Part shown: in pieces, positions 1-64,000 of the stretch | Position numbering within the stretch: the stretch's first letter is position 1 | How the letters are laid out: each line of letters starts with the position of its first letter | Source: Polaromonas sp. | GTDB taxonomy: Bacteria; Pseudomonadota; Gammaproteobacteria; Burkholderiales; Burkholderiaceae_C | Assembly: GCA_021737975.1 (NCBI GenBank) | Contig: JAIPCZ010000009.1 | Span: forward strand, 1-64,000 | Reading direction: 5' to 3' | Length of the DNA: 64,000 nucleotides | Position numbers and translations under genes: made by a program | Notes under the pieces: model-generated | What the model was told of the DNA's origin: nothing | Database searches by the model: none | Seen by the model: only the letters and a program-made list of their open reading frames with translations

Positions 1-1786
1 AACACTGGCCGCAACTCATGCAGCGCTTGGCTTCATTCACGGCCTGCGCTTCCAGCAGGGGTTGCAGGCGCTCCTCGAAGTTGTCCAGCGCTTCTTCGGC
101 GGTGAGCGACACGATGCCCCGCTTGTTGCGCGGCGCAAAGCCGAAGTGCCCGAGGAACAGCTCCTTGTGCGAGATCACATAACGGTCCGAGCGGTTGTCA
201 AAGTTGTGGATGGCCGCGGTGCTCTTGTCCGTGCCCCGGGTGGGTTCATGGACTTCGGTCAGGGTCAGGCCCTTTTCGATCAGCTTGCGCGTCAAATCAA
301 ACGTGTGCACGTCGATCTTGGGGCGCTTTTCAGGGGCCTCGTTTTGCAGGAAGCGGTCAATGCCGTCGGCCGCAATGGCGCCGTGGCCAATGGCGGTGGT
401 CAGCAAATGCGGGCGCACCACGTCGCCGCCAACAAAGAAGCCAGGCTGGCCCGCCACCTGATAATTTTTGTCGGAATTGATGGCGCCCTTGCCATTGTTG
501 AATTCTTCGAGACCGGTGAAGTCGACCGCCTGCCCGATGGCAGACACGATCAGATCGGCAGGGATGTCTTCCTCGGTGCCTTCGATGTTCTTGATGTCAA
601 GCCGGCCACCAACCATCTTGGCCTCGCAGCGCATGATGCGCAGAGCGACAGCGCGGCCGTCTTCGCCACGGATCACGGCCACAGGCGCCATACCGCCGCG
701 GATGGTGATGCCCTCCGACAAGGCGTGATCGACCTCGTGTTTGGAGGCTTGCATTTTTTCGATGTCGAAAATGGTGGTCAGCGTGACCTCGGCGCCCTGG
801 CGTACCGACGCGGCGGCCACGTCGTGGGCCACATGGCCGGTAATGGCGTGCTCGGGACGGTCCGACTCATGCACCTTGTCGATGTGACCCAGGCGGCGCG
901 CCACCGTGGCGACGTCGATCGAGGTGTCACCACCGCCAATCACGACCACGCGCTTGCCCACATGGCGCAGGCGGCCGTCGTTGAAGGCCTTCAGGAATGA
1001 GGTGGCGGTGACGCAGTTGGGCGCGTCGGCACCCTCCACCGGCAGAGCCCGGCCGGCCTGCGCCCCAAGGCCCAGGAATACAGCCTGGAACTGTTCGCGA
1101 ATCTGCGCCATGGTGATGTCGGTGCCGATGCGGCAGTTCATGCGCACATTCACGCCCAGGTCAAGAATGCGCTGGATCTCGGCATCGAGCACATCACGCG
1201 GTGTGCGGAAACCCGGAATGCCGTAACGCATCATGCCGCCGAGTTCGGCGCGCTCGTCAAAAATGGTGACCGAGTGGCCTTTGAGCGCCAGTTGGTAAGC
1301 GGTCGACATGCCGGCCGGGCCGCCACCAATCACGGCGACAGTCTTGCCGGTCAGTTGCGCCGGCTTGTTGTAGGCCAGCTTGTTCTTGATGGCGTAGTCG
1401 CCCAGGAAATGCTCGACCGAGTTGATGCCGACAAAGTCCTCGAGCTGGTTGCGGTTGCAGCCAGACTCGCAGGGCGCCGGGCACACCCGACCCATGACAG
1501 ACGGAAAAGGGTTGGCCTCGGTCAGGCGGCGAAACGCGTACTCCTGCCAGACCATGCCGGCAGGCGGTTTCTCGATGCCGCGCACGATGTTGAGGTAGCC
1601 GCGAATGTCTTCACCGGCCGGGCAGCTGCCCTGGCAGGGTGGCGTGCTCTGAATGTAGGTCGGGCATTTGTGCGAATGACCGGCGTCAAAAATCTTGGCC
1701 TGCCAGGTCTTGACCTTGGTGTCGCCGTCTTTGTAACGGCGGAAGTTCAGGGGTTTGGCAGCAATGGTTTCGGGGGTCGCAGACAT
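1..1786 (-). CDS. dsrL: DsrL, NAD(P)H:acceptor oxidoreductase of the rDsr pathway (partial)
   Basis: Translated from the minus strand, this is a glutamate-synthase-small-subunit-like flavoprotein. It has an N-terminal cysteine cluster region (CPTY...CQGSCPAG, CPAPCESGC), an FAD dinucleotide-binding GGGPAGM motif, a second nucleotide-binding GGGDTS motif, and the start of a C-terminal ferredoxin domain (CMSCGQC) exactly at the window edge. The start at 1786 has an AGGAGA ribosome site. At least 595 residues are present, and the family is usually about 650. DsrL takes electrons from DsrAB or passes them to NAD+ during sulfur oxidation. It is last in the visible dsr operon, 43 nt after dsrK. The identification is firm from domain order plus context. 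The remaining C-terminus lies outside the window. Confidence 0.93.
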   Translation of the reverse strand, partial: MSATPETIAAKPLNFRRYKDGDTKVKTWQAKIFDAGHSHKCPTYIQSTPPCQGSCPAGEDIRGYLNIVRGIEKPPAGMVWQEYAFRRLTEANPFPSVMGRVCPAPCESGCNRNQLEDFVGINSVEHFLGDYAIKNKLAYNKPAQLTGKTVAVIGGGPAGMSTAYQLALKGHSVTIFDERAELGGMMRYGIPGFRTPRDVLDAEIQRILDLGVNVRMNCRIGTDITMAQIREQFQAVFLGLGAQAGRALPVEGADAPNCVTATSFLKAFNDGRLRHVGKRVVVIGGGDTSIDVATVARRLGHIDKVHESDRPEHAITGHVAHDVAAASVRQGAEVTLTTIFDIEKMQASKHEVDHALSEGITIRGGMAPVAVIRGEDGRAVALRIMRCEAKMVGGRLDIKNIEGTEEDIPADLIVSAIGQAVDFTGLEEFNNGKGAINSDKNYQVAGQPGFFVGGDVVRPHLLTTAIGHGAIAADGIDRFLQNEAPEKRPKIDVHTFDLTRKLIEKGLTLTEVHEPTRGTDKSTAAIHNFDNRSDRYVISHKELFLGHFGFAPRNKRGIVSLTAEEALDNFEERLQPLLEAQAVNEAKRCMSCGQC

Positions 1787-1829
1787 GTCGGAGTCTCCTG
1801 GTTTTATGCTTGAAAATAGGAAGGCAGAG

Positions 1830-3323
1830 CTATTTGTCGCCCAGGCGGATCGCCTTGCTGACCAACTGGTGAACACCGCCCACCATGCTCATGTTGAAGC
1901 CGTAATACGGCAGCACCTTGGTAAATTGGGCCTTGCAAATGGCGCAAATGGTGGCCATGAAATTGACCTGGTGTTCATCCACCACGTATTTCAGGGCTTC
2001 CATGCGGGGCAAGGCGCCCTTGACCCGGAGTTCCATCAGGTCGTCGGTCAGCAGACCGCCGCCACCACCGCAGCAAAAGGTGCTTTCATGGATGGTCTCG
2101 GGCGCCATGTCGTGAAAATGGTTGGCCACCGAGGTGATGATGCGCCGCGGAATGACAAACTGGCCGCCCGCCATGCTGCCCATGCGCGAACCCCGCGCCA
2201 CATTGCACGAGTCGTGGAAGGTGATGATGCGGTTGTCGTTTGCCTCTTTGTCGAACTGAAGGGCGCCACGCTGGATCAGGTCATCGGTGAGTTCGCAAAT
2301 GTGCTGCGGCACCGGGTAGCGCTGGTCCAGGTAATCGAAGGGGCCGATCAAGGTGTTCCAGAAACTGTAGGCGACTCGCCAGGCATGGCCGCACTCGCCC
2401 ACCACAATACGTTTCACACCAAGCTCCAGCGCGGCTTCCTTGACGCGCATCGAGATGTTGCGCATCTGCTCGTAATTGCCAATGAACATGCCAAAGTTGC
2501 CTGCCTCGGAGGCGTGAGAACTCAGCGTCCAGCTGATGCCGGCGGCATGAAACACCTTGGCGTAACCGATCAGGCTCTCCACATGCGGCTCGGAGAAAAA
2601 GTCGGCCGACGGGGTGATCAACAGCACCTCGGCGCCCTTGACGTCGATCGGGAACTTGATGTCAAGGCCGGTTTCGTCCTTGGTGTCTTCCTCCAGGCCT
2701 TCGAGGGTGTTGATCAGCGCCGGGCCCGGCAGGCCGAGGTTGTTGCCGATGCGGTGCACCTTGCCGATGATCTCGTTGGAATACTTCTGACCGAGTCCGA
2801 TCGAGTCCATGATCTCGCGCGCGGCCATGGTGACTTCGGCGGTGTCGATGCCGTAGGGGCAAAACACCGAGCAGCGGCGGCACTCGGAGCATTGGTTGAA
2901 ATAGCTGTACCACTCGTCGAGCACCTCGCGGGTCAGGTCGACCGCGCCCACCAGTTTGGGGAAGTGTTTGCCGGCAAAAGTGAAGTAGCGGCGGTAGACC
3001 TTGCGCATCAGGTCCTGGCGTGCCACCGGCATGTTTTTGGGGTCGCCCGAGCCGAGGAAATAATGGCATTTGTCGGAGCAGGCGCCGCAATGCACACAGG
3101 CGTCCATGTAGACCTGCAGCGAGCGGTACTTGCCCAGCATCTCGCCCATTTTGGCGATGGCTTTGTCCTGCCAGTCATCGGCCAGTTCCTCCGGAAAACC
3201 CAGCGCCTTCTGGATCGGGCCGGAGGCCGGGAACGACTTGATGTGCGACATCGCCCCGACTTGCACCAGGGGAATCACGGGGTAGCTCTTGAGCTTGGGG
3301 GTGTCGAACTTAGCAGTTGCCAT
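1830..3323 (-). CDS. dsrK: DsrK, iron-sulfur subunit of the DsrMK(JOP) membrane complex
   Basis: This 497-aa HdrD-like protein has two 4Fe-4S motifs in the N-terminal half (CGACSDKC and CSECRRCSVFCP). Two CCG-type cysteine regions follow in the C-terminal half (HDSC near the middle and FCCGGGGG later), the kind that carries the special catalytic 4Fe-4S centre of heterodisulfide reductases. DsrK is thought to react with the DsrC trisulfide/disulfide and pass electrons to DsrM. It lies 11 nt downstream of dsrM, as expected for a cotranscribed membrane module. Length and motif order match the family. No defect is visible. Confidence 0.96.
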   Translation of the reverse strand: MATAKFDTPKLKSYPVIPLVQVGAMSHIKSFPASGPIQKALGFPEELADDWQDKAIAKMGEMLGKYRSLQVYMDACVHCGACSDKCHYFLGSGDPKNMPVARQDLMRKVYRRYFTFAGKHFPKLVGAVDLTREVLDEWYSYFNQCSECRRCSVFCPYGIDTAEVTMAAREIMDSIGLGQKYSNEIIGKVHRIGNNLGLPGPALINTLEGLEEDTKDETGLDIKFPIDVKGAEVLLITPSADFFSEPHVESLIGYAKVFHAAGISWTLSSHASEAGNFGMFIGNYEQMRNISMRVKEAALELGVKRIVVGECGHAWRVAYSFWNTLIGPFDYLDQRYPVPQHICELTDDLIQRGALQFDKEANDNRIITFHDSCNVARGSRMGSMAGGQFVIPRRIITSVANHFHDMAPETIHESTFCCGGGGGLLTDDLMELRVKGALPRMEALKYVVDEHQVNFMATICAICKAQFTKVLPYYGFNMSMVGGVHQLVSKAIRLGDK

Positions 3324-3334
3324 GGTGTGGGTGC

Positions 3335-4069
3335 TCAGGCTTTTTTGTCCAGCGCGGCTGCCCAGGCCGAAATATGGCGAACTTCGCGGGCGTTGTCAGC
3401 CTGGTTGCGGGTCGGGCTGAAAAACAGGCCGGGCGCATGCAGCAGTTTGCTGATCGGGAAAATGATCATGAGGAGGGCCACCAGCGCCAGGTGCACCAGC
3501 AGCACCGGGTCGGCCGGCAGCGGCTGCCAGTTGAAACGCATCAGGCCCAGCACAAAGGCCTTGAGCGCCACAATGTCGGTGTGCGCGACAAAACGCATGG
3601 CCAGGCCGCTCAGGCCGATGGCCAGCAGCAGCACCAGCATCAGGTGGTCGGACGGTGTGGAGATGTAACGCACCCGGTCCACCAGCCAGCGCCGTGCCCA
3701 CAGGCCGCCCAGGGCCAGCACCATGACAAAACCGGCATAGGTGCCAAAGGGTTGCACCAGTACCACGGGCAGCCACACCGGGTCCTGAAAATAGCGCAAA
3801 TGGCGCAGGGTGACCAGCAACAGCGTCACATGAAACAGCCAGCCAAAAATCCAGGTCCATTTGCTGGCCTTGAACAGGCTCTCGAACAACACCACCTCAC
3901 GCGTCATGCGCCAGCGCACCCCGGCAGCCGTGGTGGGCGCGGGCGTGGTGGGAATTTTCAGCGGTGCCGGGGTTTTGGCATAACTACGAATCTTGCTGCC
4001 CACACCCAGCACCAGCACCGCGGTAGCAACATAAAACAGCAGCGCATAAATGATGGTCAGGAGGGACAT
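3335..4069 (-). CDS. dsrM: DsrM, cytochrome b (NarI-like) membrane subunit
   Basis: A 244-aa membrane protein with about five to six hydrophobic segments and histidines in helices, such as FHVTLLL and LVHLAL, consistent with a NarI-type diheme cytochrome b. It anchors DsrK and exchanges electrons with the quinone pool. I take the ATG at 4069; a TTG two codons upstream (4075) is in frame but has no better ribosome site. The gene sits between dsrC and dsrK, its canonical place. The JOP subunits are not in the window. Confidence 0.93.
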   Translation of the reverse strand: MSLLTIIYALLFYVATAVLVLGVGSKIRSYAKTPAPLKIPTTPAPTTAAGVRWRMTREVVLFESLFKASKWTWIFGWLFHVTLLLVTLRHLRYFQDPVWLPVVLVQPFGTYAGFVMVLALGGLWARRWLVDRVRYISTPSDHLMLVLLLAIGLSGLAMRFVAHTDIVALKAFVLGLMRFNWQPLPADPVLLVHLALVALLMIIFPISKLLHAPGLFFSPTRNQADNAREVRHISAWAAALDKKA

Positions 4070-4106
4070 GGGCAAACCTGCAAGTTCGTTGGCGTCAAAT
4101 CAAGAA

Positions 4107-4439
4107 TCAGATGCAACCGGTGGGCTTGGGCAAACCGGCAATCTTGCAGGCCTGCTTGGCCGGGCCATAGGGAAACAAGTCGTACAGGTACTTGCTGTTG
4201 CCTTTTTCTTCGCCGAACTTCTTGCCGATGGCCTTGGTCAACACACGCACGGCAGGGGCAATCTGGTACTCGTTGTAGTACTCGCGCAGGAAATTGATGA
4301 CTTCCCAGTGGTTCTCTGTGAGCGGCACTTTTTCTTCCTCGGCCAGGTGGACAGCGGCCTCGGGGGTCCATTCGGCCAGGTTCAGCAAGTAGCCCTCTTC
4401 GTCGGTTTCGTAGGTTTGGCCGTTGATTTCAAAGCTCAT
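4107..4439 (-). CDS. dsrC: DsrC, sulfur-carrier substrate protein of DsrAB (two-cysteine form)
   Basis: A 110-aa DsrC with both C-terminal redox cysteines, Cys98 (QACKIAG) and Cys109 (PTGCI, penultimate). The 11-residue spacing is that of functional DsrC. In rDsr organisms DsrC receives sulfane sulfur from DsrEFH, carries it to DsrAB and forms a trisulfide/disulfide read by DsrK. It lies between dsrH and dsrM. Two further DsrC-fold genes in the window (9233 and 14055) differ in exactly these cysteines, so this copy is the catalytically competent one. Confidence 0.97.
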   Translation of the reverse strand: MSFEINGQTYETDEEGYLLNLAEWTPEAAVHLAEEEKVPLTENHWEVINFLREYYNEYQIAPAVRVLTKAIGKKFGEEKGNSKYLYDLFPYGPAKQACKIAGLPKPTGCI

Positions 4440-4482
4440 GGGGTTCTCCAGTTAAAAATAAATATCAGGGTGAGAATCGGGC

Positions 4483-4782
4483 TCACAGCCACGACTGCGA
4501 GGTGGGGTATTTCTCGACCAGGTCGACGAAACCGGCGTAGTCCACCGGGGTAATGCCGTCCAGCAGCCTGGCCGTCATGCCGCGGGCATCAAGGTCGGGC
4601 TGCAGCACAAACAGGCTGAGTTTGGCGCCGGCCTGGCGCATACGCTCGGCGGTGGCGCTGCCTTGCGTGGCGGCGTAAACAGCATCTTCAATGAGCAGTA
4701 CGGCGTGGCCGGCTTGCGCCATGCGCAGGCAGCTCTCGAGCGCGTTGGTGGCAAAGGGTGATTTATTAACGATGTGCAACAT
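4483..4782 (-). CDS. dsrH: DsrH/TusB-family subunit of the DsrEFH sulfurtransferase
   Basis: A 99-aa protein of the DsrH/TusB family, beginning MLHIVNKSPF with a cysteine at residue 18 (LESCLR), matching the conserved DsrH cysteine. It forms the alpha2beta2gamma2 DsrEFH complex with the two preceding products and helps move sulfur to DsrC. The gene follows dsrF by 15 nt. Small size and position make the call clear. Confidence 0.94.
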   Translation of the reverse strand: MLHIVNKSPFATNALESCLRMAQAGHAVLLIEDAVYAATQGSATAERMRQAGAKLSLFVLQPDLDARGMTARLLDGITPVDYAGFVDLVEKYPTSQSWL

Positions 4783-4797
4783 GACTGGTTCCTATTC

Positions 4798-5193
4798 TTA
4801 AAAGCTCAGGACCACGTCCTGCTGCGCCATCAGTTCACCCATTTGCTGGTCGTTGAGCACCTCGACGGGCACCAGCAGGTCGGCTTCGGTGAGGCCGCGC
4901 TGGTCCAGCGAGGCCTGGTCGACGTAAAGCTTCTCGATGTCGTAGCCCTCCAGTGCGCGGTAGCTGGGCGAAAAATTCTTGATGCCGATGCCCTTGGTCT
5001 GCTGCCCCTTGGCCAGCTCATAAACGCCATCGTCCATGAACACCAGGCTTACGTCCTGGTCGAAGGTGGCGGTGATCAGCACCACCTCCAGGCTTTCGAG
5101 GGCGTAGATGGTGCCGTAGGGGGCCTTGCGGTTGACAAACATGAATTTCTTCACTTTGGGGCCGCTCGGTGCAGTGCTTTGTTGTTCACTCAT
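4798..5193 (-). CDS. dsrF: DsrF/TusC-family subunit of the DsrEFH sulfurtransferase
   Basis: A 131-aa DsrF/TusC-like protein. It lacks an active-site cysteine, as expected for this subunit, and carries the FVNRKAPYG start of the family fold after a short polar N-terminal extension. It pairs with DsrE and DsrH in the sulfur-relay hexamer. It is 21 nt downstream of dsrE and 15 nt upstream of dsrH. No anomalies were seen. Confidence 0.93.
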   Translation of the reverse strand: MSEQQSTAPSGPKVKKFMFVNRKAPYGTIYALESLEVVLITATFDQDVSLVFMDDGVYELAKGQQTKGIGIKNFSPSYRALEGYDIEKLYVDQASLDQRGLTEADLLVPVEVLNDQQMGELMAQQDVVLSF

Positions 5194-5214
5194 GGAGTTT
5201 TGCTCTTTAACGGG

Positions 5215-5574
5215 TTAATCGCCAAACGTGACCAGGCGGTCCGCCTTGATGCCACTGTCCACCAGCTGACCCAGGCCCGAAATACGGAATCCGGGGGCCA
5301 GCACCTCGTCCTTGATGCCGCGGCGCAGGGCTGCGGCCACACACACCACCAGGTCCACCTTGTGCTCAGTCGCCAGCGCCGACCAGCGGTTCACGATGTG
5401 GCGGTCGTCCTGCGGCGGCTCGGTGAGCCGGGTCGCGTTGTTGACGCCGTCGTGGTAGAAAAACACGCGCTGAATGGTGTGACCCTTGGCCAGGGCGGCC
5501 ACGGCAAACTGGTAGGCGCTGTCAGACGCCTGGTGCGTGTAGGGACCTTCGTTGACGAGGATGCCGAATTTCAT
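5215..5574 (-). CDS. dsrE: DsrE, catalytic subunit of the DsrEFH sulfurtransferase
   Basis: A 119-aa DsrE/TusD-family protein with Cys78 (VDLVVCVAAALRRGI) at the position of the persulfidated active-site cysteine of Allochromatium DsrE. The N-terminus MKFGILVNEGPY is typical. It accepts sulfane sulfur, probably from TusA, and hands it to DsrC. Presence of dsrE, F and H distinguishes oxidative (reverse) Dsr loci from sulfate-reducer loci. A hairpin of repeat type separates it from dsrB. Confidence 0.96.
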   Translation of the reverse strand: MKFGILVNEGPYTHQASDSAYQFAVAALAKGHTIQRVFFYHDGVNNATRLTEPPQDDRHIVNRWSALATEHKVDLVVCVAAALRRGIKDEVLAPGFRISGLGQLVDSGIKADRLVTFGD

Positions 5575-5593
5575 GTTTTTACCTAGTCAGTTG

Positions 5594-5633
5594 GGGTCAG
5601 AGCAAATTTGCTGCGCAAATCTTGATCTGACCC
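5594..5633. repeat. Hairpin with GGGTCAGA/TCTGACCC arms in the dsrB-dsrE gap
   Basis: Arms GGGTCAGA (5594-5601) and TCTGACCC (5626-5633) enclose a second stem, ATTTGC (5606-5611) with GCAAAT (5615-5620). It fills most of the 67-nt space between the dsrB stop and the dsrE start. There is no T-run, so it is not a classical terminator. It may be a short dispersed palindromic repeat or an intra-operon mRNA processing/stability hairpin. Which of these is not decided by the sequence. Confidence 0.6.
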
Positions 5634-5641
5634 GCAAAGTT

Positions 5642-6712
5642 TTAGAAACGGATATGAGTCGAAGCGTTCAGGCTCGAGCGGGAACCGCGCCAGTCGTCGA
5701 TCAGGTACTTGGTGAACGGCAGGTCGCATTTTTCAAAGAATGCGGGCCAGCCGATGCGCTCGATCCAGTCCGACACCCGCTCCCACGACCGTGCGTCTTC
5801 CTTGTAGGTGTAGAGGATCTTCTTGACCATGGCCGAGACTTCGGGCCAGCGCGGCGGGTTGTTGGGCAGGCCCGAGGCCACCATCTTCATGAAGGTGGGC
5901 TTGCCGCGGGCGTTGGAGTTCTTGCCGCCCACCCAGATCGCCAGCTTGCTGTGCTCGGGGTCGTTGATCTGCATCGGGGGGCAGGGCGGGTAGCAGGCGC
6001 CGCAGCACATGCATTTGGACTCGTCAATTTCCAGCGAAGGCCGGCCGTTGACCATGGCGGGGCGGATGGCTGCCACCGGGCATCGCGCCACCACCGTGGG
6101 GCGCTCGCACATGTTGGCCACCAGGTCGTGGTTGATCTTGGGCGGCTTGGTGTGCTGCACCACGATGGCAATGTCGGCCTGGCCGCCGCAGTTGATCTCG
6201 CAGCAGGAGGTGGACAGGTGCACGCGGTTGGGCATGTCTTCCTTGATGAACTCGGCGTGCAGGTCATCCATCAGGGCCTTGACGGCGCCCGAGGCGTCAG
6301 TGCCCGGAATGTCGCAGTGCAGCCAGCCCTGGGTGTGGGCAATGGCCGACACCGAGTTGCCGGTGCCACCCACCGGGAAACCGTTGTTGGTCAGTGCGTC
6401 GACCAGCGGCTCGACGCGCGCCGGGTCGGTCACCATGTACTCAATGTTGGAGCGGATGGTGAAGCGCACATGGCCGTCGGCATATTCGTCGGCAATGTCG
6501 CACAGCTTGCGGATGGTGAAGAGGTCCATCTGGCGCTGGGTGCCGGCACGCACGGTCCAGATCTGGTCGCCGCTGTGGGCGACGTGATGCAGCACGCCCG
6601 GACGCGGCCGGTCGTGGTACTTCCAGTTGCCATAGTTCTTGGCCATCAACGGATGCAAAAACTGCTTGTTGTCCGGAACGCCGCTCTCGATGGGGGTACG
6701 CATAGTTGCCAT
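5642..6712 (-). CDS. dsrB: DsrB, beta subunit of reverse dissimilatory sulfite reductase
   Basis: A 356-aa siroheme/4Fe-4S sulfite reductase beta subunit. The coupled siroheme-cluster ligand region reads STSCCEINCGG, and a ferredoxin insert reads CMCCGACYPPCPP. With DsrA it forms the cytoplasmic alpha2beta2 enzyme that, in this gene context, oxidises DsrC-bound sulfur to sulfite. The start at 6712 is preceded by only a weak purine-rich site, suggesting translational coupling to dsrA 36 nt upstream. Length is normal for the family. Confidence 0.97.
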   Translation of the reverse strand: MATMRTPIESGVPDNKQFLHPLMAKNYGNWKYHDRPRPGVLHHVAHSGDQIWTVRAGTQRQMDLFTIRKLCDIADEYADGHVRFTIRSNIEYMVTDPARVEPLVDALTNNGFPVGGTGNSVSAIAHTQGWLHCDIPGTDASGAVKALMDDLHAEFIKEDMPNRVHLSTSCCEINCGGQADIAIVVQHTKPPKINHDLVANMCERPTVVARCPVAAIRPAMVNGRPSLEIDESKCMCCGACYPPCPPMQINDPEHSKLAIWVGGKNSNARGKPTFMKMVASGLPNNPPRWPEVSAMVKKILYTYKEDARSWERVSDWIERIGWPAFFEKCDLPFTKYLIDDWRGSRSSLNASTHIRF

Positions 6713-6748
6713 GGTGATCTTTCTTAATCAGTTGGGGACATGCCGGCT

Positions 6749-8026
6749 TCAGGCGGCTTTGCGGGCCTTGATCTTGGCCACTTCATCGTCCCAGCCGTCG
6801 GTTCGGACATAGGGATTGGTGCGTGGCGTGGAGACCATGTTGGGGTCGATCTCGACCTCAATGCCCTCCAGGAAGTTGATCAGGCCAATACGCTCGATCA
6901 TCTCGCCGGTGCGCTCATGCTCGAGCGCGTTTTCGGCAAAAAAGTCGATCGTTTTCTGACCCAGCTCGACCAACGCCTGGTAGTCTTCATCGGTCTTCAT
7001 GGGCATGAAAGGCATGACCACGGTGCCCATCAGGTCGCCGATCTTGAGGGTGCGCTTGCCACCCATCAGAACCGTGACGCCCTTGTCGACGCCGGTCGCC
7101 AGCGCGCCGGTCATGACGTTGATGCAGTGCATGCAGCGCACGCAGTTGCCGTTGTCGATCTCCAGGCAATGGCTGTCGCTGACCTTGACGCTGGAGATCT
7201 TGTCGCCAGTCGCCACATCCTTGACTTCCTTGAGCATGATGGCCTTGGTCGGGCAGCGGCTGACCACGTCATTGACCAATTCGGTCATGCCGTGTTTTTC
7301 GAACCACTTGCGCGCCAGGGCTTCGTCGGTGCGGATGTTGTCGCGCCAGGTGCCGATGACGGCCATGTCGGCGCGCTGGATCGAGTTCATGCAGTCGTTG
7401 GGGCAACCCGAGAATTTGAACTTGAACTTGTAAGGCAGGGCCGGGCGGTGCATGTCGTCCAGGAAGGTGTTGAGCACCTGGCGATGTGCGCGTGCCTCGT
7501 CAAAGCAGGACTGCTCGCAGCGCGCGGCACCGACGCAGGACATGCTGGTGCGCACGGCCGGACCGGCACCGCCGAGGTCGAAGCCGAGTTCGTTGATTTC
7601 GTCAAAAGCGCCCTGCACATTGGCCGTGCTGGCGCCCTGGAACATGATGTCGCCCGACTGGCCGTGGAAGGCAATCAGGCCCGAGCCATGACGCTCCCAG
7701 ATGTCGCACATCTTGCGCAGCACATCGGTGGTGTAGTGCATGCCGGCCGGCGGTTGCACGCGCAGGGTGTGAAATTCCTTGGAAGCCGGGAACATTTCGG
7801 CCACTTCAGAAAAGCGTGGAATCACGCCGCCGCCATAGCCGAACACACCGACCGTGCCACCCTTCCAGTAGCCCTTGCGGGTTTTGTACGAGTGCTCCAA
7901 CTGACCGACCAGGTCGGTCATGTAATCGCTGTCTTTGGCCAGTCGCTTCAGACCGGTGACAAAGCTGGGCCATGGACCGCTTTCAAGCTGGTCAAGCATG
8001 GGGGTGTCGTGTTGCTTAATGCTCAT
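6749..8026 (-). CDS. dsrA: DsrA, alpha subunit of reverse dissimilatory sulfite reductase
   Basis: A 425-aa protein with the C-X5-C...C-X3-C siroheme-4Fe-4S motif (CVGAARC and CPNDC) and a ferredoxin domain (CVRCMHCINV). The open frame extends upstream to 8260, but the ATG at 8026 has a strong AGGAGA site and gives the family length; the upstream extension would cover the conserved control region. It is the first gene of the dsr operon. The oxidative direction is inferred from dsrEFH, dsrL and the lack of sulfate-reducer genes, not from DsrA alone. Confidence 0.97.
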   Translation of the reverse strand: MSIKQHDTPMLDQLESGPWPSFVTGLKRLAKDSDYMTDLVGQLEHSYKTRKGYWKGGTVGVFGYGGGVIPRFSEVAEMFPASKEFHTLRVQPPAGMHYTTDVLRKMCDIWERHGSGLIAFHGQSGDIMFQGASTANVQGAFDEINELGFDLGGAGPAVRTSMSCVGAARCEQSCFDEARAHRQVLNTFLDDMHRPALPYKFKFKFSGCPNDCMNSIQRADMAVIGTWRDNIRTDEALARKWFEKHGMTELVNDVVSRCPTKAIMLKEVKDVATGDKISSVKVSDSHCLEIDNGNCVRCMHCINVMTGALATGVDKGVTVLMGGKRTLKIGDLMGTVVMPFMPMKTDEDYQALVELGQKTIDFFAENALEHERTGEMIERIGLINFLEGIEVEIDPNMVSTPRTNPYVRTDGWDDEVAKIKARKAA

Positions 8027-8350
8027 TGAGTGTCTCCTGTCGTGGGCGCGCACATCTTGCGCTGATTCGTCGAACCGGGTGTGTTGATGTCCTGGCTGCC
8101 AAATGCGCCGCGACCTCAACCGTGGGGCAAATAGTACGGGCCAGGCCGGGGTGTCTGCTATCCCCCTCGTTGGGTATTTGGGGCTACCCATATGGGTTAT
8201 ATGCCCCCACCCGTCCCGGTAATAGACGACGGGGCCCGACTTTGCGCCCAATAGCGGCATGTGTGATGCAGGGCAATTCCCAGCCCGTTAGCTCTGCTCG
8301 CACGCGCTCTAAACTTGCTTTTTTCATTTTTTCGTCCAACGATTCACACC
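8027..8350. promoter_or_regulatory. Divergent control region between dsrA and the accessory operon
   Basis: This 324-bp gene-free stretch separates dsrA (leftward) from the rightward accessory operon. It holds the palindrome ACCCATATGGGT (8186-8197) inside a 42-bp conserved element (8187-8228), and a partial inverted repeat TGGGTA (8171-8176)/TACCCA (8185-8190). TACTAT on the minus strand (8131-8136) and TAAACT on the plus strand (8310-8315) are possible -10 boxes, but no convincing -35 boxes accompany them. This fits activator-dependent promoters. Promoter positions are guesses; the palindrome is directly visible. Confidence 0.65.
8187..8228 (+). promoter_or_regulatory. Conserved 42-bp element, copy 1, upstream of the accessory operon
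   Basis: On the plus strand the block runs CCCATATGGG, then a C-rich CCCCACCC segment, then CGGTAATAGACG. It matches 17638-17597 (minus strand) at 35 of 42 positions by my hand alignment, with no gaps. The element points toward the gene at 8351 and ends 122 nt before it. The second copy points toward tusA and ends 115 nt before it. The conserved blocks, orientation and distance argue for a shared regulator binding site and perhaps core promoter. Confidence 0.75.
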
Positions 8351-8590
8351 ATGCCCACCCTGACAACGCTGGTTAAATTCAATATTCCCGTGGGTTTGCA
8401 GGTCATCGAGCTGCAACAAGTGGACTATGAAGGCGCCAACATGCGACAGCTGCGCACCCGCATCCGCGAAAAGAGCCGCTTCACCGTGTTTGACATCGAT
8501 CCGCAGTCAGCCCGGCTCTGGGGCGAGGCCCTGCTGCGCTGGGCTGCCGAGCAGCCCGACAACCAGATCCCGGCGGAGCCGTCTGAATGA
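8351..8590 (+). CDS. 79-aa protein of unknown function, first gene of the dsr-linked accessory operon
   Basis: The ATG at 8351 was chosen because the in-frame upstream TTG extension (from 8315) adds an unlikely hydrophobic leader. The protein has an N-terminal segment VGLQVIELQQVDYEG, a basic middle and an acidic C-terminus; there is no signal peptide, membrane helix or cysteine. It overlaps the Cas6-like gene by 4 nt, so the two are translationally coupled. I do not recognise its family. Its position beside dsrA suggests a cytoplasmic role tied to sulfur oxidation, which is inference only. Confidence 0.8.
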   Translation: MPTLTTLVKFNIPVGLQVIELQQVDYEGANMRQLRTRIREKSRFTVFDIDPQSARLWGEALLRWAAEQPDNQIPAEPSE

Positions 8591-9201
8591 GCGCCCTTGC
8601 CCTTGAGCCCTGCCCCACGGTCGACCTGATTTTTCCGATCAGCGGGCGCTTTTTGCCGCGTGACCATGCCCAGGCGCTCAAGGACGCGCTGTGCCGCGCC
8701 TGGCCCTGGCTTGACGCCGAGCCTCTGGCGGGCGTGCAGGCCATCAAACTGGTGCCCGGTCTGGAGGCGCAGGCCATGCTGTCGGGGCGAGCCAAACTGC
8801 TGCTGCGCTTGTCGCGCCAGCGCGCAACCGAACTGATCAACGGCAGGGCGATTGACCTGCAGGTGGCGGGCCAGGCCCTGCACCTGGGCGTGCCGCATGT
8901 GCGCGAACTGGTGCCCCACACCACGCTCTATGCCTACCATGTGGCGGCCGCCGATGCCGATGAAGCGGCCTTCATGGCCGGTGTCACACAGGCCTTGTCG
9001 GGGCTGGGTGTGGGCGGTGAGCGTGTCTGCGGCAAACGCCAGCAACTGGCGCTGGCCCGCGGCACGGTCACCACCTTCAGCCTGATGCTGCACGGCCTGG
9101 CGCCCGAGCCGTCGCTGCACCTGCAGCAGCACGGCATCGGCCCGCACCGGCTGTTGGGCTGTGGAATTTTCATACCCCACAAGTCTGCCGCTGCAGTTTA
9201 A
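8587..9201 (+). CDS. Cas6/Cmx6-like RAMP-fold protein in the dsr locus
   Basis: A 204-aa protein resembling the Cas6 variant Cmx6 (type I-MYXAN) family. It has an N-terminal segment VDLIFPISGRFLPRDHAQ, and a C-terminal GIGPHRLLGCGIFIPHK that has the form of the glycine-rich RAMP loop closing the Cas6 ferredoxin fold. Cas6 proteins bind and cut CRISPR repeat RNA. Here no repeat array or other cas gene is visible in 64 kb, and the gene is locked by overlaps into a sulfur operon. A non-CRISPR role, possibly RNA binding, is likely. Family membership rests on motif recognition and should be tested by structure prediction; catalytic residues cannot be assigned. Confidence 0.7.
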   Translation: MSALALEPCPTVDLIFPISGRFLPRDHAQALKDALCRAWPWLDAEPLAGVQAIKLVPGLEAQAMLSGRAKLLLRLSRQRATELINGRAIDLQVAGQALHLGVPHVRELVPHTTLYAYHVAAADADEAAFMAGVTQALSGLGVGGERVCGKRQQLALARGTVTTFSLMLHGLAPEPSLHLQQHGIGPHRLLGCGIFIPHKSAAAV

Positions 9202-9232
9202 GAATTTATCAACGAAACCAAGGAGAAGTTCA

Positions 9233-9562
9233 ATGGCTTACACCATCAATGGCACCGAGTATGAAACCGACGAACAGGGTTTTCTATTGGAGCCAGTGTA
9301 TGAAGATGACGCAGTTCGGGTGATCGCCGACGCTGAAGGCATCACCTTGACCGATGCCCACTGGGAAGTCATCAACTATCTGCGCGAGCAGTACCGCGAA
9401 CATGGCCACACCCCCAATTTTCGCAACATGCTCAAGAGTTTTGGTGAAGTTCACCCCGGTGTGGACAGCAAGTACCTCTACGACTTGTTCCCGATTGGCC
9501 CTGCCAAGCAGGGCCCCAAGGTGGCGGCCTTGCCGCAGCCGCTGGGCAAGGGCGGCTACTGA
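9233..9562 (+). CDS. DsrC-fold paralogue lacking both redox cysteines (RspA-like)
   Basis: A 109-aa protein clearly homologous to DsrC over its whole length (ETDEQGFL, HWEVINYLREQY, SKYLYDLFPIGPAKQ), with AAGGAGAAG before the ATG at 9233. The C-terminal arm ends ALPQPLGKGGY: the positions of DsrC Cys98 and Cys109 are proline and lysine. It therefore cannot carry sulfur the DsrC way. DsrC homologues without cysteines have been called RspA and are suspected of regulatory roles. Position inside the accessory operon next to a putative RNA-binding protein suggests a regulatory or decoy function, which is inference. Confidence 0.9.
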   Translation: MAYTINGTEYETDEQGFLLEPVYEDDAVRVIADAEGITLTDAHWEVINYLREQYREHGHTPNFRNMLKSFGEVHPGVDSKYLYDLFPIGPAKQGPKVAALPQPLGKGGY

Positions 9563-9613
9563 TATGGCTCTGCGCTTGTCCATTTTGCAGCCTCTGCAAC
9601 TTCGAGGCAATGT

Positions 9614-10231
9614 ATGGCCAAGCTGAGAATCAAGAGCCAGTGGTTTCGCGACAGCGGCGCCAAGACACCGCAGCAGAACGCCAGCGCCATGGCCTTCATC
9701 ACTTGGCGCGTGGCACAGAACACGCTCAATCAAATGCGCACGGCGCGGTTCGATATCGAGATCGGGCCGCAGTATTTTGCTTTCACCCACGAGGTGCTGG
9801 TGTTTCTGACCCAGGTGATCGACCGCATGGCCCACGCCCGCATGGAAGATGCCGAGCGGGCCGAGTTCATGAACGCCCTGGTGCAGCGCGTGGCGGAAAT
9901 CCTGCAGGACAACGAAGACCGCCTGATGGGTGTGCCAGCCGCAGGGCAAGCCAGTCACTATGAGCAGTTCATTGACCTGTTCAACGAGCTGTCCGAACAC
10001 TACGCGGACTTCGGCTTTGATGCCAAGGGGCCCGATTTTGCCTTTGTGCGCTATCTCGGGCACCGCATCGAGGCGCTGATGCCCCAGAAAGACCAGCGCT
10101 GGGTGGTGGACCAGATCATGGCGAGCGAAGTGCCCGATGCGCTGGACATGATCCAGCGCGGCATGGACGGCGTCTTGTCGACCGAACCCAGGCCCAGGCG
10201 TGCATCGCGCGCCGGCGTTTCGGGTGATTGA
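9614..10231 (+). CDS. 205-aa alpha-helical protein of unknown function
   Basis: A soluble, mostly helical protein with no cysteines, no signal peptide and no membrane span. Its middle is rich in charged residues (HARMEDAERAEFMNALVQRV, LVQRVAEILQDNEDRL), followed by an FNELSEHYADFGFD segment and a basic, low-complexity C-terminus. It lies 51 nt after the RspA-like gene and 11 nt before the dioxygenase. I do not recognise the family. Tight packing indicates cotranscription with the sulfur accessory genes. Confidence 0.85.
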   Translation: MAKLRIKSQWFRDSGAKTPQQNASAMAFITWRVAQNTLNQMRTARFDIEIGPQYFAFTHEVLVFLTQVIDRMAHARMEDAERAEFMNALVQRVAEILQDNEDRLMGVPAAGQASHYEQFIDLFNELSEHYADFGFDAKGPDFAFVRYLGHRIEALMPQKDQRWVVDQIMASEVPDALDMIQRGMDGVLSTEPRPRRASRAGVSGD

Positions 10232-10242
10232 AGTAGCGCGTC

Positions 10243-11142
10243 ATGACCGACCCGTTTGACCTTTCACAAACCAGCGCCTACCAGGCTTGGCGCGACGCCA
10301 AATTGGCCAGTCAGCCGCGCCAAGCGGGTGAACTGATCGTCGACGTGGCCGACCCCCAGGCCTTGACCGAGCCTGAGCGCGAGGCTCTTTTGCAGCGCTG
10401 CGCTGTGGCCAACATGGCCATTTACCGCAGCCCGGTGGTTTCCGAGGACAAAGCCATTCCGATCCAGTTGGCGCGCCAACTCGGCCTGTACCAGCTCGAT
10501 GGCAACTGGCTTGCCGACGAAGACGGTATTTCGCCGATTGCCGTGGCGGCACCCACGGGTGAGCGTACCGCGTTCATCCCCTACACCAACCGCCCGATCA
10601 AGTGGCATACCGACGGTTATTACCATCCCGAGACCCGCCCAATCCGGGCCATGGTGCTGCATTGCGTGCGCCCGGCGCGCCAAGGCGGGGACACGGCACT
10701 GATGAACCACGAGATGGCCTATATCGCCCTGCGGGAGGCCAACCCCGACTGGGTCCGCGCCCTGATGGCGCCTGAAGCCATGACCATTCCCGCGCGGCTC
10801 GACGACGACGGCATGGCGCGCCCCGAACAAGCCGGGCCGGTGTTCATGGTCGATGCGCTGAGCGGCCAATTGCACATGCGCTACACCGCACGCACGCGCA
10901 GCATTGTCTGGAAGGACGATGCCGCCACTCAAGACGCGGTGGCGTTTCTGGCTGATTTTCTGGCCAGCGACAGCCCCCATATTTTTCGTTTGCGCCTGGA
11001 AGCCGGCATGGGCCTGGTGTGCAACAACGTGTTGCATGACCGCGCTGGCTTCGATGACGACCCCCAGGCGCCCCGCCTGCTGTACCGGGCGCGTTATCTG
11101 GACCGGATCGCCCGGCCCACCACAGGAGTCATCACCCCATGA
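10243..11142 (+). CDS. TauD/TfdA-family Fe(II)/2-oxoglutarate-dependent dioxygenase
   Basis: A 299-aa protein with the facial-triad HxD motif at His122-Asp124 (KWHTDG) and a distal His265 (NVLHDRAGF), followed by arginines of the 2-oxoglutarate-binding strand (RLLYRARY). These enzymes hydroxylate substrates with O2 and release succinate. TauD frees sulfite from taurine, so an organosulfur substrate is tempting, but the residues seen do not decide it. The stop overlaps the start of the next gene (ATGA), giving strong operon coupling. The substrate is unknown. Confidence 0.88.
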   Translation: MTDPFDLSQTSAYQAWRDAKLASQPRQAGELIVDVADPQALTEPEREALLQRCAVANMAIYRSPVVSEDKAIPIQLARQLGLYQLDGNWLADEDGISPIAVAAPTGERTAFIPYTNRPIKWHTDGYYHPETRPIRAMVLHCVRPARQGGDTALMNHEMAYIALREANPDWVRALMAPEAMTIPARLDDDGMARPEQAGPVFMVDALSGQLHMRYTARTRSIVWKDDAATQDAVAFLADFLASDSPHIFRLRLEAGMGLVCNNVLHDRAGFDDDPQAPRLLYRARYLDRIARPTTGVITP

Positions 11143-12614
11143 GCCATCAGGTCAGTGTTTGGCGTGCCGCCCAGTTGCTGGGCGTGGCACGCGGCGTGCT
11201 GCAACAAAAGGTACGCGACGGCAGCCTGGTGCTGAACGACGGCTGGGTCTCGACCGACGTGTTGCTGCAGTTGTACCCGAATGCCCAACTGGAAGAGTCG
11301 GGCCTGCTGGAACGGGTGTCGCAAATCCGTGATGAAGCCTTTGGCAAGCGCGTGCGCGAGCGCCTGCTGCCGACCCAGGAGGTGCTGGCACAGCGTCTTT
11401 TCGCGCAAAGCCAGGAGCTGGCCGATGTGCGCAAACACCTCCAGCGTTACCACGAACTCGTGGTGAGCCTGCAAAAGGAAATTCGTCAACAGCTGAGCGA
11501 GCAGCCCGCTGCCGCCAGTTGGCTGGCGTTGGAACAACAGATCACGCAGGGGCTGGCCCAGGCGCTAGCCACCGAACCGGTGGACATGCTGGAGGTGATG
11601 GACGATATGCTCAAAATCATGACGGCCCAGGTCACGGTGCGCCCCAGCGGCCACCAATTCCCGGTGGAGGGGCGCGCCAACCTGTTGCAGGCGGGCCTGC
11701 ACGCGGGGCTCAAACTCAATTACGGCTGTGGCAACGGCAGTTGCGGCATGTGCAAGGTGCGCGTGATTTCGGGCGACGTGGCCAAAACCCAGCACTTTGA
11801 CTACGCGCTGTCCGAGGCTGAAAAAGCCCAGGGCTATACCCTGATGTGCTGCCACACCGCCGCCAGCAGCGAACTGACGCTGGAGTTGCTTGAAGCCTGC
11901 AACCCGCGTGACATTCCCGAGCAAATGATTGCCACCCAGGTGCGTGCCATCACCAAGCTGGCGCCAGACACCGTGTTGCTGCACCTGCAAACCCCGCGCA
12001 CCCACCGCTTGCGCTTTCTGGCAGGCCAGTCGGTGCAACTGGGCTGGACACTGGCCGGGCATGAGGACGCCTCGACCAGCTACCCGCTGGCCAGTTGCCC
12101 TTGTGATGAACGCAATCTGCTGTTCTTTATCACGCGCAACGCGATCGACGGTTTTGCCCAGCGCCTGTTTGCCGGTGACATCAAACCCGGTGCCACCGTC
12201 ACCGTGCTTGGCCCGAGCGGCGAATTTGTCCTGGCCGAAGGCCACCGCCCGCTGGTGTTTGCCGCTTGCGACGCCGGTTTTGGCCCGATCAAGAGCCTTA
12301 TCGAACACGCCTTGTCGCTCGACGCCGCACCCTCGCTGTCGCTGTTCTGGCTGGCAACCCGCCCGGACGGCCACTTCTACAGCAACCAGTGCCGTGCCTG
12401 GTCGGAAGCGCTGGACCAGTTTGAGTATGAATTGGAGACCCACCCCGACGCTGCACTGGGAGCCTGGCAGATTGCCCAGGCCATGCGCGCCGACTTGTTT
12501 GATATTGACTGCGACTTTTATCTGGCCGGCCCCATCGAATTTGTCCGCGCCCTGCATGACGAATTGCGCACCTCCAGCGTGGCTGAATCCCAGATCGCCA
12601 TCCTGGTGCTTTGA
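11139..12614 (+). CDS. Fusion protein: HTH-like domain, coiled coil, 2Fe-2S ferredoxin and FNR-type reductase
   Basis: A 491-aa protein with four parts. Residues 1-50 look like a small DNA-binding or helix-turn-helix module (VSVWRAAQLLGVARGVLQQKV). Residues 60-125 are charged and probably coiled coil. Residues 160-250 are a plant-type 2Fe-2S ferredoxin with Cys197, Cys202 and Cys205, and Cys237/238 for the fourth ligand. Residues 255-491 are a ferredoxin-NADP reductase-like flavodomain with STSYPLAS and a C-terminal nucleotide region. Electron transfer to the neighbouring dioxygenase is a natural partner role. The HTH-like head also suggests redox-responsive regulation. Both roles are inference. 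Confidence 0.85.
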   Translation: MSHQVSVWRAAQLLGVARGVLQQKVRDGSLVLNDGWVSTDVLLQLYPNAQLEESGLLERVSQIRDEAFGKRVRERLLPTQEVLAQRLFAQSQELADVRKHLQRYHELVVSLQKEIRQQLSEQPAAASWLALEQQITQGLAQALATEPVDMLEVMDDMLKIMTAQVTVRPSGHQFPVEGRANLLQAGLHAGLKLNYGCGNGSCGMCKVRVISGDVAKTQHFDYALSEAEKAQGYTLMCCHTAASSELTLELLEACNPRDIPEQMIATQVRAITKLAPDTVLLHLQTPRTHRLRFLAGQSVQLGWTLAGHEDASTSYPLASCPCDERNLLFFITRNAIDGFAQRLFAGDIKPGATVTVLGPSGEFVLAEGHRPLVFAACDAGFGPIKSLIEHALSLDAAPSLSLFWLATRPDGHFYSNQCRAWSEALDQFEYELETHPDAALGAWQIAQAMRADLFDIDCDFYLAGPIEFVRALHDELRTSSVAESQIAILVL

Positions 12615-12638
12615 CCCTCCTCACAACCCCAAAAACCC

Positions 12639-13019
12639 ATGCAAACCGAAGCCTCCGATGTCAGTAAGACCTATGTTGAAGCGACCCAATCCGCCTTTGA
12701 CGCCACTTTGCCGGAATGTGCTGGCGGCGAGTCTTTTGCGCTGATGGTGCAGGGCTTCAGCATGGCGCCCGAATTTCTGGAGGGCGAAATCATCCTGATC
12801 GAACCCGAAGGCCTAGCCAAAGATGGCTCCTATGTGCTGGCCATGCATGCGCAGGAATGGACCTTCCGGCAACTGCTGCGCACAGAGACCGGTTGGTTGC
12901 TGCACCCGCTGAACCCGGCCTTTCCCGATGCGGCCATTCCTGACTTGTCATCCATCCACGGCGTCATCATTCAAAAGGCCCTGCCCGGCCGTCGCCGCGC
13001 CTCCAAGCATTACGTCTGA
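12639..13019 (+). CDS. S24/LexA-like peptidase-fold protein with catalytic lysine replaced
   Basis: A 126-aa protein matching the LexA/UmuD C-terminal fold. The nucleophile motif is GFSMAPEFLEGE with Ser41. The strand that normally holds the general-base lysine (as in TVKRL of UmuD) reads EWTFRQL here, with Arg77 in that place. No DNA-binding domain is present. It is probably a non-proteolytic sensor or adaptor, unless arginine can substitute. It is the sixth product of coupling distance in the operon, 24 nt after the reductase gene. Confidence 0.75.
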   Translation: MQTEASDVSKTYVEATQSAFDATLPECAGGESFALMVQGFSMAPEFLEGEIILIEPEGLAKDGSYVLAMHAQEWTFRQLLRTETGWLLHPLNPAFPDAAIPDLSSIHGVIIQKALPGRRRASKHYV

Positions 13020-13051
13020 CGCCGCCTGTCAGTCACTCACCTGCCCTTGCC

Positions 13052-13270
13052 ATGCCTTATTACATTTACCGCGTCAAACCCTTTACCCAGCTGGACCAAC
13101 TCAGCGCGCATGACACCTTTGCCGAGGCCTCCAGCCTTGCCAAGTCGCTGCGCCTGCAGCCTGACCTGCCCGCAACGGACAAAATCAAGGTGATTTTTGC
13201 CGACACCCCATTGCAGGCCGAAGACCTGCTGTGCCAGGTGCGCACGGCAGGCCCAAAGGGCGACGACTGA
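13052..13270 (+). CDS. 72-aa protein of unknown function in the accessory operon
   Basis: A small protein beginning MPYYIYRVKPF, with a central helix (FAEASSLAKSLR), a strand IKVIFAD and one cysteine near the end (DLLCQV). There is no signal or membrane segment. The gene follows the S24-like gene by 32 nt and precedes the cysteine-rich protein by 11 nt. I do not recognise the family. Proper start, stop and coding-like codon use in a packed operon support it being real. Confidence 0.75.
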   Translation: MPYYIYRVKPFTQLDQLSAHDTFAEASSLAKSLRLQPDLPATDKIKVIFADTPLQAEDLLCQVRTAGPKGDD

Positions 13271-13281
13271 AGTGCTGAAAC

Positions 13282-13740
13282 ATGGTGGATGAAGCAGCTT
13301 TTCACGCATCACGCGAGCGCCTCAACCCCAGCCCCTGCGTCTTTTCAAAGGCACTCCTTTCCGGCTGCGCCAGTTGCAGCCTGGAGCAGCGCCATGCCCT
13401 GGCCGAGCGCGAGGTGGTGGCCTGCACCCTGCCGGTGGCGCACATCAACTGCAGTACTCTAAAAGACCTGTTTTACGAGCGCGCCACCTTTGTGCTGCGC
13501 CTACCGCGCCCGGCCACCGAGATCCCGCATCAGGCCGCGATGAAGCTGAGCTGTGGTGGACTGAACGGATTACAAGCAGCATTGGCAGCGCCCAGCACCG
13601 ATGTTCACGCCATGGTGCAGCTGGCGCACAGCCGGTTCGACAGCCTGCTCGACCTGCCCTGGCAAACCATTGTGGAGCACATCGCCGGTTGGCAGATTCG
13701 GCGGCGCGCGCCTGTTGGGAGCAAACCCGAGGGTCGTTAA
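13282..13740 (+). CDS. 152-aa cysteine-rich protein of unknown function
   Basis: The N-terminal half contains Cys19, Cys29, Cys32, Cys48 and Cys57 (PCVFSK, SGCASCS, VACTL, INCST), a pattern compatible with a zinc or Fe-S site. A C-terminal helical part ends in basic residues. No ribosome site is evident before the ATG at 13282; reading may be coupled to the upstream stop. It is the last gene of the operon and faces the convergent tusE-like gene across a repeat-rich spacer. The function is unknown. Confidence 0.75.
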   Translation: MVDEAAFHASRERLNPSPCVFSKALLSGCASCSLEQRHALAEREVVACTLPVAHINCSTLKDLFYERATFVLRLPRPATEIPHQAAMKLSCGGLNGLQAALAAPSTDVHAMVQLAHSRFDSLLDLPWQTIVEHIAGWQIRRRAPVGSKPEGR

Positions 13741-14054
13741 AGATTGCACTGTCAGTTAGTTGGTGTTGCCGCGTTCAAACCTTGGTGATGTGCTGCGCGC
13801 GGCAACCGGTAGGGGCGGCCACCTCATACTGGGGTACCAGAAATCGGTGACCACCCCTACCGGTTGCCACGCGACCTCGTGATATGCAGAGGTTTTGAAG
13901 GCAAATACAGCTCTATGCACCAGCGTCAACACTGCCACTAGCGCAGTGGCTGGCTTTGGGGGCTGACGATTTCTGGTACTCCAGTATGAGGAAGCCGCCA
14001 AAGCCAGTCGCTGCGCGGTTACAGCTAAAAAATCCGAATTGGAATTTTTAGCCC
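13741..14054. repeat. Nested inverted repeats in the convergent spacer between two sulfur operons
   Basis: No gene is supported in these 314 bp. A perfect 15-bp inverted repeat pairs 13801-13815 (GGCAACCGGTAGGGG) with 13854-13868. Overlapping it, 13822-13846 pairs with 13967-13991 at 24 of 25 positions, extendable to about 32 bp per arm with GCCGCC. The arms thus form alternative hairpins of about 68 and 180 nt. The layout resembles a small MITE-like palindromic element or a bidirectional transcription barrier. No transposase or clear T-run is present. Confidence 0.7.
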
Positions 14055-14348
14055 CTAAACGCAACCCGTAGGCTTGGGCAAACCGCCGTACTTGGTGATC
14101 GGCTTCATCGGTCCGGTCATCCACAGTTTGAAGACGCTGTTCTGGTCTTCGTCGATATATTTGGCAAATTTACGAATAGGCGGCACGCTGCCGAACTCTT
14201 CGTAATACGCGCGGGCCTTGAGGATGTGTGACCACTTGACATCGTCGAGCTCGTAACCGTCGGCCTCGGCCATGGCACGGCCGATTTCCTCAGTCCAGTC
14301 ACCCATGTCGGTCAGGTAACCGTCGCCGTCGCGTTCTGGCAGATTCAT
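14055..14348 (-). CDS. TusE/DsrC-family protein with a single C-terminal cysteine
   Basis: A 97-aa DsrC-fold protein ending GGLPKPTGCV, so the penultimate cysteine (Cys96) is kept. The upstream DsrC cysteine position is threonine (PMKPITKYGG). One-cysteine DsrC homologues are TusE-like sulfur acceptors. The start overlaps the thioredoxin stop (ATGA, 14345-14348), making it the last gene of the tusA-yeeE operon. It probably accepts sulfur from TusA or DsrE2, or from thiosulfate-derived sulfane. Direct evidence for tRNA thiolation is absent here. Confidence 0.88.
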   Translation of the reverse strand: MNLPERDGDGYLTDMGDWTEEIGRAMAEADGYELDDVKWSHILKARAYYEEFGSVPPIRKFAKYIDEDQNSVFKLWMTGPMKPITKYGGLPKPTGCV

Positions 14349-14713
14349 TGTGTGTTCTCCGATTGGGGTGATTTGGCATGGTGCGCCAGCAGCTGGTCCA
14401 GGAAACGGCGCAAGAAGCCCTCGGTCTGCATGCCGTGAAAACGGTCGGTGACCTGGCCATGGCTGTAGCCGATCACGGTCGGAAACCCCTTGGCCTGGTG
14501 GCGCCCGGCGATGCGCATGTTTTCATCGGCATCGACTTTGGCGAGCACAAAACGGCCGGCGTACTCCTGTGCCAGACGCTCCAGCAAAGGGGTCAGCACG
14601 CGGCACGGGCTGCACCAGTCGGCGCCAATATCGAGGACCACCGGCAGTTGGTGGGAACGCAACACCACCGCGGCCTCAAAATCAGCTTCGGTGACGTCAA
14701 CAACAAAAGGCAT
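14345..14713 (-). CDS. Thioredoxin-family protein with WCSPC active site
   Basis: A 122-aa thioredoxin fold with the redox motif ADWCSPCRVL (Cys34, Cys37), followed by KVDADEN and the cis-proline KGFPTV. The true start is the ATG at 14713. A longer frame reading through yeeE in another phase is spurious. The C-terminus is extended by a polar tail relative to TrxA. It lies 5 nt after the yeeE stop and overlaps the TusE-like gene, so it is likely the reductant for thiosulfate or persulfide handling in this operon. Confidence 0.9.
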   Translation of the reverse strand: MPFVVDVTEADFEAAVVLRSHQLPVVLDIGADWCSPCRVLTPLLERLAQEYAGRFVLAKVDADENMRIAGRHQAKGFPTVIGYSHGQVTDRFHGMQTEGFLRRFLDQLLAHHAKSPQSENTQ

Positions 14714-14718
14714 CGGTT

Positions 14719-15828
14719 TCAAGCGCGCCAGTTCTGGTAGTGCATGGTGGCAGCGGCACCCCCAATGATGCCGGCCAGCACGATGAAGGAGCCCAGCGCC
14801 AGGGTCGAGATGCCTGTGAGCCCCTGGCCCACGGTGCAACCCAGGGCGGTGACGCCGCCAAAGCCCATCAGCACGGCGCCCAGCAACTGGGTGCGCAAGT
14901 CTTCCATCGAGGCAAAGCCCTCCCAGCGAAACTGGCGGCTGGCCAAGGCGTAAGCCAGGGAGCCCAGCACCACACCGAGCGCGCTGGCAATGCCAAAGCT
15001 CACATGCAGGGACTGGTCGGTCCAGAGCATCAGCAGCTCCAGGCTGAAGGCCGTGGGTGCCACAAAACTGAAGGACTCCAGCGTGCGGGTATTGGTGGCA
15101 AAGTAGACCATTTCCATGGTCTCGGGGCTTTCGCCATGACCCAGGTGGCCGGTGAGGTACCAGCCGGAAACAATCAGCAGGCCCAGCACCACGGCCCCCA
15201 GCCATTGAACGACATTGCCGCGAAAGCGCTTGTCTTTCAGGGCAAAAGCGGCCAGCCCCAGGCTCAGCATAGCCACGCTGGCGAGCAAGGCAGGTTTGGC
15301 AGCCAGGCCGGTGAGTTTGGCCAGAATTTGCGGTAAAGTTTGCCCTGCCAGACCCCACTGCGCCAGGTCCAGCGTGACCGGGTCGAGGTAGCTCGCGCGC
15401 CACTGACCGAACAGGCCCTTGAGCGTCATGTAGGCCGAGATCGCCACGAACACCAGCACCACCAGCGAGCGCAGGCTGCCCGCGCCCAGGCGCACCAGGT
15501 TCTTATTGACGCAGCCGGCCGCAATGGTCATGCCAACGCCGAAGATCACACCGCCCAGCACCAGCGACAGCCAGGGCAGGCTGGGGCGGACATAAATCGA
15601 CTTCGACAGGTCAATCAACCCAGACTGGTACAACAGATTGGTGCCGAGCATTGCAACGGCCATCGCCAGCAGCCACATGCGCATGCGGCCCCAGTGCGCC
15701 ATGTTGACCACGTCCGAGATCGCGCCCATGGTGCAGAAATTGGTCTTGTTGGCCACGGCCCCAAAAATAAAGGCCAGGGCGAAGCCGCCCAAAACCACCA
15801 TGCTGCTCAAATCGCTTGGCTCGCTCAT
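14719..15828 (-). CDS. YeeE/YedE (TsuA-type) thiosulfate or sulfur-compound importer
   Basis: A 369-aa polytopic membrane protein with about nine to ten hydrophobic segments. The three cysteines used for thiosulfate relay in the YeeE/TsuA family are visible: Cys32 (NFCTMG), Cys106 (AAGCVNK) and Cys331 (ALGCTVGQG). Import of thiosulfate-like substrates into the cytoplasm would feed the thioredoxin and TusA/TusE relay encoded beside it. The gene follows a secreted protein by 25 nt. The exact substrate is inferred from the family. Confidence 0.9.
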   Translation of the reverse strand: MSEPSDLSSMVVLGGFALAFIFGAVANKTNFCTMGAISDVVNMAHWGRMRMWLLAMAVAMLGTNLLYQSGLIDLSKSIYVRPSLPWLSLVLGGVIFGVGMTIAAGCVNKNLVRLGAGSLRSLVVLVFVAISAYMTLKGLFGQWRASYLDPVTLDLAQWGLAGQTLPQILAKLTGLAAKPALLASVAMLSLGLAAFALKDKRFRGNVVQWLGAVVLGLLIVSGWYLTGHLGHGESPETMEMVYFATNTRTLESFSFVAPTAFSLELLMLWTDQSLHVSFGIASALGVVLGSLAYALASRQFRWEGFASMEDLRTQLLGAVLMGFGGVTALGCTVGQGLTGISTLALGSFIVLAGIIGGAAATMHYQNWRA

Positions 15829-15853
15829 TTACGGCTCCTGGAAAGGATTTGAA

Positions 15854-16741
15854 TTATTGACCCGGGGCACTGGCCGTGGCCAGTCGGACCATGGTGCTGC
15901 GAATGGCCTCAGGCGCATTGATGATGGTCATGAATTGACCCATGCCCAAAGCCGGCCAGGCCAGCGCAATGCGGTAGCGTGCATAGAGGGAGTACACCTT
16001 GTTGTCGACAATGAACAACTCGTAGGGCAAGCCGGCCGGATGGTCAGCACCAATCTTGTTCACCCACCAGCCCTCGCCGTCGCCGCCGCTGTTCATGGCC
16101 ACGCCAAATACCGCCATTTTCTTGTCGGACATGACCACCTCATAGACCTGCCGGGTGTCGCCCAGGCCCTTGGCCAGGTTTCCCTGCACTGCCTTGAGCG
16201 CCTCGTCGAAACTGGCGTAGCTGGCAAGCTCGCTGTTGGCTGAGTCAAAACGTTCCATGCCAAACATGTAACGGTAGTCGGTCAACTCGGCCTGCGGCAC
16301 ATCGCCACCAAAACCAGTGCCTTCGCCCAAGGCCCTGACCAGTCGTTTCTGCACCGAATTAACGGCCTCTTGCGCTCCCGAGAACTTGCCGCGCAGGTAA
16401 GCCCGGTACCAGTAATCCGGGTTCATGTAAGACACGCTGCCGTCACTGCCAATGCCAACACGGATGCCTGCCGCGACGATGCCGCTGCTCGGGCCCGTGG
16501 CGCGAATGGCCGCCAGCATGGCAGGGTCTGAGACCACCAGACTGGCGCGCCCGGCGACGCCCTTGGGTGTGTGCTGCCCGAGGACGGTAAAGCCCTCTGC
16601 CTGAAGTCTTTTCTCGACTTGGGCCAACTGGGCCGGCAAGTCGCCCGCCGGCAGCTTGCCGGCGTGGGTATAGGGCGACAGGGCCCAACTCAGTTGGGCC
16701 GCACACAACAGGGCAGCGCCCAGAAGCAGTCGTTTGATCAT
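15854..16741 (-). CDS. Secreted protein of unknown function in the tusA-yeeE operon
   Basis: A 295-aa protein with a clear signal peptide (MIKRLLLGAALLCAAQLSWA with an Ala-x-Ala-like end). The mature part starts with SPYTHAGKLPAGDL and has a DUF302-like hint around residues 45-75 (GFTVLGQHTPKG, ASLVVSDPAM), though I cannot confirm that. The C-terminal half contains many aromatic residues (YWYRAYLRGKF, GEGWWVNKIG). It is 3 nt downstream of the DsrE2-like gene. It may bind a periplasmic sulfur compound for YeeE, which is inference. Confidence 0.8.
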   Translation of the reverse strand: MIKRLLLGAALLCAAQLSWALSPYTHAGKLPAGDLPAQLAQVEKRLQAEGFTVLGQHTPKGVAGRASLVVSDPAMLAAIRATGPSSGIVAAGIRVGIGSDGSVSYMNPDYWYRAYLRGKFSGAQEAVNSVQKRLVRALGEGTGFGGDVPQAELTDYRYMFGMERFDSANSELASYASFDEALKAVQGNLAKGLGDTRQVYEVVMSDKKMAVFGVAMNSGGDGEGWWVNKIGADHPAGLPYELFIVDNKVYSLYARYRIALAWPALGMGQFMTIINAPEAIRSTMVRLATASAPGQ

Positions 16742-16744
16742 GGC

Positions 16745-17215
16745 TTAAATGAACAGGCAAACGTCGGATTCACCGGCGAACTTCATGAACGTGGCGGCAC
16801 CGCCATATTCAACATCCTTGATGAATTCGCTGGTCTCGAACTCGAACAGGTCCACGGTCATCTGGCAGGCGACAAACTTGACATCAGACTCAAGGCAAAT
16901 GTCTCGCAGTTCCTGCAGTGACGCCACACCCTTGGACTTCATCTTATTTTTCATCATCATGGTCGCCATGGATTCCATGCCGGGCAGCATTTGCATCATC
17001 ACCGGCATCGGCACAGGCATCGGCATGGCCGGGTTGGCGAGCGGGCTGATCTTGATGCCATCGAGATTTTTGCGCAGCAACTGCAAGCCATAGAAGGTGA
17101 AAAATATCTGCACATCCCATCCCAGCGCGGCGGCGGTGGAGGCCAGAATAAACGGGGGGTAAGCCATGTCCAGGGTACCCTTGGTGGCGATCAGGGCCAT
17201 TTTTTTAGCTGCCAT
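16745..17215 (-). CDS. DsrE2-like (DsrE/F-family) protein with a methionine-rich loop
   Basis: A 156-aa DsrE/DsrF-superfamily protein. After a hydrophobic N-terminal half comes a striking loop at residues 62-95 with about a dozen methionines (AMPMPVPMPVMMQM...). Cys107 and Cys117 follow in a C-X9-C arrangement, plus Cys153. tusA-dsrE2 pairs move sulfane sulfur toward Dsr or Hdr systems. It is 38 nt after tusA. The Met-rich loop could be a membrane or metal contact; no function is shown by sequence. Confidence 0.85.
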   Translation of the reverse strand: MAAKKMALIATKGTLDMAYPPFILASTAAALGWDVQIFFTFYGLQLLRKNLDGIKISPLANPAMPMPVPMPVMMQMLPGMESMATMMMKNKMKSKGVASLQELRDICLESDVKFVACQMTVDLFEFETSEFIKDVEYGGAATFMKFAGESDVCLFI

Positions 17216-17253
17216 TTGTGCGCTCCGATTGAGGTTGAGGAGATCCCGGAGGA

Positions 17254-17481
17254 TCAGGCTTTCTTGAGGAAAAACACAAATTTGCTGTTTTCGCTCCCCT
17301 GCTCCAGCAAATCATTGCCGGTTTGCTCGGCAAAAGCCGCCATGTCGCAGACCGAACCGGGGTCGGTGGCGATCACTTTCAATACCTGGCCCGAACTCAT
17401 GTCTGCCAGCGCTTTTTTCGTGCGGACAATGGGAAGCGGGCAAGAAAGGCCGGACGCGTCAAATTCTTTGTTAAATTCCAT
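17254..17481 (-). CDS. tusA: TusA sulfur-carrier protein
   Basis: A 75-aa TusA/SirA-family protein with the CPxP signature (Cys14 in SCPLP) and the typical ending KFVFFLKKA. In sulfur oxidisers TusA carries persulfide from rhodanese or DsrE2 to DsrEFH. It is first of the operon tusA-dsrE2-secreted-yeeE-trx-tusE. The conserved 42-bp element lies 115 nt upstream. A -10-like AT-rich stretch (AGAATAAT, 17513-17520) sits between. Confidence 0.95.
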   Translation of the reverse strand: MEFNKEFDASGLSCPLPIVRTKKALADMSSGQVLKVIATDPGSVCDMAAFAEQTGNDLLEQGSENSKFVFFLKKA

Positions 17482-17596
17482 GGGATGTCTCCGTGAGTGA
17501 ATGGCTTGCTGCAGAATAATCGTTTAGTGACACCACCCATCCCTTGCAAAAGAGATGGCGTTGCGACTGGGAGATTTTTGATGCGCTGGCCCAAAG

Positions 17597-17641
17597 CGTC
17601 TATTACCGCAAAGGGTGGGGCCAGGTAGCCCATATGGGCTA
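17597..17641 (-). promoter_or_regulatory. Conserved element, copy 2, upstream of tusA, with a 16-bp perfect palindrome
   Basis: TAGCCCATATGGGCTA (17626-17641) is a perfect palindrome. Read on the minus strand, CCCATATGGG is followed by a GCCCCACCC segment and CGGTAATAGACG, ending at 17597. The 42-bp block matches 8187-8228 at 35 positions. Orientation relative to the downstream gene is the same in both copies. It lies between the arsR 3' end and tusA, so tusA can be transcribed apart from arsR. Confidence 0.75.
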
Positions 17642-17658
17642 TGCGATCGCTGAACCGG

Positions 17659-18003
17659 TCAGGCCGGCGTGCCTGTGCTCTTGCGGTCGATTTCGTGACA
17701 CACTGCTTCGCAGATCGACACGATGCGCTGATCGATGATGCGGTAAAAAATTTGCACGCCTTCCCTGCGCTTGCCCAGGATGCCGGCCTGGTAAAGGGTA
17801 TTCAGGTGCTGCGACATATTGGGCTGGGTGGTGTCGACCTGGGTCAAGATATAGCTAACATTCTTTTCGCCATCACACAGGCAATTGATGATCTTGAGCC
17901 GCATGGGCGCCGACATGACACGAAACAGGTCGGCGGCCGACTCATAGGTCTGGTCGGTTTTAACTATTTTGGGCTTATCAGAAGAAATCGGCTGAAGTGG
18001 CAT
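17659..18003 (-). CDS. ArsR-family regulator with paired cysteines, likely sulfide/persulfide-responsive
   Basis: A 114-aa winged-helix ArsR protein with HTH region TTQPNMSQHLNTLYQAGIL and the wing KRREGVQIFYRI. Cys41 and Cys43 lie in the second helix region (IINCLCDG), and Cys98 and Cys102 in the last helix (ICEAVCHE). SqrR/BigR-type persulfide sensors use one cysteine from each of these places to form a sulfur bridge. It precedes the tusA operon and probably reports on reactive sulfur. Which promoter it binds is unknown. Metal sensing is a less likely alternative. Confidence 0.88.
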   Translation of the reverse strand: MPLQPISSDKPKIVKTDQTYESAADLFRVMSAPMRLKIINCLCDGEKNVSYILTQVDTTQPNMSQHLNTLYQAGILGKRREGVQIFYRIIDQRIVSICEAVCHEIDRKSTGTPA

Positions 18004-18091
18004 GACGCTGTGTCCTTATCTTTCATGGCGCTACTGTAAGGCAGCCTCGTACTCTATCAAACATTGGATGCGCGGCTTTCATTAAACTTAC

Positions 18092-18109
18092 AAACGCCAT
18101 TCTACGTTT
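18092..18109. promoter_or_regulatory. Inverted repeat AAACG-N8-CGTTT upstream of arsR
   Basis: AAACG (18092-18096) and CGTTT (18105-18109) form a dyad about 90-105 nt upstream of the arsR start. The dyad size is reasonable for an ArsR dimer autoregulatory site, but it touches the stop of the ABC permease gene and is short. No matching copy was noticed at the other sulfur promoters, so this is a weak candidate. Confidence 0.3.
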
Positions 18110-19733
18110 ACCCTGAACTTGACCTGAGCGTGCGGCTGAGCATGATCACCGGAATCAGACCCACCAGCACCAGCGCCAGCGACGGCAGCGCCGCCTCACC
18201 GAGACGCTCGTCGCGCGCCAACTGGTAGGCCACGACTGCCAGAGTGTCGCTGTTAAAGGGCCGCAGCACCAGCGTGGCGGGCAATTCCTTCATCACATCG
18301 ACAAACACCAGCAGCAAGGCCACCGCTGTGGAGCGCCTCAGCAGCGGCCAGTGCACGCGTTTCAACAACCCCCATTCACCACTGCCCAACATACGCGCGG
18401 AGTCGTCAAAACTGACCGGGATCCGGGCATAACCGCTTTGGATTGATTGCAGCGCCACCGCACAAAAGCGCACCAGGTAGGCCCATACCAGGCCAAATGC
18501 CGTGGCGGTCATGAGGTAACCAGCACCCGTCTCGGGCCACCGGGCCTGGAGCCAGCCCACCGGCAACAACAGGCCGACCACGATCACGGCGCCAGGCACC
18601 GCATAACCCAGGCCTGCCAGTTGCACCGCCCAGCGCGTGGGCGCATCGGGGCGGCGCCGCGCGCTGAAGGCCAGCGCCAAAGCCAGCGCCACTGCCAGCG
18701 CCGCGCTGATCAGCCCCAAACGCACACTGTTCAGGGACCAGCCCAAAAACGAACCCCAGGACAACACCGACCAATCGGCGATCAGCGGGCGCAGCATGAA
18801 CAACACCGGCAGCACAAAACCTGCCAGCACGGGCACACCGCAGAGCAGCCAGGCCAGCAGCAGCGGCCTGCCCGTCAGTCTGAGCGGCCGGGCGTCCATG
18901 GAGCCGGCCCGATCGCCACGGCTGGCAGCAAAACGGAGTTTTTTCCGGGAGCGGCGCTCAAGGAACAAGAGCAAGGCAACCAGGGCCAGCAGCATCGTGG
19001 CCAGTTGGGCGGCGGCCAGACGGTTGTCCATCGACAGCCAGGCCTTGTAAATACCGGCGGTAAAGGTCTGGATGCCAAAATAGCTTGACACGCCAAAGTC
19101 GGCCAGCGTTTCCATCAAGGCCAGCGCGGTACCAGCCGCCACCGCCGGTCGCGCCAGTGGCAAGGCAATCTCGAACACGCGCCGGCGCATCGGCGCGCCC
19201 AGCAGGCGGGCAGCCTCCATCAAATGAGCGGCACGCTCGCTCAGGGCGGTGCGCGCCAGCAAGTAAACATAGGGGTAGAGCGAAAAAACAAAAACCCAGG
19301 CGGCACCGCCCAGATTGCGCACCTCGGGGAACACCCTGCCCTGCCAGCCCGTGAGTTCGCGCACCATGGTTTGAAACGGCCCGCTGAACTGCAAAAAATC
19401 GGTGTAGGCATAGGCCACCACATAGGCCGGCATGGCCAGCGGCAGCAACAGCGCCCACTCAAAAAAACGCCGGCCGCCAAAGTCAAACAGGGTCACCGCG
19501 GCGGCGCTGGACAACCCCACCACCACCACGCCCACGCCCACCAGCGCGCTCAGAAGCAGGGTGGTACCCAAATAATCAGGCAACACGGTTTGTGACATCT
19601 CGCGCAAGATCTGCCAGGCGGCACCGTCGGTCTCTCCCATCGACAGCCAGGAAGCCATGACTGCCAGCACCGGCAGCATGAAGACCGCGGTCAACAACAG
19701 AAACAACAACTGACGCAGTCTGAGCAATCGCAT
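18108..19733 (-). CDS. Iron(III)-type ABC transporter permease (FbpB-like)
   Basis: A 541-aa double-domain permease with about 12 membrane helices and two EAA-type loops (LMEAARLLGAPMRRRVFEI near residue 170, and the SFDDSARMLGSGEWGLL region near 455). Both fit FbpB/SfuB iron permeases. The ATG at 19733 removes 17 unlikely N-terminal residues. The matching ATPase gene is divergent at 20481. No substrate-binding protein gene is present in the window. Iron supply would suit the siroheme and Fe-S demand of rDsr, which is inference. Confidence 0.9.
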   Translation of the reverse strand: MRLLRLRQLLFLLLTAVFMLPVLAVMASWLSMGETDGAAWQILREMSQTVLPDYLGTTLLLSALVGVGVVVVGLSSAAAVTLFDFGGRRFFEWALLLPLAMPAYVVAYAYTDFLQFSGPFQTMVRELTGWQGRVFPEVRNLGGAAWVFVFSLYPYVYLLARTALSERAAHLMEAARLLGAPMRRRVFEIALPLARPAVAAGTALALMETLADFGVSSYFGIQTFTAGIYKAWLSMDNRLAAAQLATMLLALVALLLFLERRSRKKLRFAASRGDRAGSMDARPLRLTGRPLLLAWLLCGVPVLAGFVLPVLFMLRPLIADWSVLSWGSFLGWSLNSVRLGLISAALAVALALALAFSARRRPDAPTRWAVQLAGLGYAVPGAVIVVGLLLPVGWLQARWPETGAGYLMTATAFGLVWAYLVRFCAVALQSIQSGYARIPVSFDDSARMLGSGEWGLLKRVHWPLLRRSTAVALLLVFVDVMKELPATLVLRPFNSDTLAVVAYQLARDERLGEAALPSLALVLVGLIPVIMLSRTLRSSSG

Positions 19734-20065
19734 GTGTGGGTAAGCGGGTTGGCGGAGCAAGCGCGAATTGTAGGCACCCGCCATGCTTTTGAACCAGTCT
19801 CCGGCGGACGATGTCGCGTGCGCTGCTCAGAAACCCGGCTGACACGCGCGGCAACCAACTGATACACAACGATGCGCTGCCGACATCCTTGCGCAACAGG
19901 CGCGCTGCACCATACACCTACCCGATAAACAAACACCATGAACACACAAGCTTTCGTTCTCTCCTGGCTGCTCAGTAGAGTGTCTGGCGAGCAGGTGGGC
20001 CTGGTGGTCGGGGCGGCGCAGGCCGTGGTCGTTCTTTGCTTTATCAATCCTTAAGGAGTCTCATC
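19734..20065. promoter_or_regulatory. Divergent intergenic region upstream of the ABC permease and the small secreted protein
   Basis: These 332 bp separate genes transcribed in opposite directions and must hold at least one promoter each. I see no clear Fur box or strong -10/-35 pair. A 38-codon ATG frame (19938-20054) reaches to 11 nt before the next gene; without a ribosome site it is not called. AAGGAG at 20053-20058 serves the gene at 20066. Confidence 0.4.
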
Positions 20066-20386
20066 ATGACATCATCCAAATTCACATTGGCCGCACTCGC
20101 CATCGCCCTCGCTTTGGGCACAACAGCCTACGCCAAAGGCCCCATGAACGGGCAAGCTGGCGGTGCGGTCGCAGGTGCAGGTGCAGGGGCGGGAACGCGC
20201 ACACAAACCCAGGCACGCACCCAAGAGCAGTCCGAAGCACAAATCCGCGCCCGCCTGCAAACCATGAGCGCCGACAGGCTTGCAGGCACGGGGGCCGCAG
20301 CCGGCACACCGCGCGGCATCCACACGCCGGGAACAGGCCTGACAACACCGACAACAACCGACAGTTCAGTGGTCGTTATCCAGTAA
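20066..20386 (+). CDS. Small secreted low-complexity protein
   Basis: A 106-aa protein with a typical signal peptide (SKFTLAALAIALALGTTAYA) and a mature part rich in Gly, Ala, Thr and Gln (repeats such as AGAGAG and TRTQTQART). It has no cysteine or recognisable domain. The start at 20066 is fixed by AAGGAG eight bases upstream. It sits between the two halves of the ABC transporter but contains nothing that links it to iron. Function is unknown, and it may be a stress or envelope protein. Confidence 0.75.
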   Translation: MTSSKFTLAALAIALALGTTAYAKGPMNGQAGGAVAGAGAGAGTRTQTQARTQEQSEAQIRARLQTMSADRLAGTGAAAGTPRGIHTPGTGLTTPTTTDSSVVVIQ

Positions 20387-20403
20387 AGCGCGCAAGCTTG
20401 CCT

Positions 20404-20433
20404 GGTTGCGGGATCTGTTTGGCCCCCGCAACC
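20404..20433. other. Perfect 9-bp stem-loop between the secreted protein and the ABC ATPase gene
   Basis: GGTTGCGGG (20404-20412) pairs fully with CCCGCAACC (20425-20433) around a 12-nt loop. It follows the stop at 20386 by 17 nt and precedes the ATPase start by 47 nt. No T-run follows, so it is either a weak terminator or an mRNA hairpin in the ATPase leader. Confidence 0.5.
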
Positions 20434-20480
20434 AACGCAAAAACCGAGGCAGAGCGCCAAGAGAATTGTTGGCATCTACA

Positions 20481-21674
20481 ATGATTTTCATGTTCCTCGA
20501 AGTCTCCCAACTCAGCGTCACCTATGCCGGTCAAATGAAAGCGGCAGTGCATGATGTTTCCTTCGGCCTGCACGCCGGTGACATTGGTGTGTTGATCGGC
20601 CCGTCCGGCTGCGGCAAGACGACGCTGCTGCGGGCCGTGGCAGGTCTGGAAAGTGCCAGCGCCGGTGTCATTCGCCTGGGTGGCGAGGTGGTGAGCCAGG
20701 CGGGCCGGTCGCTGCCACCGGAGTCGCGCCAGGTGGGCATGGTGTTTCAGGACTACGCGCTGTTCCCGCACCTGAGCATTGGCCGCAACGTCGCGTTCGG
20801 CATTGACCACCTGCCGCGTGGCGAGCGCGCGGCCCGCGTGGCCGAGGTGCTCGCGTTGGTGGGGCTGGAGGGGCAGGAAGATCGTTTCCCCCATGAATTG
20901 TCGGGCGGACAGCAACAGCGTGTCGCGCTGGCGCGGGCGCTGGCCCCCAGGCCGCGCCTGTTGCTACTGGACGAACCCTTTTCCAACCTCGACGTGGACT
21001 TGCGGGAACGACTGGCTTACGAGGTGCGCGGCATCCTGAAAGCGGCCAACGCGACAGCGCTGTTTGTCACCCATGACCAGTTGGAGGCGTTCGCCGTGGG
21101 CGACACCATTGGTGTCATGCACCAGGGCGAGTTGCACCAATGGGACAGCGCCTACACGCTCTACCACCGGCCCGCGTCACGCTTCGTCGCCGAGTTCATC
21201 GGCCATGGCGTTTTTACGCCGGCCGTGATCCGGGATGTGGCGGGCCAGGTGGTGGTGCAAACGCCGCTGGGCAACCTCACTGACATGAGCGAATGCCCCT
21301 TGCCCTGCGCCTACTCGGGCGGAGCCTGCGATGTGCTGCTGCGCGCCGACGACATCGTGCACGACGACGATGCGCCGGTCAAGGCGCAAATCATGCGCAA
21401 GGCGTTTCGCGGCGCCGAATTCCTGTACACGCTGCGCCTGGCCACTGGCGAGACCGTGATGGCGCTGGTGCCCAGCCACCACGACCATTCTCTGGGCGAG
21501 TGGATCGGCATTCGGGCCCAGGTCGACCATGTGGTGACCTTCAACCGCGACTGCCCGCAACATGAGGGCCGCATGTGCAGCATGCCGTGCGAACACACCG
21601 CGCGCCCAGCCGACCTGGTGCAGCCGGTTCAGTGGCACGCCGACAAATCCGGGCTGGTCCTCGGGAGATCCTGA
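20481..21674 (+). CDS. ABC transporter ATP-binding protein (FbpC-like)
   Basis: A 397-aa ATPase. Walker A is GPSGCGKTT, the Q-loop is VFQDYALFPH, the signature is LSGGQQQRVALARAL, Walker B is LLLDEPFSNLD, and the switch histidine is in FVTHDQ. A C-terminal TOBE-like domain follows. A cysteine pair (CPLPC, and CSMPC near the end) is unusual. It likely energises the permease encoded at 18108-19733. The start could also be the ATG nine bases later (20490). No solute-binding protein is nearby. Confidence 0.92.
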   Translation: MIFMFLEVSQLSVTYAGQMKAAVHDVSFGLHAGDIGVLIGPSGCGKTTLLRAVAGLESASAGVIRLGGEVVSQAGRSLPPESRQVGMVFQDYALFPHLSIGRNVAFGIDHLPRGERAARVAEVLALVGLEGQEDRFPHELSGGQQQRVALARALAPRPRLLLLDEPFSNLDVDLRERLAYEVRGILKAANATALFVTHDQLEAFAVGDTIGVMHQGELHQWDSAYTLYHRPASRFVAEFIGHGVFTPAVIRDVAGQVVVQTPLGNLTDMSECPLPCAYSGGACDVLLRADDIVHDDDAPVKAQIMRKAFRGAEFLYTLRLATGETVMALVPSHHDHSLGEWIGIRAQVDHVVTFNRDCPQHEGRMCSMPCEHTARPADLVQPVQWHADKSGLVLGRS

Positions 21675-21810
21675 AATTTCAGATCCCGAACCTGCATTCA
21701 TCAAGGCCCATAAAAATGGCCTCCACGCCGCCATGGATGCCTTTTCGTGTTCTGGCCAGCAAAACTACGATTATCCGGTTCCCCCATGGCGCATGACGTG
21801 AAAGATCCCA

Positions 21811-22617
21811 ATGGCACTGCCTGTCCCTCATTTCCGTGAATCGGGCGTTGGACCTGGCGTCGTTTGCCTGCATTCGAACGCCAGCAATTCAAACCAATGG
21901 CGTGGGTTGATGGAAGTTCTTTCGCCAAAATATCACCTGTTTTCCCCGGATTCCTATGGAGCCGGCAAGAGCGCCGATTGGACTTCTGATCGGGTCATTG
22001 CCCTGAAAGATGAAGTGGAATTCATCGAGCCGGTTCTTGCCGCGGCCGGAGACCGTTTTAGCCTCGTTGGCCATTCCTACGGTGCGGCAGTTGCGCTCAT
22101 TGCGGCATTGGCCCATCCGGGGCGTGTGCGGGCAATGGCTTTGTATGAACCCACCTTGTTCTCACTGATCGACGCGCAATCGCCCCCTCCGAATGCAGCG
22201 GACGGAATTCGGCAGGCAGTGCACGCCGCCGGTATGTCTCTGGATCAACACAAGCCGAACGACGCCGCCAAACACTTCATCGACTACTGGATGGGCCCAT
22301 CGAGTTGGGACAACACGCCGGAAGCCCGAAAGCCGCCCATTGCGTCCTCGGTCATCAACGTCCGGCGCTGGGCGCACGCGCTGCTCACCGATGCCGCGCC
22401 GCTGGAGGCGTTTGGGACGCTGCAGATACCCGTGCTCTACATGCTTGGCAAGAATTCCCCGCCATCGGCCCAAGAAGTGGCGCGGCTCCTGACGGGTGTA
22501 TTGCCGCTCGTCGAGGTGGTGGCGTTCGACGGTCTTGGACACATGGGCCCCATCACCCATCCGCAACAAGTCAATGAAGTCATTGCACGTTTTATCGCCA
22601 GCAAAGTTCGCACATAG
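21811..22617 (+). CDS. Alpha/beta-hydrolase
   Basis: A 268-aa alpha/beta-hydrolase fold with nucleophile elbow GHSYGA, an oxyanion region VVCLHSNASNS and the late histidine in GLGHMGPITHP. The substrate cannot be read from the sequence. It starts a patch of genes (hydrolase, two OsmC proteins, a methyltransferase, an AraC regulator) that interrupts the otherwise sulfur and housekeeping neighbourhoods. It ends 32 nt before the convergent OsmC gene. Confidence 0.88.
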   Translation: MALPVPHFRESGVGPGVVCLHSNASNSNQWRGLMEVLSPKYHLFSPDSYGAGKSADWTSDRVIALKDEVEFIEPVLAAAGDRFSLVGHSYGAAVALIAALAHPGRVRAMALYEPTLFSLIDAQSPPPNAADGIRQAVHAAGMSLDQHKPNDAAKHFIDYWMGPSSWDNTPEARKPPIASSVINVRRWAHALLTDAAPLEAFGTLQIPVLYMLGKNSPPSAQEVARLLTGVLPLVEVVAFDGLGHMGPITHPQQVNEVIARFIASKVRT

Positions 22618-22649
22618 GGAAAGTGCGCGCTGACGATGGCGCAGACGCG

Positions 22650-23213
22650 TCAACCCGGGGTCTTCCCGGTATCGACGGGATCGAGCGACAAGCCATTAAA
22701 CCGGGTTCTCACCGGCGGCGGTTGGTGCAAGGTTTGCTGCACCACGCAGCACCTTTGGGCCGCCGAAGACAGGACGTCGAGCAATTTGGCGGGGGTGCCC
22801 TCCTCGACTTTCAGATCGATATCACACGTCATGGACTGAAAGCCAACCGGCACATCCGCCTCCATGCCCAAGGCCCCCCGCACGTCCACTTGTGCCGTGA
22901 CACGAACCTCCAGGGCGATGATTTCGATGGCCAGTCGATTGGCCACCATTCTGATTGCGGAGTCCTGGCACGCTGCCAGCGCGGCGCACAACATGTCGCC
23001 GGGCGTCGGTGCGTCATGCAGACCGCCCACGGCCCGGTGCACACCCACGGGCACACAAACGCCACATCCGTCCATGGGTTCCACCAGCGAGTGGAAAGGA
23101 TCCGCGGGATCGGTGCCGCAGGTACGCGCGTGGTCGGTGACCATGGCCAGGGCCGGTGTTTGTTTGTACTGCCTGCGCAGCAGTTCCTGGGCCTCCTGAA
23201 CGAGGGTTTTCAT
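22650..23213 (-). CDS. OsmC/Ohr-family protein
   Basis: A 187-aa OsmC-superfamily protein. The thiol region PGDMLCAALAACQDSAIRM carries two close cysteines, and a second conserved part reads CDIDLKVEEG. An N-terminal extension with DGCGVCVPVG adds further cysteines. Family members reduce organic hydroperoxides with lipoyl or thiol reductants, but this subgroup's substrate is unproven. The stop of the upstream methyltransferase gene lies 2 nt before this start, indicating one operon. Confidence 0.85.
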   Translation of the reverse strand: MKTLVQEAQELLRRQYKQTPALAMVTDHARTCGTDPADPFHSLVEPMDGCGVCVPVGVHRAVGGLHDAPTPGDMLCAALAACQDSAIRMVANRLAIEIIALEVRVTAQVDVRGALGMEADVPVGFQSMTCDIDLKVEEGTPAKLLDVLSSAAQRCCVVQQTLHQPPPVRTRFNGLSLDPVDTGKTPG

Positions 23214-23215
23214 GA

Positions 23216-24028
23216 CTAGCGCCGCGTGACCACAATTTCAAGGTACTCACTGGGAACGACCAAGGTGCCATCGCCCGCACGATTCATTCGATTGAGCAGT
23301 TCCGTCAAATCCTGTTCCAGCGCGGCCGCGCCTTCGGCGGGGAGCGCGGCAAACGCCTTGTGGATCGGCCCGTACCAGGTGCGGAACACCTCGATGAAAT
23401 GCCCGGCCGAGCGGTAGCGAAAGTTGAACATCAGGGGCGTCGCCCGGATGGATGCGGCGGATTCTCCGAAAAGGGACTCCAGGTGCGACACCACCCCCCA
23501 GCGCGAAGGTGGCTGCACACCGGCCGGCGGCGGCAGATGGCGCCCCAAAGTCTTGAACACCTGCCCGATGAATCCGTCCGGTGTCCAGTTCGCCAAGCCG
23601 ATGCGTCCGCCCGACCGGCACACGCGCGCCATCTCGGCTGCTGCCTTGGCCTGATCAGGCGTGAACATGACGCCGAAGGTGGATAACACCGCGTCAAAAC
23701 TGGCGTTGGCGAACGGGAGTGCCTCCGCATCCGCAGTCTCGAAGCTCATCTCCAGGCGGTCGGCCCGGGCGCGCTCGGCGCCGCGCGCCAAGAGCGCGCC
23801 CACGTAGTCGGTCGAAGTGACTTTGCAGCCCCGCCGCGCCGCGGCCAGGCTGGCATTGCCGTTGCCAGCCGCCACATCGAGCACACGCTCGTCCCAGCCG
23901 ACGTCGCAGGCCTCAGCCAGCGATTCGCCCACGATCTGCAAAGTCGTTCCGATCACGGCGTAATCGCCGCTGGCCCAAGCGGACTGTTGTTTGCGCTTGA
24001 CGGCATCAAAATCAATTAAAGTTTCCAT
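23216..24028 (-). CDS. Class I SAM-dependent methyltransferase
   Basis: A 270-aa Rossmann-fold methyltransferase. Motif I is VLDVAAGNGNASLAAA, motif II includes TSTDYVGALL, and the middle motif is ADAEALPFANASFDAVLS, as in UbiE/COQ5-like enzymes. The ATG at 24028 is chosen for its AGGAGA site; ten residues upstream are left out. Substrate is unknown. It is cotranscribed with the OsmC gene at 22650 and diverges from a second OsmC gene. Confidence 0.88.
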   Translation of the reverse strand: METLIDFDAVKRKQQSAWASGDYAVIGTTLQIVGESLAEACDVGWDERVLDVAAGNGNASLAAARRGCKVTSTDYVGALLARGAERARADRLEMSFETADAEALPFANASFDAVLSTFGVMFTPDQAKAAAEMARVCRSGGRIGLANWTPDGFIGQVFKTLGRHLPPPAGVQPPSRWGVVSHLESLFGESAASIRATPLMFNFRYRSAGHFIEVFRTWYGPIHKAFAALPAEGAAALEQDLTELLNRMNRAGDGTLVVPSEYLEIVVTRR

Positions 24029-24271
24029 GCGATATCTCCTGTGTTGTGTCATCCGCACTGTGCTTCAGCAATGCGCGGCTCGTCCTGCCCGGGCGTCGCG
24101 ATGGATTGCCCTGGCGTCCGAATTTGGCGACGAGGGCACTGGACAGTTGTCTCAGCGTCCGGATTCGCTGCTTGATCATCCTGAGGGCCGTCGCGGCCAT
24201 TGAAGGCACTACCGGGAACGGCCAAAAACGCCCAAAATGTCACCCATCAGAATCAACATGGAGATTTGAAA

Positions 24272-24802
24272 ATGGCACTTCAACATATCGGGGCAGCGGC
24301 GCAGCGCGTGAAGGCCGTGTTTCAAAGACGCCCCGAAGTTGGACTTCATGACGATGCGCCCGCCAAAGCCCGATGGCAATCTGGCGCCAGAATACTGGTC
24401 CGGCACAACGACGGCATGGAAGTCGCAACCGACATGCCCGTGGAACTCGGCGGAACCGGTGACCAGGTCACACCGGGCTGGCTGTTTCGTGCAGGTGTTG
24501 CCTCATGCGCTGCAACCTCGATCACGCTGGCCGCCGCAGTGGAAGGTATTGAGCTCACCGCCCTTGAAGTCCATGTCGGCAGCCGCTCCGACACCAGAGG
24601 CCTTCTGGGGATGTCGGAACCCGGTGGCGAGCCGGTATATGCCGGACCCTTCGACGTCGAATTGCGTGTCACCGTCGCTGCGAACGGCGCAACACCCAGC
24701 GCTTTGAAGTCCCTGATTGAGGACTGCCTCGGCCATTCACCTGTCCCGAGCGCCCTCATCACAGCAACACCGTTTGCCTTGCATGTCAACGTAGCATCGT
24801 GA
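24272..24802 (+). CDS. OsmC-family protein
   Basis: A 176-aa OsmC-like protein. It has the family thiol-region helix (LFRAGVASCAATSITLAAAVEG, one cysteine) and a second cysteine in EDCLGHSPV. It differs enough from the OsmC protein at 22650 that recent duplication is unlikely. ATG 24272 follows a GGAGAT site. Its stop overlaps or abuts the AraC regulator gene, so the two are coupled. A peroxide or electrophile defence role is inferred from the family. Confidence 0.85.
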   Translation: MALQHIGAAAQRVKAVFQRRPEVGLHDDAPAKARWQSGARILVRHNDGMEVATDMPVELGGTGDQVTPGWLFRAGVASCAATSITLAAAVEGIELTALEVHVGSRSDTRGLLGMSEPGGEPVYAGPFDVELRVTVAANGATPSALKSLIEDCLGHSPVPSALITATPFALHVNVAS

Positions 24803-25779
24803 CGATGGACGCGCTGTCAGAAACTCTGAGGGTGGTGCGCCTGATCGGGGCCATCTTTATCAACGGGCGATTCACGGCACCCTGGTGCTACCAGTCCCCC
24901 CATGCCGACTATGCTGCGCCTATGCTGGAGCCTGGGGCTGAACGCGTGGTGATCTTTCACATGATCACCGAAGGCGAATGCCACGTCGAGATGGCGGGGC
25001 AGCCTCCCCTGCACCTCATCGCGGGGGACGCGGTGATCTTTCCGCAGGGCGATGCGCATCGCATGGCCTCGGCACCTGGCGTAGCAGCCGCCACAGGCGC
25101 GAAATTGGACGTCGTGTTTTCAAAACGCCCACGCCAGCTGGCCTATGGCGGCGGCGGCGCAGTGACCCGTCTGGTGTGCGGGTACCTGGCTTGCGATGCG
25201 CGCCTTGCCCGCATGCTTTTGGCGGGTCTGCCGTCTGTCGTCAAGGTCAATGTTCGTGGTTCCAATGCTGGCGCCTGGCTTGAGGCCTCCTTGCGGTATG
25301 CGCTGAGCGAGGCCAGGTCGCCACGCCCCGGAGGGATGGGCGTTCTGGCCAAGTTGTCCGAAGTTCTTTTTATCGAGGTTCTGCGCATTTACATGAACGA
25401 ACAAACCCCGGGAACCACCGGCTGGCTGGCGGGTGTGGGGGACCGCATCGTTGGGGCGGCCTTGGGCGCAATGCACAAGAACCCCGCGCAAGCCTGGACC
25501 CTGGAGGAACTGGCCAGTGTTGCCGGGTCTTCCCGGTCGGTTCTCGCCGAAAAATTCCAGCTGATTGTCGGCATCGCGCCGATGCAGTATTTGACGCAAT
25601 GGCGCATGCTTCTGGCGGCCAATCTCTTATCGGGCAGCCACTTGCCGCTGATCCGGATCGCCGAGGAAGTGGGCTACCAAACCGACACTGCCTTCAGCCG
25701 CGCCTTCAGCCGCGAATATGGCGTGCCGCCTGCAAAGTGGCGCCGAATTCAAATGGAAAAAAAACTTCAACCCGGCTGA
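24799..25779 (+). CDS. AraC-family transcriptional regulator with cupin sensor domain
   Basis: A 326-aa regulator. The N-terminal half is a cupin-like AraC ligand domain (EGECHVEMAG, AGDAVIFPQGDAHRM). The C-terminal 100 residues contain the two AraC HTH motifs (TLEELASVAGSSRSVLAEKF and IRIAEEVGYQTDTAFSRAF). The GTG at 24799 overlaps the OsmC stop as GTGA; the ATG at 24805 is an equally possible start. It probably controls the adjoining OsmC and methyltransferase genes. Confidence 0.9.
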   Translation: MTMDALSETLRVVRLIGAIFINGRFTAPWCYQSPHADYAAPMLEPGAERVVIFHMITEGECHVEMAGQPPLHLIAGDAVIFPQGDAHRMASAPGVAAATGAKLDVVFSKRPRQLAYGGGGAVTRLVCGYLACDARLARMLLAGLPSVVKVNVRGSNAGAWLEASLRYALSEARSPRPGGMGVLAKLSEVLFIEVLRIYMNEQTPGTTGWLAGVGDRIVGAALGAMHKNPAQAWTLEELASVAGSSRSVLAEKFQLIVGIAPMQYLTQWRMLLAANLLSGSHLPLIRIAEEVGYQTDTAFSRAFSREYGVPPAKWRRIQMEKKLQPG

Positions 25780-25798
25780 AAGAGAAAATCCAATTTTC

Positions 25799-25847
25799 CG
25801 GCTTGCCCGAGCGATAGGGCGAATTTGTCGCGATGACAAGCCGTTTT
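25799..25847. terminator. Putative terminator between convergent araC-type and pyrC' genes
   Basis: CGGCTTG (25799-25805) pairs with CAAGCCG (25837-25843) and is followed by TTTT. A smaller GCCC/GGGC stem lies in the 31-nt loop. It sits in the 132-bp convergent spacer, 20 nt after the regulator stop. The long loop makes it a moderate candidate. Confidence 0.4.
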
Positions 25848-25911
25848 GGAGCCCCTTTACCTGCCACCTGTTCGGGTCCGCGCGCCACGACGGCACCAGG
25901 CCACAGTCAAC

Positions 25912-27219
25912 TCACCCCGCCTGGTACGCCACGCGCCCGCCCACCAGCGTGCAGCGCACGCGCCCGGGCAACTCGTAGCCCGAGAACGGCGTGTGTTTGC
26001 CCTGGCTCACCAGGGTGTCGGCTTGCACCGTCCAGGCGGCCTGCGGGTCGAACACACAGACGTCCGCCAAACCACCCACCTGCAGGCGGCCGGTGCGCCC
26101 GAGCCGGGGGCCCAGCGCCGCGCCCAGCACCTGGGCCGGGCCTTCGGTGACCACTTGCAGCGCCCGCATCAGGGGCACAGCGCTGTCCTGATGCCACTTG
26201 AAGGCCAGGCTCAGCAGCAGTTCCAGCCCGGTGGCACCGGGCTCGCTTTCAGCAAACGGCAAGGCCTTGGCATCTTCGTCCACCGGGGTATGGTCCGACA
26301 CCAGCGCGTCGATGCTGCCATCGAGCAAACCGGCGCGCAGGGCGTCGCGATCGCGCTGCTGGCGCAAGGGCGGGTTCAGCCGGGCGCGGCTGTCGAAATA
26401 GCCGATGTCGGCGTCGGTCAAATGAAGGGAGTTGATGCTGACATCACAGCTCACTTTCAGGCCGTCGGCCTTGGCCTGGCGCACCAGCGCCACCCCGGCC
26501 GCGCTGCTGATGCGGCACAGGTGCACCCGCGCCCCGGTGGCCCGCATGAGCTCGAAAATGGTGTGCAGGGCAATCGTTTCGGCCATCACCGGCACGCCGC
26601 TTAATCCCATGCGCGTGGCCAGCGGGCCGCTGGCCGCCACGCCCTGACCCAGAAAGTAGTCTTGCGGGCGCAGCCACACTGCGTAGCCAAAGGTGGTCGC
26701 GTACTGGAAAGCGCGCTGCAGCACCTGGCTGTTGCCAAGCATCACCTCGGCCTGGCTGAAGGCGACGCAACCGGCATCGGTCAGCATCACCATCTCGGTC
26801 AGAATTTCTCCCTTGAGGTTGCGCGTCAGCGCGCCCAAAGGGTAGACCCGCGCCTGTTGCAGCTTTTCAGCGCGAAAGCGCAGCATTTCGACCAGGCCGG
26901 GCTCATCGAGCACCGGGTCGGTGTCGGGCTGGCAAACCAGGCTGGTGACACCACCGGCCATGGCCGCCGCCATCTCGGACTCAAGCATGCGGGCGTGCTC
27001 GTTGCCCGGCTCGCGCAGGCGCACCGCCAGGTCCACCAGACCCGGCAAGACCAGGCAGCCAGCGGCCTGGATCGTGACCTCCGGCTGAAAATCAGCAGGG
27101 ATCTCTTGAATCGCGAGGACGGCCCCGTTGGCCAGGGCGACGTCGGCTTGCGCGTCCAGACCACTGGCGGGGTCGATGACCCGGCCACCCTGAATCAGCA
27201 CACGTGTTTGCTTGTTCAT
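25912..27219 (-). CDS. PyrC', dihydroorotase-like protein lacking the metal-binding histidines
   Basis: A 435-aa dihydroorotase homologue. Active enzymes have DxHxHLREPG, but here the strand reads DLAVRLREPG, so both zinc-ligand histidines are missing. Later motifs such as SDHTPVDED and the barrel strands remain. Inactive PyrC' subunits of this kind hold aspartate transcarbamoylase dodecamers together in Pseudomonas and many betaproteobacteria. The gene follows pyrB by 20 nt, supporting that role. A separate active dihydroorotase must be encoded elsewhere. Confidence 0.92.
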   Translation of the reverse strand: MNKQTRVLIQGGRVIDPASGLDAQADVALANGAVLAIQEIPADFQPEVTIQAAGCLVLPGLVDLAVRLREPGNEHARMLESEMAAAMAGGVTSLVCQPDTDPVLDEPGLVEMLRFRAEKLQQARVYPLGALTRNLKGEILTEMVMLTDAGCVAFSQAEVMLGNSQVLQRAFQYATTFGYAVWLRPQDYFLGQGVAASGPLATRMGLSGVPVMAETIALHTIFELMRATGARVHLCRISSAAGVALVRQAKADGLKVSCDVSINSLHLTDADIGYFDSRARLNPPLRQQRDRDALRAGLLDGSIDALVSDHTPVDEDAKALPFAESEPGATGLELLLSLAFKWHQDSAVPLMRALQVVTEGPAQVLGAALGPRLGRTGRLQVGGLADVCVFDPQAAWTVQADTLVSQGKHTPFSGYELPGRVRCTLVGGRVAYQAG

Positions 27220-27239
27220 CTGTTTGTCTCTCAAAGGGT

Positions 27240-28202
27240 TCAGGCTTCGTTCCCGGCCACGATGCTCATCACCGCCATGCGCACCGCGATGCCAAAGGTC
27301 ACCTGCGGCAGGATCACGCTCTGGCGGCCATCCACCACGGCCGAGTCGATTTCGACGCCGCGGTTGATCGGGCCCGGGTGCATCACGATGGCGTCAGGCT
27401 TGGCCCGTTGCAGCTTGGTCGGGGTCAGGCCAAAACTCTTGAAAAACTCCTGGCTCGACGGCAACAGCGCGCCGCTCATGCGCTCGTTTTGCAGGCGCAG
27501 CATGATGACCACGTCGGCGTCCTTGATGCCTTCTTCCAGGGTGTGGCAAACGCGCACACCCATTTGCGCCATGTCGGAGGGGACCAGGGTCTTGGGGCCG
27601 ACCACACGCACCTCGGCACAGCCCAGCGTGGTGAGGGCATGGATGTCGGAGCGCGCCACGCGCGAGTGCAGCACATCACCCACAATGGCCACGGTCAGGT
27701 TGGCAAAGTCGCCCTTGTAGTGGCGAATGGTGTACATGTCGAGCAGGCCCTGGGTGGGGTGGGCATGGCGGCCGTCACCGGCGTTGACCACATGCACATG
27801 CGGCGCCACATGCTGGGCGATCAGGTAGGGCGCGCCCGACTCGCTGTGGCGCACGACAAAAATGTCGGCAGCCATGGCGCTCAGGTTGGCAATGGTGTCG
27901 AGCAGCGACTCGCCCTTGTCGGCTGACGACTTGGCGATGTCGAGGTTGATCCCGTCGGCGCTCAGGCGCTTGGCGGCAATCTCGAAGGTGGTGCGCGTGC
28001 GCGTGGAATTCTCGAAAAACAGGTTGAAGACGCTTTTTCCCCGCAGCAAGGGCAGCTTTTTGACCTCGCGATTGCCCACCGAGACAAAGTTGGCGGCGGT
28101 ATCGAGCACCTGGGTCAGGATGCTCTTGGGCAAGCCCTCGGTCGAGAGCAGGTGGATCAGCTCGCCGTTTTTATTGAGCTGCGGGTTGCGCTGGTACAGC
28201 AT
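27240..28202 (-). CDS. pyrB: Aspartate carbamoyltransferase catalytic subunit
   Basis: A 320-aa enzyme of the second pyrimidine step, joining carbamoyl phosphate and aspartate. The carbamoyl phosphate motif FENSTRTR and the HPTQGLLD segment are intact. It lies 2 nt after pyrR and upstream of pyrC', the usual order in Burkholderiales. There is no pyrI regulatory subunit gene here, consistent with the PyrB-PyrC' class of complex. Confidence 0.97.
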
Positions 28203-28204
28203 GG

Positions 28205-28702
28205 CTAGATTTCTTTCACGTTAAAACTGAAGCGGCCGTCCTCGTGGCGCAGCAGCGCCAGCGACTGGCTGGCGGGCAGGCTGATGCGCGCGCTGCACAG
28301 GTCGGCCTGAATTGGCAGTTCGCGGCCACCGCGGTCCACCAGCACCGCCAGCTTGACGCTGGCCGGGCGGCCGAAGTCGAACAGTTCGTTGAGCACGGCG
28401 CGGATGGTGCGCCCGGTGAACAGCACATCGTCGAGCAAGAGCACATGGGCCCCATTGACGTCAAAGGGAATCTGGGTCTGGGCGCTGCTGGTCATGCCGC
28501 GGCGTGCCAGGTCGTCACGGTGCATGGCCGAAGAAATCACGCCAAACGGCTGAACCAGGCCTAGGTCCCGCTGCAGGCGCTCGGCCAGCCAGACGCCTCC
28601 CGAGGCAATGCCCAGCAGCTGTGTGCCGGGCTGCAGCAGCGGGCGCAAGTTGTGCGCCAGGTCGGCGTACAGCGCCTCGGCATCGAGTGCCAGTTTGCTC
28701 AT
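28205..28702 (-). CDS. pyrR: PyrR, uracil phosphoribosyltransferase-like pyrimidine regulator
   Basis: A 165-aa phosphoribosyltransferase-fold protein with the PRPP loop [16 protein letters not shown]. PyrR acts as a UMP-responsive regulator and/or uracil phosphoribosyltransferase. In proteobacteria the RNA-binding attenuation role is less certain. It overlaps ruvX by 4 nt and is followed directly by pyrB. Confidence 0.93.
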
Positions 28703-29136
28703 GGAAGACTCCTTAAAAACTGTTCCAGAATGATGCAGGCGGCTGCCGCATCGGCATCAATCGCGCCCATGGAATGGGCCTCGGTGGTGGTGTAGCGCTC
28801 ATCCACTTCGAACACGGGCAGCCCGAAGCGGCCATGCAACTGGCGCGCAAAGCGGCGCGCCCGCACGGTATTTTCATGGGCCGCGCCGTCCGGATGAAAC
28901 GGCACACCCACCACCAGCGCGTCTGGCTGCCAGGTCTTGAGTTGCTGCGCCACTTTCTCAAAACGCGCCCTGCCCTCGGCGCTGATCGTGCCTTGGGGCT
29001 GGGCCGTGCGCAAAAGGCGGTTGCCCACCGCAAAGCCGGTGCGCTTGAGGCCGAAATCGAGCGCCATGAACGTCTGCAAATGGTCCGGCACCACCGGCTG
29101 CGGGTCAATGCTCGAGTGGTCGGTCAAGGTGCTCAT
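28699..29136 (-). CDS. ruvX: RuvX/YqgF, Holliday-junction-resolvase-like nuclease for 16S rRNA processing
   Basis: A 145-aa RNase H-fold protein with the first-strand acidic motif ALDFGLKRTG, VVGVPFHPDG and the late DERYTTTEA and DADAAA segments. The acidic residues are intact. YqgF proteins take part in pre-16S rRNA 5' maturation. It overlaps both neighbours by 4 nt (yqgE upstream, pyrR downstream). Confidence 0.94.
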   Translation of the reverse strand: MSTLTDHSSIDPQPVVPDHLQTFMALDFGLKRTGFAVGNRLLRTAQPQGTISAEGRARFEKVAQQLKTWQPDALVVGVPFHPDGAAHENTVRARRFARQLHGRFGLPVFEVDERYTTTEAHSMGAIDADAAAACIILEQFLRSLP

Positions 29137-29732
29137 GCGTGCCCGGCATCAGGTGCCAGCATCCAGGGCTCCAGGCCCAGCAACTTGAGTGCCTGCGCAT
29201 AACGCTCGGGCACCGGGGTGTCGAAAATCAGACGCGCGTCGGCCTCCACGGTGAGCCAGCTGTTGTCGCCCAGTTCGGACTCCAGCTGGCCCTCGCCCCA
29301 GGCAGAATAACCCAGGGAAATGAGGACCTTGCGCGGCCCGCTGCCGGTCGAGATGGCCTCGAGCACATCGCGGGAGGTGGTCATCTCGAGGCCGCCGGGG
29401 ATCACCATGGTGCTCGCATAAACCGGGTGCTCGGGCTGGTCGTCGTCGCCGAAGGTGGCCTCGTGCAGCACAAAGCCGCGCTCGGTCTGGACCGGCCCCC
29501 CAAAATAGACCGGGGCAGTCTGCAGGTCGGCCCGACTCAAGGGCAGTTCCACCTTGTCAAACAGCCCCTTGAGGTCGATGTCGCAGGGTTTGTTGATGAC
29601 CAGCCCCATGGCCCCACGGGGACTGTGCTCACACAGATAAACGACACTTTGCCCAAAGAGCGGATCCTGCAGACCGGGCATGGCGATCAAAAAATGATTC
29701 GTCAGGTTGATGGGGGCAGAATCAGATGACAT
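29133..29732 (-). CDS. yqgE: YqgE/AlgH-family protein
   Basis: A 199-aa UPF0301 protein with the family start NHFLIAMPGLQDPLFGQSVVYLCEH and the later YSAWGEGQLESEL. The molecular function of YqgE is unknown. It is the first gene of the yqgE-ruvX-pyrR-pyrB-pyrC' operon. Its start lies only 15 bp from the divergent photolyase gene, so the two promoters must overlap the opposite coding regions. Confidence 0.94.
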   Translation of the reverse strand: MSSDSAPINLTNHFLIAMPGLQDPLFGQSVVYLCEHSPRGAMGLVINKPCDIDLKGLFDKVELPLSRADLQTAPVYFGGPVQTERGFVLHEATFGDDDQPEHPVYASTMVIPGGLEMTTSRDVLEAISTGSGPRKVLISLGYSAWGEGQLESELGDNSWLTVEADARLIFDTPVPERYAQALKLLGLEPWMLAPDAGHA

Positions 29733-29747
29733 GGAACAATTTTAGCG

Positions 29748-31241
29748 ATGAACATGAGCCCAAACTTTGAAATCGGCCTGATGTGGTTTCGGCGCGATTT
29801 GCGCCTGATGGACAACGCCGCTCTGCATCTGGCGCTGAGCCAATGCGCGCGTGTGCACTGCGTCTTTGTCTTCGACCAGGCCATTCTGGCGCAATTGCCG
29901 CGTGCTGACCGGCGCGTGGAATTTATCCGTGAATCCCTGGTGGAACTGGACGCGGCACTGCGCCAGCTCAGCGGCAAGGCCGCCGCGGGCCTGATCGTGC
30001 GCCACGCGCTGGCCAGCGACGAAATCCCGCGCCTGGCGGCCGCACTCCAGGTGAAGGCGGTCTTTGCTGCGCGCGATTACGAGCCGCAGGCGCTGGCGCG
30101 GGACGAGGCCGTGCGCGAGACGCTGGCGCAAGCCGGTTGCGCGTTTTTCACCTGCAAGGATCAGGTCATCTTCGAGGGCCGGGAAATCCTCACCCAGTCC
30201 GGCACACCGTACGGGGTGTTCACGCCCTATAAAAACAACTGGCTCAAGCGCGTGGCGCCCGAAGACCTGGCGCCACATAACAGCGCGCCACTGGCGCAGC
30301 GCCTGCTTGAGCGCCCGCCCGGCCTGCAACAAGCCGTGCCCGGCCTGGGCGACCTCGGTTTCGAGCCCACCAACCTGGCCAGCCTGAAAATCCCCACCGG
30401 CGAAGGCGGTGGCCAGGCCTTGCTCGAGGCTTTTTTCGAGCGCATGGACGACTACCACGCCACGCGCGATTTCCCGGCGGTCAAGGGCCCGAGTTACCTC
30501 GGTGTGCACCTGCGTTTTGGCACCGTGTCGATCCGCCAACTGGTGCGCCTGGCCTTGCAGCGCCAGGCCGCGGGCAGTGCCGGTGCCGCGGTGTGGCTGA
30601 GCGAACTGGTGTGGCGCGATTTCTACTTTGCCATCCTGGTCAACTTCCCGCAGGTGGCACGGCAGGCCTTCAAAGCCGAATACGACGCCATTCAATGGGA
30701 ACAGGGCCCCCACGCCGACGCCCTGTTCGCGGCCTGGTGCGAGGGGCGCACCGGCTACCCGCTGGTCGACGCTGCCATGGCGCAGATCAACCAGACCGGC
30801 TACATGCACAACCGCCTGCGCATGGTGGCAGGCAGTTTCCTGGTGAAAGATCTGGGCATCGACTGGCGCTGGGGCGAGCGCTATTTCGCCGAGAAACTCA
30901 ACGACTTCGACCTGTCGGCCAACAATGGCGGCTGGCAATGGGTGGCGTCCAGCGGCTGTGACGCCCAGCCCTACTTTCGTATCTTCAACCCGGTCAGCCA
31001 AAGTGAGAGGTTTGACCCGCAGGGCAAATTCATCCGCCGCTACCTGCCGCAACTGGCCGGCCTGTCGGACAAGGCCATCCACGCACCCTGGGCGGCCAAA
31101 CCCCTCGAGTTGCAGATGGCCGGCGCGGTGCTGGGCCGGGACTACCCTCACCCCATCGTGGCGCACGACGAGGCACGGGCCAAAACCTTGCGGCGTTATG
31201 CGGTCGTCAAGAAATCAGGTCCGCAGCCACTTCAAATTTGA
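29748..31241 (+). CDS. phrB: Deoxyribodipyrimidine photolyase (class I)
   Basis: A 497-aa photolyase/cryptochrome protein. The N-terminal photolyase domain opens with MWFRRDLRLMDN. The FAD-binding C-terminal half includes the WLSELVWRDFY, TGYPLVDAAMAQ and NNGGWQWVASSG motifs that form the flavin pocket and electron-transfer chain. It repairs UV cyclobutane dimers. An alternative ATG lies six bases downstream (29754). Its 3' end overlaps the rubredoxin gene by 10 nt. Confidence 0.95.
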   Translation: MNMSPNFEIGLMWFRRDLRLMDNAALHLALSQCARVHCVFVFDQAILAQLPRADRRVEFIRESLVELDAALRQLSGKAAAGLIVRHALASDEIPRLAAALQVKAVFAARDYEPQALARDEAVRETLAQAGCAFFTCKDQVIFEGREILTQSGTPYGVFTPYKNNWLKRVAPEDLAPHNSAPLAQRLLERPPGLQQAVPGLGDLGFEPTNLASLKIPTGEGGGQALLEAFFERMDDYHATRDFPAVKGPSYLGVHLRFGTVSIRQLVRLALQRQAAGSAGAAVWLSELVWRDFYFAILVNFPQVARQAFKAEYDAIQWEQGPHADALFAAWCEGRTGYPLVDAAMAQINQTGYMHNRLRMVAGSFLVKDLGIDWRWGERYFAEKLNDFDLSANNGGWQWVASSGCDAQPYFRIFNPVSQSERFDPQGKFIRRYLPQLAGLSDKAIHAPWAAKPLELQMAGAVLGRDYPHPIVAHDEARAKTLRRYAVVKKSGPQPLQI

Positions 31242-31405
31242 ACCATCTCAAAATCTTCCTTGCGGGCGCCGCATTCGGGGCAGGTCCAATTGATTGGCAC
31301 ATCGCGCCAAGCAGTCCCCGGCGGGACACCCTGGTCGGGATCGCCCGTTTGTTCGTCATAAATCCAGCCACATATCAGGCACATCCAGGTTGTCGATTGC
31401 GTCAC
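31232..31405 (-). CDS. Rubredoxin
   Basis: A one-iron electron carrier with two CxxC ligand pairs, CLICGW and CPECGA. The start is uncertain: GTG at 31405 gives 57 residues and has GGAAGG about a dozen bases upstream. ATG at 31384 gives 50 residues, and ATG at 31465 gives 77 with an atypical head. The GTG is favoured by family length. Its end overlaps the convergent photolyase end by 10 nt. Rubredoxin beside hemL is a common Burkholderiales arrangement. Confidence 0.9.
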   Translation of the reverse strand: MTQSTTWMCLICGWIYDEQTGDPDQGVPPGTAWRDVPINWTCPECGARKEDFEMVQI

Positions 31406-31507
31406 AGCGTCCAAAGCCTTCCAATAGAATGTCTCATCATCCGCACCCAAGCTTGATTCCAACAAACAAGCCCGGTACCCATCGCCTTATTCTGCCCTAT
31501 CCAAGCC

Positions 31508-32818
31508 ATGACCCATTCCACTGATCGCAATGCCAGTTTGTTTGCCCGCGCCTCCCAAGTGATCCCCGGTGGCGTCAACTCGCCGGTGCGTGCTTTTCGC
31601 GCCGTCGGCGGCACGCCGCGCTTCATCAGCCGTGCCCAGGGCGCGTACATGTGGGACGCCAACGGTCAGCGCTACACCGACTACATCGGCTCCTGGGGCC
31701 CGATGATTCTGGGGCACGGCCACCCGGCCGTCGTGGAAGCGGTGCAAAAGGCGCTGCTCGAAGGTTTCTCCTTTGGCGCCCCGACCGAGCGCGAGGTCGA
31801 ACTGGCCGAGGCCATACTGAAACTCATGCCGAGCATGGACATGGTGCGCCTGGTGAGTTCCGGCACCGAAGCCGGCATGAGCACCATCCGGCTGGCGCGC
31901 GGTGCCACCGGCCGCAGCAAGCTCATCAAGTTCGAGGGCTGTTACCACGGCCACGCCGATGCCTTGCTGGTGAAGGCCGGTTCGGGCCTGGCCACCTTTG
32001 GCAACCCGACCAGCGCTGGCGTGCCGCCCGAGGTGGTGCAGCACACACTGGTGCTGGAATACAACAACATCGAACAGCTTGAAGCCGCGTTCGCTGAGCA
32101 GGGCAGCGAGATCGCCTGCCTGATGATGGAGCCGATCTGCGGCAACATGAACTTCGTGCGCGCCAGCGTGCCGTTTGTGAAACGCTGCCGCGAACTCTGC
32201 ACCCAGCACGGCGCGCTGCTGGTGTTTGACGAGGTGATGACGGGTTTTCGCGTGGCCCTGGGTGGCGCGCAAAGCGTTTACGCCAAGGAAATCCCCGGCT
32301 TCGAGCCCGACATGACCGTGATGGGCAAGGTGATTGGCGGCGGCATGCCGCTGGCCGCCTTTGGCGCCAAGCGCGCGGTCATGGAACACCTGGCGCCGCT
32401 GGGTTCGGTCTACCAGGCTGGCACCTTGAGCGGCAACCCGGTGGCCACGGCCTGCGGGCTGGCGACACTGGCCGAGATCACCAAGCCCGGCTTTTATGAT
32501 GAACTGGGCCGAAAAACCCGTGCCTTGATCAGCGGCCTGAGCGACGCGGCAAAGGCCGAAGGCGTGGCGTTTTGCGGCGACTCAGAGGGCGGCATGATGG
32601 GCTTTTATTTGCTCGACACCCTGCCCAGCACCTACAGCCAGGTCATGAAAACCGATGGTGCCAAATTCAACCAGCTGTTCCACGGCCTGCTCGACCGCGG
32701 TGTCTATATTGCGCCGGCGCTGTACGAAGCCGGCTTTGTCAGCGCCGCACACACCGATGCCGACATTGCGGCCACGGTGGCGTCCGCACGTGAAGTCTTC
32801 AAGCTGTTTCCAAAGTAA
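31508..32818 (+). CDS. hemL: Glutamate-1-semialdehyde 2,1-aminomutase
   Basis: A 436-aa PLP enzyme making 5-aminolevulinate for tetrapyrroles, including heme and the siroheme needed by DsrAB. The start [12 protein letters not shown], the GCYHGHAD region and the PLP lysine in [15 protein letters not shown] are intact. It is monocistronic and diverges from the rubredoxin gene. No unusual features were seen. Confidence 0.97.
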
Positions 32819-33026
32819 CAGTTTCTTGCCAGGGTCTTGAAGGGTCCCGCAGGCGACCTGAAGGAACATCGCCACACACGGGCAATGCCATAAGAGCGCC
32901 GGCGGCCAAAGGCAAACAGAGTTCATTGGACAGGTCCTCTGACGCCCGCATACCCGACCTTGATATTGCCAGCAAATCGAAGGCTTGCACCAAGCGGCGG
33001 ATTTCGTCGCTGCTTGCGCATCTTTT

Positions 33027-33051
33027 GACCGGGCGACAGGCCGTCTTTTTT
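33027..33051 (+). terminator. Possible terminator before the tldE stop
   Basis: GAC-C-GG (33027-33032) can pair with CCGTC (33041-33045), leaving one bulged C, and is followed by seven Ts. It lies about 210 nt past hemL, so it could end a long hemL 3' UTR. The stem is weak. The rest of the 234-bp hemL-tldE spacer shows nothing recognisable. Confidence 0.3.
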
Positions 33052-33052
33052 C

Positions 33053-34357
33053 TCAGGAGAAGTGCAGCCCGGACACCCGCACCCAGGGCATGCACCAGTT
33101 GCCGGTGTCGATGCGCTCGGCGCTGACGGCCACCACGTCGCGCAGCATCTGTGCGACATTGCCGTTGATCATGGTCTCGGACAGTGCCGCACCCATCACA
33201 CCGGCGTCAATCGCAAAGCTGTTCTTGATGATGCCCGAGAAGTCGCCGTTGGCTGCCGGGTTGCCCATGGACAGGCGCCCCACCACTGCGCCGCGCGGCA
33301 CGCCCCGCACGAGGTCGGCCAGCGGCGTGGCGCCGGCCGCCAGTTCCCAGCCACCGCTGGCGGTGGGCACATGGGCCAGACCGGTCTTGCGGCTGCCGTA
33401 CAGACTGGGGGTAAGCGCTTGCAGGCGCCCCGCCTGCAGCAACTGCAGCGGTGGCGTCACAAAGGCGTCGCCCGACAGGGCAGCAACGCCAGGAGCGTCA
33501 AAACGGCTGGTCAGGCTTAGCGATGGTGAAGCAACAAGCTCGCCCACGCGTTCCCGGTACATGGAGCTGCCGGAGATCAGCGCCATATCGCTCACCTGCC
33601 CCTGCAGCCAGCCCAGCAGCGTGGCCACGGCCATGGGCGTCAACACCACGTCGCCGACAAATTTGCCGCCAAAACACTCCACCACCCCCTGCGTGAAGAC
33701 CGAGCGGGTCAGATCGCGCATCATGTCAGCTATGCCAAAGCGCTCGCTGGCCGGGACGCCGCGCAGGTCTTCGGTCTCGCCACCGGTGTAGTTGAAGGAA
33801 CTGGTGCGCACGTGACCGTCGGGGCCGGGGCCACGCGCCGTGCCAAACACGCTGACCCCGTACCAGCCCAAGGTGCTTTGCAGGTGGCTGCCGCCGCTGG
33901 TCAGCATCAGCGTCTCGGCCCGGTTATGCAGGGCGGCGCCCTCGTCGATGTTCATGGTCGGTGTGGCCTTGGCCCGGAAATCCAGGATGTCACGGGCCGC
34001 GTCGGTCAGTGCGTTCAGATCGGCCTCCAGCGGGCCACGGGTGATGGCCGTGCGCTGTCCGCCGGACACGGCATGGGCGCTGTCTTGCGGTGCGGCCGCG
34101 GCATCAGCGCGCAGCGTGCGGGCGGCGGCGGCCAGGCTTTCGGCCGACAGGTCGGACAGTTCGGTGCTGGCCTTGCGGCCGTCCCAAATGCCGACCAGAC
34201 CGAGCTTGTGGTTTTGCGTGCTGCGCAGCAGGCTGGGCTCATTGCGGGTAATGTTGAGCTCGGTCAGCGCGAGGCGGCTGACGGTGGCCTGGGAGGCGTC
34301 GGCGCCCTGCTGGTTCAGGGCGGCCAGGGCCTGTTCGGCGATGTGTTGCAAGTTCAT
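33053..34357 (-). CDS. tldE: TldE/PmbA-family protein (non-catalytic TldD partner)
   Basis: A 434-aa TldD/PmbA-family protein. It lacks the HExxxH metal motif, as TldE/PmbA subunits do, but keeps the C-terminal core (PLADLVRGVPRG, NPAANGDFSGIIKNSFAID). With TldD it forms a metalloprotease that degrades unfolded or modified peptides. AGGAAAGG precedes the ATG at 34357. It follows tldD by 24 nt. Divergence from the chromosomal E. coli-type pair is noticeable, so a specialised substrate is possible. Confidence 0.88.
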   Translation of the reverse strand: MNLQHIAEQALAALNQQGADASQATVSRLALTELNITRNEPSLLRSTQNHKLGLVGIWDGRKASTELSDLSAESLAAAARTLRADAAAAPQDSAHAVSGGQRTAITRGPLEADLNALTDAARDILDFRAKATPTMNIDEGAALHNRAETLMLTSGGSHLQSTLGWYGVSVFGTARGPGPDGHVRTSSFNYTGGETEDLRGVPASERFGIADMMRDLTRSVFTQGVVECFGGKFVGDVVLTPMAVATLLGWLQGQVSDMALISGSSMYRERVGELVASPSLSLTSRFDAPGVAALSGDAFVTPPLQLLQAGRLQALTPSLYGSRKTGLAHVPTASGGWELAAGATPLADLVRGVPRGAVVGRLSMGNPAANGDFSGIIKNSFAIDAGVMGAALSETMINGNVAQMLRDVVAVSAERIDTGNWCMPWVRVSGLHFS

Positions 34358-34381
34358 GGTTTGCCTTTCCTTGGACGGGCT

Positions 34382-35758
34382 TCACTGGCCACCCAGATGT
34401 GCCCGCGCCCGCAACGCCGGACCGCCCATTGACACAACCATCGGCTGCTTCTTGCCGCAGTAGCCGCCGGCCTCCCAGTGCATGTCGTCGGACACGGCGT
34501 CCACACTTTGCAGCACCTTGATGGCCGAGCCGGACACCGTGGTGTCACGTATGGCCGCGCCGAGCTTGCCGCTCTTGATTTCATAGGCCAGCGTTACGCC
34601 GAACATGAATTCCGTCGTGCTGTCGGCCTGGCCGTTGCCGGTCTTGACCAGCAGGTAGCCGTCGTCAACACCGGCAATCATGGCGTCCAGCTTGGACGTG
34701 CCCGGCAGGATGACCGTGTTGCGCATGCGCACCAGCGGCTCGTCGCCCGGTGCGTAGGCGCGCGCGCTGCCGGTCGGTGCCTGGCCCAGGCGCTCGGCCG
34801 TCTCGCGGCTGTGCATGAAGCCGCTCAAAATGCCTTTGTCGATCAGCACGGCGTCGCGCGCGGGTGAGCCCTCGTCATCAACATAGACCGGCATCAGCGC
34901 CTCCCGGCCCTGCCAGGTGTGGGCAATGTCAACCATGCTGACCAGCTCGCCGGCCACGCGCTGGCCGACAAGGCCGGCAGTGACCGCGCCGCCCAGCACG
35001 ATGTCGCCTTCACAAGGGTGGCCCATGGCCTCGTGCGCCAGCATACCGGCCAATGCGGGTGCCAGCACCACAGTCTGCATGCCGCCACGTGCCGGTACTG
35101 CATGGCGCTTGGCCTGCAGGTGCCGGTGCAACTGGTCGATTTGCGGGGCGAGTTGCTCAGGCGCCAAGTCGCCGTCGGACGCGCTGCCCTTCCAGGAAAT
35201 GGTGTGCGTCAATTCAATCGGACTCCCATCGTCGGCATTGCCCATCAGCGTGACATAACACAGCGCGCGCTGGATGCTGGACAGCGAGTTGCCGCCGCGG
35301 CTGGTGGTCAGCCATTTGCTGTGGTGCTCGTCGGCCAGCAGAAACCGGGTGCTGCGCACATCGGGGTAGCGCTGTTTGCAAAAGCTGTGGAGGGCCTGCA
35401 GGCGCTCGTTGCACTCGGCGGAGCTCAGCTCGGCCTTGCCCTCGAAGCGGTGCTCACCCACGTAGCTGTCGCCTGGCAAAGCCAGCGTCGAGCGCACGCC
35501 AAAGCGAGCCATCGCCTGGGCGTTGCCGCGGGCCTGCTGCACGACCTGGACCACTTGCTCCGGCCCACCCGTGCCGGGCATGGCCGAAAAGCCCCAGTAG
35601 CCGCCGCAGTAGGCCCGTGCGCTGACGCCGCCCTCAACACTGCGCAGGTTGGTGGTGAGGTTGCCATCGATCATCAGCATGCGCATCTTGCGCAGCTCGT
35701 GGCGGCGGGTTTCGAGGTAGTCAGTGACGACGGTGGCCGGTGTTCCGCGCTGGGGCAT
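34382..35758 (-). CDS. tldD: TldD-family metalloprotease
   Basis: A 458-aa protein with the zinc motif HEAMGH (HExxxH) near the middle and the C-terminal cysteine loop GYCGKKQPM. The start at 35758 is fixed by a GGAGG site; the ORF extends ten residues further without one. TldD/TldE heterodimers cut peptides threaded into the barrel and in some systems mature ribosomal natural products. No precursor peptide gene was identified beside this pair. Confidence 0.9.
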   Translation of the reverse strand: MPQRGTPATVVTDYLETRRHELRKMRMLMIDGNLTTNLRSVEGGVSARAYCGGYWGFSAMPGTGGPEQVVQVVQQARGNAQAMARFGVRSTLALPGDSYVGEHRFEGKAELSSAECNERLQALHSFCKQRYPDVRSTRFLLADEHHSKWLTTSRGGNSLSSIQRALCYVTLMGNADDGSPIELTHTISWKGSASDGDLAPEQLAPQIDQLHRHLQAKRHAVPARGGMQTVVLAPALAGMLAHEAMGHPCEGDIVLGGAVTAGLVGQRVAGELVSMVDIAHTWQGREALMPVYVDDEGSPARDAVLIDKGILSGFMHSRETAERLGQAPTGSARAYAPGDEPLVRMRNTVILPGTSKLDAMIAGVDDGYLLVKTGNGQADSTTEFMFGVTLAYEIKSGKLGAAIRDTTVSGSAIKVLQSVDAVSDDMHWEAGGYCGKKQPMVVSMGGPALRARAHLGGQ

Positions 35759-36192
35759 GGGTGCCTCCCTTGTGTGGTGAATGGGCATTCTAGGGTACGC
35801 GCCGCCGCGCAGCTCGGCACCATGCCGAAAGGGCCTGGATGCCGATTTACCCGAGACAAGGCAACGGCCCAGCCAGACTCAAAAGTGCGCGTTAATCAAA
35901 ATCCTGTGGCCTTTGCAGCCTCAGGTGCAGGACCTCATGGCGCAATTGCTGACGATGCAGGAACGCAGCAAACAGTTCAAAGGACGGTTGGCGCTGGTGC
36001 AATCAACCTGTCCGGTGCAAGCATCAAGACTTGCTTCATTCACCGCACAGGTCGCCCGCAGAGATCGGGGCACGGGTCCCCGCCGATTTCTGGGCGTTTG
36101 ACAGTATGAGGCGGGAGCCCATGCCCCAATCTGTGCCATCACCAACATCGGCCAAAACTCAACGCCTCCCAAACAAGCGTCTTCGGACCAGT
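35759..36192. other. Gene-poor 434-bp spacer between tldD and purH
   Basis: Several overlapping frames cross this stretch but none has a ribosome site, a convincing start or recognisable protein features. A small dyad CGGGG-N7-CCCCG near 36066-36083 is the only structure noted. The right end, downstream of purH, lacks an obvious T-tailed hairpin. It may contain the tldD promoter or decayed sequence. I see no supported gene. Confidence 0.5.
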
Positions 36193-37779
36193 TCAGTGCC
36201 TGAAATGCCGCACGCCCGAGTAAACCATGGCGATGCCGCGCTCATCGGCGGCGGCGATCACCTCCTGGTCACGCATCGAGCCGCCCGGCTGAATCACGCA
36301 GGTGGCACCGGCATCGACCACCACATCGAGGCCATCGCGGAACGGAAAAAAGGCATCGCTGGCGACCGCGCTACCCTTCAGGCTCAGGCCGGCGTGCTCG
36401 GCCTTGATGCTGGCAATACGCGCCGAATCGAGCCGGCTCATCTGGCCGGCACCCACACCCAGGGTCATGCCGCCCTTGCAGAACACGATGGCGTTGCTCT
36501 TGACAAACTTGGCAATGTTCCAGGCGAACAGCAGGTCCTGCAATTGCTCTGGCGTGGGTTGCAACTTGGTCACGACTTTCAGGTCGGCCAGGGTGAGAAT
36601 GTGGTTGTCCGCCGTCTGCATGAGCAGGCCGGAACCCACGCGCTTGATATCCATGGCGTTGCGGCCGTTGTCCCAGTCGCTCGCTCCACCGGGCGGCAGG
36701 GCAATTTGCAGGATGCGCACATTGACCTTGGTCTTGAACACAGCCAGCGCCTCGGGTGTGAAACTGGGCGCCATCAGCACCTCGATGAACTGCGTGGACA
36801 TTTGCAGCGCGGCACGTTCGTCAAGCGGGCAGTTGAGGGCGATGATGCCGCCAAAGGCTGACGTCGGGTCGGTCTGGAAGGCCTTGCTGTAGGCTTCCAG
36901 CGCATCAGCACCCACGGCCACGCCGCAGGGGTTGGCGTGTTTGACGATGACACAGGCCGGCGTGTCGAAGCTCTTGACACATTCCCAGGCGGCGTCGGCA
37001 TCGGCAATGTTGTTGTAGCTGAGTTCCTTGCCCTGCAACTGCACGGCGCTCACCAGCGAGCCCGGGGCCGGGTGGAGGTCGCGGTAAAAGGCGGCGCTCT
37101 GGTGCGGATTTTCGCCGTAGCGCAGGTCCTGGAGTTTGACGAAGTTGGCGTTGCTTTGCCCTGGAAACAGGCTGCGCGCCGGGGTGCTGGCGCCTTCTTC
37201 GAACGCGACCGACGACAAATAATTGCTGATGGCGCCGTCGTACTGGCTGATGCGGTTGAACGCCGCCACCGACAGGGCGAATTTGGTGGCTTGTGTCACC
37301 ACGCCGCTGGCCTGCAGCTCAGCCAGCACATGGGCATATTGGCTGGCGTCGGTCAGCACCGCCACGTCTTTCCAGTTTTTGGCGGCGCTTCGCACCATGG
37401 CCGGGCCGCCGATGTCGATGTTTTCGATGGCATCTTCGAGCGTGCAGCCGGCCTTGGCCACGGTGGCCTCGAACGGGTACAGGTTAACCACCAGCAGGTC
37501 GATGGTATCGATGGCGTAGGCCTTGAGGGCGGCCATGTGCTCGGGCACGTCGCGCCGGGCCAGCAGGCCGCCATGGACCTTGGGGTGCAGGGTTTTGACT
37601 CGGCCGTCGAGCATCTCGGGAAAGCCTGTGACTTCGGCCACCTCGGTCACGGGCAGGCCCTGGTCAGCCAGCAATTTGGCGGTGCCGCCGGTGGACAGGA
37701 GCTTGATGCCGAGCGTGTGCAGCGCGCGGGCAAAGTCAACAATGCCGGTTTTGTCGGAGACAGAAATCAAAGCGTTCAT
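36193..37779 (-). CDS. purH: Bifunctional AICAR formyltransferase/IMP cyclohydrolase
   Basis: A 528-aa enzyme for the last two steps of IMP synthesis. The N-terminal MGS-like cyclohydrolase domain begins [13 protein letters not shown] with STGGTAKLL. The C-terminal formyltransferase domain includes the KHANPCGVA motif and ends [14 protein letters not shown]. Length is standard. It follows fis in the dusB-fis-purH order usual in Burkholderiales, though a repeat of about 97 bp sits between. Confidence 0.97.
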
Positions 37780-37819
37780 GAGAATAAAAGTGGGTTGATT
37801 AAAAAGTGGTTCATAAATT

Positions 37820-37916
37820 CGTCATTGCGAACGCGACGTGGCAATCGATGGCTTCCAAATGCTTGGACTGCCACCGCCCGCGGCCCCGCAGTGACGGTGG
37901 CCAAGCCGCGATGACG
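37820..37916. repeat. Small palindromic repeat with CGTCATTGCG-type ends (MITE/REP-like)
   Basis: CGTCATTGCG at 37820-37829 and its near inverse CGCGATGACG at 37907-37916 bound a 97-bp segment. The segment holds internal dyads such as GTGGCAATC with GACTGCCAC. Repeats with a CGTCATTGCGA start are widespread as short dispersed palindromes in bacterial genomes. The element lies between fis and purH, so it is transcribed within that operon. There is no coding content. Confidence 0.6.
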
Positions 37917-37924
37917 CTCTTCGC

Positions 37925-38161
37925 CTAATCAATGAGCTTGTGCTCAAGCAGTTTCTTGCGCAGGGTATTGCGGTTCAGTCCGAGGTACTGGGCCGCTTTG
38001 GACTGGTTGTTGTCGGCGCGTTGCATCACCACTTCGAGCAAGGGTTTTTCCACCACGGCCAGCAGCATGTCGTACATGCCATTGGGCTCGCTATGACCCA
38101 AGTCAGTCAGGTAACACTCTAAATTGCTGCGCACACAATCTGCAATATGCAGTGGTTTCAT
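37925..38161 (-). CDS. fis: Fis-family nucleoid/DNA-binding protein
   Basis: A 78-aa Fis protein with the C-terminal helix-turn-helix DNNQSKAAQYLGLNRNTLRKKL. Fis bends DNA and tunes growth-phase transcription and recombination. Its start overlaps the dusB stop by 4 nt, so translation is coupled. It is shorter at the N-terminus than E. coli Fis (98 aa), as is usual in betaproteobacteria. Confidence 0.95.
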   Translation of the reverse strand: MKPLHIADCVRSNLECYLTDLGHSEPNGMYDMLLAVVEKPLLEVVMQRADNNQSKAAQYLGLNRNTLRKKLLEHKLID

Positions 38162-39216
38162 TGAAGGGTCTCCATTTTTTTATCAAGGTCGCGGCCAAGA
38201 TGATGCGTCTGGACGATTGCTCGGGGCAGACGATCCATGCGCGCGTTGAGTTCGTCAAAGAATTCCGCCACCGCGACCCACTGCGCCTGGCAATCCGGCA
38301 GCGTGTTCATGCGGGCCCGAAAGGCCCCGCCACCGGGTAGTTCCCGCACATACCAGCCAATGTGCTTGCGCGCGCTGAGCACGCCAATGAATTCGCCGTA
38401 CAGGCTGTAATGGTCTTCCAGATGGGCCAGCAGCAGTTGCCTGACCTCGGCCACCAATGGCGGCGCCAATTGCTCGCCGGTGGCCAAAAAATGCACGATT
38501 TCCCGAAAAATCCAGGGGCGTCCCTGAGCCGCACGGCCGATCATCACGGCGTCGGCTCCGGTGGCCGCCAGCACGGCGCGCGCTTTGCCGGGGCTGTCGA
38601 TGTCGCCATTGGCCACCACCGGAATACGCAGCGCGGCCTTCACCGCCGCAATGGTGTCGTACTCGGCATGGCCCCGATAGCCCTGCTCGCGGGTGCGGCC
38701 ATGCACCGTGACCATTTGTACACCGGCCGACTCGGCCGCCCGGGCCAATCGAACCGCGTTTTTGGCCGTGTTGCACCAACCGGTGCGCATCTTGAGGGTC
38801 ACCGGCACACCCAGCGGCGCGCAGGCCTGCACCACCGCCGACACAATGCTGATAGCCAATGCCTCGTCCTGCATCAGGGCCGAACCGGCCCACTTGTTGC
38901 ACACTTTTTTGGCCGGACAACCCATGTTGATATCGATGATTTGGGCGCCCCGGTCGATGTTGTAGCGCGCCGCATCGGCCATCATGGGCGCATCGGTGCC
39001 GGCAATCTGCACGGCGATGGGGCCGGGCTCACCATCGTGGTTGGCGCGCTGCGAGGTCTTGAGCGAACGCATCAAATCGGGCCGGCTGGTCACCATCTCG
39101 CTCACCGCGTAGCCCGCGCCGAGCCGCTTGCACAACTGGCGAAACGGCCGGTCCGTCACCCCGGCCATGGGGGCGACAAAACAGGCGTTGGGCAAAACGT
39201 AGGGGCCGATGTTCAT
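38158..39216 (-). CDS. dusB: tRNA-dihydrouridine synthase B
   Basis: A 352-aa flavoenzyme. The active-site cysteine lies in NMGCPAKKVCNKWAGSAL, and the FMN-barrel motifs APMAGVTDRPFR and GRAAQGRPWIF are present. It reduces uridines in tRNA. The C-terminal helical domain is complete. It is first in the dusB-fis-purH unit and diverges from yqaA. Confidence 0.95.
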   Translation of the reverse strand: MNIGPYVLPNACFVAPMAGVTDRPFRQLCKRLGAGYAVSEMVTSRPDLMRSLKTSQRANHDGEPGPIAVQIAGTDAPMMADAARYNIDRGAQIIDINMGCPAKKVCNKWAGSALMQDEALAISIVSAVVQACAPLGVPVTLKMRTGWCNTAKNAVRLARAAESAGVQMVTVHGRTREQGYRGHAEYDTIAAVKAALRIPVVANGDIDSPGKARAVLAATGADAVMIGRAAQGRPWIFREIVHFLATGEQLAPPLVAEVRQLLLAHLEDHYSLYGEFIGVLSARKHIGWYVRELPGGGAFRARMNTLPDCQAQWVAVAEFFDELNARMDRLPRAIVQTHHLGRDLDKKMETLQ

Positions 39217-39365
39217 GCGAGCGTGCTCAAGGCAAGGGAAGTTGCCAGTAGGAAACAGGTAACAAAGTGCTTGGGGAATGGCAGATTCTAGCTGCCCAAA
39301 ATTTCAGCAAATGAAATCAACGCCGATGCGGGCAAGCACCCTTCAAAATCTATACTGCGTCACTC

Positions 39366-39836
39366 ATGGAACTCTGGATCGATCACCTTCTCACCTTGCT
39401 GGCGCTGCCGAAATATGGGCTCAGCAGCGTGTTTGCGGTGTCGTTCGTGTCGGCCACCCTGCTGCCCATGGGCTCGGAGCCCGCGGTGTACGGGCTGGTG
39501 GAACTCAATCCGTCACTGTTCTGGCCGGCGATTGCGGTGGCCACCGTCGGCAACACACTGGGCGGTGCTGTCACCTGGTGGATGGGGCTGGCGTCACACA
39601 AGGTGGTGGACAAATACCAGCACTCAAAACACCACCTGCGGGCGCTGGCCTGGCTGGAGCGGCTCGGCCCCAGGGCCTGCCTGCTGGCCTGGCTGCCCGT
39701 GGTGGGTGATCCCCTGTGTGCGGTGGCAGGTTGGCTGAAACTGCCCTTCTGGCCTTGCCTGGGCTACATGGCCATAGGCAAATGCGCGCGCTACATCACC
39801 ATGACGGCCGCGCTGATGGGGGCTTTTGGCGGCTAG
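39366..39836 (+). CDS. YqaA/DedA-like small membrane protein
   Basis: A 156-aa membrane protein with three to four hydrophobic segments and the SNARE-associated-Golgi/VTT fold features (FVSATLLPMGSEP, VGNTLGGAVTWWMG, ARACLLAWLPVVGDPLC-like region). YqaA proteins are thought to act in membrane homeostasis, but the specific role is unknown. It ends 11 nt before the convergent ychF stop. Confidence 0.88.
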   Translation: MELWIDHLLTLLALPKYGLSSVFAVSFVSATLLPMGSEPAVYGLVELNPSLFWPAIAVATVGNTLGGAVTWWMGLASHKVVDKYQHSKHHLRALAWLERLGPRACLLAWLPVVGDPLCAVAGWLKLPFWPCLGYMAIGKCARYITMTAALMGAFGG

Positions 39837-39847
39837 ACGGCAAGGAA

Positions 39848-40933
39848 TTAGGAACTGAACAGGAAGTTCATGACGTCGCCGTCCTTCACCACATAGTCCT
39901 TGCCTTCGGCGCGCATCTTGCCGGCATCCTTGGCGCCCTGCTCCCCCTTGTAGGCGATGTAGTCGTCATAGGCAATGGTCTGGGCGCGGATGTAACCCTT
40001 CTCGAAATCGGTGTGAATCACGCCGGCCGCCTGCGGCCCGGTGTCACCCTTGTGGATGGTCCAGGCGCGCACTTCCTTGACCCCGGCGGTGAAGTAGGTC
40101 TGCAAGCCGAGCAGATCGTAGGCCGCGCGGATCAGGCGGTTCAAGCCCGGCTCATGCAGCCCCATTTCTTCCAGGAACATCTGACGGTCTTCGTCGCTCA
40201 TGTCGGCCATTTCGGCCTCCAGCTTGGCACAGATGGCCACCACCGGGGAGTTCTGGGCGCTGGCATAGGCCGTCAGGCGGTCCAGCAAGGGGTTGTTGAC
40301 GAAGCCGTCCTCGGCCACGTTGGCGACAAACATGGCGGGTTTGGCCGTGATCAGGAAGAACTGTTTCAACAGCGGCAACTCTTCCTTGGTGAAATCGAGC
40401 GTGCGCACCGGCTTGGCCTCGTTCAGGGCGGCCTGGCACTTTTCCAGAATCGTCACCAGCTTGATGGATTCCTTGTCGCCTGAGCGCGCCAGCTTGGTGA
40501 CACGGTGCAGGGCTTTTTCCACGGCCGCCAGGTCTGCCAGACACAGCTCGGTCTGGATCACTTCTATGTCGTCAATCGGATCAACCTTGCCGGACACGTG
40601 GATCACGTTGTCGTCTTCAAAGCAGCGCACCACGTTGATGATGGCGTCGGTTTCGCGGATGTGCGCCAAGAATTTGTTACCCAAACCCTCACCGGTGCTG
40701 GCGCCGGCCACCAGACCGGCAATGTCGACAAACTCGACGATGGCGCGCTGCACCTTTTGCGGGTTCACGATGGCCGACAGCGCATCCAGGCGAGCGTCAG
40801 GCACCTCGACAATACCCACATTGGGCTCGATGGTGCAGAAGGGGTAGTTCTCCGCCGCGATGCCGGCTTTGGTCAGCGCGTTGAACAGGGTCGATTTACC
40901 GACGTTGGGCAAGCCCACGATGCCACATTTCAT
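39848..40933 (-). CDS. ychF: OBG-type GTPase/ATPase YchF
   Basis: A 361-aa YchF protein. Walker A is [12 protein letters not shown], switch regions include [19 protein letters not shown], and the NxxE-type base-recognition segment NVAED prefers ATP. The C-terminal TGS domain has the [17 protein letters not shown] start. YchF associates with ribosomes and modulates stress and leaderless translation. Complete and unremarkable. Confidence 0.96.
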
Positions 40934-41003
40934 GAAATATCCTTGAGAATCAACAAAATTTTACTGTCCGACGACGAGAGCCAGCGCAAGGGGCCACGGG
41001 TGA

Positions 41004-41360
41004 TCAGGCCAAAAACTTGCTCCAGGCTCCGATGTTGTAGACCTTGGCATAGCCATTCTTTTTAAGCAACAGCTTTGCCATGCCACTGCGTGATCCGCTG
41101 GCGCAGCAAAGAACCACCGGGGCGGATTTGGGGATCTCGTCAAGACGGCTTCCCAACTGCTGCAGCGGAATATTGATGGTGCCGGGGGCGTTCGCATGGG
41201 CAAATTCGCCAGCCGATCTCACGTCAACAAAGGTGGCGCCGTTCTTCTTGAGCTCGGGCAACAGGGCAAGGACTCTTTTCGAATTCCACCACTTGTAGCC
41301 GAACCAAACACACAAGGCCAGGATGGGCCAATACTTTTGAAACAGATCCGCTAAATCCAA
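41004..41360 (-). CDS. Membrane-anchored rhodanese-like sulfurtransferase (TTG start)
   Basis: A 118-aa protein with one N-terminal membrane helix (YWPILALCVWFGYKWW) and a rhodanese domain (FVDVRSAGEFAHANAPGTINIP) whose active-site loop is CCASGSRSG. The frame stays open past 41360, but AAGGAG lies six bases before the TTG at 41360. The next in-frame candidate collides with the divergent ubiH-type gene. TTG is therefore the likely start. It could serve as a general persulfide carrier. No link to the dsr locus is shown by position. Confidence 0.88.
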   Translation of the reverse strand: MDLADLFQKYWPILALCVWFGYKWWNSKRVLALLPELKKNGATFVDVRSAGEFAHANAPGTINIPLQQLGSRLDEIPKSAPVVLCCASGSRSGMAKLLLKKNGYAKVYNIGAWSKFLA

Positions 41361-41475
41361 AAAACACTCCTTGTCACGGCATTGACCGCCGATAAAAACA
41401 AGCTGTTGAGTGTATGCGATGCGGCTTTTTATCCGGTAAGCGACGTGCCGGGTGCGCCCTCCTACAATCCCGTCC

Positions 41476-42588
41476 ATGACACATCATTTTGATATTTGCA
41501 TTCGTGGTGGCGGCATAGTGGGGCATGTCCTTGCGTTGTTGCTGGCGCGCGACCGCCTGCGTATTGGCCTGGTCGCCCCCCAGGCCGCTGCCCAGGGCGA
41601 GCCCGATGTGCGGGCTTATGCGCTCAACGCCAAGTCCAAGGCATTGCTCGAATCGGTGCGCTGCTGGCCCGACGCCCTGCACGCCACCCCGGTGCTGGAT
41701 ATGCAGGTCAAGGGCGACGACGGTGGCACTGTCAATTTTTCGGCGAACGAACTGGTCGTGCCGGCCCTGACCTGGATTGTGGACGTGCCAACGCTGGAGG
41801 CCCAGTTGCGCGAGGCGGTGCGTTTTCAGCCGCATATCGAGGTGCTCGATTCCCCGCGCCCGGCCACCCTGACGGTGGTGTGCGAAGGCAAGGCCAGCCG
41901 AACGCGGGAAGAGTTTGGTGTTGAATTTGTCGGCACGCGTTACCCGCAGCACGCTCTGGCCGCGCGGCTTGAGTGCGAAAAGCCGCACGGCCAAGTCGCA
42001 CGCCAATGGTTTACCCAGGGTGAGATTCTGGCTTTTTTGCCGATTGACGGCGCGCAGGCCACTACCGTGGCCATGGTCTGGTCGGTGCGCGACGGCCGCA
42101 CGAACGAGATGCTGGACGACAGCGAAGAGGCATTTTGCGAGCAGCTTGAACAGATGAGCGAAGGCATTTTGGGCAAACTCAGCTTGATCAGCCCGCGCAA
42201 AGCCTGGCCGCTGCAGTCGGCACAGGCCAGCCGCTGGATGGGCGTGACCAACGGCCAGGCCTGGGCGCTGGCGGGCGATGCGGCACACACGGTGCATCCG
42301 CTGGCGGGCCAGGGTTTGAACCTTGGGCTGGCGGATGTGGCGGAGCTCACCCAAATCTTGCACAACCGCGCTTACTGGCGTCCGGTCAGTGACGCCAAAC
42401 TGCTGCGCCAGTACGAGCGCGCCCGCAAAACCGAAGTCACCGCGACCGACGCCGCCATGACGGCCTTGCAGCAGCTGTTTGACAAGCCCGGCAATGGCTG
42501 GCAAAAGTTGCGCAACTGGGGCTTGTCGGGCTTTGAGCGTCTGGGCTTTTCCAAACACTGGGCCGCGCGCCGGGCCATGGGCATTTGA
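41476..42588 (+). CDS. UbiH/UbiF/COQ6-family FAD-dependent monooxygenase
   Basis: A 370-aa flavin hydroxylase with N-terminal FAD motif CIRGGGIVGHVLALLLARD and the second motif GDAAHTVHPLAGQGLNLGLAD. Family members hydroxylate the ubiquinone ring. Which ring position is used cannot be told from sequence. The ATG at 41476 is preferred over the GTG at 41452. The gene is followed 75 nt later by dsbC. Confidence 0.92.
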   Translation: MTHHFDICIRGGGIVGHVLALLLARDRLRIGLVAPQAAAQGEPDVRAYALNAKSKALLESVRCWPDALHATPVLDMQVKGDDGGTVNFSANELVVPALTWIVDVPTLEAQLREAVRFQPHIEVLDSPRPATLTVVCEGKASRTREEFGVEFVGTRYPQHALAARLECEKPHGQVARQWFTQGEILAFLPIDGAQATTVAMVWSVRDGRTNEMLDDSEEAFCEQLEQMSEGILGKLSLISPRKAWPLQSAQASRWMGVTNGQAWALAGDAAHTVHPLAGQGLNLGLADVAELTQILHNRAYWRPVSDAKLLRQYERARKTEVTATDAAMTALQQLFDKPGNGWQKLRNWGLSGFERLGFSKHWAARRAMGI

Positions 42589-42663
42589 GACGCCTGACAC
42601 TCAAATCAAAGAACTTATTTCACTCAGACTGGTCTGACCCGCTTGATTCATCACTGGACGCAC

Positions 42664-43365
42664 ATGAAACGACTCTTCTCTCCCCTGTTCGCTTGCGCCT
42701 TGCTGCTGGCCGGCACGGCCTGGTCGCAGGAAGCCACTATTCGAAAAAACCTGGCCGATCGCATCCCGCAACTGCAGCAAATTGACGAAATCATCAAATC
42801 ACCCGTCAGCGGGCTGTACGAGATTCGTGTCAATGGCAACGAGATTTACTACACCGATGCCGAAGCCAATTACCTGGTGCAAGGTAATCTGATCGACACC
42901 CGCCAAAAGCGCAACCTGACCGAGGAACGCATCGAAAAACTCTCGGCCATCGCCTTTGATGCCCTGCCTTTCAAGGATGCCTTCACCATCGTGCGCGGCA
43001 ATGGCAAGCGCAAGCTGGCGGTATTTGAAGACCCCAACTGCGGCTATTGCAAGCGTTTTGAAAGAGACCTGCAAAAGATCAACAACGTCACGGTTTACAT
43101 GTTCCTCTACCCGATCCTGGGCCCTGACTCGGGTGAAAAGTCCAAGAACATCTGGTGCGCCAAGGACAAGGCGAAAGCCTGGCAGGACTGGATGGTTCGT
43201 GATGTCACGCCAGCAGTCGCCAGTTGCGACAACGCGGCCATCGCCCGCAACGTGGAGTTGGGCCGCAAATTCAAGATCACCGGCACACCCACGCTGGTTT
43301 TTGCCGATGGCAGCCGCGTGCCCGGCGCCGTGGGTGCCGATCAGGTTGAAAAGCGCCTGAACTGA
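42664..43365 (+). CDS. dsbC: Thiol:disulfide interchange protein DsbC
   Basis: A 233-aa periplasmic disulfide isomerase with signal peptide (MKRLFSPLFACALLLAGTAWS), an N-terminal dimerisation domain and the thioredoxin active site CGYCKRF, plus cis-Pro in ITGTPTLVFADG. It reshuffles wrong disulfides in exported proteins such as c-type cytochromes. Its stop overlaps the next start (TGATG), indicating coupling with the M61 peptidase. Confidence 0.95.
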   Translation: MKRLFSPLFACALLLAGTAWSQEATIRKNLADRIPQLQQIDEIIKSPVSGLYEIRVNGNEIYYTDAEANYLVQGNLIDTRQKRNLTEERIEKLSAIAFDALPFKDAFTIVRGNGKRKLAVFEDPNCGYCKRFERDLQKINNVTVYMFLYPILGPDSGEKSKNIWCAKDKAKAWQDWMVRDVTPAVASCDNAAIARNVELGRKFKITGTPTLVFADGSRVPGAVGADQVEKRLN

Positions 43366-45164
43366 TGCGCTCACTGATCCCCTCTTCCCCCCCAGCCCAG
43401 GTGAGCTACGTGGTGCGCGCGCTCGACCTGCATGCGCATTTGTTCGAAGTGAGACTCACCATTGACCAGCCCGCCGCCGATCAGGTGGTGAGCCTGCCGG
43501 TCTGGATTCCGGGCAGTTACCTGGTGCGCGAGTTCTCCAGGCACCTGCAGGGCCTGCAAGCGCGCCAGGGCGCCAAGTCCGTGGCAGTCAACCAGCGCGA
43601 CAAATGCAGCTGGCAGATTCACACCAAAGCCGGCAAGGCGCTGGTGCTGAAGTACCAGGTCTACGCCTTCGACAGTTCGGTGCGCACCGCCTGGCTGGAC
43701 AGTCAGCGCGGTTTTTTCAATGGCACCAGCCTGTGCCTGCGTGTGCATGGCCAGGAAGACGCGCCGCACCAGTTGACCCTGGCCGAAGATGGCCTGCCCA
43801 AGGACTGGCAGGCCGCCACTGCTTTGAGCGCGCAACACATCTCAAAACGCGGCTTTGGCGACTACCTGGCAGCCAGCTACGAGGACCTGATTGACAACCC
43901 GGTTGAGCTTGGCGCCTTTTGGTCAGCCGAGTTTGTCGCCGCCGGCATCCCGCACCGCTTCATCGTCTCGGGGGCGTCCGCCAGCTTTGATGGCGCTCGC
44001 CTGCTGGCCGACACCCAGGCCATTTGCGAGGCAGAAATCAGGTTCTGGCATGGCCGCCAGCCGCAACAGGCGCCGCAGCGTCACTACCTGTTCATGCTCA
44101 ACGCGGTGCATGACGGCTACGGCGGGCTCGAGCACCGCCACTCGACCGCGCTGATCTGCAAACGCGCTGATTTGCCGCGCCTGGGGCAAGCCAAGGCGGG
44201 GGCGCCTTCGGACGCTTACACCACCCTGCTCGGCCTCATCAGCCACGAGTACTTTCACACCTGGAACGTCAAACGGCTGCGCCCCGCAGAATTTTCCCGC
44301 TACGACTACGCCCAGGAAAACTACACTGAACTGCTGTGGTTTTTTGAAGGTTTCACCAGCTATTTTGATGACCTGCTGCTGCGCCGGGCCAGGCTGATCG
44401 ACAACGCGCAGTACCTCAAGCTTCTTGGCAAGACCATCCATCAGGTGCTGCAAACACCGGGGCGCCAACTGCAAAGTGTGGCCCAGTCCAGCTTTGACGC
44501 CTGGGTCAAGTATTACCGGCAGGATGAAAACTCGGTCAATGCCACGGTGAGTTATTACACCAAGGGCGCGCTGGTGGCCCTGTGCCTGGACTTGAGCCTG
44601 CGCCACGCTGGCAAGACCAGCCTGGACGCGGTGATGCGCGCGCTGTGGCTCCGCTGCCAGGGCGGCCCCATGACGCAGGACGACCTGCTGGCGGTGCTGG
44701 TGGACCTGTCGGGCCGGTCCTATGCCGCTGAACTGCAGCAGTGGGTGCATGGCACGGCCGACCTGCCAGTCAAGAAGCTGCTGAGGCTGCACGGCATTCA
44801 CTACACAGAAGATATTGCCCCACTTCCGGACCAATTGGGCCTGAAAGTCAATGAGCAGCAGGGCATCCGCATCAAGAGTGTGCTGCGGGGCAGCGCCGCC
44901 GAACAGGCGGGTTTTGCCGCCGGTGACGAGTGGCTGGGCGTGGCCACCGGCCAGGGCAAAACCACCCAGCGCTGGCGTATCAACAAACTCGACGATCTGC
45001 CCGCTTACCTCGGCGGCGACACGAGCTGCCGGGCACTGATTGCGCGCGACCAGCGCCTGCTGACGTTGTCCCTGAACTGGTCCGGCGCGGTGCGCAGTGT
45101 CAAACTCTCTGTGGCCGACGCCGCCCCTGCCAACGCCTGGCTCGATGGCAAGAGTCCCGCCTGA
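43365..45164 (+). CDS. M61-family peptidase with C-terminal PDZ domain
   Basis: A 599-aa protein of the glycyl aminopeptidase family. The zinc motif [14 protein letters not shown] (HExxH) lies near residue 290, followed by the downstream glutamate region [18 protein letters not shown]-like domain occupies roughly residues 490-590. No signal peptide is evident, so it is probably cytoplasmic. It is coupled to dsbC by a one-base overlap. Confidence 0.93.
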
Positions 45165-45195
45165 TTCCCGATTTTTTTACTCTGCAGGAGACCCC

Positions 45196-45975
45196 ATGAC
45201 TTACGAACTGATCACGGTGCGAACCGAAGCCGGCAAGGTTGGCATCATCACCCTGAACCGCCCCAAGCAGCTCAACGCCCTCAACGACCAGCTCATGACC
45301 GAGCTGGGCACAGCGCTGCACGCCTTCGATGCGGACGCCAGCATCCACTGCATGATCATCACCGGCAGTGAAAAAGCCTTTGCCGCCGGCGCGGACATTG
45401 GCGGCATGGCCAGCTACACCTTTGCCGACGTCTACAAAAACGATTTCATCACCCGCAACTGGGAAAAAATTCGTGCCGTGCGCAAGCCCGTGATTGCGGC
45501 AGTCAGCGGTTTTGCACTCGGCGGCGGCTGCGAGTTGGCCATGATGTGCGACTTCATCATTGCCGCCGACAACGCCCGCTTTGGCCAACCCGAGATCAAG
45601 CTGGGTGTGATTCCCGGTGCGGGTGGCACCCAGCGCTTGCCGCGCGCGGTGGGCAAGTCCAAGGCCATGGACCTGGCGCTGACCGGGCGCATGATGGACG
45701 CCAACGAGGCCGAACGCTCAGGACTGGTCAGCCGTGTGGTGCCGCTGGACAAGCTCATGGAAGAAGCGCTGGGCGCCGCCCTCATGATCAGCGAGTTTTC
45801 ACAGGTGGCGGTCATGGCCGTCAAGGAATCGGTCAACCGATCCTTTGAAGGCACCCTCAATGACGGCATCATGTTCGAGCGCCGGCTGTTCCACGCCTTG
45901 TTTGCCACGTCTGACCAAAAAGAGGGCATGGACGCGTTTGTCAACAAACGCAAGGCTGTTTTTACCCATCAATGA
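45196..45975 (+). CDS. Enoyl-CoA hydratase/isomerase
   Basis: A 259-aa crotonase. The oxyanion-hole segments are [11 protein letters not shown] and [15 protein letters not shown], and the conserved region [14 protein letters not shown] contains the catalytic glutamate neighbourhood. It hydrates enoyl-CoA in fatty-acid beta-oxidation. GCAGGAG precedes the ATG at 45196. A strong tRNA promoter follows the stop. Confidence 0.94.
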
Positions 45976-45987
45976 AACATCTGGCCG

Positions 45988-46016
45988 CTAAAAATCGGCC
46001 CACAAACCGCTATAAT
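45988..46016 (+). promoter_or_regulatory. Promoter of the tRNA-Met gene
   Basis: A perfect TATAAT lies at 46011-46016, 12 nt before the tRNA. CTAAAA at 45988-45993 is at the right 17-bp spacing but is a poor -35 match. The -10 box is the firm part of this call. Confidence 0.6.
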
Positions 46017-46027
46017 TTCGCCCTGTC

Positions 46028-46104
46028 GGTGATATAGCTCAGTTGGTTAGAGCGCAGCATTCATAATGCTGATGTCGGTGGTTCAAATCCACCTATCACC
46101 ACCA
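46028..46104 (+). tRNA. tRNA-Met (anticodon CAT)
   Basis: The 77-nt sequence folds as a standard cloverleaf. The acceptor GGTGATA pairs with TATCACC, the D arm has GCTC/GAGC, the anticodon stem CAGCA/TGCTG encloses CAT at 46062-46064, and the T arm is GGTGG-TTCAAAT-CCACC. The 3' ACCA end, with CCA, is encoded. The paired first acceptor base marks it as elongator, not initiator, tRNA-Met; lysidine-modified tRNA-Ile2 also carries CAT and cannot be wholly excluded. Confidence 0.96.
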
Positions 46105-46114
46105 AGTTACCCGA

Positions 46115-46150
46115 AACCCGCATCGGCCAACAGCCTGTGCGGGTTTTTTA
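46115..46150 (+). terminator. Rho-independent terminator of the tRNA-Met gene
   Basis: AACCCGCA (46115-46122) pairs with TGCGGGTT (46138-46145) and runs into a T tract. The stem is perfect, and it lies 10 nt after the tRNA. The same T tract borders the stop of the convergent gene at 46152. Confidence 0.85.
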
Positions 46151-46151
46151 T

Positions 46152-46469
46152 TTACACCAGTTCATCGTCGGCCGGCCCCGCTTCGGCGCGTGCGCCGCGG
46201 TGGCCCGGTTTGGCCAACAGTTCCAGGTAAAACGCGTCACCGCCCTCTTTGGCCACAGCATCGATCAAGGCGGTCAGGGTGGCAAAATGCACGTCCTGAG
46301 CGTTGTCCGGGTGGGTGCCAAAGCGGCAGTCAAAGTCCCAGAAATCAACGCCATCAGCCAGGGTTTTGCGGCGCTCGCGCTTGATGTACTGGCGAATTTC
46401 GTGTTTGGTGGCCTCCAGCACGCGATCGCGGTTTTTGCCTTCAATGTTGAGTTGGAATGTTTTTTTCAT
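46152..46469 (-). CDS. DUF6172-family conserved protein
   Basis: A 105-aa protein starting MKKTFQLNIEGKNRDRVLEATKHEIRQYIKRERRK-like, basic at the N-terminus, with a conserved FWDFDCRFG segment and acidic tail. I recognise the domain family but no function is known. The ATG at 46469 fits the family start better than the ORF's first Met. It stands alone between the tRNA and the helicase gene. Confidence 0.8.
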   Translation of the reverse strand: MKKTFQLNIEGKNRDRVLEATKHEIRQYIKRERRKTLADGVDFWDFDCRFGTHPDNAQDVHFATLTALIDAVAKEGGDAFYLELLAKPGHRGARAEAGPADDELV

Positions 46470-46644
46470 GCTGTCCTTTGGATCTGTTGTGGACAACCTG
46501 CGACAGGCTGCCATGAGTGGGGGTGATTATGCGTCCAGCCCCATGGCCACCGCCGGCCAGCGCCTCCTGGTGCGAAACACGTAAACTGCCCCACCACATC
46601 GCCACGCATTCTTGCCGCTCCCGACCTCACCTCACACCACCAAC

Positions 46645-47898
46645 ATGTCTTTTTCCACACTTGGCTTGTCCAGCCCGCTACTCGAAGCCGTTCATGGCCT
46701 CGGTTTTGACACGCCCACACCCATTCAGCAGGGGGCCATCGGGCCGGCGCTGCAAGGCCGCGACCTGCTGGGCTGCGCCCGCACCGGCTCGGGCAAGACG
46801 CTGGCCTTTGCGCTGCCCTTGCTGCAAGGTTTGTCAGGGTCGCCAGGCCGGCAAGCCCAGGCGCTGGTGCTTGTGCCAACACGTGAACTGGCCACTCAGG
46901 TGGGTGGCACGATCCGAGCGCTCGCGCAGCACCTGCCGCAACAGCCCAGAGTCAGCGTGGTGTTTGGCGGTGTCTCGATCAACCCGCAAATGATGGGCTT
47001 GCGGGGCGGCACCGAGGTGCTGGTGGCGACCCCGGGGCGGCTGCTCGACCTGGTGGCCCACAACGCCGTCAAGCTCTCTGGGGTGCGTCTGCTGGTGCTC
47101 GACGAAGCCGACCGCCTGCTCGACCTGGGCTTTGCCGAAGAGCTGAACCAGTTGCTGGCCCTGCTGCCAGCCAAGCGCCAAAGCCTGTTCTTCTCGGCCA
47201 CTTTCGCGCCTGTCGTGCAGGCGCTGGCCAACACCCTGCTGCATGAGCCGGTGCGCGTGGATGTGCGACCTGACGCGGCGCCGCCCACCGATATCGTGCA
47301 ACGCGCCATTGCCGTGGACATGCCCAGGCGCACCCAGTTGCTGCGCCACCTGATCCAGCAGAGCGCCTGGTCGCGGGTACTGGTCTTCGTGGCGACCAAA
47401 TTTGCTTCCGAGATTGTGGCCGACAAGCTGCGCAAGGCCGGCTTGACAGCCGAGCCCTTTCACGGCGAGCTGAGCCAGGGCAAGCGCACCCAGGTGCTGA
47501 CCGACTTCAAGGCCGAGCGCCTGAGCGTGGTAGTGGCCACCGATGTGGCGGCGCGCGGCCTGGATATTGCCGGCTTGCCAGTGGTGGTGAACTTTGACTT
47601 GCCGCGCTCGGCCAACGACTACACCCACCGCGTGGGCCGCACCGGCCGCGCGGGCGAACCGGGCTTGGCTGTGACCTTTGTCAGCGCGGCCACACTGGCG
47701 CACTGGCGCCTGATTGCCAAGCGCCAGCAGCTTGAGCTTGCGATGGAAAGCATCCCGGGCTTCGAGGCGCTTGAGGTCGCTCCGCCCGCCTCCAGCGCCC
47801 CCGAAGCCCCCGGCAACGGCGGCGTCAAGGGCCTGCGCCCGAGCAAGAAGGACAAGCTGCGCGCGCTGGCGGCATCAGCCAAACCCCCTTTGCTTTAA
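46645..47898 (+). CDS. DEAD-box RNA helicase, RhlE-like
   Basis: A 417-aa helicase. The Q motif region is TPTPIQQG, motif I is ARTGSGKT, motif II is VLDEADRLLDLG, motif III is SAT, and motif VI is HRVGRTGRAG. The C-terminus is a short basic tail rather than an RNA-binding domain, as in RhlE. It unwinds RNA in ribosome assembly or decay. Gene complete. Confidence 0.93.
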   Translation: MSFSTLGLSSPLLEAVHGLGFDTPTPIQQGAIGPALQGRDLLGCARTGSGKTLAFALPLLQGLSGSPGRQAQALVLVPTRELATQVGGTIRALAQHLPQQPRVSVVFGGVSINPQMMGLRGGTEVLVATPGRLLDLVAHNAVKLSGVRLLVLDEADRLLDLGFAEELNQLLALLPAKRQSLFFSATFAPVVQALANTLLHEPVRVDVRPDAAPPTDIVQRAIAVDMPRRTQLLRHLIQQSAWSRVLVFVATKFASEIVADKLRKAGLTAEPFHGELSQGKRTQVLTDFKAERLSVVVATDVAARGLDIAGLPVVVNFDLPRSANDYTHRVGRTGRAGEPGLAVTFVSAATLAHWRLIAKRQQLELAMESIPGFEALEVAPPASSAPEAPGNGGVKGLRPSKKDKLRALAASAKPPLL

Positions 47899-47925
47899 AA
47901 TCGCTCCTTCTTCAACAGCCTCTGG

Positions 47926-48396
47926 ATGAACACCATGAACCGCTGCCTTCCTGCCCTCAAGGGCCTCTCCCTGAGTCTGCTTGCCTTGCTGGTGTATTTT
48001 GTCACGCTGGCCCCCGAGCGCGTGGCGGCGCAAGGCCTCGTGCGGCAATTTCCGGCGGCGGCCAAGCGCGGCACGCTGCAAGTCACCCAGCCGCCCAACA
48101 TCCTGATCAACGGCCGGGCCGAGCGCCTGTCGCCCGGCGCCCGCATCAAGAACAGCAACAACATGATCGTGATGTCAGGCAGCCTGATTGGCCAAGCCGT
48201 GCTGTCCAACTACCTGCGCGACCCGCAGGGCCAGATCCACGAAGTATGGCTGCTGAACCCGGCCGAAGCTCAGGAAAAACGTGCCGGCATGGAGCCGGTG
48301 ACCAACTTTGTCTTCGGTTCGGATGCCGACAAACCAAAGACCGACGACGGTAAGACCCCGTTCGACCAGTTGCCGAAATACCAGCAGAGCCAGTGA
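47926..48396 (+). CDS. Secreted protein of unknown function
   Basis: A 156-aa protein with an N-terminal signal or anchor ([23 protein letters not shown]). The mature domain has [28 protein letters not shown] and [22 protein letters not shown]. Homologues are common upstream of miaB in Comamonadaceae-like genomes as far as I recall, but no function is known. It lies 27 nt after the helicase gene. There are no cysteines, so redox chemistry is unlikely. Confidence 0.8.
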
Positions 48397-48415
48397 GAGG
48401 CCGGGGCTTTGCCTC

Positions 48416-48473
48416 CTGTGGGAGCGGCCCCCGGTAGGACCTGTGCCCAGTGGGAGCGGCGCCCTCGCCGCGA
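48416..48473. repeat. REP-like GTGGGAGCGGC repeats before miaB
   Basis: CTGTGGGAGCGGC (from 48416) and GTGGGAGCGGC (from 48450) are direct repeats 33 nt apart. The second continues as a hairpin GCGGCG-CCCT-CGCCGC (48456-48471). The pattern recalls REP elements of pseudomonads. It lies in the 136-bp leader of miaB and could form a structured mRNA segment. Confidence 0.55.
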
Positions 48474-48532
48474 TTGAACCCAGAAAGCCATCGGCCCGAG
48501 GCGGGCCTCCAACACACAACACCATCTTTATC

Positions 48533-49894
48533 ATGAGCAAAAAAGTATTCATCAAAACCTACGGCTGCCAGATGAACGAGTACGACTCGGACAAGATGAG
48601 CGACGTGCTCGGCGCGGCCCAGGGCTACACCCAGACCGACAACGTGGAAGAGGCCGATCTGATTCTGTTCAACACCTGCTCGGTGCGCGAAAAAGCGCAG
48701 GAAAAGGTGTTCTCGGACCTGGGCCGCGTCAAACACCTCAAAAAGCGGGGCGCCCTGATCGGTGTCGGCGGTTGTGTGGCGAGCCAGGAAGGCGAGGCCA
48801 TCATTGCCCGTGCGCCCTATGTGGACGTGGTTTTTGGCCCGCAAACCCTGCACCGCTTGCCGCAAATGCTCGATGAGCGCGCCAAGCAGAACCGCTCGCA
48901 GGTCGACATCAGCTTTCCCGAGATCGAAAAGTTCGACCACCTGCCGCCCGCGCGTGTTGAAGGTGCCAGCGCCTTTGTGAGCATCATGGAAGGCTGCTCC
49001 AAGTACTGCAGCTACTGCGTGGTGCCCTACACCCGCGGCGAAGAGGTGAGCCGCCCTTTCGAGGACGTGCTGGTGGAAGTGGCGGGCCTGGCCGACCAGG
49101 GTGTGAAGGAAATCACCCTGCTGGGGCAAAACGTCAACGCCTGGCGCGCAAAGATGATCAGCAACGCAGGCGCTGCGGGTGACACGGGAGAGGTGGCCGA
49201 CTTTGCCACGCTGCTTGAGTACGTGTCGGACATTCCGGGCATCGAGCGCATTCGTTATGTGACGAGCCACCCCAACGAGTTCACACCGTCACTGATCGCG
49301 GCTTACGACAAGCTGCCCAAGCTGGTCAGCCACCTGCACCTGCCGGTGCAGCACGGCAGCGACCGCATTTTGATGGCCATGAAACGAGGCTACACGGCCA
49401 TGGAATACAAGAGCACGGTGCGCAAGCTGCGCGCCATCCGCCCCGACATGGCGCTGAGCAGCGACTTCATCGTGGGTTTTCCGGGCGAAACCGAGAACGA
49501 CTTTGGCAAGATGATGAAGCTCATCGACGACGTCGGTTTTGACAACAGTTTCAGTTTCATTTTCAGCCCGCGCCCCGGCACACCGGCCGCCAACCTGGCT
49601 GACGACACGCCGCACGAGGTCAAGCTGCGCCGCCTGCAGCAGTTGCAAGGCGTCATCAACGACAGCATCAAGCGCATTTCCGAGAGCCGCATGGGCACGG
49701 TCCAGCGCATCCTGGTGGAAGGCGCCTCCAAGCGCGATGCCACCGAGCTGATGGGCCGCACCGAGTGCAACCGGGTGGTGAATTTTGTCGGCCAGCCACG
49801 CCTGGTCGGCCAGATGGTCGATGTGACCATCACGGACACCCGCACCTTCACGCTGCGCGGCGAGGTGCTGACCCAGGACACGGCGCTGGTTTGA
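48533..49894 (+). CDS. miaB: tRNA-2-methylthio-N6-isopentenyladenosine synthase MiaB
   Basis: A 453-aa methylthiotransferase. It has the N-terminal UPF0004 cluster ([12 protein letters not shown] with later cysteines), the radical-SAM motif CSKYCSYC followed by VVPYTRGEE, and a C-terminal TRAM domain ending LTQDTALV. It adds a methylthio group to i6A37 of tRNAs and consumes sulfur. The ATG at 48533 lies within a long open frame; the upstream part is spurious. Confidence 0.97.
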
Positions 49895-50406
49895 AATACC
49901 TGCAAGGCTACCCCGCCGCCACACTCGCGCAGGTGGCGCACCTGTTGCAGGAGGGCAAGGTGGCCGACTGGTTGCTGCAGAAATACCCGCTGGCGCACAC
50001 GGTGCGCACCGACCGCGCGCTGTTTGATTATGTGCAGGCGCTTAAGACAGATTACCTGCGCGGTGCCGAGCCCTTGAACAAAGTGCTTTTTGACAGCAAG
50101 CTGCATGTGGTCAAAAACGCCCTGGGCACCCACACCAGCGTGTCACGCGTGCAGGGCAACAAGCTCAAGGCCAAGCGCGAGATCCGCATTGCCACGCTGT
50201 TCAAAACCGTGCCTGACGAATTCCTGAAGATGATCGCCGTGCACGAGCTGGCGCACCTGAAGGAAAAAGCCCACGACAAGGCTTTTTACCAACTCTGCAA
50301 ACACATGGAGCCCGGCTACCACCAGCTCGAATTCGAGGTGCGGGTGTACTTGACGCATCTGGAAACCTCAGGCGCCCGGCTGTGGGACGTCTCGGGTGAT
50401 TCTTAA
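49891..50406 (+). CDS. YgjP-like metallopeptidase (TTG start)
   Basis: A 171-aa protein of the DUF45/M48-like YgjP family with zinc motif [15 protein letters not shown] and the tail [19 protein letters not shown]. The best start is TTG at 49891, overlapping the miaB stop; upstream Met codons sit inside miaB in another frame. An ATG start would truncate the protein. Function is unproven beyond the metallopeptidase fold. Its end overlaps the DUF3820 gene by 4 nt, convergently. Confidence 0.85.
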
Positions 50407-50615
50407 GGATGGCGCAAGGGCTTGAGCAAGTCCGACAGCCCGTTGTGATCAATCTCGTGCATCAGCGCAATCAGGCGGCCGATCTCACCCTTGGGCACGC
50501 CCTCACGCACAAACCAGCGCAGGTAGTCGCCCGGCAAATCAGCGATCAGGCGGCCCTTGTGCTTTCCGAAGGGCATTTCCCTTGTCACGAGCAGGAGCAG
50601 GTCGTCCGGGTTCAT
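50403..50615 (-). CDS. DUF3820-family small protein
   Basis: A 70-aa protein with the family motif MPFGKHKGRLIADLPGDYLRWF (residues 13 onward, key residues FGKHKG and LPxxYLxW). DUF3820 proteins are linked to exonuclease or quorum-sensing contexts elsewhere, but have no proven activity. The ATG at 50615 follows yciH, whose stop is at 50617, so the two form one unit. Confidence 0.85.
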   Translation of the reverse strand: MNPDDLLLLVTREMPFGKHKGRLIADLPGDYLRWFVREGVPKGEIGRLIALMHEIDHNGLSDLLKPLRHP

Positions 50616-50616
50616 T

Positions 50617-50979
50617 TCAGCCCCCAGCGCGCTTGACGCTGTGGCCCTGCGCCTTGAGCATCTCCATGACCCGCTCGACATGGTCGCCCTGCACCTCGAT
50701 CACGCGGTCTTTCACCGTGCCGCCCGAGCCGCAGGCGGTTTTGAGCTGCTTGCCCAGGGCGACCAGGGCCGCGTCTTCCAGGTCCAGGCCCTTGACCAGC
50801 GTCACGCCCTTGCCGGCACGTCCCTTGGTCTGGCGCGACACGCGCACGATGCCATCGCCCGCCGGCCGGGCCGCGGCCGCTCGGCAGCTGCACTGCGCTT
50901 GCGGCTGGCGGCATTGCGGGCACATGCGGCCGCTGTCGGTGCTGTACACCAGGCCACTGCTGAGGGGTTTGTTCTTCAT
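50617..50979 (-). CDS. SUI1/eIF1-like translation factor (YciH family)
   Basis: A 120-aa protein with an N-terminal cysteine knuckle (CPQCRQPQAQCSC) and a C-terminal SUI1 domain (GKGVTLVKGLDL, LKTACGSGGTVKD). Bacterial YciH influences initiation fidelity, especially under stress. The cysteines may bind zinc. It precedes the DUF3820 gene on the minus strand and diverges from a small plus-strand gene. Confidence 0.9.
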   Translation of the reverse strand: MKNKPLSSGLVYSTDSGRMCPQCRQPQAQCSCRAAAARPAGDGIVRVSRQTKGRAGKGVTLVKGLDLEDAALVALGKQLKTACGSGGTVKDRVIEVQGDHVERVMEMLKAQGHSVKRAGG

Positions 50980-51054
50980 GCGTTGAGATTGTCCCGCACA
51001 ACGCCCTGCAGATCAGCCAAAATAGTCACCCACCCCATTCAAAGGAAATCGCAC

Positions 51055-51282
51055 ATGTCACGTCCCAGCGTTTGGGCACCCAAAATAGTCGCCTTGATCA
51101 AGGGGGGCAACAGCTCGGCCGCCATTGCCCAAATCAAGGTGGCCCCCACCGTGAAAGACCTGCAGGACCTGCGCAAGCTGCTTGTGGCGGCCAATCTGCT
51201 CAAGCCGCATCCCAATGTGGACGCGGCCACCAACGACATGATCACCGAGTTGTCTGCGCCCCGGCTGCACCGTTCTCCCTGA
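51055..51282 (+). CDS. 75-aa conserved hypothetical protein
   Basis: A small basic protein, MSRPSVWAPKIVALIKGGNSSAAIAQIKVA at its start, with a helical middle (VKDLQDLRKLLVAANLL). There is no cysteine or membrane segment. AAAGGAAA precedes the ATG at 51055. Codon use resembles neighbouring genes. I do not recognise the family. It converges with nagZ, 4 nt away. Confidence 0.7.
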   Translation: MSRPSVWAPKIVALIKGGNSSAAIAQIKVAPTVKDLQDLRKLLVAANLLKPHPNVDAATNDMITELSAPRLHRSP

Positions 51283-51286
51283 CGCC

Positions 51287-52369
51287 TTAAGGCAGCAGGT
51301 CCAGCGCCTGCATGTAGGCTGGCTGCACCATCAAATCGTCCCATGCCATGGCACGGCTGCCGGGCAACATGGCCAATCGGCGCTCTTCGCCGGTCTCAAG
51401 CGGCTGCCATTGGCCCTTGAGCTGTGCTTCGGTCAGGCCGTTGATCAGGGCATCGAGCTCGGCACCCTCGCCCAGTGACTGGTTGCACAACAGCACCAGG
51501 TCGCAGCCGGCATTCAGGGCCGCCACGGCTGCCTGGGTCGGGCTGACCGGCTGGCCGTCAATGACGCGGGCACCGGCCATGGACAGGTCGTCACTGAACA
51601 CAGCCCCGGTGAAACCGAGCTGGCCGCGCAGGATGTCACCCAGCCACTTGCCAGAAAAACAGGCCGGACGCGTGTCGACCTTGGGGTAGATCACATGGGC
51701 CGGCATGACGCTAGTGAGCGCCGTGCCGAGCCAGGCATAGGGCTGGGAATCGTCGGCCAGAATGGCCTTCAGGCCGCGCTTGTCCACCGGAATGTCGGTG
51801 TGTGAGTCCGCCCTGACAAAGCCGTGGCCCGGGAAATGTTTGCCGCAGTTGGCCATGCCGCTTTGCAGCAGGCCGTGCATCATGCTCTTGGCCAGCAGGC
51901 TCACCACGCGCGGGTCGCGGGCAAAGGCGCGGTCGCCGATCACGCTGCTCTCTCCGTAATCCAGGTCCAGCACCGGGGTAAAGCTCAAATCAACGCCGCA
52001 AGCGCGCAGCTCGGCGCCAAGCACATAACCGCAGGCCGTGGCGGCGCGGGTGGCGCACATGGCACCACTGCCCTCGCCCGCCTTGCCGTCTTGCCGCCAG
52101 AGCTCGCCCAGGGCGCGCATCGGCGGCAAATGGGTGAAGCCGTCAGTCTTGAAACGCTGAACGCGACCGCCTTCGTGGTCGACACAAATCAGCAAATCCT
52201 TGCGCACCTTCTTGATGCTGTGGCACAGGGCCGCGAGCTGGTCACGGCTTTGCCAGTTGCGGGCAAACAAAATCATGCCACCCACCAGCGGGTGCTTCAA
52301 GCGTTGCTTGTCTTGTTTGCTCAGGGTCAAACCGGCAATGTCAATGATCAGGGGGGAGTGCAGGGTCAT
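51287..52369 (-). CDS. nagZ: Beta-N-acetylhexosaminidase NagZ
   Basis: A 360-aa glycoside hydrolase family 3 enzyme with the catalytic-loop signature [14 protein letters not shown] and nucleophile region [10 protein letters not shown]. It removes N-acetylglucosamine from anhydromuropeptides in cell-wall recycling. The ATG at 52369 overlaps acpS by 4 nt. It is last of the lepA-to-nagZ operon on this strand. Confidence 0.96.
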
Positions 52370-52797
52370 GATGTACCTAGTGAAAAAGATGACGGCGCAT
52401 TGTCGCTTTTGACTTCCACCACGCAAAAGCTCGCCGCGTAGTCGGTCTCGTCGGTCACGCTGATGTGGGCGCTCAAGCCCCTGGCCTCAAACCAGGTTTT
52501 AAGTTCGCCGTGCAACACGATGTGCGGCTGGCCGCTTGGAAGCTTGCCCACCTCGCACAGGCGCCAGGTCATGGGCATCCGCATGCCCAGGCCAATCGCC
52601 TTGCTGAAGGCTTCTTTGGCGCTGAAACGGGTGGCCAGGTAACGCACGCCGCGCTCGGGCCAGCGCTGGCTCCGCGCGCGCCAGGTGGCCAGTTCGGCCT
52701 CGCTGAGGATTTTTTGGGCAAAACGCTCCCCATGGCGCGCCAGGCTGGCCTGGATGCGTCGCACGTCGCAGATGTCGGTGCCAATGCCGTAGATCAT
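52366..52797 (-). CDS. acpS: Holo-[acyl-carrier-protein] synthase
   Basis: A 143-aa AcpS-type phosphopantetheinyl transferase with the metal motif [12 protein letters not shown] and the second signature [14 protein letters not shown] (RFxxKEAxxKA). It converts apo-ACP to holo-ACP. It overlaps pdxJ upstream and nagZ downstream by 4 nt each, so translation is tightly coupled. Confidence 0.96.
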
Positions 52798-53552
52798 GCG
52801 GCGTCACGAATGCAGCGCAGGTAGTCCTTGACGGTGGCGCTGTAGCCCAGTTCCAGCGCATCGGCAATGAGCGCGTGACCAATGGAGACCTCGCTCACGC
52901 CCGGCACCCGGGCGATGAAGGCGGCGAGGTTGTCGCGGTTCAGGTCGTGGCCGGCATTCACTTCCAGGCCCACATCCAGCGCCGCCTGCGCGGCTTGCGC
53001 GAAACGCGCCAGTTGCGCCGCCTGACCGGGCGTGCCCCAGGCGGCGGCATAGGGCTCGGTGTAAAGCTCGACACGGTCGGCGCCCACGGCCTTGGCCGCC
53101 GCCATGGCGCTCGGGTCGGCATCCATGAACAGGCTCACGCGCAGGCCCCAGGCATGTGCCTGGTCGATCAGCGGTTTCAGCAACAGCGCATCGTCCGGGA
53201 AAAGCCAGCCATGGTCGCTGGTGAACTGGCCCTCGGTGTCGGGCACAAAGGTGACCTGGTGCACCGGCAGCTGCTGCGCCACCAGCGACCCCACCACGTC
53301 CATCAGGTTGTGCAAAGGGTTGCCTTCGATGTTGAACTCGCGGTCCGGCCAGTCGTTTAGCAACTTTGCCAGCTCGGGCACATCACTGGCGCGAATGTGG
53401 CGCTCATCCGGGCGCGGGTGCACGGTGATGCCGTTGGCACCCGCGCGCAGGCACAGCGTGGCGGCGCGCGTGACACTCGGAATCCCCAGGTGCCGGGTAT
53501 TGCGCACCAGCGCGACCTTGTTGAGGTTGACGGACAAGGAGGTAGTTTTCAT
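52794..53552 (-). CDS. pdxJ: Pyridoxine 5'-phosphate synthase
   Basis: A 252-aa TIM-barrel enzyme with [28 protein letters not shown] and [11 protein letters not shown] segments typical of PdxJ. It makes pyridoxine phosphate from 3-amino-1-phosphohydroxyacetone and deoxyxylulose phosphate. The start at 53552 sits after an AAGGAGG site and overlaps recO by 4 nt. Confidence 0.97.
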
Positions 53553-54298
53553 AAGCTTTGCAGATCGATCATCATTTGCCGGGTGCGAAGACTGGGCACC
53601 CCGCAATGGTAATTGAGCAGGGCGCGCAATTGGGGCTTGAGCGCGCCAGCCACCTCGGCGCACGCGCGCAGCACGGTGGTCAAGGGCAGGCGCTCGCCCA
53701 GGGCCTGCTGCAGCGCCGTCCACTGGGCACCGCTCAGGCTGCTGCGGTCGGTCTCGCTGGCCTGGCGCAAGCCGCCTTCGGGCACCAGGCTGTAACGCGC
53801 CTCGGGGTGCAGCGCCAGCAGCGTCATGGTCTGGGCATCGAGCAAGGGCAGCAGGCCAATTTCACGCAGCAGCAAGAGCTCGAAAGCCCGCAAGGCCACT
53901 TCAAGGACTTCGCCGTGCGCACTGGCAATGATCTGCACCACACCGGCGTAAACATCAAACAGCACCGGATGCGGATCTTCACGCGCCAGCAGCAGCAGCA
54001 GCAGCTCATTGAGGTAATAGCCCGACATCAGCGCGTCACCGGTGGGCATGACATGGCCCCCCTGCCATTCGGCGGCTTTCAGGGTCTTGATCTCGGACTC
54101 CCCGCCGAAAGCCAGGTGCAGTGGTTGCAGCGGTAACAAGATCGGTCGAAAACTGGAACTGGGCCGTTTCACGCCCTTGGCCACCAGCGCCATGCGGCCG
54201 TGATGACGCGTAAAAACCTCCAGGATCAGGCTGGTCTCGCTCCAGTCGTAGCGGTGCAGCACATAGGCTGGCTCGTCAGATATACGCTTGGTGGCCAT
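53549..54298 (-). CDS. recO: DNA repair protein RecO
   Basis: A 249-aa RecO with N-terminal OB fold ([30 protein letters not shown]) and a helical C-terminal domain. It loads RecA at gaps with RecR. The gene normally follows era in this operon; here four other genes separate them (54326-58038). It is coupled to pdxJ by a 4-nt overlap. Confidence 0.95.
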
Positions 54299-54325
54299 CA
54301 GTGGTGTTCAGTCCTTGCGCGCGGG

Positions 54326-54571
54326 TCAATCCAGCCAGCGCACGAGGTAATAGAGTCGTAAGCCTTCAGAAGAGCGGGACGGTCCCATCACCTCCACCGC
54401 ATGCTGGTTGAGTTCGGGCCTGGCCTTGGCGCGGGCTGCAGGCTCATCGGCGAGCACTTCGACACAGTTCTCGGGGAATCGTTTGCGCGCGCCGCGCATG
54501 ACATGCGCAATGGCAAAACACGCCTTCATCATGTGAGGCACATCGGGGTCAATGGTCACGCCGGCTGTCAT
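54326..54571 (-). CDS. 81-aa protein of unknown function coupled to dsrS
   Basis: A small protein with a central FAIAHVMRGARKRFPENCVEVLADEP segment and a C-terminal aromatic patch (RLYYLVRWLD). Single cysteine. It overlaps dsrS by 4 nt and ends 27 nt before recO starts. I do not recognise it. Coupling suggests it works with DsrS or the MoxR-VWA pair. Confidence 0.75.
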   Translation of the reverse strand: MTAGVTIDPDVPHMMKACFAIAHVMRGARKRFPENCVEVLADEPAARAKARPELNQHAVEVMGPSRSSEGLRLYYLVRWLD

Positions 54572-55602
54572 GTCTGCCCCCTGAGAATTCGAATGTTGGC
54601 CAATACCGGCTTGAGCAACGGCTCCAGATGCCGGCGCATCAACGGCCCGACTGCGGTGGTTTTGTTCAGGATGGGCCTGGCATCGGCATGGCTCAGCCGC
54701 CCAAGCGACGCCATCGCCTGCGCCTCACGCTGGAAATGTTCCGGCCAGTCTACCTCAATGGCGCACCCGGCTGCCCCGGAAAAATAACGGCCCAGAATGT
54801 CGAGCATGAGATAGACCGCCTCGGGTGCCGGCGGCTTGTCAAGCACCAGCGCAGAGGCCCGCAGAAAGCTCTGGCCGCAGGCATCGTAACAGCGCACGGT
54901 GAGCTGGCCCCACGGATCACCAGCGGCTGCGCGCTGCGCCAGATCGCCGGGAACAAGTCGCTCGGGCTCCGCAGGCAAGTCATCCGGCCGATGCTCCAGA
55001 AAGCCTAAAAAATAGTGCGGCCGGTGCTTTGCCTTGGCCCACAACTGCGCATCTCTCACGGGGTCGAGCAAGCCGGCACCGACCACAGCACGCACCGAGT
55101 TCATTGCCTGGATCGGGTCTTCTTCAAACGGCAGGTGCTCGATCAGAAAATCGGCCAGAACCCGGCCCATGGCGCCGCCTCGCACCAAGGCATGATTGAG
55201 CAGGTAACGCGCCACATCCATGCCGGGCAGAGCCCACCAGACCCGCTCTGCCAGCTCATGCGTCAAGGTGGGGGCCTGCGCCACGGCCCTCACCGCCTCG
55301 GGCTCACCCAGCAGCAGCAAGGCCTGCAAATTCTTGGCGCTGGACTGGCCCATGCTGGTCCAGCGCATCAAATGCACCGGGTAGCCGCCAGGCGAGCCCA
55401 TGGCGTGGCCGCCAAGCAACTCACGCACCCGCTGCACGTACAGGTCGGGGCGGCAATTGCGGTGCAGCACCACGCGGGCCTCGCCCTGGGGTGTCAGCGC
55501 ATGCAATGTCATGGCGCCTTCGTCGATGCGCACCGCGCGCACCTCGCCGGCCAGCAACACGTTCAGGCGCAAGTCATCTTCGGGGGAGAGTTCGGTTGAC
55601 AT
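54568..55602 (-). CDS. dsrS: DsrS, sulfur-oxidation-linked cytoplasmic protein
   Basis: A 344-aa soluble protein. The N-terminal SPEDDLRLNVLLAGEVRAVRIDE, the GSPGGYPVHLMRWTSMGQ segment and the LLLLGEPEAVRAVAQAP helix match what I recall of DsrS, the last gene of the Allochromatium dsr cluster. DsrS is cytoplasmic and affects sulfur oxidation; its biochemistry is not known. Here it lies 46 kb from dsrA, inside the era-recO interval, and follows a VWA protein gene by 23 nt. The name rests on recognition by eye. Confidence 0.8.
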   Translation of the reverse strand: MSTELSPEDDLRLNVLLAGEVRAVRIDEGAMTLHALTPQGEARVVLHRNCRPDLYVQRVRELLGGHAMGSPGGYPVHLMRWTSMGQSSAKNLQALLLLGEPEAVRAVAQAPTLTHELAERVWWALPGMDVARYLLNHALVRGGAMGRVLADFLIEHLPFEEDPIQAMNSVRAVVGAGLLDPVRDAQLWAKAKHRPHYFLGFLEHRPDDLPAEPERLVPGDLAQRAAAGDPWGQLTVRCYDACGQSFLRASALVLDKPPAPEAVYLMLDILGRYFSGAAGCAIEVDWPEHFQREAQAMASLGRLSHADARPILNKTTAVGPLMRRHLEPLLKPVLANIRILRGQT

Positions 55603-55625
55603 GGCGCAATGATCTAAAAATGAAA

Positions 55626-56924
55626 TCAATTCAACTGTATGCGCAGGCCCCAGGGCACGGTGGCCCCGCCTTTGACCAGCCACAACACCGGGTAGTTGGG
55701 TGGCACTTTGGGCAGCTCGCCCTGCGCATCGGTGAAATAGACCAGGGCATCAGGATGCGCCCCCGCGCGTTCGATCCAGTCAAACACCGGCGCAAAGGCA
55801 GTGCCCCCGCCCCCTTCGAACTCGCGCGGCAGGTGAAACGCTTCCCAGGGCTCTGTGACCCAGGGTGCGTCTTGCGCCAGCGCCGCATCGCAGGCGAACA
55901 GGGTCATGCGCACGGGCAGCGTGCCCTTGATGGCATTGAGTTCGCCCACAAATTGGGCGAGGTCGGCATCGTCGATGGAGCCCGAGGTGTCCAGGGCCAC
56001 AAAAATGTCGCCGGCGTGGCTGCGCAAGCTGGGAAAAATGGCTCCCCCACCCGTTTCACCGGTGCGCCGGGACGGACGCAGCCAGGTGTAATCGTCGCGC
56101 GCGGCTTGCGATAAATAATGCGCCAGTGCGGCACGCCATGACACCTGGGGCGCCAGCGCCTCATCAGTGAACCGCGCCAGAAGGCCCGAGAGTTTGCCGG
56201 CTTCCCGGGCGCGCTGGGCTGCGGCTGCCAGGTGGCGTTGCCATTGCTGTTGCAGGGTTTCTTTTTGCCCGGCGGTCAAGGGCGGCGGCGGGCTGTCTTG
56301 TGTTGGAGTGTCACCTGGCGCATCAGCCGCACCCACCATTTCAGGTTGGGCACCGCCTGCGTCGGGGTCAGTGTCCTGCGCGGCGCCGGCACCCTTGCTG
56401 CCCTCTTTGGGCGAGGTGTCGGCACCGCCACCCTGGCCCTGGGCATCGCTGTCGCCAATGCCACCCTGACCGCCTTCATCATCGTCCCACACATGCTCGT
56501 CCAGGGTGTCGTTGTCGAGGTCGTCGTCCAGGCAGGGGTAAATCTCTTCGGCCGCCATGCCACGGTAAAGGTCGAGCACTTGCGCGCCCAGCGGCGGCTG
56601 AAGACCCTCATCGATCAGCAGCGGGTTGATGGCAAAGTCACAGGCCAGGGCCCACTTGCGCTGCACCCGGCTACCGCGCCGGGCGAAATGGCCCAGCGCG
56701 CAATGCAGCGCCTCGTGGGCCAGGGCAAACTGCGCTTGCGCCGTGCTCAGCCCATCAATCCACCGGGGGTTGTAGTACAGCTTGCGGGCATCGGTGCCGG
56801 TGCTGCGGCACCAGGCGCCTGCCTCAACCAGGGGCAAGCGCAAGACCAGCGCGCCAAGAAAAGGTTTGTCAAGAATGAGCCGGGTGCGCGCGGCAGCCAG
56901 CTTGGCCGCCGCCGCATGACGCAT
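55626..56924 (-). CDS. VWA-domain protein with N-terminal putative metallopeptidase domain (DUF2201-like)
   Basis: About 432 aa. An N-terminal part has the HEALHCALGH motif, resembling the zinc site of VWA-linked DUF2201 proteins. A long Asp/Gly/Gln-rich acidic linker spans roughly residues 125-220. A C-terminal von Willebrand A-like domain carries the MIDAS motif DTSGSIDDAD. With a MoxR ATPase immediately upstream it forms a typical MoxR-VWA chaperone pair. The start is unsure: ATG 56924 matches the usual distance to AAARTRLILDKPFLG; GTG 56960 and ATG 57017 are alternatives. Confidence 0.88.
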   Translation of the reverse strand: MRHAAAAKLAAARTRLILDKPFLGALVLRLPLVEAGAWCRSTGTDARKLYYNPRWIDGLSTAQAQFALAHEALHCALGHFARRGSRVQRKWALACDFAINPLLIDEGLQPPLGAQVLDLYRGMAAEEIYPCLDDDLDNDTLDEHVWDDDEGGQGGIGDSDAQGQGGGADTSPKEGSKGAGAAQDTDPDAGGAQPEMVGAADAPGDTPTQDSPPPPLTAGQKETLQQQWQRHLAAAAQRAREAGKLSGLLARFTDEALAPQVSWRAALAHYLSQAARDDYTWLRPSRRTGETGGGAIFPSLRSHAGDIFVALDTSGSIDDADLAQFVGELNAIKGTLPVRMTLFACDAALAQDAPWVTEPWEAFHLPREFEGGGGTAFAPVFDWIERAGAHPDALVYFTDAQGELPKVPPNYPVLWLVKGGATVPWGLRIQLN

Positions 56925-56985
56925 CGCCCCAGTCAGCGGGCGCTCGGCTTGGGCTGGCACACCGGCGACATGGCCCAGGCCGTGA

Positions 56986-58038
56986 TTACTCGTAGAGGAT
57001 GACGTCTGCAACGGCATTGGCCCAACCGGAAAATTGCGGCACGGCAAACAGGGCGGAGCCGATGCCGCGGTGCATGTCAGACACCAGCATGACCCCCATT
57101 TCCTTGAGCGGCAGGCGCCGGGCGTAGTCAAGGATATGACCCCACACCTGACGCGCTTCAGGCTTGCCCTTGACCCGCAGGGCGCGCCCGGCCAGCGCGG
57201 CGGCCACGGCGTATTGCAGGTCGATTTCTGTAGGCACATCCGCATCGCGCCCCTCGGTGATGGCATCGAGGTCGGGCAAGCGGTCCAGGCTGTTGATGAA
57301 GGCGCCACACTCCACCCCCGCCGCCTGGCCGACACAGGCGGTCAATGCCCCGACCAGCAGCTGCGGGCTGTCGCCAAATTTTTGCAGGGCACGGTGGGCG
57401 AATTCCCACGAGCGCGGGCTCGGAAACGCCATTTCTCCGGCCAGGGTGCGTGCCGCATCAAAAGCAAACAGCAGTTCGGGCTTGAAGCGCAAGAACCCAA
57501 TCAGCCGCTCGTCGATGCCATTGTCGTAGGCCCAGGAAGCCCAGTCGTCGAGGTTGACCGTGACTTCAAAGTGCGAAAAGCGGTTTGCCAGCGGTGCCGG
57601 CATGGCGTAGGTCACGCCGCGGTCACCCTGGCGGTTGCCCGCCGCAAAGATGACCCAGCCGTCGGGAACGCGGTATTCGCCCAGGCGACGATCCAAAATC
57701 AATTGGTAGGCGGCGGCCGACACCGCAGGCGGCGCCGAGGTGATCTCGTCAAGAAACAGCACGCCGCGCGGGCCGTGGCGCTGCGCATCAGGCAACAGGG
57801 CAGGCACCGCCCATTGCACCACGTCGCCGACCCGAAACGGGATGCCGCGCAGGTCAGAAGGCTCCATCTGCGACAGGCGGATGTCGATCACCGGAGCCTG
57901 GTGGCACTGACCCACCTGGGCGACGATCTGTGATTTGCCCACACCGGGCGGCCCCCACAGCATCACCGGGGTGTGGTGCCCCTCGGCCGTGCTGAGAAAT
58001 TCGCGTTCAAGAACCAAAGTAAGCTGGGCGGGGCGCAT
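56986..58038 (-). CDS. MoxR-family AAA+ ATPase
   Basis: A 350-aa AAA+ protein with Walker A GPPGVGKSQ, Walker B GVLFLDEITSAPP and sensor region ANRFSHFEV. MoxR ATPases with VWA partners remodel or activate metalloenzymes. A possible promoter lies just upstream (minus-strand TTATAT-like box at 58082-58087), so this block may be transcribed partly on its own. Client unknown; DsrAB or a Dsr complex is an inference from the adjoining dsrS. Confidence 0.9.
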   Translation of the reverse strand: MRPAQLTLVLEREFLSTAEGHHTPVMLWGPPGVGKSQIVAQVGQCHQAPVIDIRLSQMEPSDLRGIPFRVGDVVQWAVPALLPDAQRHGPRGVLFLDEITSAPPAVSAAAYQLILDRRLGEYRVPDGWVIFAAGNRQGDRGVTYAMPAPLANRFSHFEVTVNLDDWASWAYDNGIDERLIGFLRFKPELLFAFDAARTLAGEMAFPSPRSWEFAHRALQKFGDSPQLLVGALTACVGQAAGVECGAFINSLDRLPDLDAITEGRDADVPTEIDLQYAVAAALAGRALRVKGKPEARQVWGHILDYARRLPLKEMGVMLVSDMHRGIGSALFAVPQFSGWANAVADVILYE

Positions 58039-58148
58039 TGGTTAGCGGTGGAGTTAGATCGGCAGGTTGGAATACTTTGGAATATAACCCGAGATCGAAC
58101 TATTGAACCGATGCCCGGCCTGGCGCTGGCGCCCCATGGGCCCTTGAC

Positions 58149-59180
58149 TCACTCGTAGCCAAATGAGCGCACGCGCGCTTCGTCATCGGCCCAACCCGAG
58201 CGCACCTTGACCCACATCTCGATGAAGACCTTGCAGTCGAACAGCTTTTCCAGCTCGACACGGGTCTCCATGCCGATGCGCTTGATACGCTCACCCTTGT
58301 CGCCAATCACCATGGCCTTGTGGCCGTCGCGCTCGACCACGATGGTGGCGGCGATGCGCAGCAGGCGTTTCTGGCCTTTTTTCTGCGGCGGCTCTTCTTC
58401 AAACTTGTCGATGATGACGGTCGACGTGTAGGGCAACTCGTCGCCGGTCAGGCGGAACAGCTTTTCGCGCACCATTTCGGCGGCCATGAAGCGTTCGCTG
58501 CGGTCGGTCAATTCATCGGCTGCGTACCACCAGGCCTGCTCAGGCAGGAATTTTTCGCAAATGCCCAGCAGGCGCTCGACATCCTTGGCGCTCTTGGCCG
58601 ACATCGGCACAAACTCGGCAAAGGCGTGTTTTTCCTGCATGGTCTGCAGCCAAGGCGCTATGTCGCCGCGGCGGTGCACGTTGTCGAGCTTGTTGGCAAT
58701 CAGCAAGGTGGGGATCTTCTTGTCCAGCAGCGCCAGCACGCGGGCGTCGGCCGGGGTGAAGCTGCCGGCTTCCACCACAAACAGGATCAGGTCCACATCG
58801 GCCACCGCGCCCACCACAGTCTTGTTGAGCGACTTGTTGAGCGCATTGCCATGCAGGGTTTGAAAACCGGGGGTGTCGACAAACACAAACTGGGTCGCAC
58901 CCTGGGTGTGCATGCCGGTGATGCGGTGCCGCGTGGTTTGCGCCTTGCGCGAGGTGATGCTGATTTTTTGCCCCACCAGGGCGTTGAGCAGGGTGGATTT
59001 GCCCACATTGGGCTTGCCCACGATGGCAATCAGGCCGCAGCGCTGGCCCGCGACCGGTGCCTCGGTGGCACCGGCAGGGCGCATGTCACGGCGCATGCCC
59101 GCCAACAAGTCTTCCAGGTTTTCCTGCACCTCCACCGCCGGGACGTCGGCATGGGAAGCTGTTTTTTTGGGGGTAGTCAT
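58149..59180 (-). CDS. era: GTPase Era
   Basis: A 343-aa Era with G1 [10 protein letters not shown]3 DTPGF, G4 NKLD and a C-terminal KH domain ending [17 protein letters not shown]. It binds 16S rRNA during 30S assembly. The N-terminal extension of about 85 residues before the G1 motif is longer than in E. coli. The ATG overlaps the rnc stop by 4 nt. The frame continues upstream without support. Confidence 0.96.
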
Positions 59181-59863
59181 GAGTTCACCGTTGCTTTCAA
59201 AATTTGCAGCATCGCGGTCGCTGCCGCTTGCTCTGCGGCCCGACGCGAGCCGCCAATACCGCGCTCGGCGCGGTTGAGTTCGGGAATTTCGCATTCCACA
59301 TCAAAGCTTTGCTTGTGCGCCACACCCAGGGTGGCCACCACCCGGTAGCTCGGCAGTTTCATGCGGCGCCCCTGCAGCCACTCCTGCAGCTCGGTTTTGG
59401 GGTCCTTGCCAATGGCCTCCATCTCGGGGTTGATTTGCACCGCCTGGTAGAGCCGCTGCACCAGCGCTTGCGCGGCGGCAAAACCGGCATCCAGGTAGAC
59501 GGCGCCAATGACGGCCTCCAGCGTGTCGGCCAGTATGGAAGGCCGCTTCTGGCCGCCCGAGCGCATCTCGCCCTCGCCCAGCAAAATCACATCCGGCAAA
59601 CCCAGCGAAACCGCCAGCTGGTGCAGCGTGTCCTGCTTGACCAGATGGGCCCGCACTCTGGATAAATCACCCTCGGGCAGATTCTGCAGGCGCCGGTACA
59701 ACATGTCGGCGACCACCACGCCGAGCACCGAGTCGCCCAAAAACTCCAGGCGCTCGTTGTGGTCGGATGAAAAACTGCGGTGGGTGAGCGCCCGCTTCAA
59801 CAGGCCGGCATCAGCAAACTCATGTTGCAGACGCTGTTGCAGCGTGGCCAAGCCTGCAATCAA
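59177..59863 (-). CDS. rnc: Ribonuclease III
   Basis: A 228-aa RNase III with signature [12 protein letters not shown], catalytic glutamate region [13 protein letters not shown] and a C-terminal double-stranded-RNA-binding domain ([14 protein letters not shown]). It cuts rRNA precursors and structured mRNAs. Coupled to era. Confidence 0.97.
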
Positions 59864-59879
59864 ATCAGCACCTGTGTTG

Positions 59880-60233
59880 TCAATTCGATTGACCGCTGTA
59901 CTTGAGCGTCAGGAAAGCCGGGCCCGTCAGGTGGATCTCGCGCTCATAGGAAAACCTGACCACCACCTTGTCGTTTTCCTTGGTGACCTCGAGGTCTTTG
60001 CCTTTGATTGACTTGATGTCCTCGACGCTCGCGGTCTTGTCGAAGATGGCGCGCACTTCGGGCACGGTATTGCCGTCTTTGGCTTTGTTCACGGCCTTCT
60101 GAATGGTCTGGAATTCCATCACGGTGGGCACCACCTGGGCGGTCAGCACCCCAGCGCCGGCCAGCAGCACGCAGATAAAAAGAACACCCATCATGGTGAT
60201 GCCACGCTGGCCGGATTTGGAAGAAGATGTCAT
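59880..60233 (-). CDS. DUF4845-family membrane protein
   Basis: A 117-aa protein with GQRGITMMGVLFICVLLAGAGVLTAQVVP, a pilin-like N-terminal membrane helix, and a small periplasmic domain. Conserved between lepB and rnc in betaproteobacteria; its function is unknown. The ATG at 60233 was chosen by family length. It may be involved in assembly or secretion, but no residue shows this. Confidence 0.88.
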   Translation of the reverse strand: MTSSSKSGQRGITMMGVLFICVLLAGAGVLTAQVVPTVMEFQTIQKAVNKAKDGNTVPEVRAIFDKTASVEDIKSIKGKDLEVTKENDKVVVRFSYEREIHLTGPAFLTLKYSGQSN

Positions 60234-60246
60234 GTCAGTCTCCTGG

Positions 60247-61215
60247 TCAATTGAAAGAGCCGATGCGCTTGAGGTTGCCAAAATTCATCCAGACAAAAAA
60301 TGCCTTGCCCACGATGTTTTTGTCTGGCACGAAACCCCAGTAGCGCGAATCAAGTGAATTGTCGCGGTTGTCGCCCATCATGAAGTAATGTCCCTCGGGC
60401 ACCTTGCACACCACGCCTTCAACACTGTAGCGGCAATTGTTTTTGAATTCAAATTCATCGGCACCGGGAATAAAGGCCGGCCGCGCCGGGTCGTTGAGCA
60501 GGCGGTGCGGCTGCTCACCCAGAGTTTCCTGAAACTGCGGGAAGTAGCGCATGGTGTCCTCGTCAAAAAACTCGGGCAGCGCGTTGGTGGGCAGCGGCTT
60601 GCCATTGATGCTCAGGCGCTTGTTGAGGTAGGCCACTTCGTCGCCAGGCACGCCGACCACGCGCTTGATGTAGTCCAGGCTGGGTTTGGGCGGGTAGCGA
60701 AACACCATGACATCGCCGCGCTGCGGCGGAGTGCCCTCGGTGATCTTGGTGTTGAGCACAGGCAGGCGCAGCCCGTAATGGAACTTGTTGACCAAAATCA
60801 GGTCCCCGATCCACAGCGTAGGGACCATCGAGCCTGACGGAATCTTGAAGGGCTCGAACAGGAACGAGCGCAGGATGAAGACACCGATGATCACCGGGAA
60901 CAGCCCGGCCGTCCAGTCCAGCCACCAGGGCTGCGCCAGGATGCGGTGTTTGGCCTCGGCCACGTCACCGTCGACCTTGTTGATGCCCATTTTGCTGAGT
61001 TCCGCGCGGCGTGCAATGGTCTGCGCCTCCAGGTCGGCAGCCGCTTTCTGGCGGTCCGGCAAAAAGTAAAACCGCTCAGCCAACCAATAGATGCCGGTGA
61101 CCACCGTGGCCAGGAACAGCAGCAGGGCAAAGTTGCCTTCGAGCGCCCCGAAATACCAGGCCCCCACATAGCCCGCAAAGGCGGCCAGAATCACGGCCGT
61201 GATGATCTGCATCAT
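60247..61215 (-). CDS. lepB: Signal peptidase I
   Basis: A 322-aa membrane protease with two N-terminal membrane segments, the catalytic serine in PSGSMVPTL and the lysine in [14 protein letters not shown], plus the later [14 protein letters not shown] box. It removes signal peptides. The start ATGATG at 61215 overlaps lepA by 4 nt. Confidence 0.97.
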
Positions 61216-63023
61216 GCGTCCACCTTCAAAATGGCCAGGAAGGCTTCTTGTGGGACTTCGACCGAACCAATTTGCTTCATGCGTTTCTTGCCTTCTTTTT
61301 GTTTTTCCAGCAGCTTGCGCTTGCGTGAAATGTCGCCGCCATAACATTTGGCGATCACGTTCTTGCGCAGCGCCTTGATGGTTTCGCGCGCGATGATGTT
61401 GGCGCCAATGGCGGCCTGGATCGCCACGTCGTACATCTGGCGCGAGATCACTTCGCGCATTTTTGCCACCACCGCGCGGCCGCGGTACTGCGACTGCGAG
61501 CGGTGCACGATGATCGACAGCGCATCGACCTTCTCGCCATTGAGCAAGATGTCGACCTTGACGACGTCGGCGGGGCGGTATTCCTTGAACTCGTAGTCCA
61601 TCGAGGCATAACCACGCGAGACACTTTTGAGTTTGTCAAAGAAATCCATCACGATTTCGCCCAGCGGCATGTCATAAGTCAGCACGACCTGACGACCCTT
61701 GTAGGCCATGTTGAGCTGCACGCCGCGCTTCTGGTTGCACAAGGTCATGACCGGTCCGACATACTCCTGCGGCATGTAAAGGTGCACGGTGACGATGGGC
61801 TCACGGATCTCGTCCAGACGGCCCTGGTCGGGCATTTTGGACGGGTTCTCCACCATCTTGACCTCGCCGTCGACCGACACCACCTGGTAGACCACGCTCG
61901 GGGCGGTGGTGATCAGGTCCTGGTCAAACTCGCGCTCGAGGCGTTCCTGCACAATTTCCATGTGCAGCAGGCCCAAAAATCCGCACCGGAAGCCAAAACC
62001 CAGGGCCTGCGAGACCTCGGGCTCGTAGTGCAGCGAGGCATCGTTGAGCTTGAGCTTTTCGAGACTGTCGCGCAGACCTTCGTACTGGTTGGCTTCGGTC
62101 GGGTACAGGCCGGCAAACACCTGCGGCTGGATTTCCTTGAATCCAGGCAAGGGCTTGGTGGCGGTGGCTGCTGCGCCTCCGCTGCCCGGCCGGATCAGCG
62201 TGATCGTGTCGCCAACCTTGGCAGCCTGCAACTCGCGGATGCCGGCAATGATGTAGCCCACCTCGCCGGCCTCGAGCGCCTGGCGTGGTTCGTTGGCCGG
62301 GGTGAAGACCCCCAGGCTGTCGGCGTTGTAGGTGGTTTCGGTGGCCATCAGCTTGATGCGCTCCCCCTTTGCCAGGCGACCATCAACCACCCGCACCAGC
62401 ATGACCACGCCGACATAGGAGTCAAACCAGCTGTCGATGATCATGGCGCGCAACGGGCCGTTGGGGTTGCCTTTGGGCGGCGGAATGCGGGCCACCACGG
62501 CTTCCAGGATGTCGTCGATGCCCATGCCGCTCTTGGCCGAGCAGGCTATTGCCGCAGAGGCGTCGATGCCAATCACGTCCTCAATTTCAGAGCGGGCGTT
62601 GTCAGGGTCGGCATTGGGCAGATCCATCTTGTTCAACACCGGAACCACTTCCACGCCCAGATCGAGCGCGGTATAACAATTGGCCACAGTTTGTGCCTCG
62701 ACGCCCTGGCTGGCATCGACCACCAGCAGGGCCCCTTCGCATGCCGAGAGGGAGCGGCTGACCTCGTAGGAAAAGTCGACGTGCCCGGGTGTGTCGATCA
62801 GGTTGAGGTTGTAGACCTGGCCATCGAGCGCCTTGTAGTGCAGCGCCGCCGTTTGCGCCTTGATGGTGATGCCGCGCTCTTTCTCGATATCCATCGAGTC
62901 CAGCACCTGCGCTTCCATTTCACGCTCCTGCAAGCCACCACAGCGCTGGATCAGGCGGTCGGCCAGCGTGGACTTGCCGTGGTCAATATGGGCAATGATG
63001 GAGAAATTTCTGATGTGATGCAT
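61212..63023 (-). CDS. lepA: Elongation factor 4 (LepA)
   Basis: A 603-aa GTPase with G1 [17 protein letters not shown] and NKMDL motifs, domains II, III and V, and the LepA-specific C-terminal region ([29 protein letters not shown]-type). It back-translocates or remodels stalled ribosomes. First gene of the lepA-nagZ run. Confidence 0.98.
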
Positions 63024-63060
63024 CCAGGGAAACCGATTTAAATGAGTAAGTGAACAACAG

Positions 63061-63091
63061 AAAAAAGGGCGCGTTCCAGAGAGACGCGCCC
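63061..63091 (-). terminator. Rho-independent terminator of the DegQ/MucD gene
   Basis: On the minus strand GGGCGCGT (63091-63084) pairs perfectly with ACGCGCCC (63074-63067) and is followed by six Ts (63066-63061). It lies 80 nt after the protease stop and 38 nt before the lepA start, so lepA needs its own promoter or readthrough. Confidence 0.85.
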
Positions 63092-63171
63092 TGAACCAGG
63101 GAATTGGCTACACCAAAGTAAAGTGCCTGATTGTAATTAAGTCAGGCACCACCCATTTAATCCCTTGCGGG

Positions 63172-64000
63172 TCAGGGATTGAACCGGATCACCGTGTACT
63201 GCGCCCACTCGCCGCGACGGAAAAGAATATTGACTGGCTTGGACTTGTCCAGCTCAGCGACCACTTTTTCAAAGCCGGCCACATTGCTTACCGCGACATT
63301 GGCCACCGCCAAAATCACGTCTCCCTCGCGCAAGCCCGCGCGCGCAGCCAAACCGCTGGCGGCGTTGACCTGCACACCACCCTTGATCTTCAATTCCTTC
63401 TTGGCGGCATCGGTCAATTCGCTCAAATCCAGGCCCATCGACTGAGCCATTTTGGATTCGGAGGGTTTGGGCGCCTTCTCAGAGGACTTCGCCGCTGTTT
63501 TTTCAGGCTCGATCTCGGCAACAGTCACCGTCAAGTCCTTGCTGGCGCCGCGTCGAAAGACTGACAGCGTGCTCTTGGCCCCTGGCTTGGTGCCGCCCAC
63601 CATGCGCGGCAGGTCACTGGATTTCTCAACTTTTTTGCCATCGAACCTGATGATGATGTCGCCGGCTTCGACCCCCGCCTTGTCGGCCGGGCCGCCGGCT
63701 TCGACGCCACGGACCAGGGCGCCGTAAGGTGCACCCAGACCTCTGGACTCGGCCTCCTCCTTGGTCACCTGTTCAATCTGCACCCCGATGCGACCCCGCG
63801 TCACACGACCGCTGGCGCGTAATTGCTCACTCACACGCACCGCTTCATCCATCGGAATGGAGAAAGAAATGCCCATGGAACCGCCTGAGCGTGAATAGAT
63901 CTGGCTGTTGATGCCCACCACCTCGCCACGCATGTTGATCAGCGGGCCGCCCGAGTTACCCGGGTTGATCGCCACGTCGGTTTGGATGAAGGGCAAATAG
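63172..64000 (-). CDS. Periplasmic serine protease of the DegQ/HtrA/MucD family (partial)
   Basis: The 3' part of an HtrA protease: the catalytic serine in NPGNSGGPL, followed by two PDZ domains (roughly [17 protein letters not shown] and the [21 protein letters not shown] region). The gene's 5' end, with His and Asp of the triad, lies beyond the right edge. Position before lepA is typical of the Burkholderiales MucD gene, which often follows an rpoE-rse cluster. It degrades misfolded envelope proteins. Confidence 0.95.

Follow-up and report, generated by a model that had tools for sequence, protein, structure and literature searches.

In the window, by which we mean the whole stretch of 64,000 nucleotides analysed here, nine open reading frames (ORFs) occupy the plus strand at 8351-13740 and diverge from dsrA, which lies on the minus strand (6749..8026, start at 8026; TIGR02064, 529 bits, cut-off 393) with dsrB next after it on the same strand (5642-6712). 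The genes dsrA, dsrB, dsrE, dsrF, dsrH, dsrK and a dsrC family member score above their NCBIfam cut-offs in the window, and dsrM scores below its own. From gene 1 to gene 9 the ORF coordinates give junctions of -4, +31, +51, +11, -4, +24, +32 and +11 nt. A preliminary description had proposed a nine-gene operon diverging from dsrA, which the coordinates and strands bear out; it had counted three junctions with a 4-nt overlap or a gap of 11 nt or less, where the coordinates show four out of eight.

Gene 1 (8351..8590, plus strand), whose 79-residue product had been listed as unknown, matches the family DUF6967 with 88 bits (cut-off 27) and so is not wholly unknown. Its model has four strands and a helix. 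PUR structures make up 12 of the first 20 Foldseek matches (probability at most 0.98, TM-score by target at most 0.71, E of 0.46 or worse), which weakly suggests a predicted nucleic-acid-like fold resembling PUR repeats, a likeness that lacks significance by E-value; a PUR match by sequence was not found for DUF6967. Gene 2 (8587..9201, plus strand) encodes a RAMP protein of the Cas6 family, as first read, with matches to Pfam Cas6 (182 bits, cut-off 26.7), to TIGR02807 (143 bits, curated cut-off 98.85) and to PDB entry 8fcj (E 2e-32). Among aligned Cas6-like rows its Gly-rich loop GIGPHRLLGCGIF is nearly invariant, as expected if RNA binding persists, and the candidate catalytic histidine, kept in the window protein as His27 of a DH motif, is His in 78% and Tyr in 15% of 160 rows.

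Gene 3 (9233..9562, plus strand) belongs by profile to the DsrC family, contains no cysteine, in agreement with its earlier reading as a cysteine-free DsrC paralogue, and ends in GKGGY. DsrC homologues without the conserved cysteines, proposed to be regulators, are called RspA, a name that gene 3 presumably fits. The helical 205-residue product of gene 4 (9614..10231, plus strand) remains as unfamiliar as first described, with no family above cut-off (best E 0.13) and no PDB match at E ≤ 0.001 (best E 0.18). Gene 5 (10243..11142, plus strand) matches the TauD family, as had been noted. Fe(II)/2-oxoglutarate dioxygenases share a pattern of an HxD...H triad and an arginine, and gene 5 conforms to it, H122, D124, H265 and R278 each having a frequency of 1.00 in 130 rows. 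As a TauD-family gene placed opposite dsrAB, it is probably the DsrQ of the literature. The claim that the whole set is without described function is therefore not supported, given that gene 5 is probably DsrQ and that gene 3 presumably fits RspA.

Gene 6 (11139..12614, plus strand) had been described as a fusion of HTH, 2Fe-2S and FNR modules. Fer2 and FAD_binding_6 are indeed present, identifying a 2Fe-2S/FAD reductase, and NAD_binding_1 falls below its cut-off; no HTH family was reported for the protein, which has a conserved N-terminal extension of about 160 residues. Gene 7 (12639..13019, plus strand) matches Peptidase_S24, but all 48 aligned rows have Arg at the position that we take to be that of the catalytic lysine, and 42 of the 48 have the Ser. 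Self-cleaving S24 proteases such as LexA and UmuD use a Ser-Lys dyad, which gene 7 lacks; it is an S24-like pseudo-protease, and the absence of the catalytic lysine had been noted before. Genes 8 (13052..13270, 72 residues) and 9 (13282..13740, 152 residues, five cysteines invariant in 27 rows), both on the plus strand, match no family above cut-off, as anticipated.

Conservation of the cluster beside dsrA

We compared loci from an order sample of 300 genomes and a class sample of 274. Order loci were picked by gene 4, 60 regions being read together with the window (the window's own genome is G000) out of 62 genomes with gene 4; the 40 class regions come from 39 of 90 such genomes. For the named loci (L092-L171) we took, out of 586, the best 80 when ranked by how close they come to the window's Cas6, and five of them duplicate order loci (L057/L169, L055/L170, L075/L160, L082/L150, L083/L148). 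The window's own assembly comprises 2.6 Mb and is 69.5% complete.

In the order sample, gene 4 was found in 62 genomes and Cas6 in 58, all inside the 64 that carry dsrA. The class sample contains 91 genomes with Cas6, 90 with gene 4 and 94 with dsrA, and the overlaps with dsrA are 87 for Cas6 and 85 for gene 4 (Fisher p 1.9e-57 and 1.4e-53, with genomes counted as independent of ancestry). One of the four class genomes with Cas6 and no dsrA, L189, has a contig that stops at the expected place of dsrA. Conversely, six dsrA-bearing order genomes gave no Cas6 match; five of these retain gene 4, which means that Cas6 is dispensable in the strict sense. Five dsrA-bearing class genomes have neither gene, and one of them is listed as 99% complete. 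A phylum sample yielded a Cas6-like protein in one of 219 genomes, the window's own, a figure that covers the Cas6-like protein alone.

Arrangement is equally constant. Cas6 diverges from dsrA within 4.5 kb in 149 of the 152 loci that hold both (147 of them distinct); the three other calls are two artefacts of over-long ORFs (L121, L157) and one locus with genes inserted between (L040). The 60 order loci hold gene 1 in 49 cases, gene 3 in 57 and gene 5 in 47; in the remaining 13, all with gene 4, the dioxygenase was not found, some being cut by contig ends. DUF6967 was seen in only 2 of 40 class loci, and an hhalign comparison with a 63-residue gammaproteobacterial protein (probability 6.6%, P 0.0055) did not establish homology. 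The set is retained in three genomes of 1.0-1.1 Mb (L172, L173, L195). Because β- and γ-proteobacteria alike preserve the gene order and the divergence from dsrA, the operon is more than a chance association. We read it as an accessory module serving the oxidative (reverse) dissimilatory sulfite reductase (rDsr) pathway, nearly always found with dsrA in the sampled β- and γ-proteobacteria. Absence from other rDsr genomes, or scattering in them, would have spoken against the proposed link to rdsr; the outcome favoured the link, through co-occurrence for genes 2 and 4 and through the neighbourhoods for genes 1, 3 and 5.

Genes 6, 7, 8 and 9 behave differently: they occur in 50, 47, 39 and 26 of the 80 named loci, chosen as the best of 586 for closeness to the window's Cas6, and in 3, 3, 1 and 1 of the 60 order loci. 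They are a lineage-specific extension. The reading of all nine genes as one conserved system is thus not supported; wide conservation is confined to the first part of the operon, with a core of the Cas6-family protein, the cysteine-replaced DsrC homologue, the 205-residue protein and, often, the TauD-like dioxygenase.

Many betaproteobacterial operons carry an added double rhodanese or double TusA. Of the 53 order loci with both Cas6 and gene 4, 48 have such an insert between the two, as do only 17 of 75 named loci; the rhodanese and TusA family calls were made on one example each.

The DsrC homologue and the upstream element

In the gene 3 family the DsrC tail KQACKIAGLPKPTGC(I/V) is replaced by ...AGLPxPxGKGGY. 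A KGGY end is present in 143 of 149 homologue ORFs, and the last 20 residues lack cysteine in 138 of 149, as against at least two cysteines in 131 of 132 canonical DsrC ORFs; some cysteine counts are inflated by over-long ORF starts. Comparing consensus sequences, the C-terminal arm is identical to that of canonical DsrC at 20 of 27 positions, compared with 31 of 78 for the remainder; neither of the arm cysteines is left. The earlier suggestion that this protein is a decoy for DsrC gains weight, because the arm is better conserved than the rest and has lost its cysteines. A cysteine-less DsrC homologue may also serve as a marker of sulfur oxidizers.

An alignment of 56 betaproteobacterial intergenic regions revealed a conserved block with imperfect dyad symmetry at 8156..8256, in the upstream region shared by both operons. 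Within it, the palindrome-like motif CTAYCCANNNGGGYTAT (8184..8200, plus strand) is the sole site with at most one mismatch in the 2.6-Mb, 69.5% complete assembly. Among betaproteobacterial loci with dsrA, the motif lies close to where dsrA begins in 20 of 57 order and 51 of 76 named loci; it was found near dsrA in none of 24 class loci with dsrA, 23 of which hold Cas6. Read on the dsrA-leader strand, the block is predicted to fold more stably than alignments with shuffled columns (23 sequences; z of -5.0 in one and -6.6 in the other of two overlapping segments). Its base pairs are nearly invariant in the dsrA leader, and it may therefore be a DNA operator. In 129 sequences, the region upstream of dsrC showed no sign of structure, with z averaging 0.03, and for the region downstream the mean z is -1.5 and the median -0.9. 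An Rfam scan of window positions 1-20000 gave no match, and the search of the dsrA leader, the region upstream of dsrC and Rfam over 1-20000 returned no RNA target for the Cas6-like protein.

Interpretation

The rDsr pathway drives sulfur oxidation in many β- and γ-proteobacteria. A conserved and largely undescribed cluster that is near-universal with dsrA in two samples, is kept in 1-Mb genomes and includes a CRISPR-type RNA-binding protein offers a direct handle on the control of the dsr genes, and may reveal how these bacteria regulate sulfur oxidation.

We tentatively hypothesize, at well short of even confidence, that the module regulates rDsr at the level of nucleic acids, taking its signal from the DsrC sulfur relay. 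The Cas6-family protein would have left CRISPR to work with the cysteine-less DsrC, which would dock through its conserved arm on DsrAB, DsrEFH or DsrK in place of DsrC and so report the loading of the relay. The Cas6-like protein would then bind or cut an RNA, most likely dsr mRNA, setting the amount of rDsr. Small partners may aid it (DUF6967 here, the 63-residue protein in γ-proteobacteria), a rhodanese or TusA partner, where present, may feed or sample persulfide, and DsrQ could supply an oxygen-dependent input. We stress that gene content and order, divergence, co-occurrence, loss of cysteines and conservation of the arm, the Gly-rich loop, the candidate catalytic histidine (in most rows) and the dioxygenase residues are observations, while we infer RNA as the target, the sensing step and the roles of DsrQ, DUF6967 and gene 4. 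In favour of the regulator we count the tie to dsrA, the retained arm and Gly-rich loop, the DH motif shared with CRISPR-linked Cmx6, the PUR-like model of DUF6967 and the reported binding of A. vinosum DsrC to DNA upstream of dsr (PMC5944118); against it, the search for an RNA target that returned none, Tyr at the histidine position in 15% of rows, the rarity of DUF6967 in class loci and the dsrA-bearing genomes without Cas6. Doubtful, in our estimate, is the evolutionary version of this regulator, in which the ancestor shared by the rDsr systems of β- and γ-proteobacteria domesticated a Cas6 endoribonuclease that now binds dsr RNA, or processes it, under the control of a redox-dead DsrC. If true, the condition of the sulfur carrier itself would govern sulfur oxidation, and would do so through RNA.

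Other roles can be drawn from the same observations. The system could serve the maturation or protection of rDsrAB. Here the GKGGY tail of the cysteine-less DsrC would block the channel of DsrAB while the enzyme is being assembled or in the absence of sulfur; DsrQ would carry out a modification that depends on oxygen, gene 4 would act as a chaperone, and the Cas6-like RAMP would bind protein and have no RNA activity. The conserved arm with lost cysteines, the loss of His27 in part of the Cas6-like family, the tie to dsrA and the oxidoreductase extension in one lineage all suit this idea, but the near-invariant Gly-rich loop and, weakly, the predicted nucleic-acid-like fold of DUF6967 do not, and we hold it to be unlikely. 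Slightly less probable still is a transcriptional switch, with the DsrC homologue and the small proteins acting at the upstream element on both divergent operons and Cas6 being secondary. RspA proteins have been described as regulatory, the conserved dyad-symmetric element between dsrA and gene 1 has a core unique in the assembly, and PMC5944118 states that DsrC from A. vinosum binds to DNA lying upstream of the dsr genes; against this, the motif is absent near dsrA from all 24 class loci, from 37 of the 57 order loci and from 25 of the 76 named ones. Release of sulfite from sulfonates has been proposed for DsrQ (PMC7596348), so that the operon might feed organosulfur into the pathway. Although the active-site residues of the dioxygenase are kept, such a role leaves Cas6, the cysteine-less DsrC and gene 4 unexplained, and with the dioxygenase not found in those 13 order loci, some cut by contig ends, we consider it very improbable.

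Gene 2 might, finally, be a solo CRISPR Cas6, working on arrays at other places in the genome and located beside dsr through chance. TIGR02807 bears the name Cas6/Cmx6, PADLOC, run on the nine operon proteins as a defence system, matches gene 2 only (six Cas6 models), and Cas1 is present in 16 of 50 Cas6 carriers. In the other 34, including the window's own 69.5% complete assembly, there was no Cas1 match, however, and no CRISPR array was found within the window. Of 180 loci retrieved, only two have array-like repeats: L184, at a distance of about 9 kb from Cas6, and L048, where no Cas6 was found. The same script recovered the array beside the Nostoc Cmx6 (L218). A branch with 100/99 support has the dsr-linked Cas6 rows on one side, and the fixed place beside dsrA and the co-occurrence contradict a chance association. 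We therefore reject this explanation as extremely improbable: the Cas6 protein of dsr loci is not tied to CRISPR. An annotation of 'type I-MYXAN Cas6/Cmx6' in these bacteria, our results suggest, need not signify CRISPR.

Comparison with known systems

Gene 3 shares its family and the arm sequence GPAKQ..K.AGLP.P with DsrC and TusE. It differs from DsrC, which has two cysteines in the C-terminal arm, in that both are replaced and the tail is extended to KGGY, and from TusE, whose penultimate residue is Cys in GC(I/V), in ending with GKGGY. Compared by description only, RspA likewise lacks redox cysteines and is dsr-linked. DsrQ is a TauD-like gene upstream of dsr, in opposite orientation beside dsrAB, as is gene 5; PMC7596348 treats it alone, and Cas6, CRISPR, DsrC-like and RspA do not occur in its text. 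A search of a licence-limited corpus listed no paper linking Cas6 to dsr. DsrR and DsrS, whose genes lie inside the A. vinosum dsrAB operon (PMC3368242) and of which DsrR is said to take part in regulation (PMC11406059), are dsr-linked and accessory like this module, but are different genes. With the CRISPR Cas6/Cmx6 of type I-MYXAN (TIGR02807) and the Cas6 of the type I-B CAST (8fcj), gene 2 shares the fold family and the C-terminal Gly-rich loop, and the DH motif with the candidate catalytic histidine recurs in the two CRISPR-linked Cmx6 proteins compared. Unlike these, the gene 2 loci show no cas3/5/7/8 neighbours and adjoin dsrA, and the dsr-linked proteins have their own branch and their own conserved residues (E126 and a C-terminal PHK).

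Organization of the operon and its conserved core

Nine open reading frames, genes 1 to 9, occupy 8351-13740 on the plus strand, divergent from dsrA, which starts at 8026 on the minus strand and is followed there by dsrB, E, F, H, C, M and K. The dsr genes of the window score above their NCBIfam cut-offs (PRK models left out of the count), DsrM excepted (163 bits vs 300). Successive junctions between the nine genes measure -4, +31, +51, +11, -4, +24, +32 and +11 nt. A family scan assigned gene 1 to DUF6967, gene 2 to Cas6, gene 3 to DsrC, gene 5 to TauD, gene 6 to Fer2 and FAD_binding_6 with a weak NAD_binding_1, and gene 7 to Peptidase_S24; it returned no family for genes 4, 8 and 9. The interval from gene 9 to the following operon contains nested long inverted repeats (13796-14052), whose arms of 51, 37 and 24 nt are 80%, 81% and 88% complementary and which are perhaps a mobile or REP-type element.

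We read the neighbourhoods of 60 loci across the order, chosen by gene 4 (order loci), the best 80 of 586 loci by closeness to the window's Cas6 protein (named loci) and 40 class loci. dsrA and Cas6 are divergent and at most 4.5 kb apart in 52 of 53 order loci, 74 of 76 named loci (among the best 80 of 586) and 23 of 23 class loci holding both; the three exceptions comprise two over-long ORF calls and one case of inserted genes. Because five named loci duplicate order loci, these 152 loci represent 147 distinct ones.

The usual order in Betaproteobacteria is, diverging from dsrA, DUF6967, Cas6, DsrC homologue, (double rhodanese or double TusA), gene 4 and TauD, and Pfam found two Rhodanese and two TusA stretches, respectively, in one example of each. 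Of the order loci that hold both Cas6 and gene 4, 48 of 53 have a rhodanese or TusA gene between them; for the named loci (best 80 of 586), most of them closely related to the window and, like it, without the insert, the figure is only 17 of 75; among these best matches, Rhodoferax MAGs are its nearest named relatives. Genes 6, 7, 8 and 9 occur in 50, 47, 39 and 26 of the 80 named loci (best 80 of 586) and in 3, 3, 1 and 1 of the 60 order loci. In Gammaproteobacteria the order from dsrA is TauD, a 63-aa protein, Cas6, DsrC homologue and a 67-aa protein, with gene 4 farther along or elsewhere. Three loci from genomes of 1.0-1.1 Mb (L172, L173, L195) retain TauD, Cas6, the DsrC homologue and gene 4 alongside dsrA, and in the Chromatiaceae loci L144 (Lamprocystis purpurea) and L140, Cas6 and the DsrC homologue adjoin dsrA, no TauD lies within the locus and gene 4 sits elsewhere in the genome. 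The 63-aa protein, between gene 5 and Cas6, is found in 22 of 40 class loci (including L195) and in L140 and L144, and the 67-aa protein, after the DsrC homologue, in 15 of 40 class loci; two examples of each gave no Pfam family above cut-off.

Co-occurrence with dsrA

Among 300 genomes of the order, dsrA was found in 64, gene 4 in 62 and TIGR02807 Cas6 in 58, and every gene-4 and every Cas6 genome carries dsrA. Two dsrA-positive genomes lack gene 4 and six lack Cas6, five of these six keeping gene 4. In the class sample of 274 genomes (dsrA in 94, Cas6-like protein in 91, gene 4 in 90), gene 4 accompanies dsrA in 85 (Fisher p 1.4e-53) and Cas6 in 87 (p 1.9e-57), both values ignoring shared ancestry. 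Five class genomes have gene 4 without dsrA, four of which also have Cas6 without dsrA; in one dsrA-less exception, G425, the contig runs out at gene 5, the next gene expected being dsrA. Another five have dsrA without gene 4 or Cas6, one of them (G505) listed as 99% complete. Across 219 genomes of the phylum, the Cas6-like protein was found only in the window's own.

Within the window's family, dsrA is present in two of nine listed genomes, the window's and G264, and locus L032 of the latter also has all nine genes. The locus is patchy in the family, so it has perhaps moved or been lost as a block.

A conserved region upstream of dsrA

An alignment of 56 betaproteobacterial upstream regions revealed a conserved block at 8156-8256, whose core, CTAYCCANNNGGGYTAT, has one site at up to one mismatch in the window's assembly (2.6 Mb, estimated 69.5% complete; window on contig C23). 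Among loci with dsrA, a match to the core at the same tolerance is found close to the start of that gene in 20 of 57 from the order set, 51 of 76 named ones (best 80 of 586) and 0 of 24 from the class, or in 20, 45 and 0 when a narrower interval is used; elsewhere in these dsrA-bearing loci there are 1, 10 and 0 matches, and one more in L128, a named locus (best 80 of 586) without dsrA. Taken on the strand of the dsrA leader, the block outperforms column shuffles in folding, but there are hardly any paired changes, so that a DNA operator and an RNA element are indistinguishable.

Nine named loci of the best 80 of 586 (L100:16571, L107:18197, L111:8930, L112:18251, L125:19492, L135:16482, L139:19241, L145:19447, L168:18043) carry the motif again, about 5-9.5 kb downstream of their Cas6-like gene, perhaps at a TusA/DsrE2 cluster, and a small regulon is possible.

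Proteins of the operon

Gene 2 encodes a genuine Cas6 relative, its sequence profile matching the type I-B CAST Cas6 8fcj (E 2e-32). In 160 Cas6-like rows, R74 and E126 are fully conserved (1.00), as nearly are the C-terminal loop glycines (0.99-1.00), and position 27 is His in 78% and Tyr in 15%.

Gene 3 keeps the DsrC arm and has lost the arm cysteines; the canonical C-terminus is KQACKIAGLPKPTGC(I/V). Such cysteine-less DsrC homologues have been named RspA. Of 149 homologue ORFs, 143 end in KGGY (119 in GKGGY), and the final 20 residues are free of Cys in 138; the six without KGGY include two cut by contig ends, one GKAGY and one different paralogue with GCS. Consensus identity to canonical DsrC is 20/27 in the arm and 31/78 before it. 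A DsrC-like gene, THSYN_22565, is listed in a passage of PMC5944118, which does not comment on it further; its locus number is near that of the dsr cluster. A second DsrC-family protein (14055-14348, minus strand, 97 aa, ending GGLPKPTGCV) is TusE-like, since its only Cys is the penultimate one; downstream on that strand are a Sulf_transp sulfur transport protein, a DsrE2-family protein and TusA.

The gene 4 model has six helices (pLDDT 87.5) and gave no significant match in a fold search. That of DUF6967 has four strands and one helix, and PUR repeats make up 12 of its first 20 fold matches, not significant by E-value. Gene 5, which probably corresponds to DsrQ, retains its metal-binding and Arg residues in alignment; passages of PMC7596348 name DsrQ, crediting Lenk et al. 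2012, and report a sulfonate proposal for it. In gene 7 the position of the S24 lysine is occupied by Arg. The conserved N-terminal region of gene 6 reads by eye like a helix-turn-helix and coiled coil; the Pfam scan reported no helix-turn-helix there.

Proposed function and comparison with known systems

The DsrC mimic and the rhodanese or TusA would form a sulfur-relay side of the module, and Cas6, perhaps with DUF6967, a nucleic-acid side. Because the parts point in these two directions, and because passages of PMC5944118 and PMC11406059 report, respectively, binding of A. vinosum DsrC to DNA upstream of dsr and a part for DsrR in the regulation of sulfur oxidation, we rank first, tentatively, a candidate rDsr regulator acting on nucleic acid and read out by the cysteine-less DsrC. 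Maturation or protection of DsrAB, ranked second, seems unlikely, and a promoter switch, ranked third, less probable again.

In the open-licence literature, consulted mostly at listing level, we found no published link between Cas6 and dsr. Cas1 was matched in 16 of 50 hand-picked Cas6 carriers and not in the other 34. Array-like short repeats were flagged in L048 (~13000) and L184 (~7500-8000). A branch with support 100/99 in a 72-row tree parts 69 proteins of the dsr samples from three cyanobacterial ones. One of these three, an annotated Cas6/Cmx6 on Gloeobacter morelensis plasmid pGMOR1 (L216, 4971-5762), has a phosphoadenosine phosphosulfate reductase family gene nearby; no cas gene is annotated in a stretch of 10.6 kb, and the protein is possibly another Cas6 outside CRISPR.

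In Synechocystis PCC 6714 and Nostoc MS1, Cmx6 is CRISPR-linked, with cas3 and cas8 genes adjoining. The gene 2 family shares a DH motif with these two proteins, but its E126 and terminal PHK are absent from them, and 8fcj has Asn where gene 2 has His27 in the profile alignment. To our knowledge, no kind of system described so far pairs a sulfur-oxidation enzyme with a Cas6 protein that lies outside CRISPR; the individual parts of the module are members of known families.
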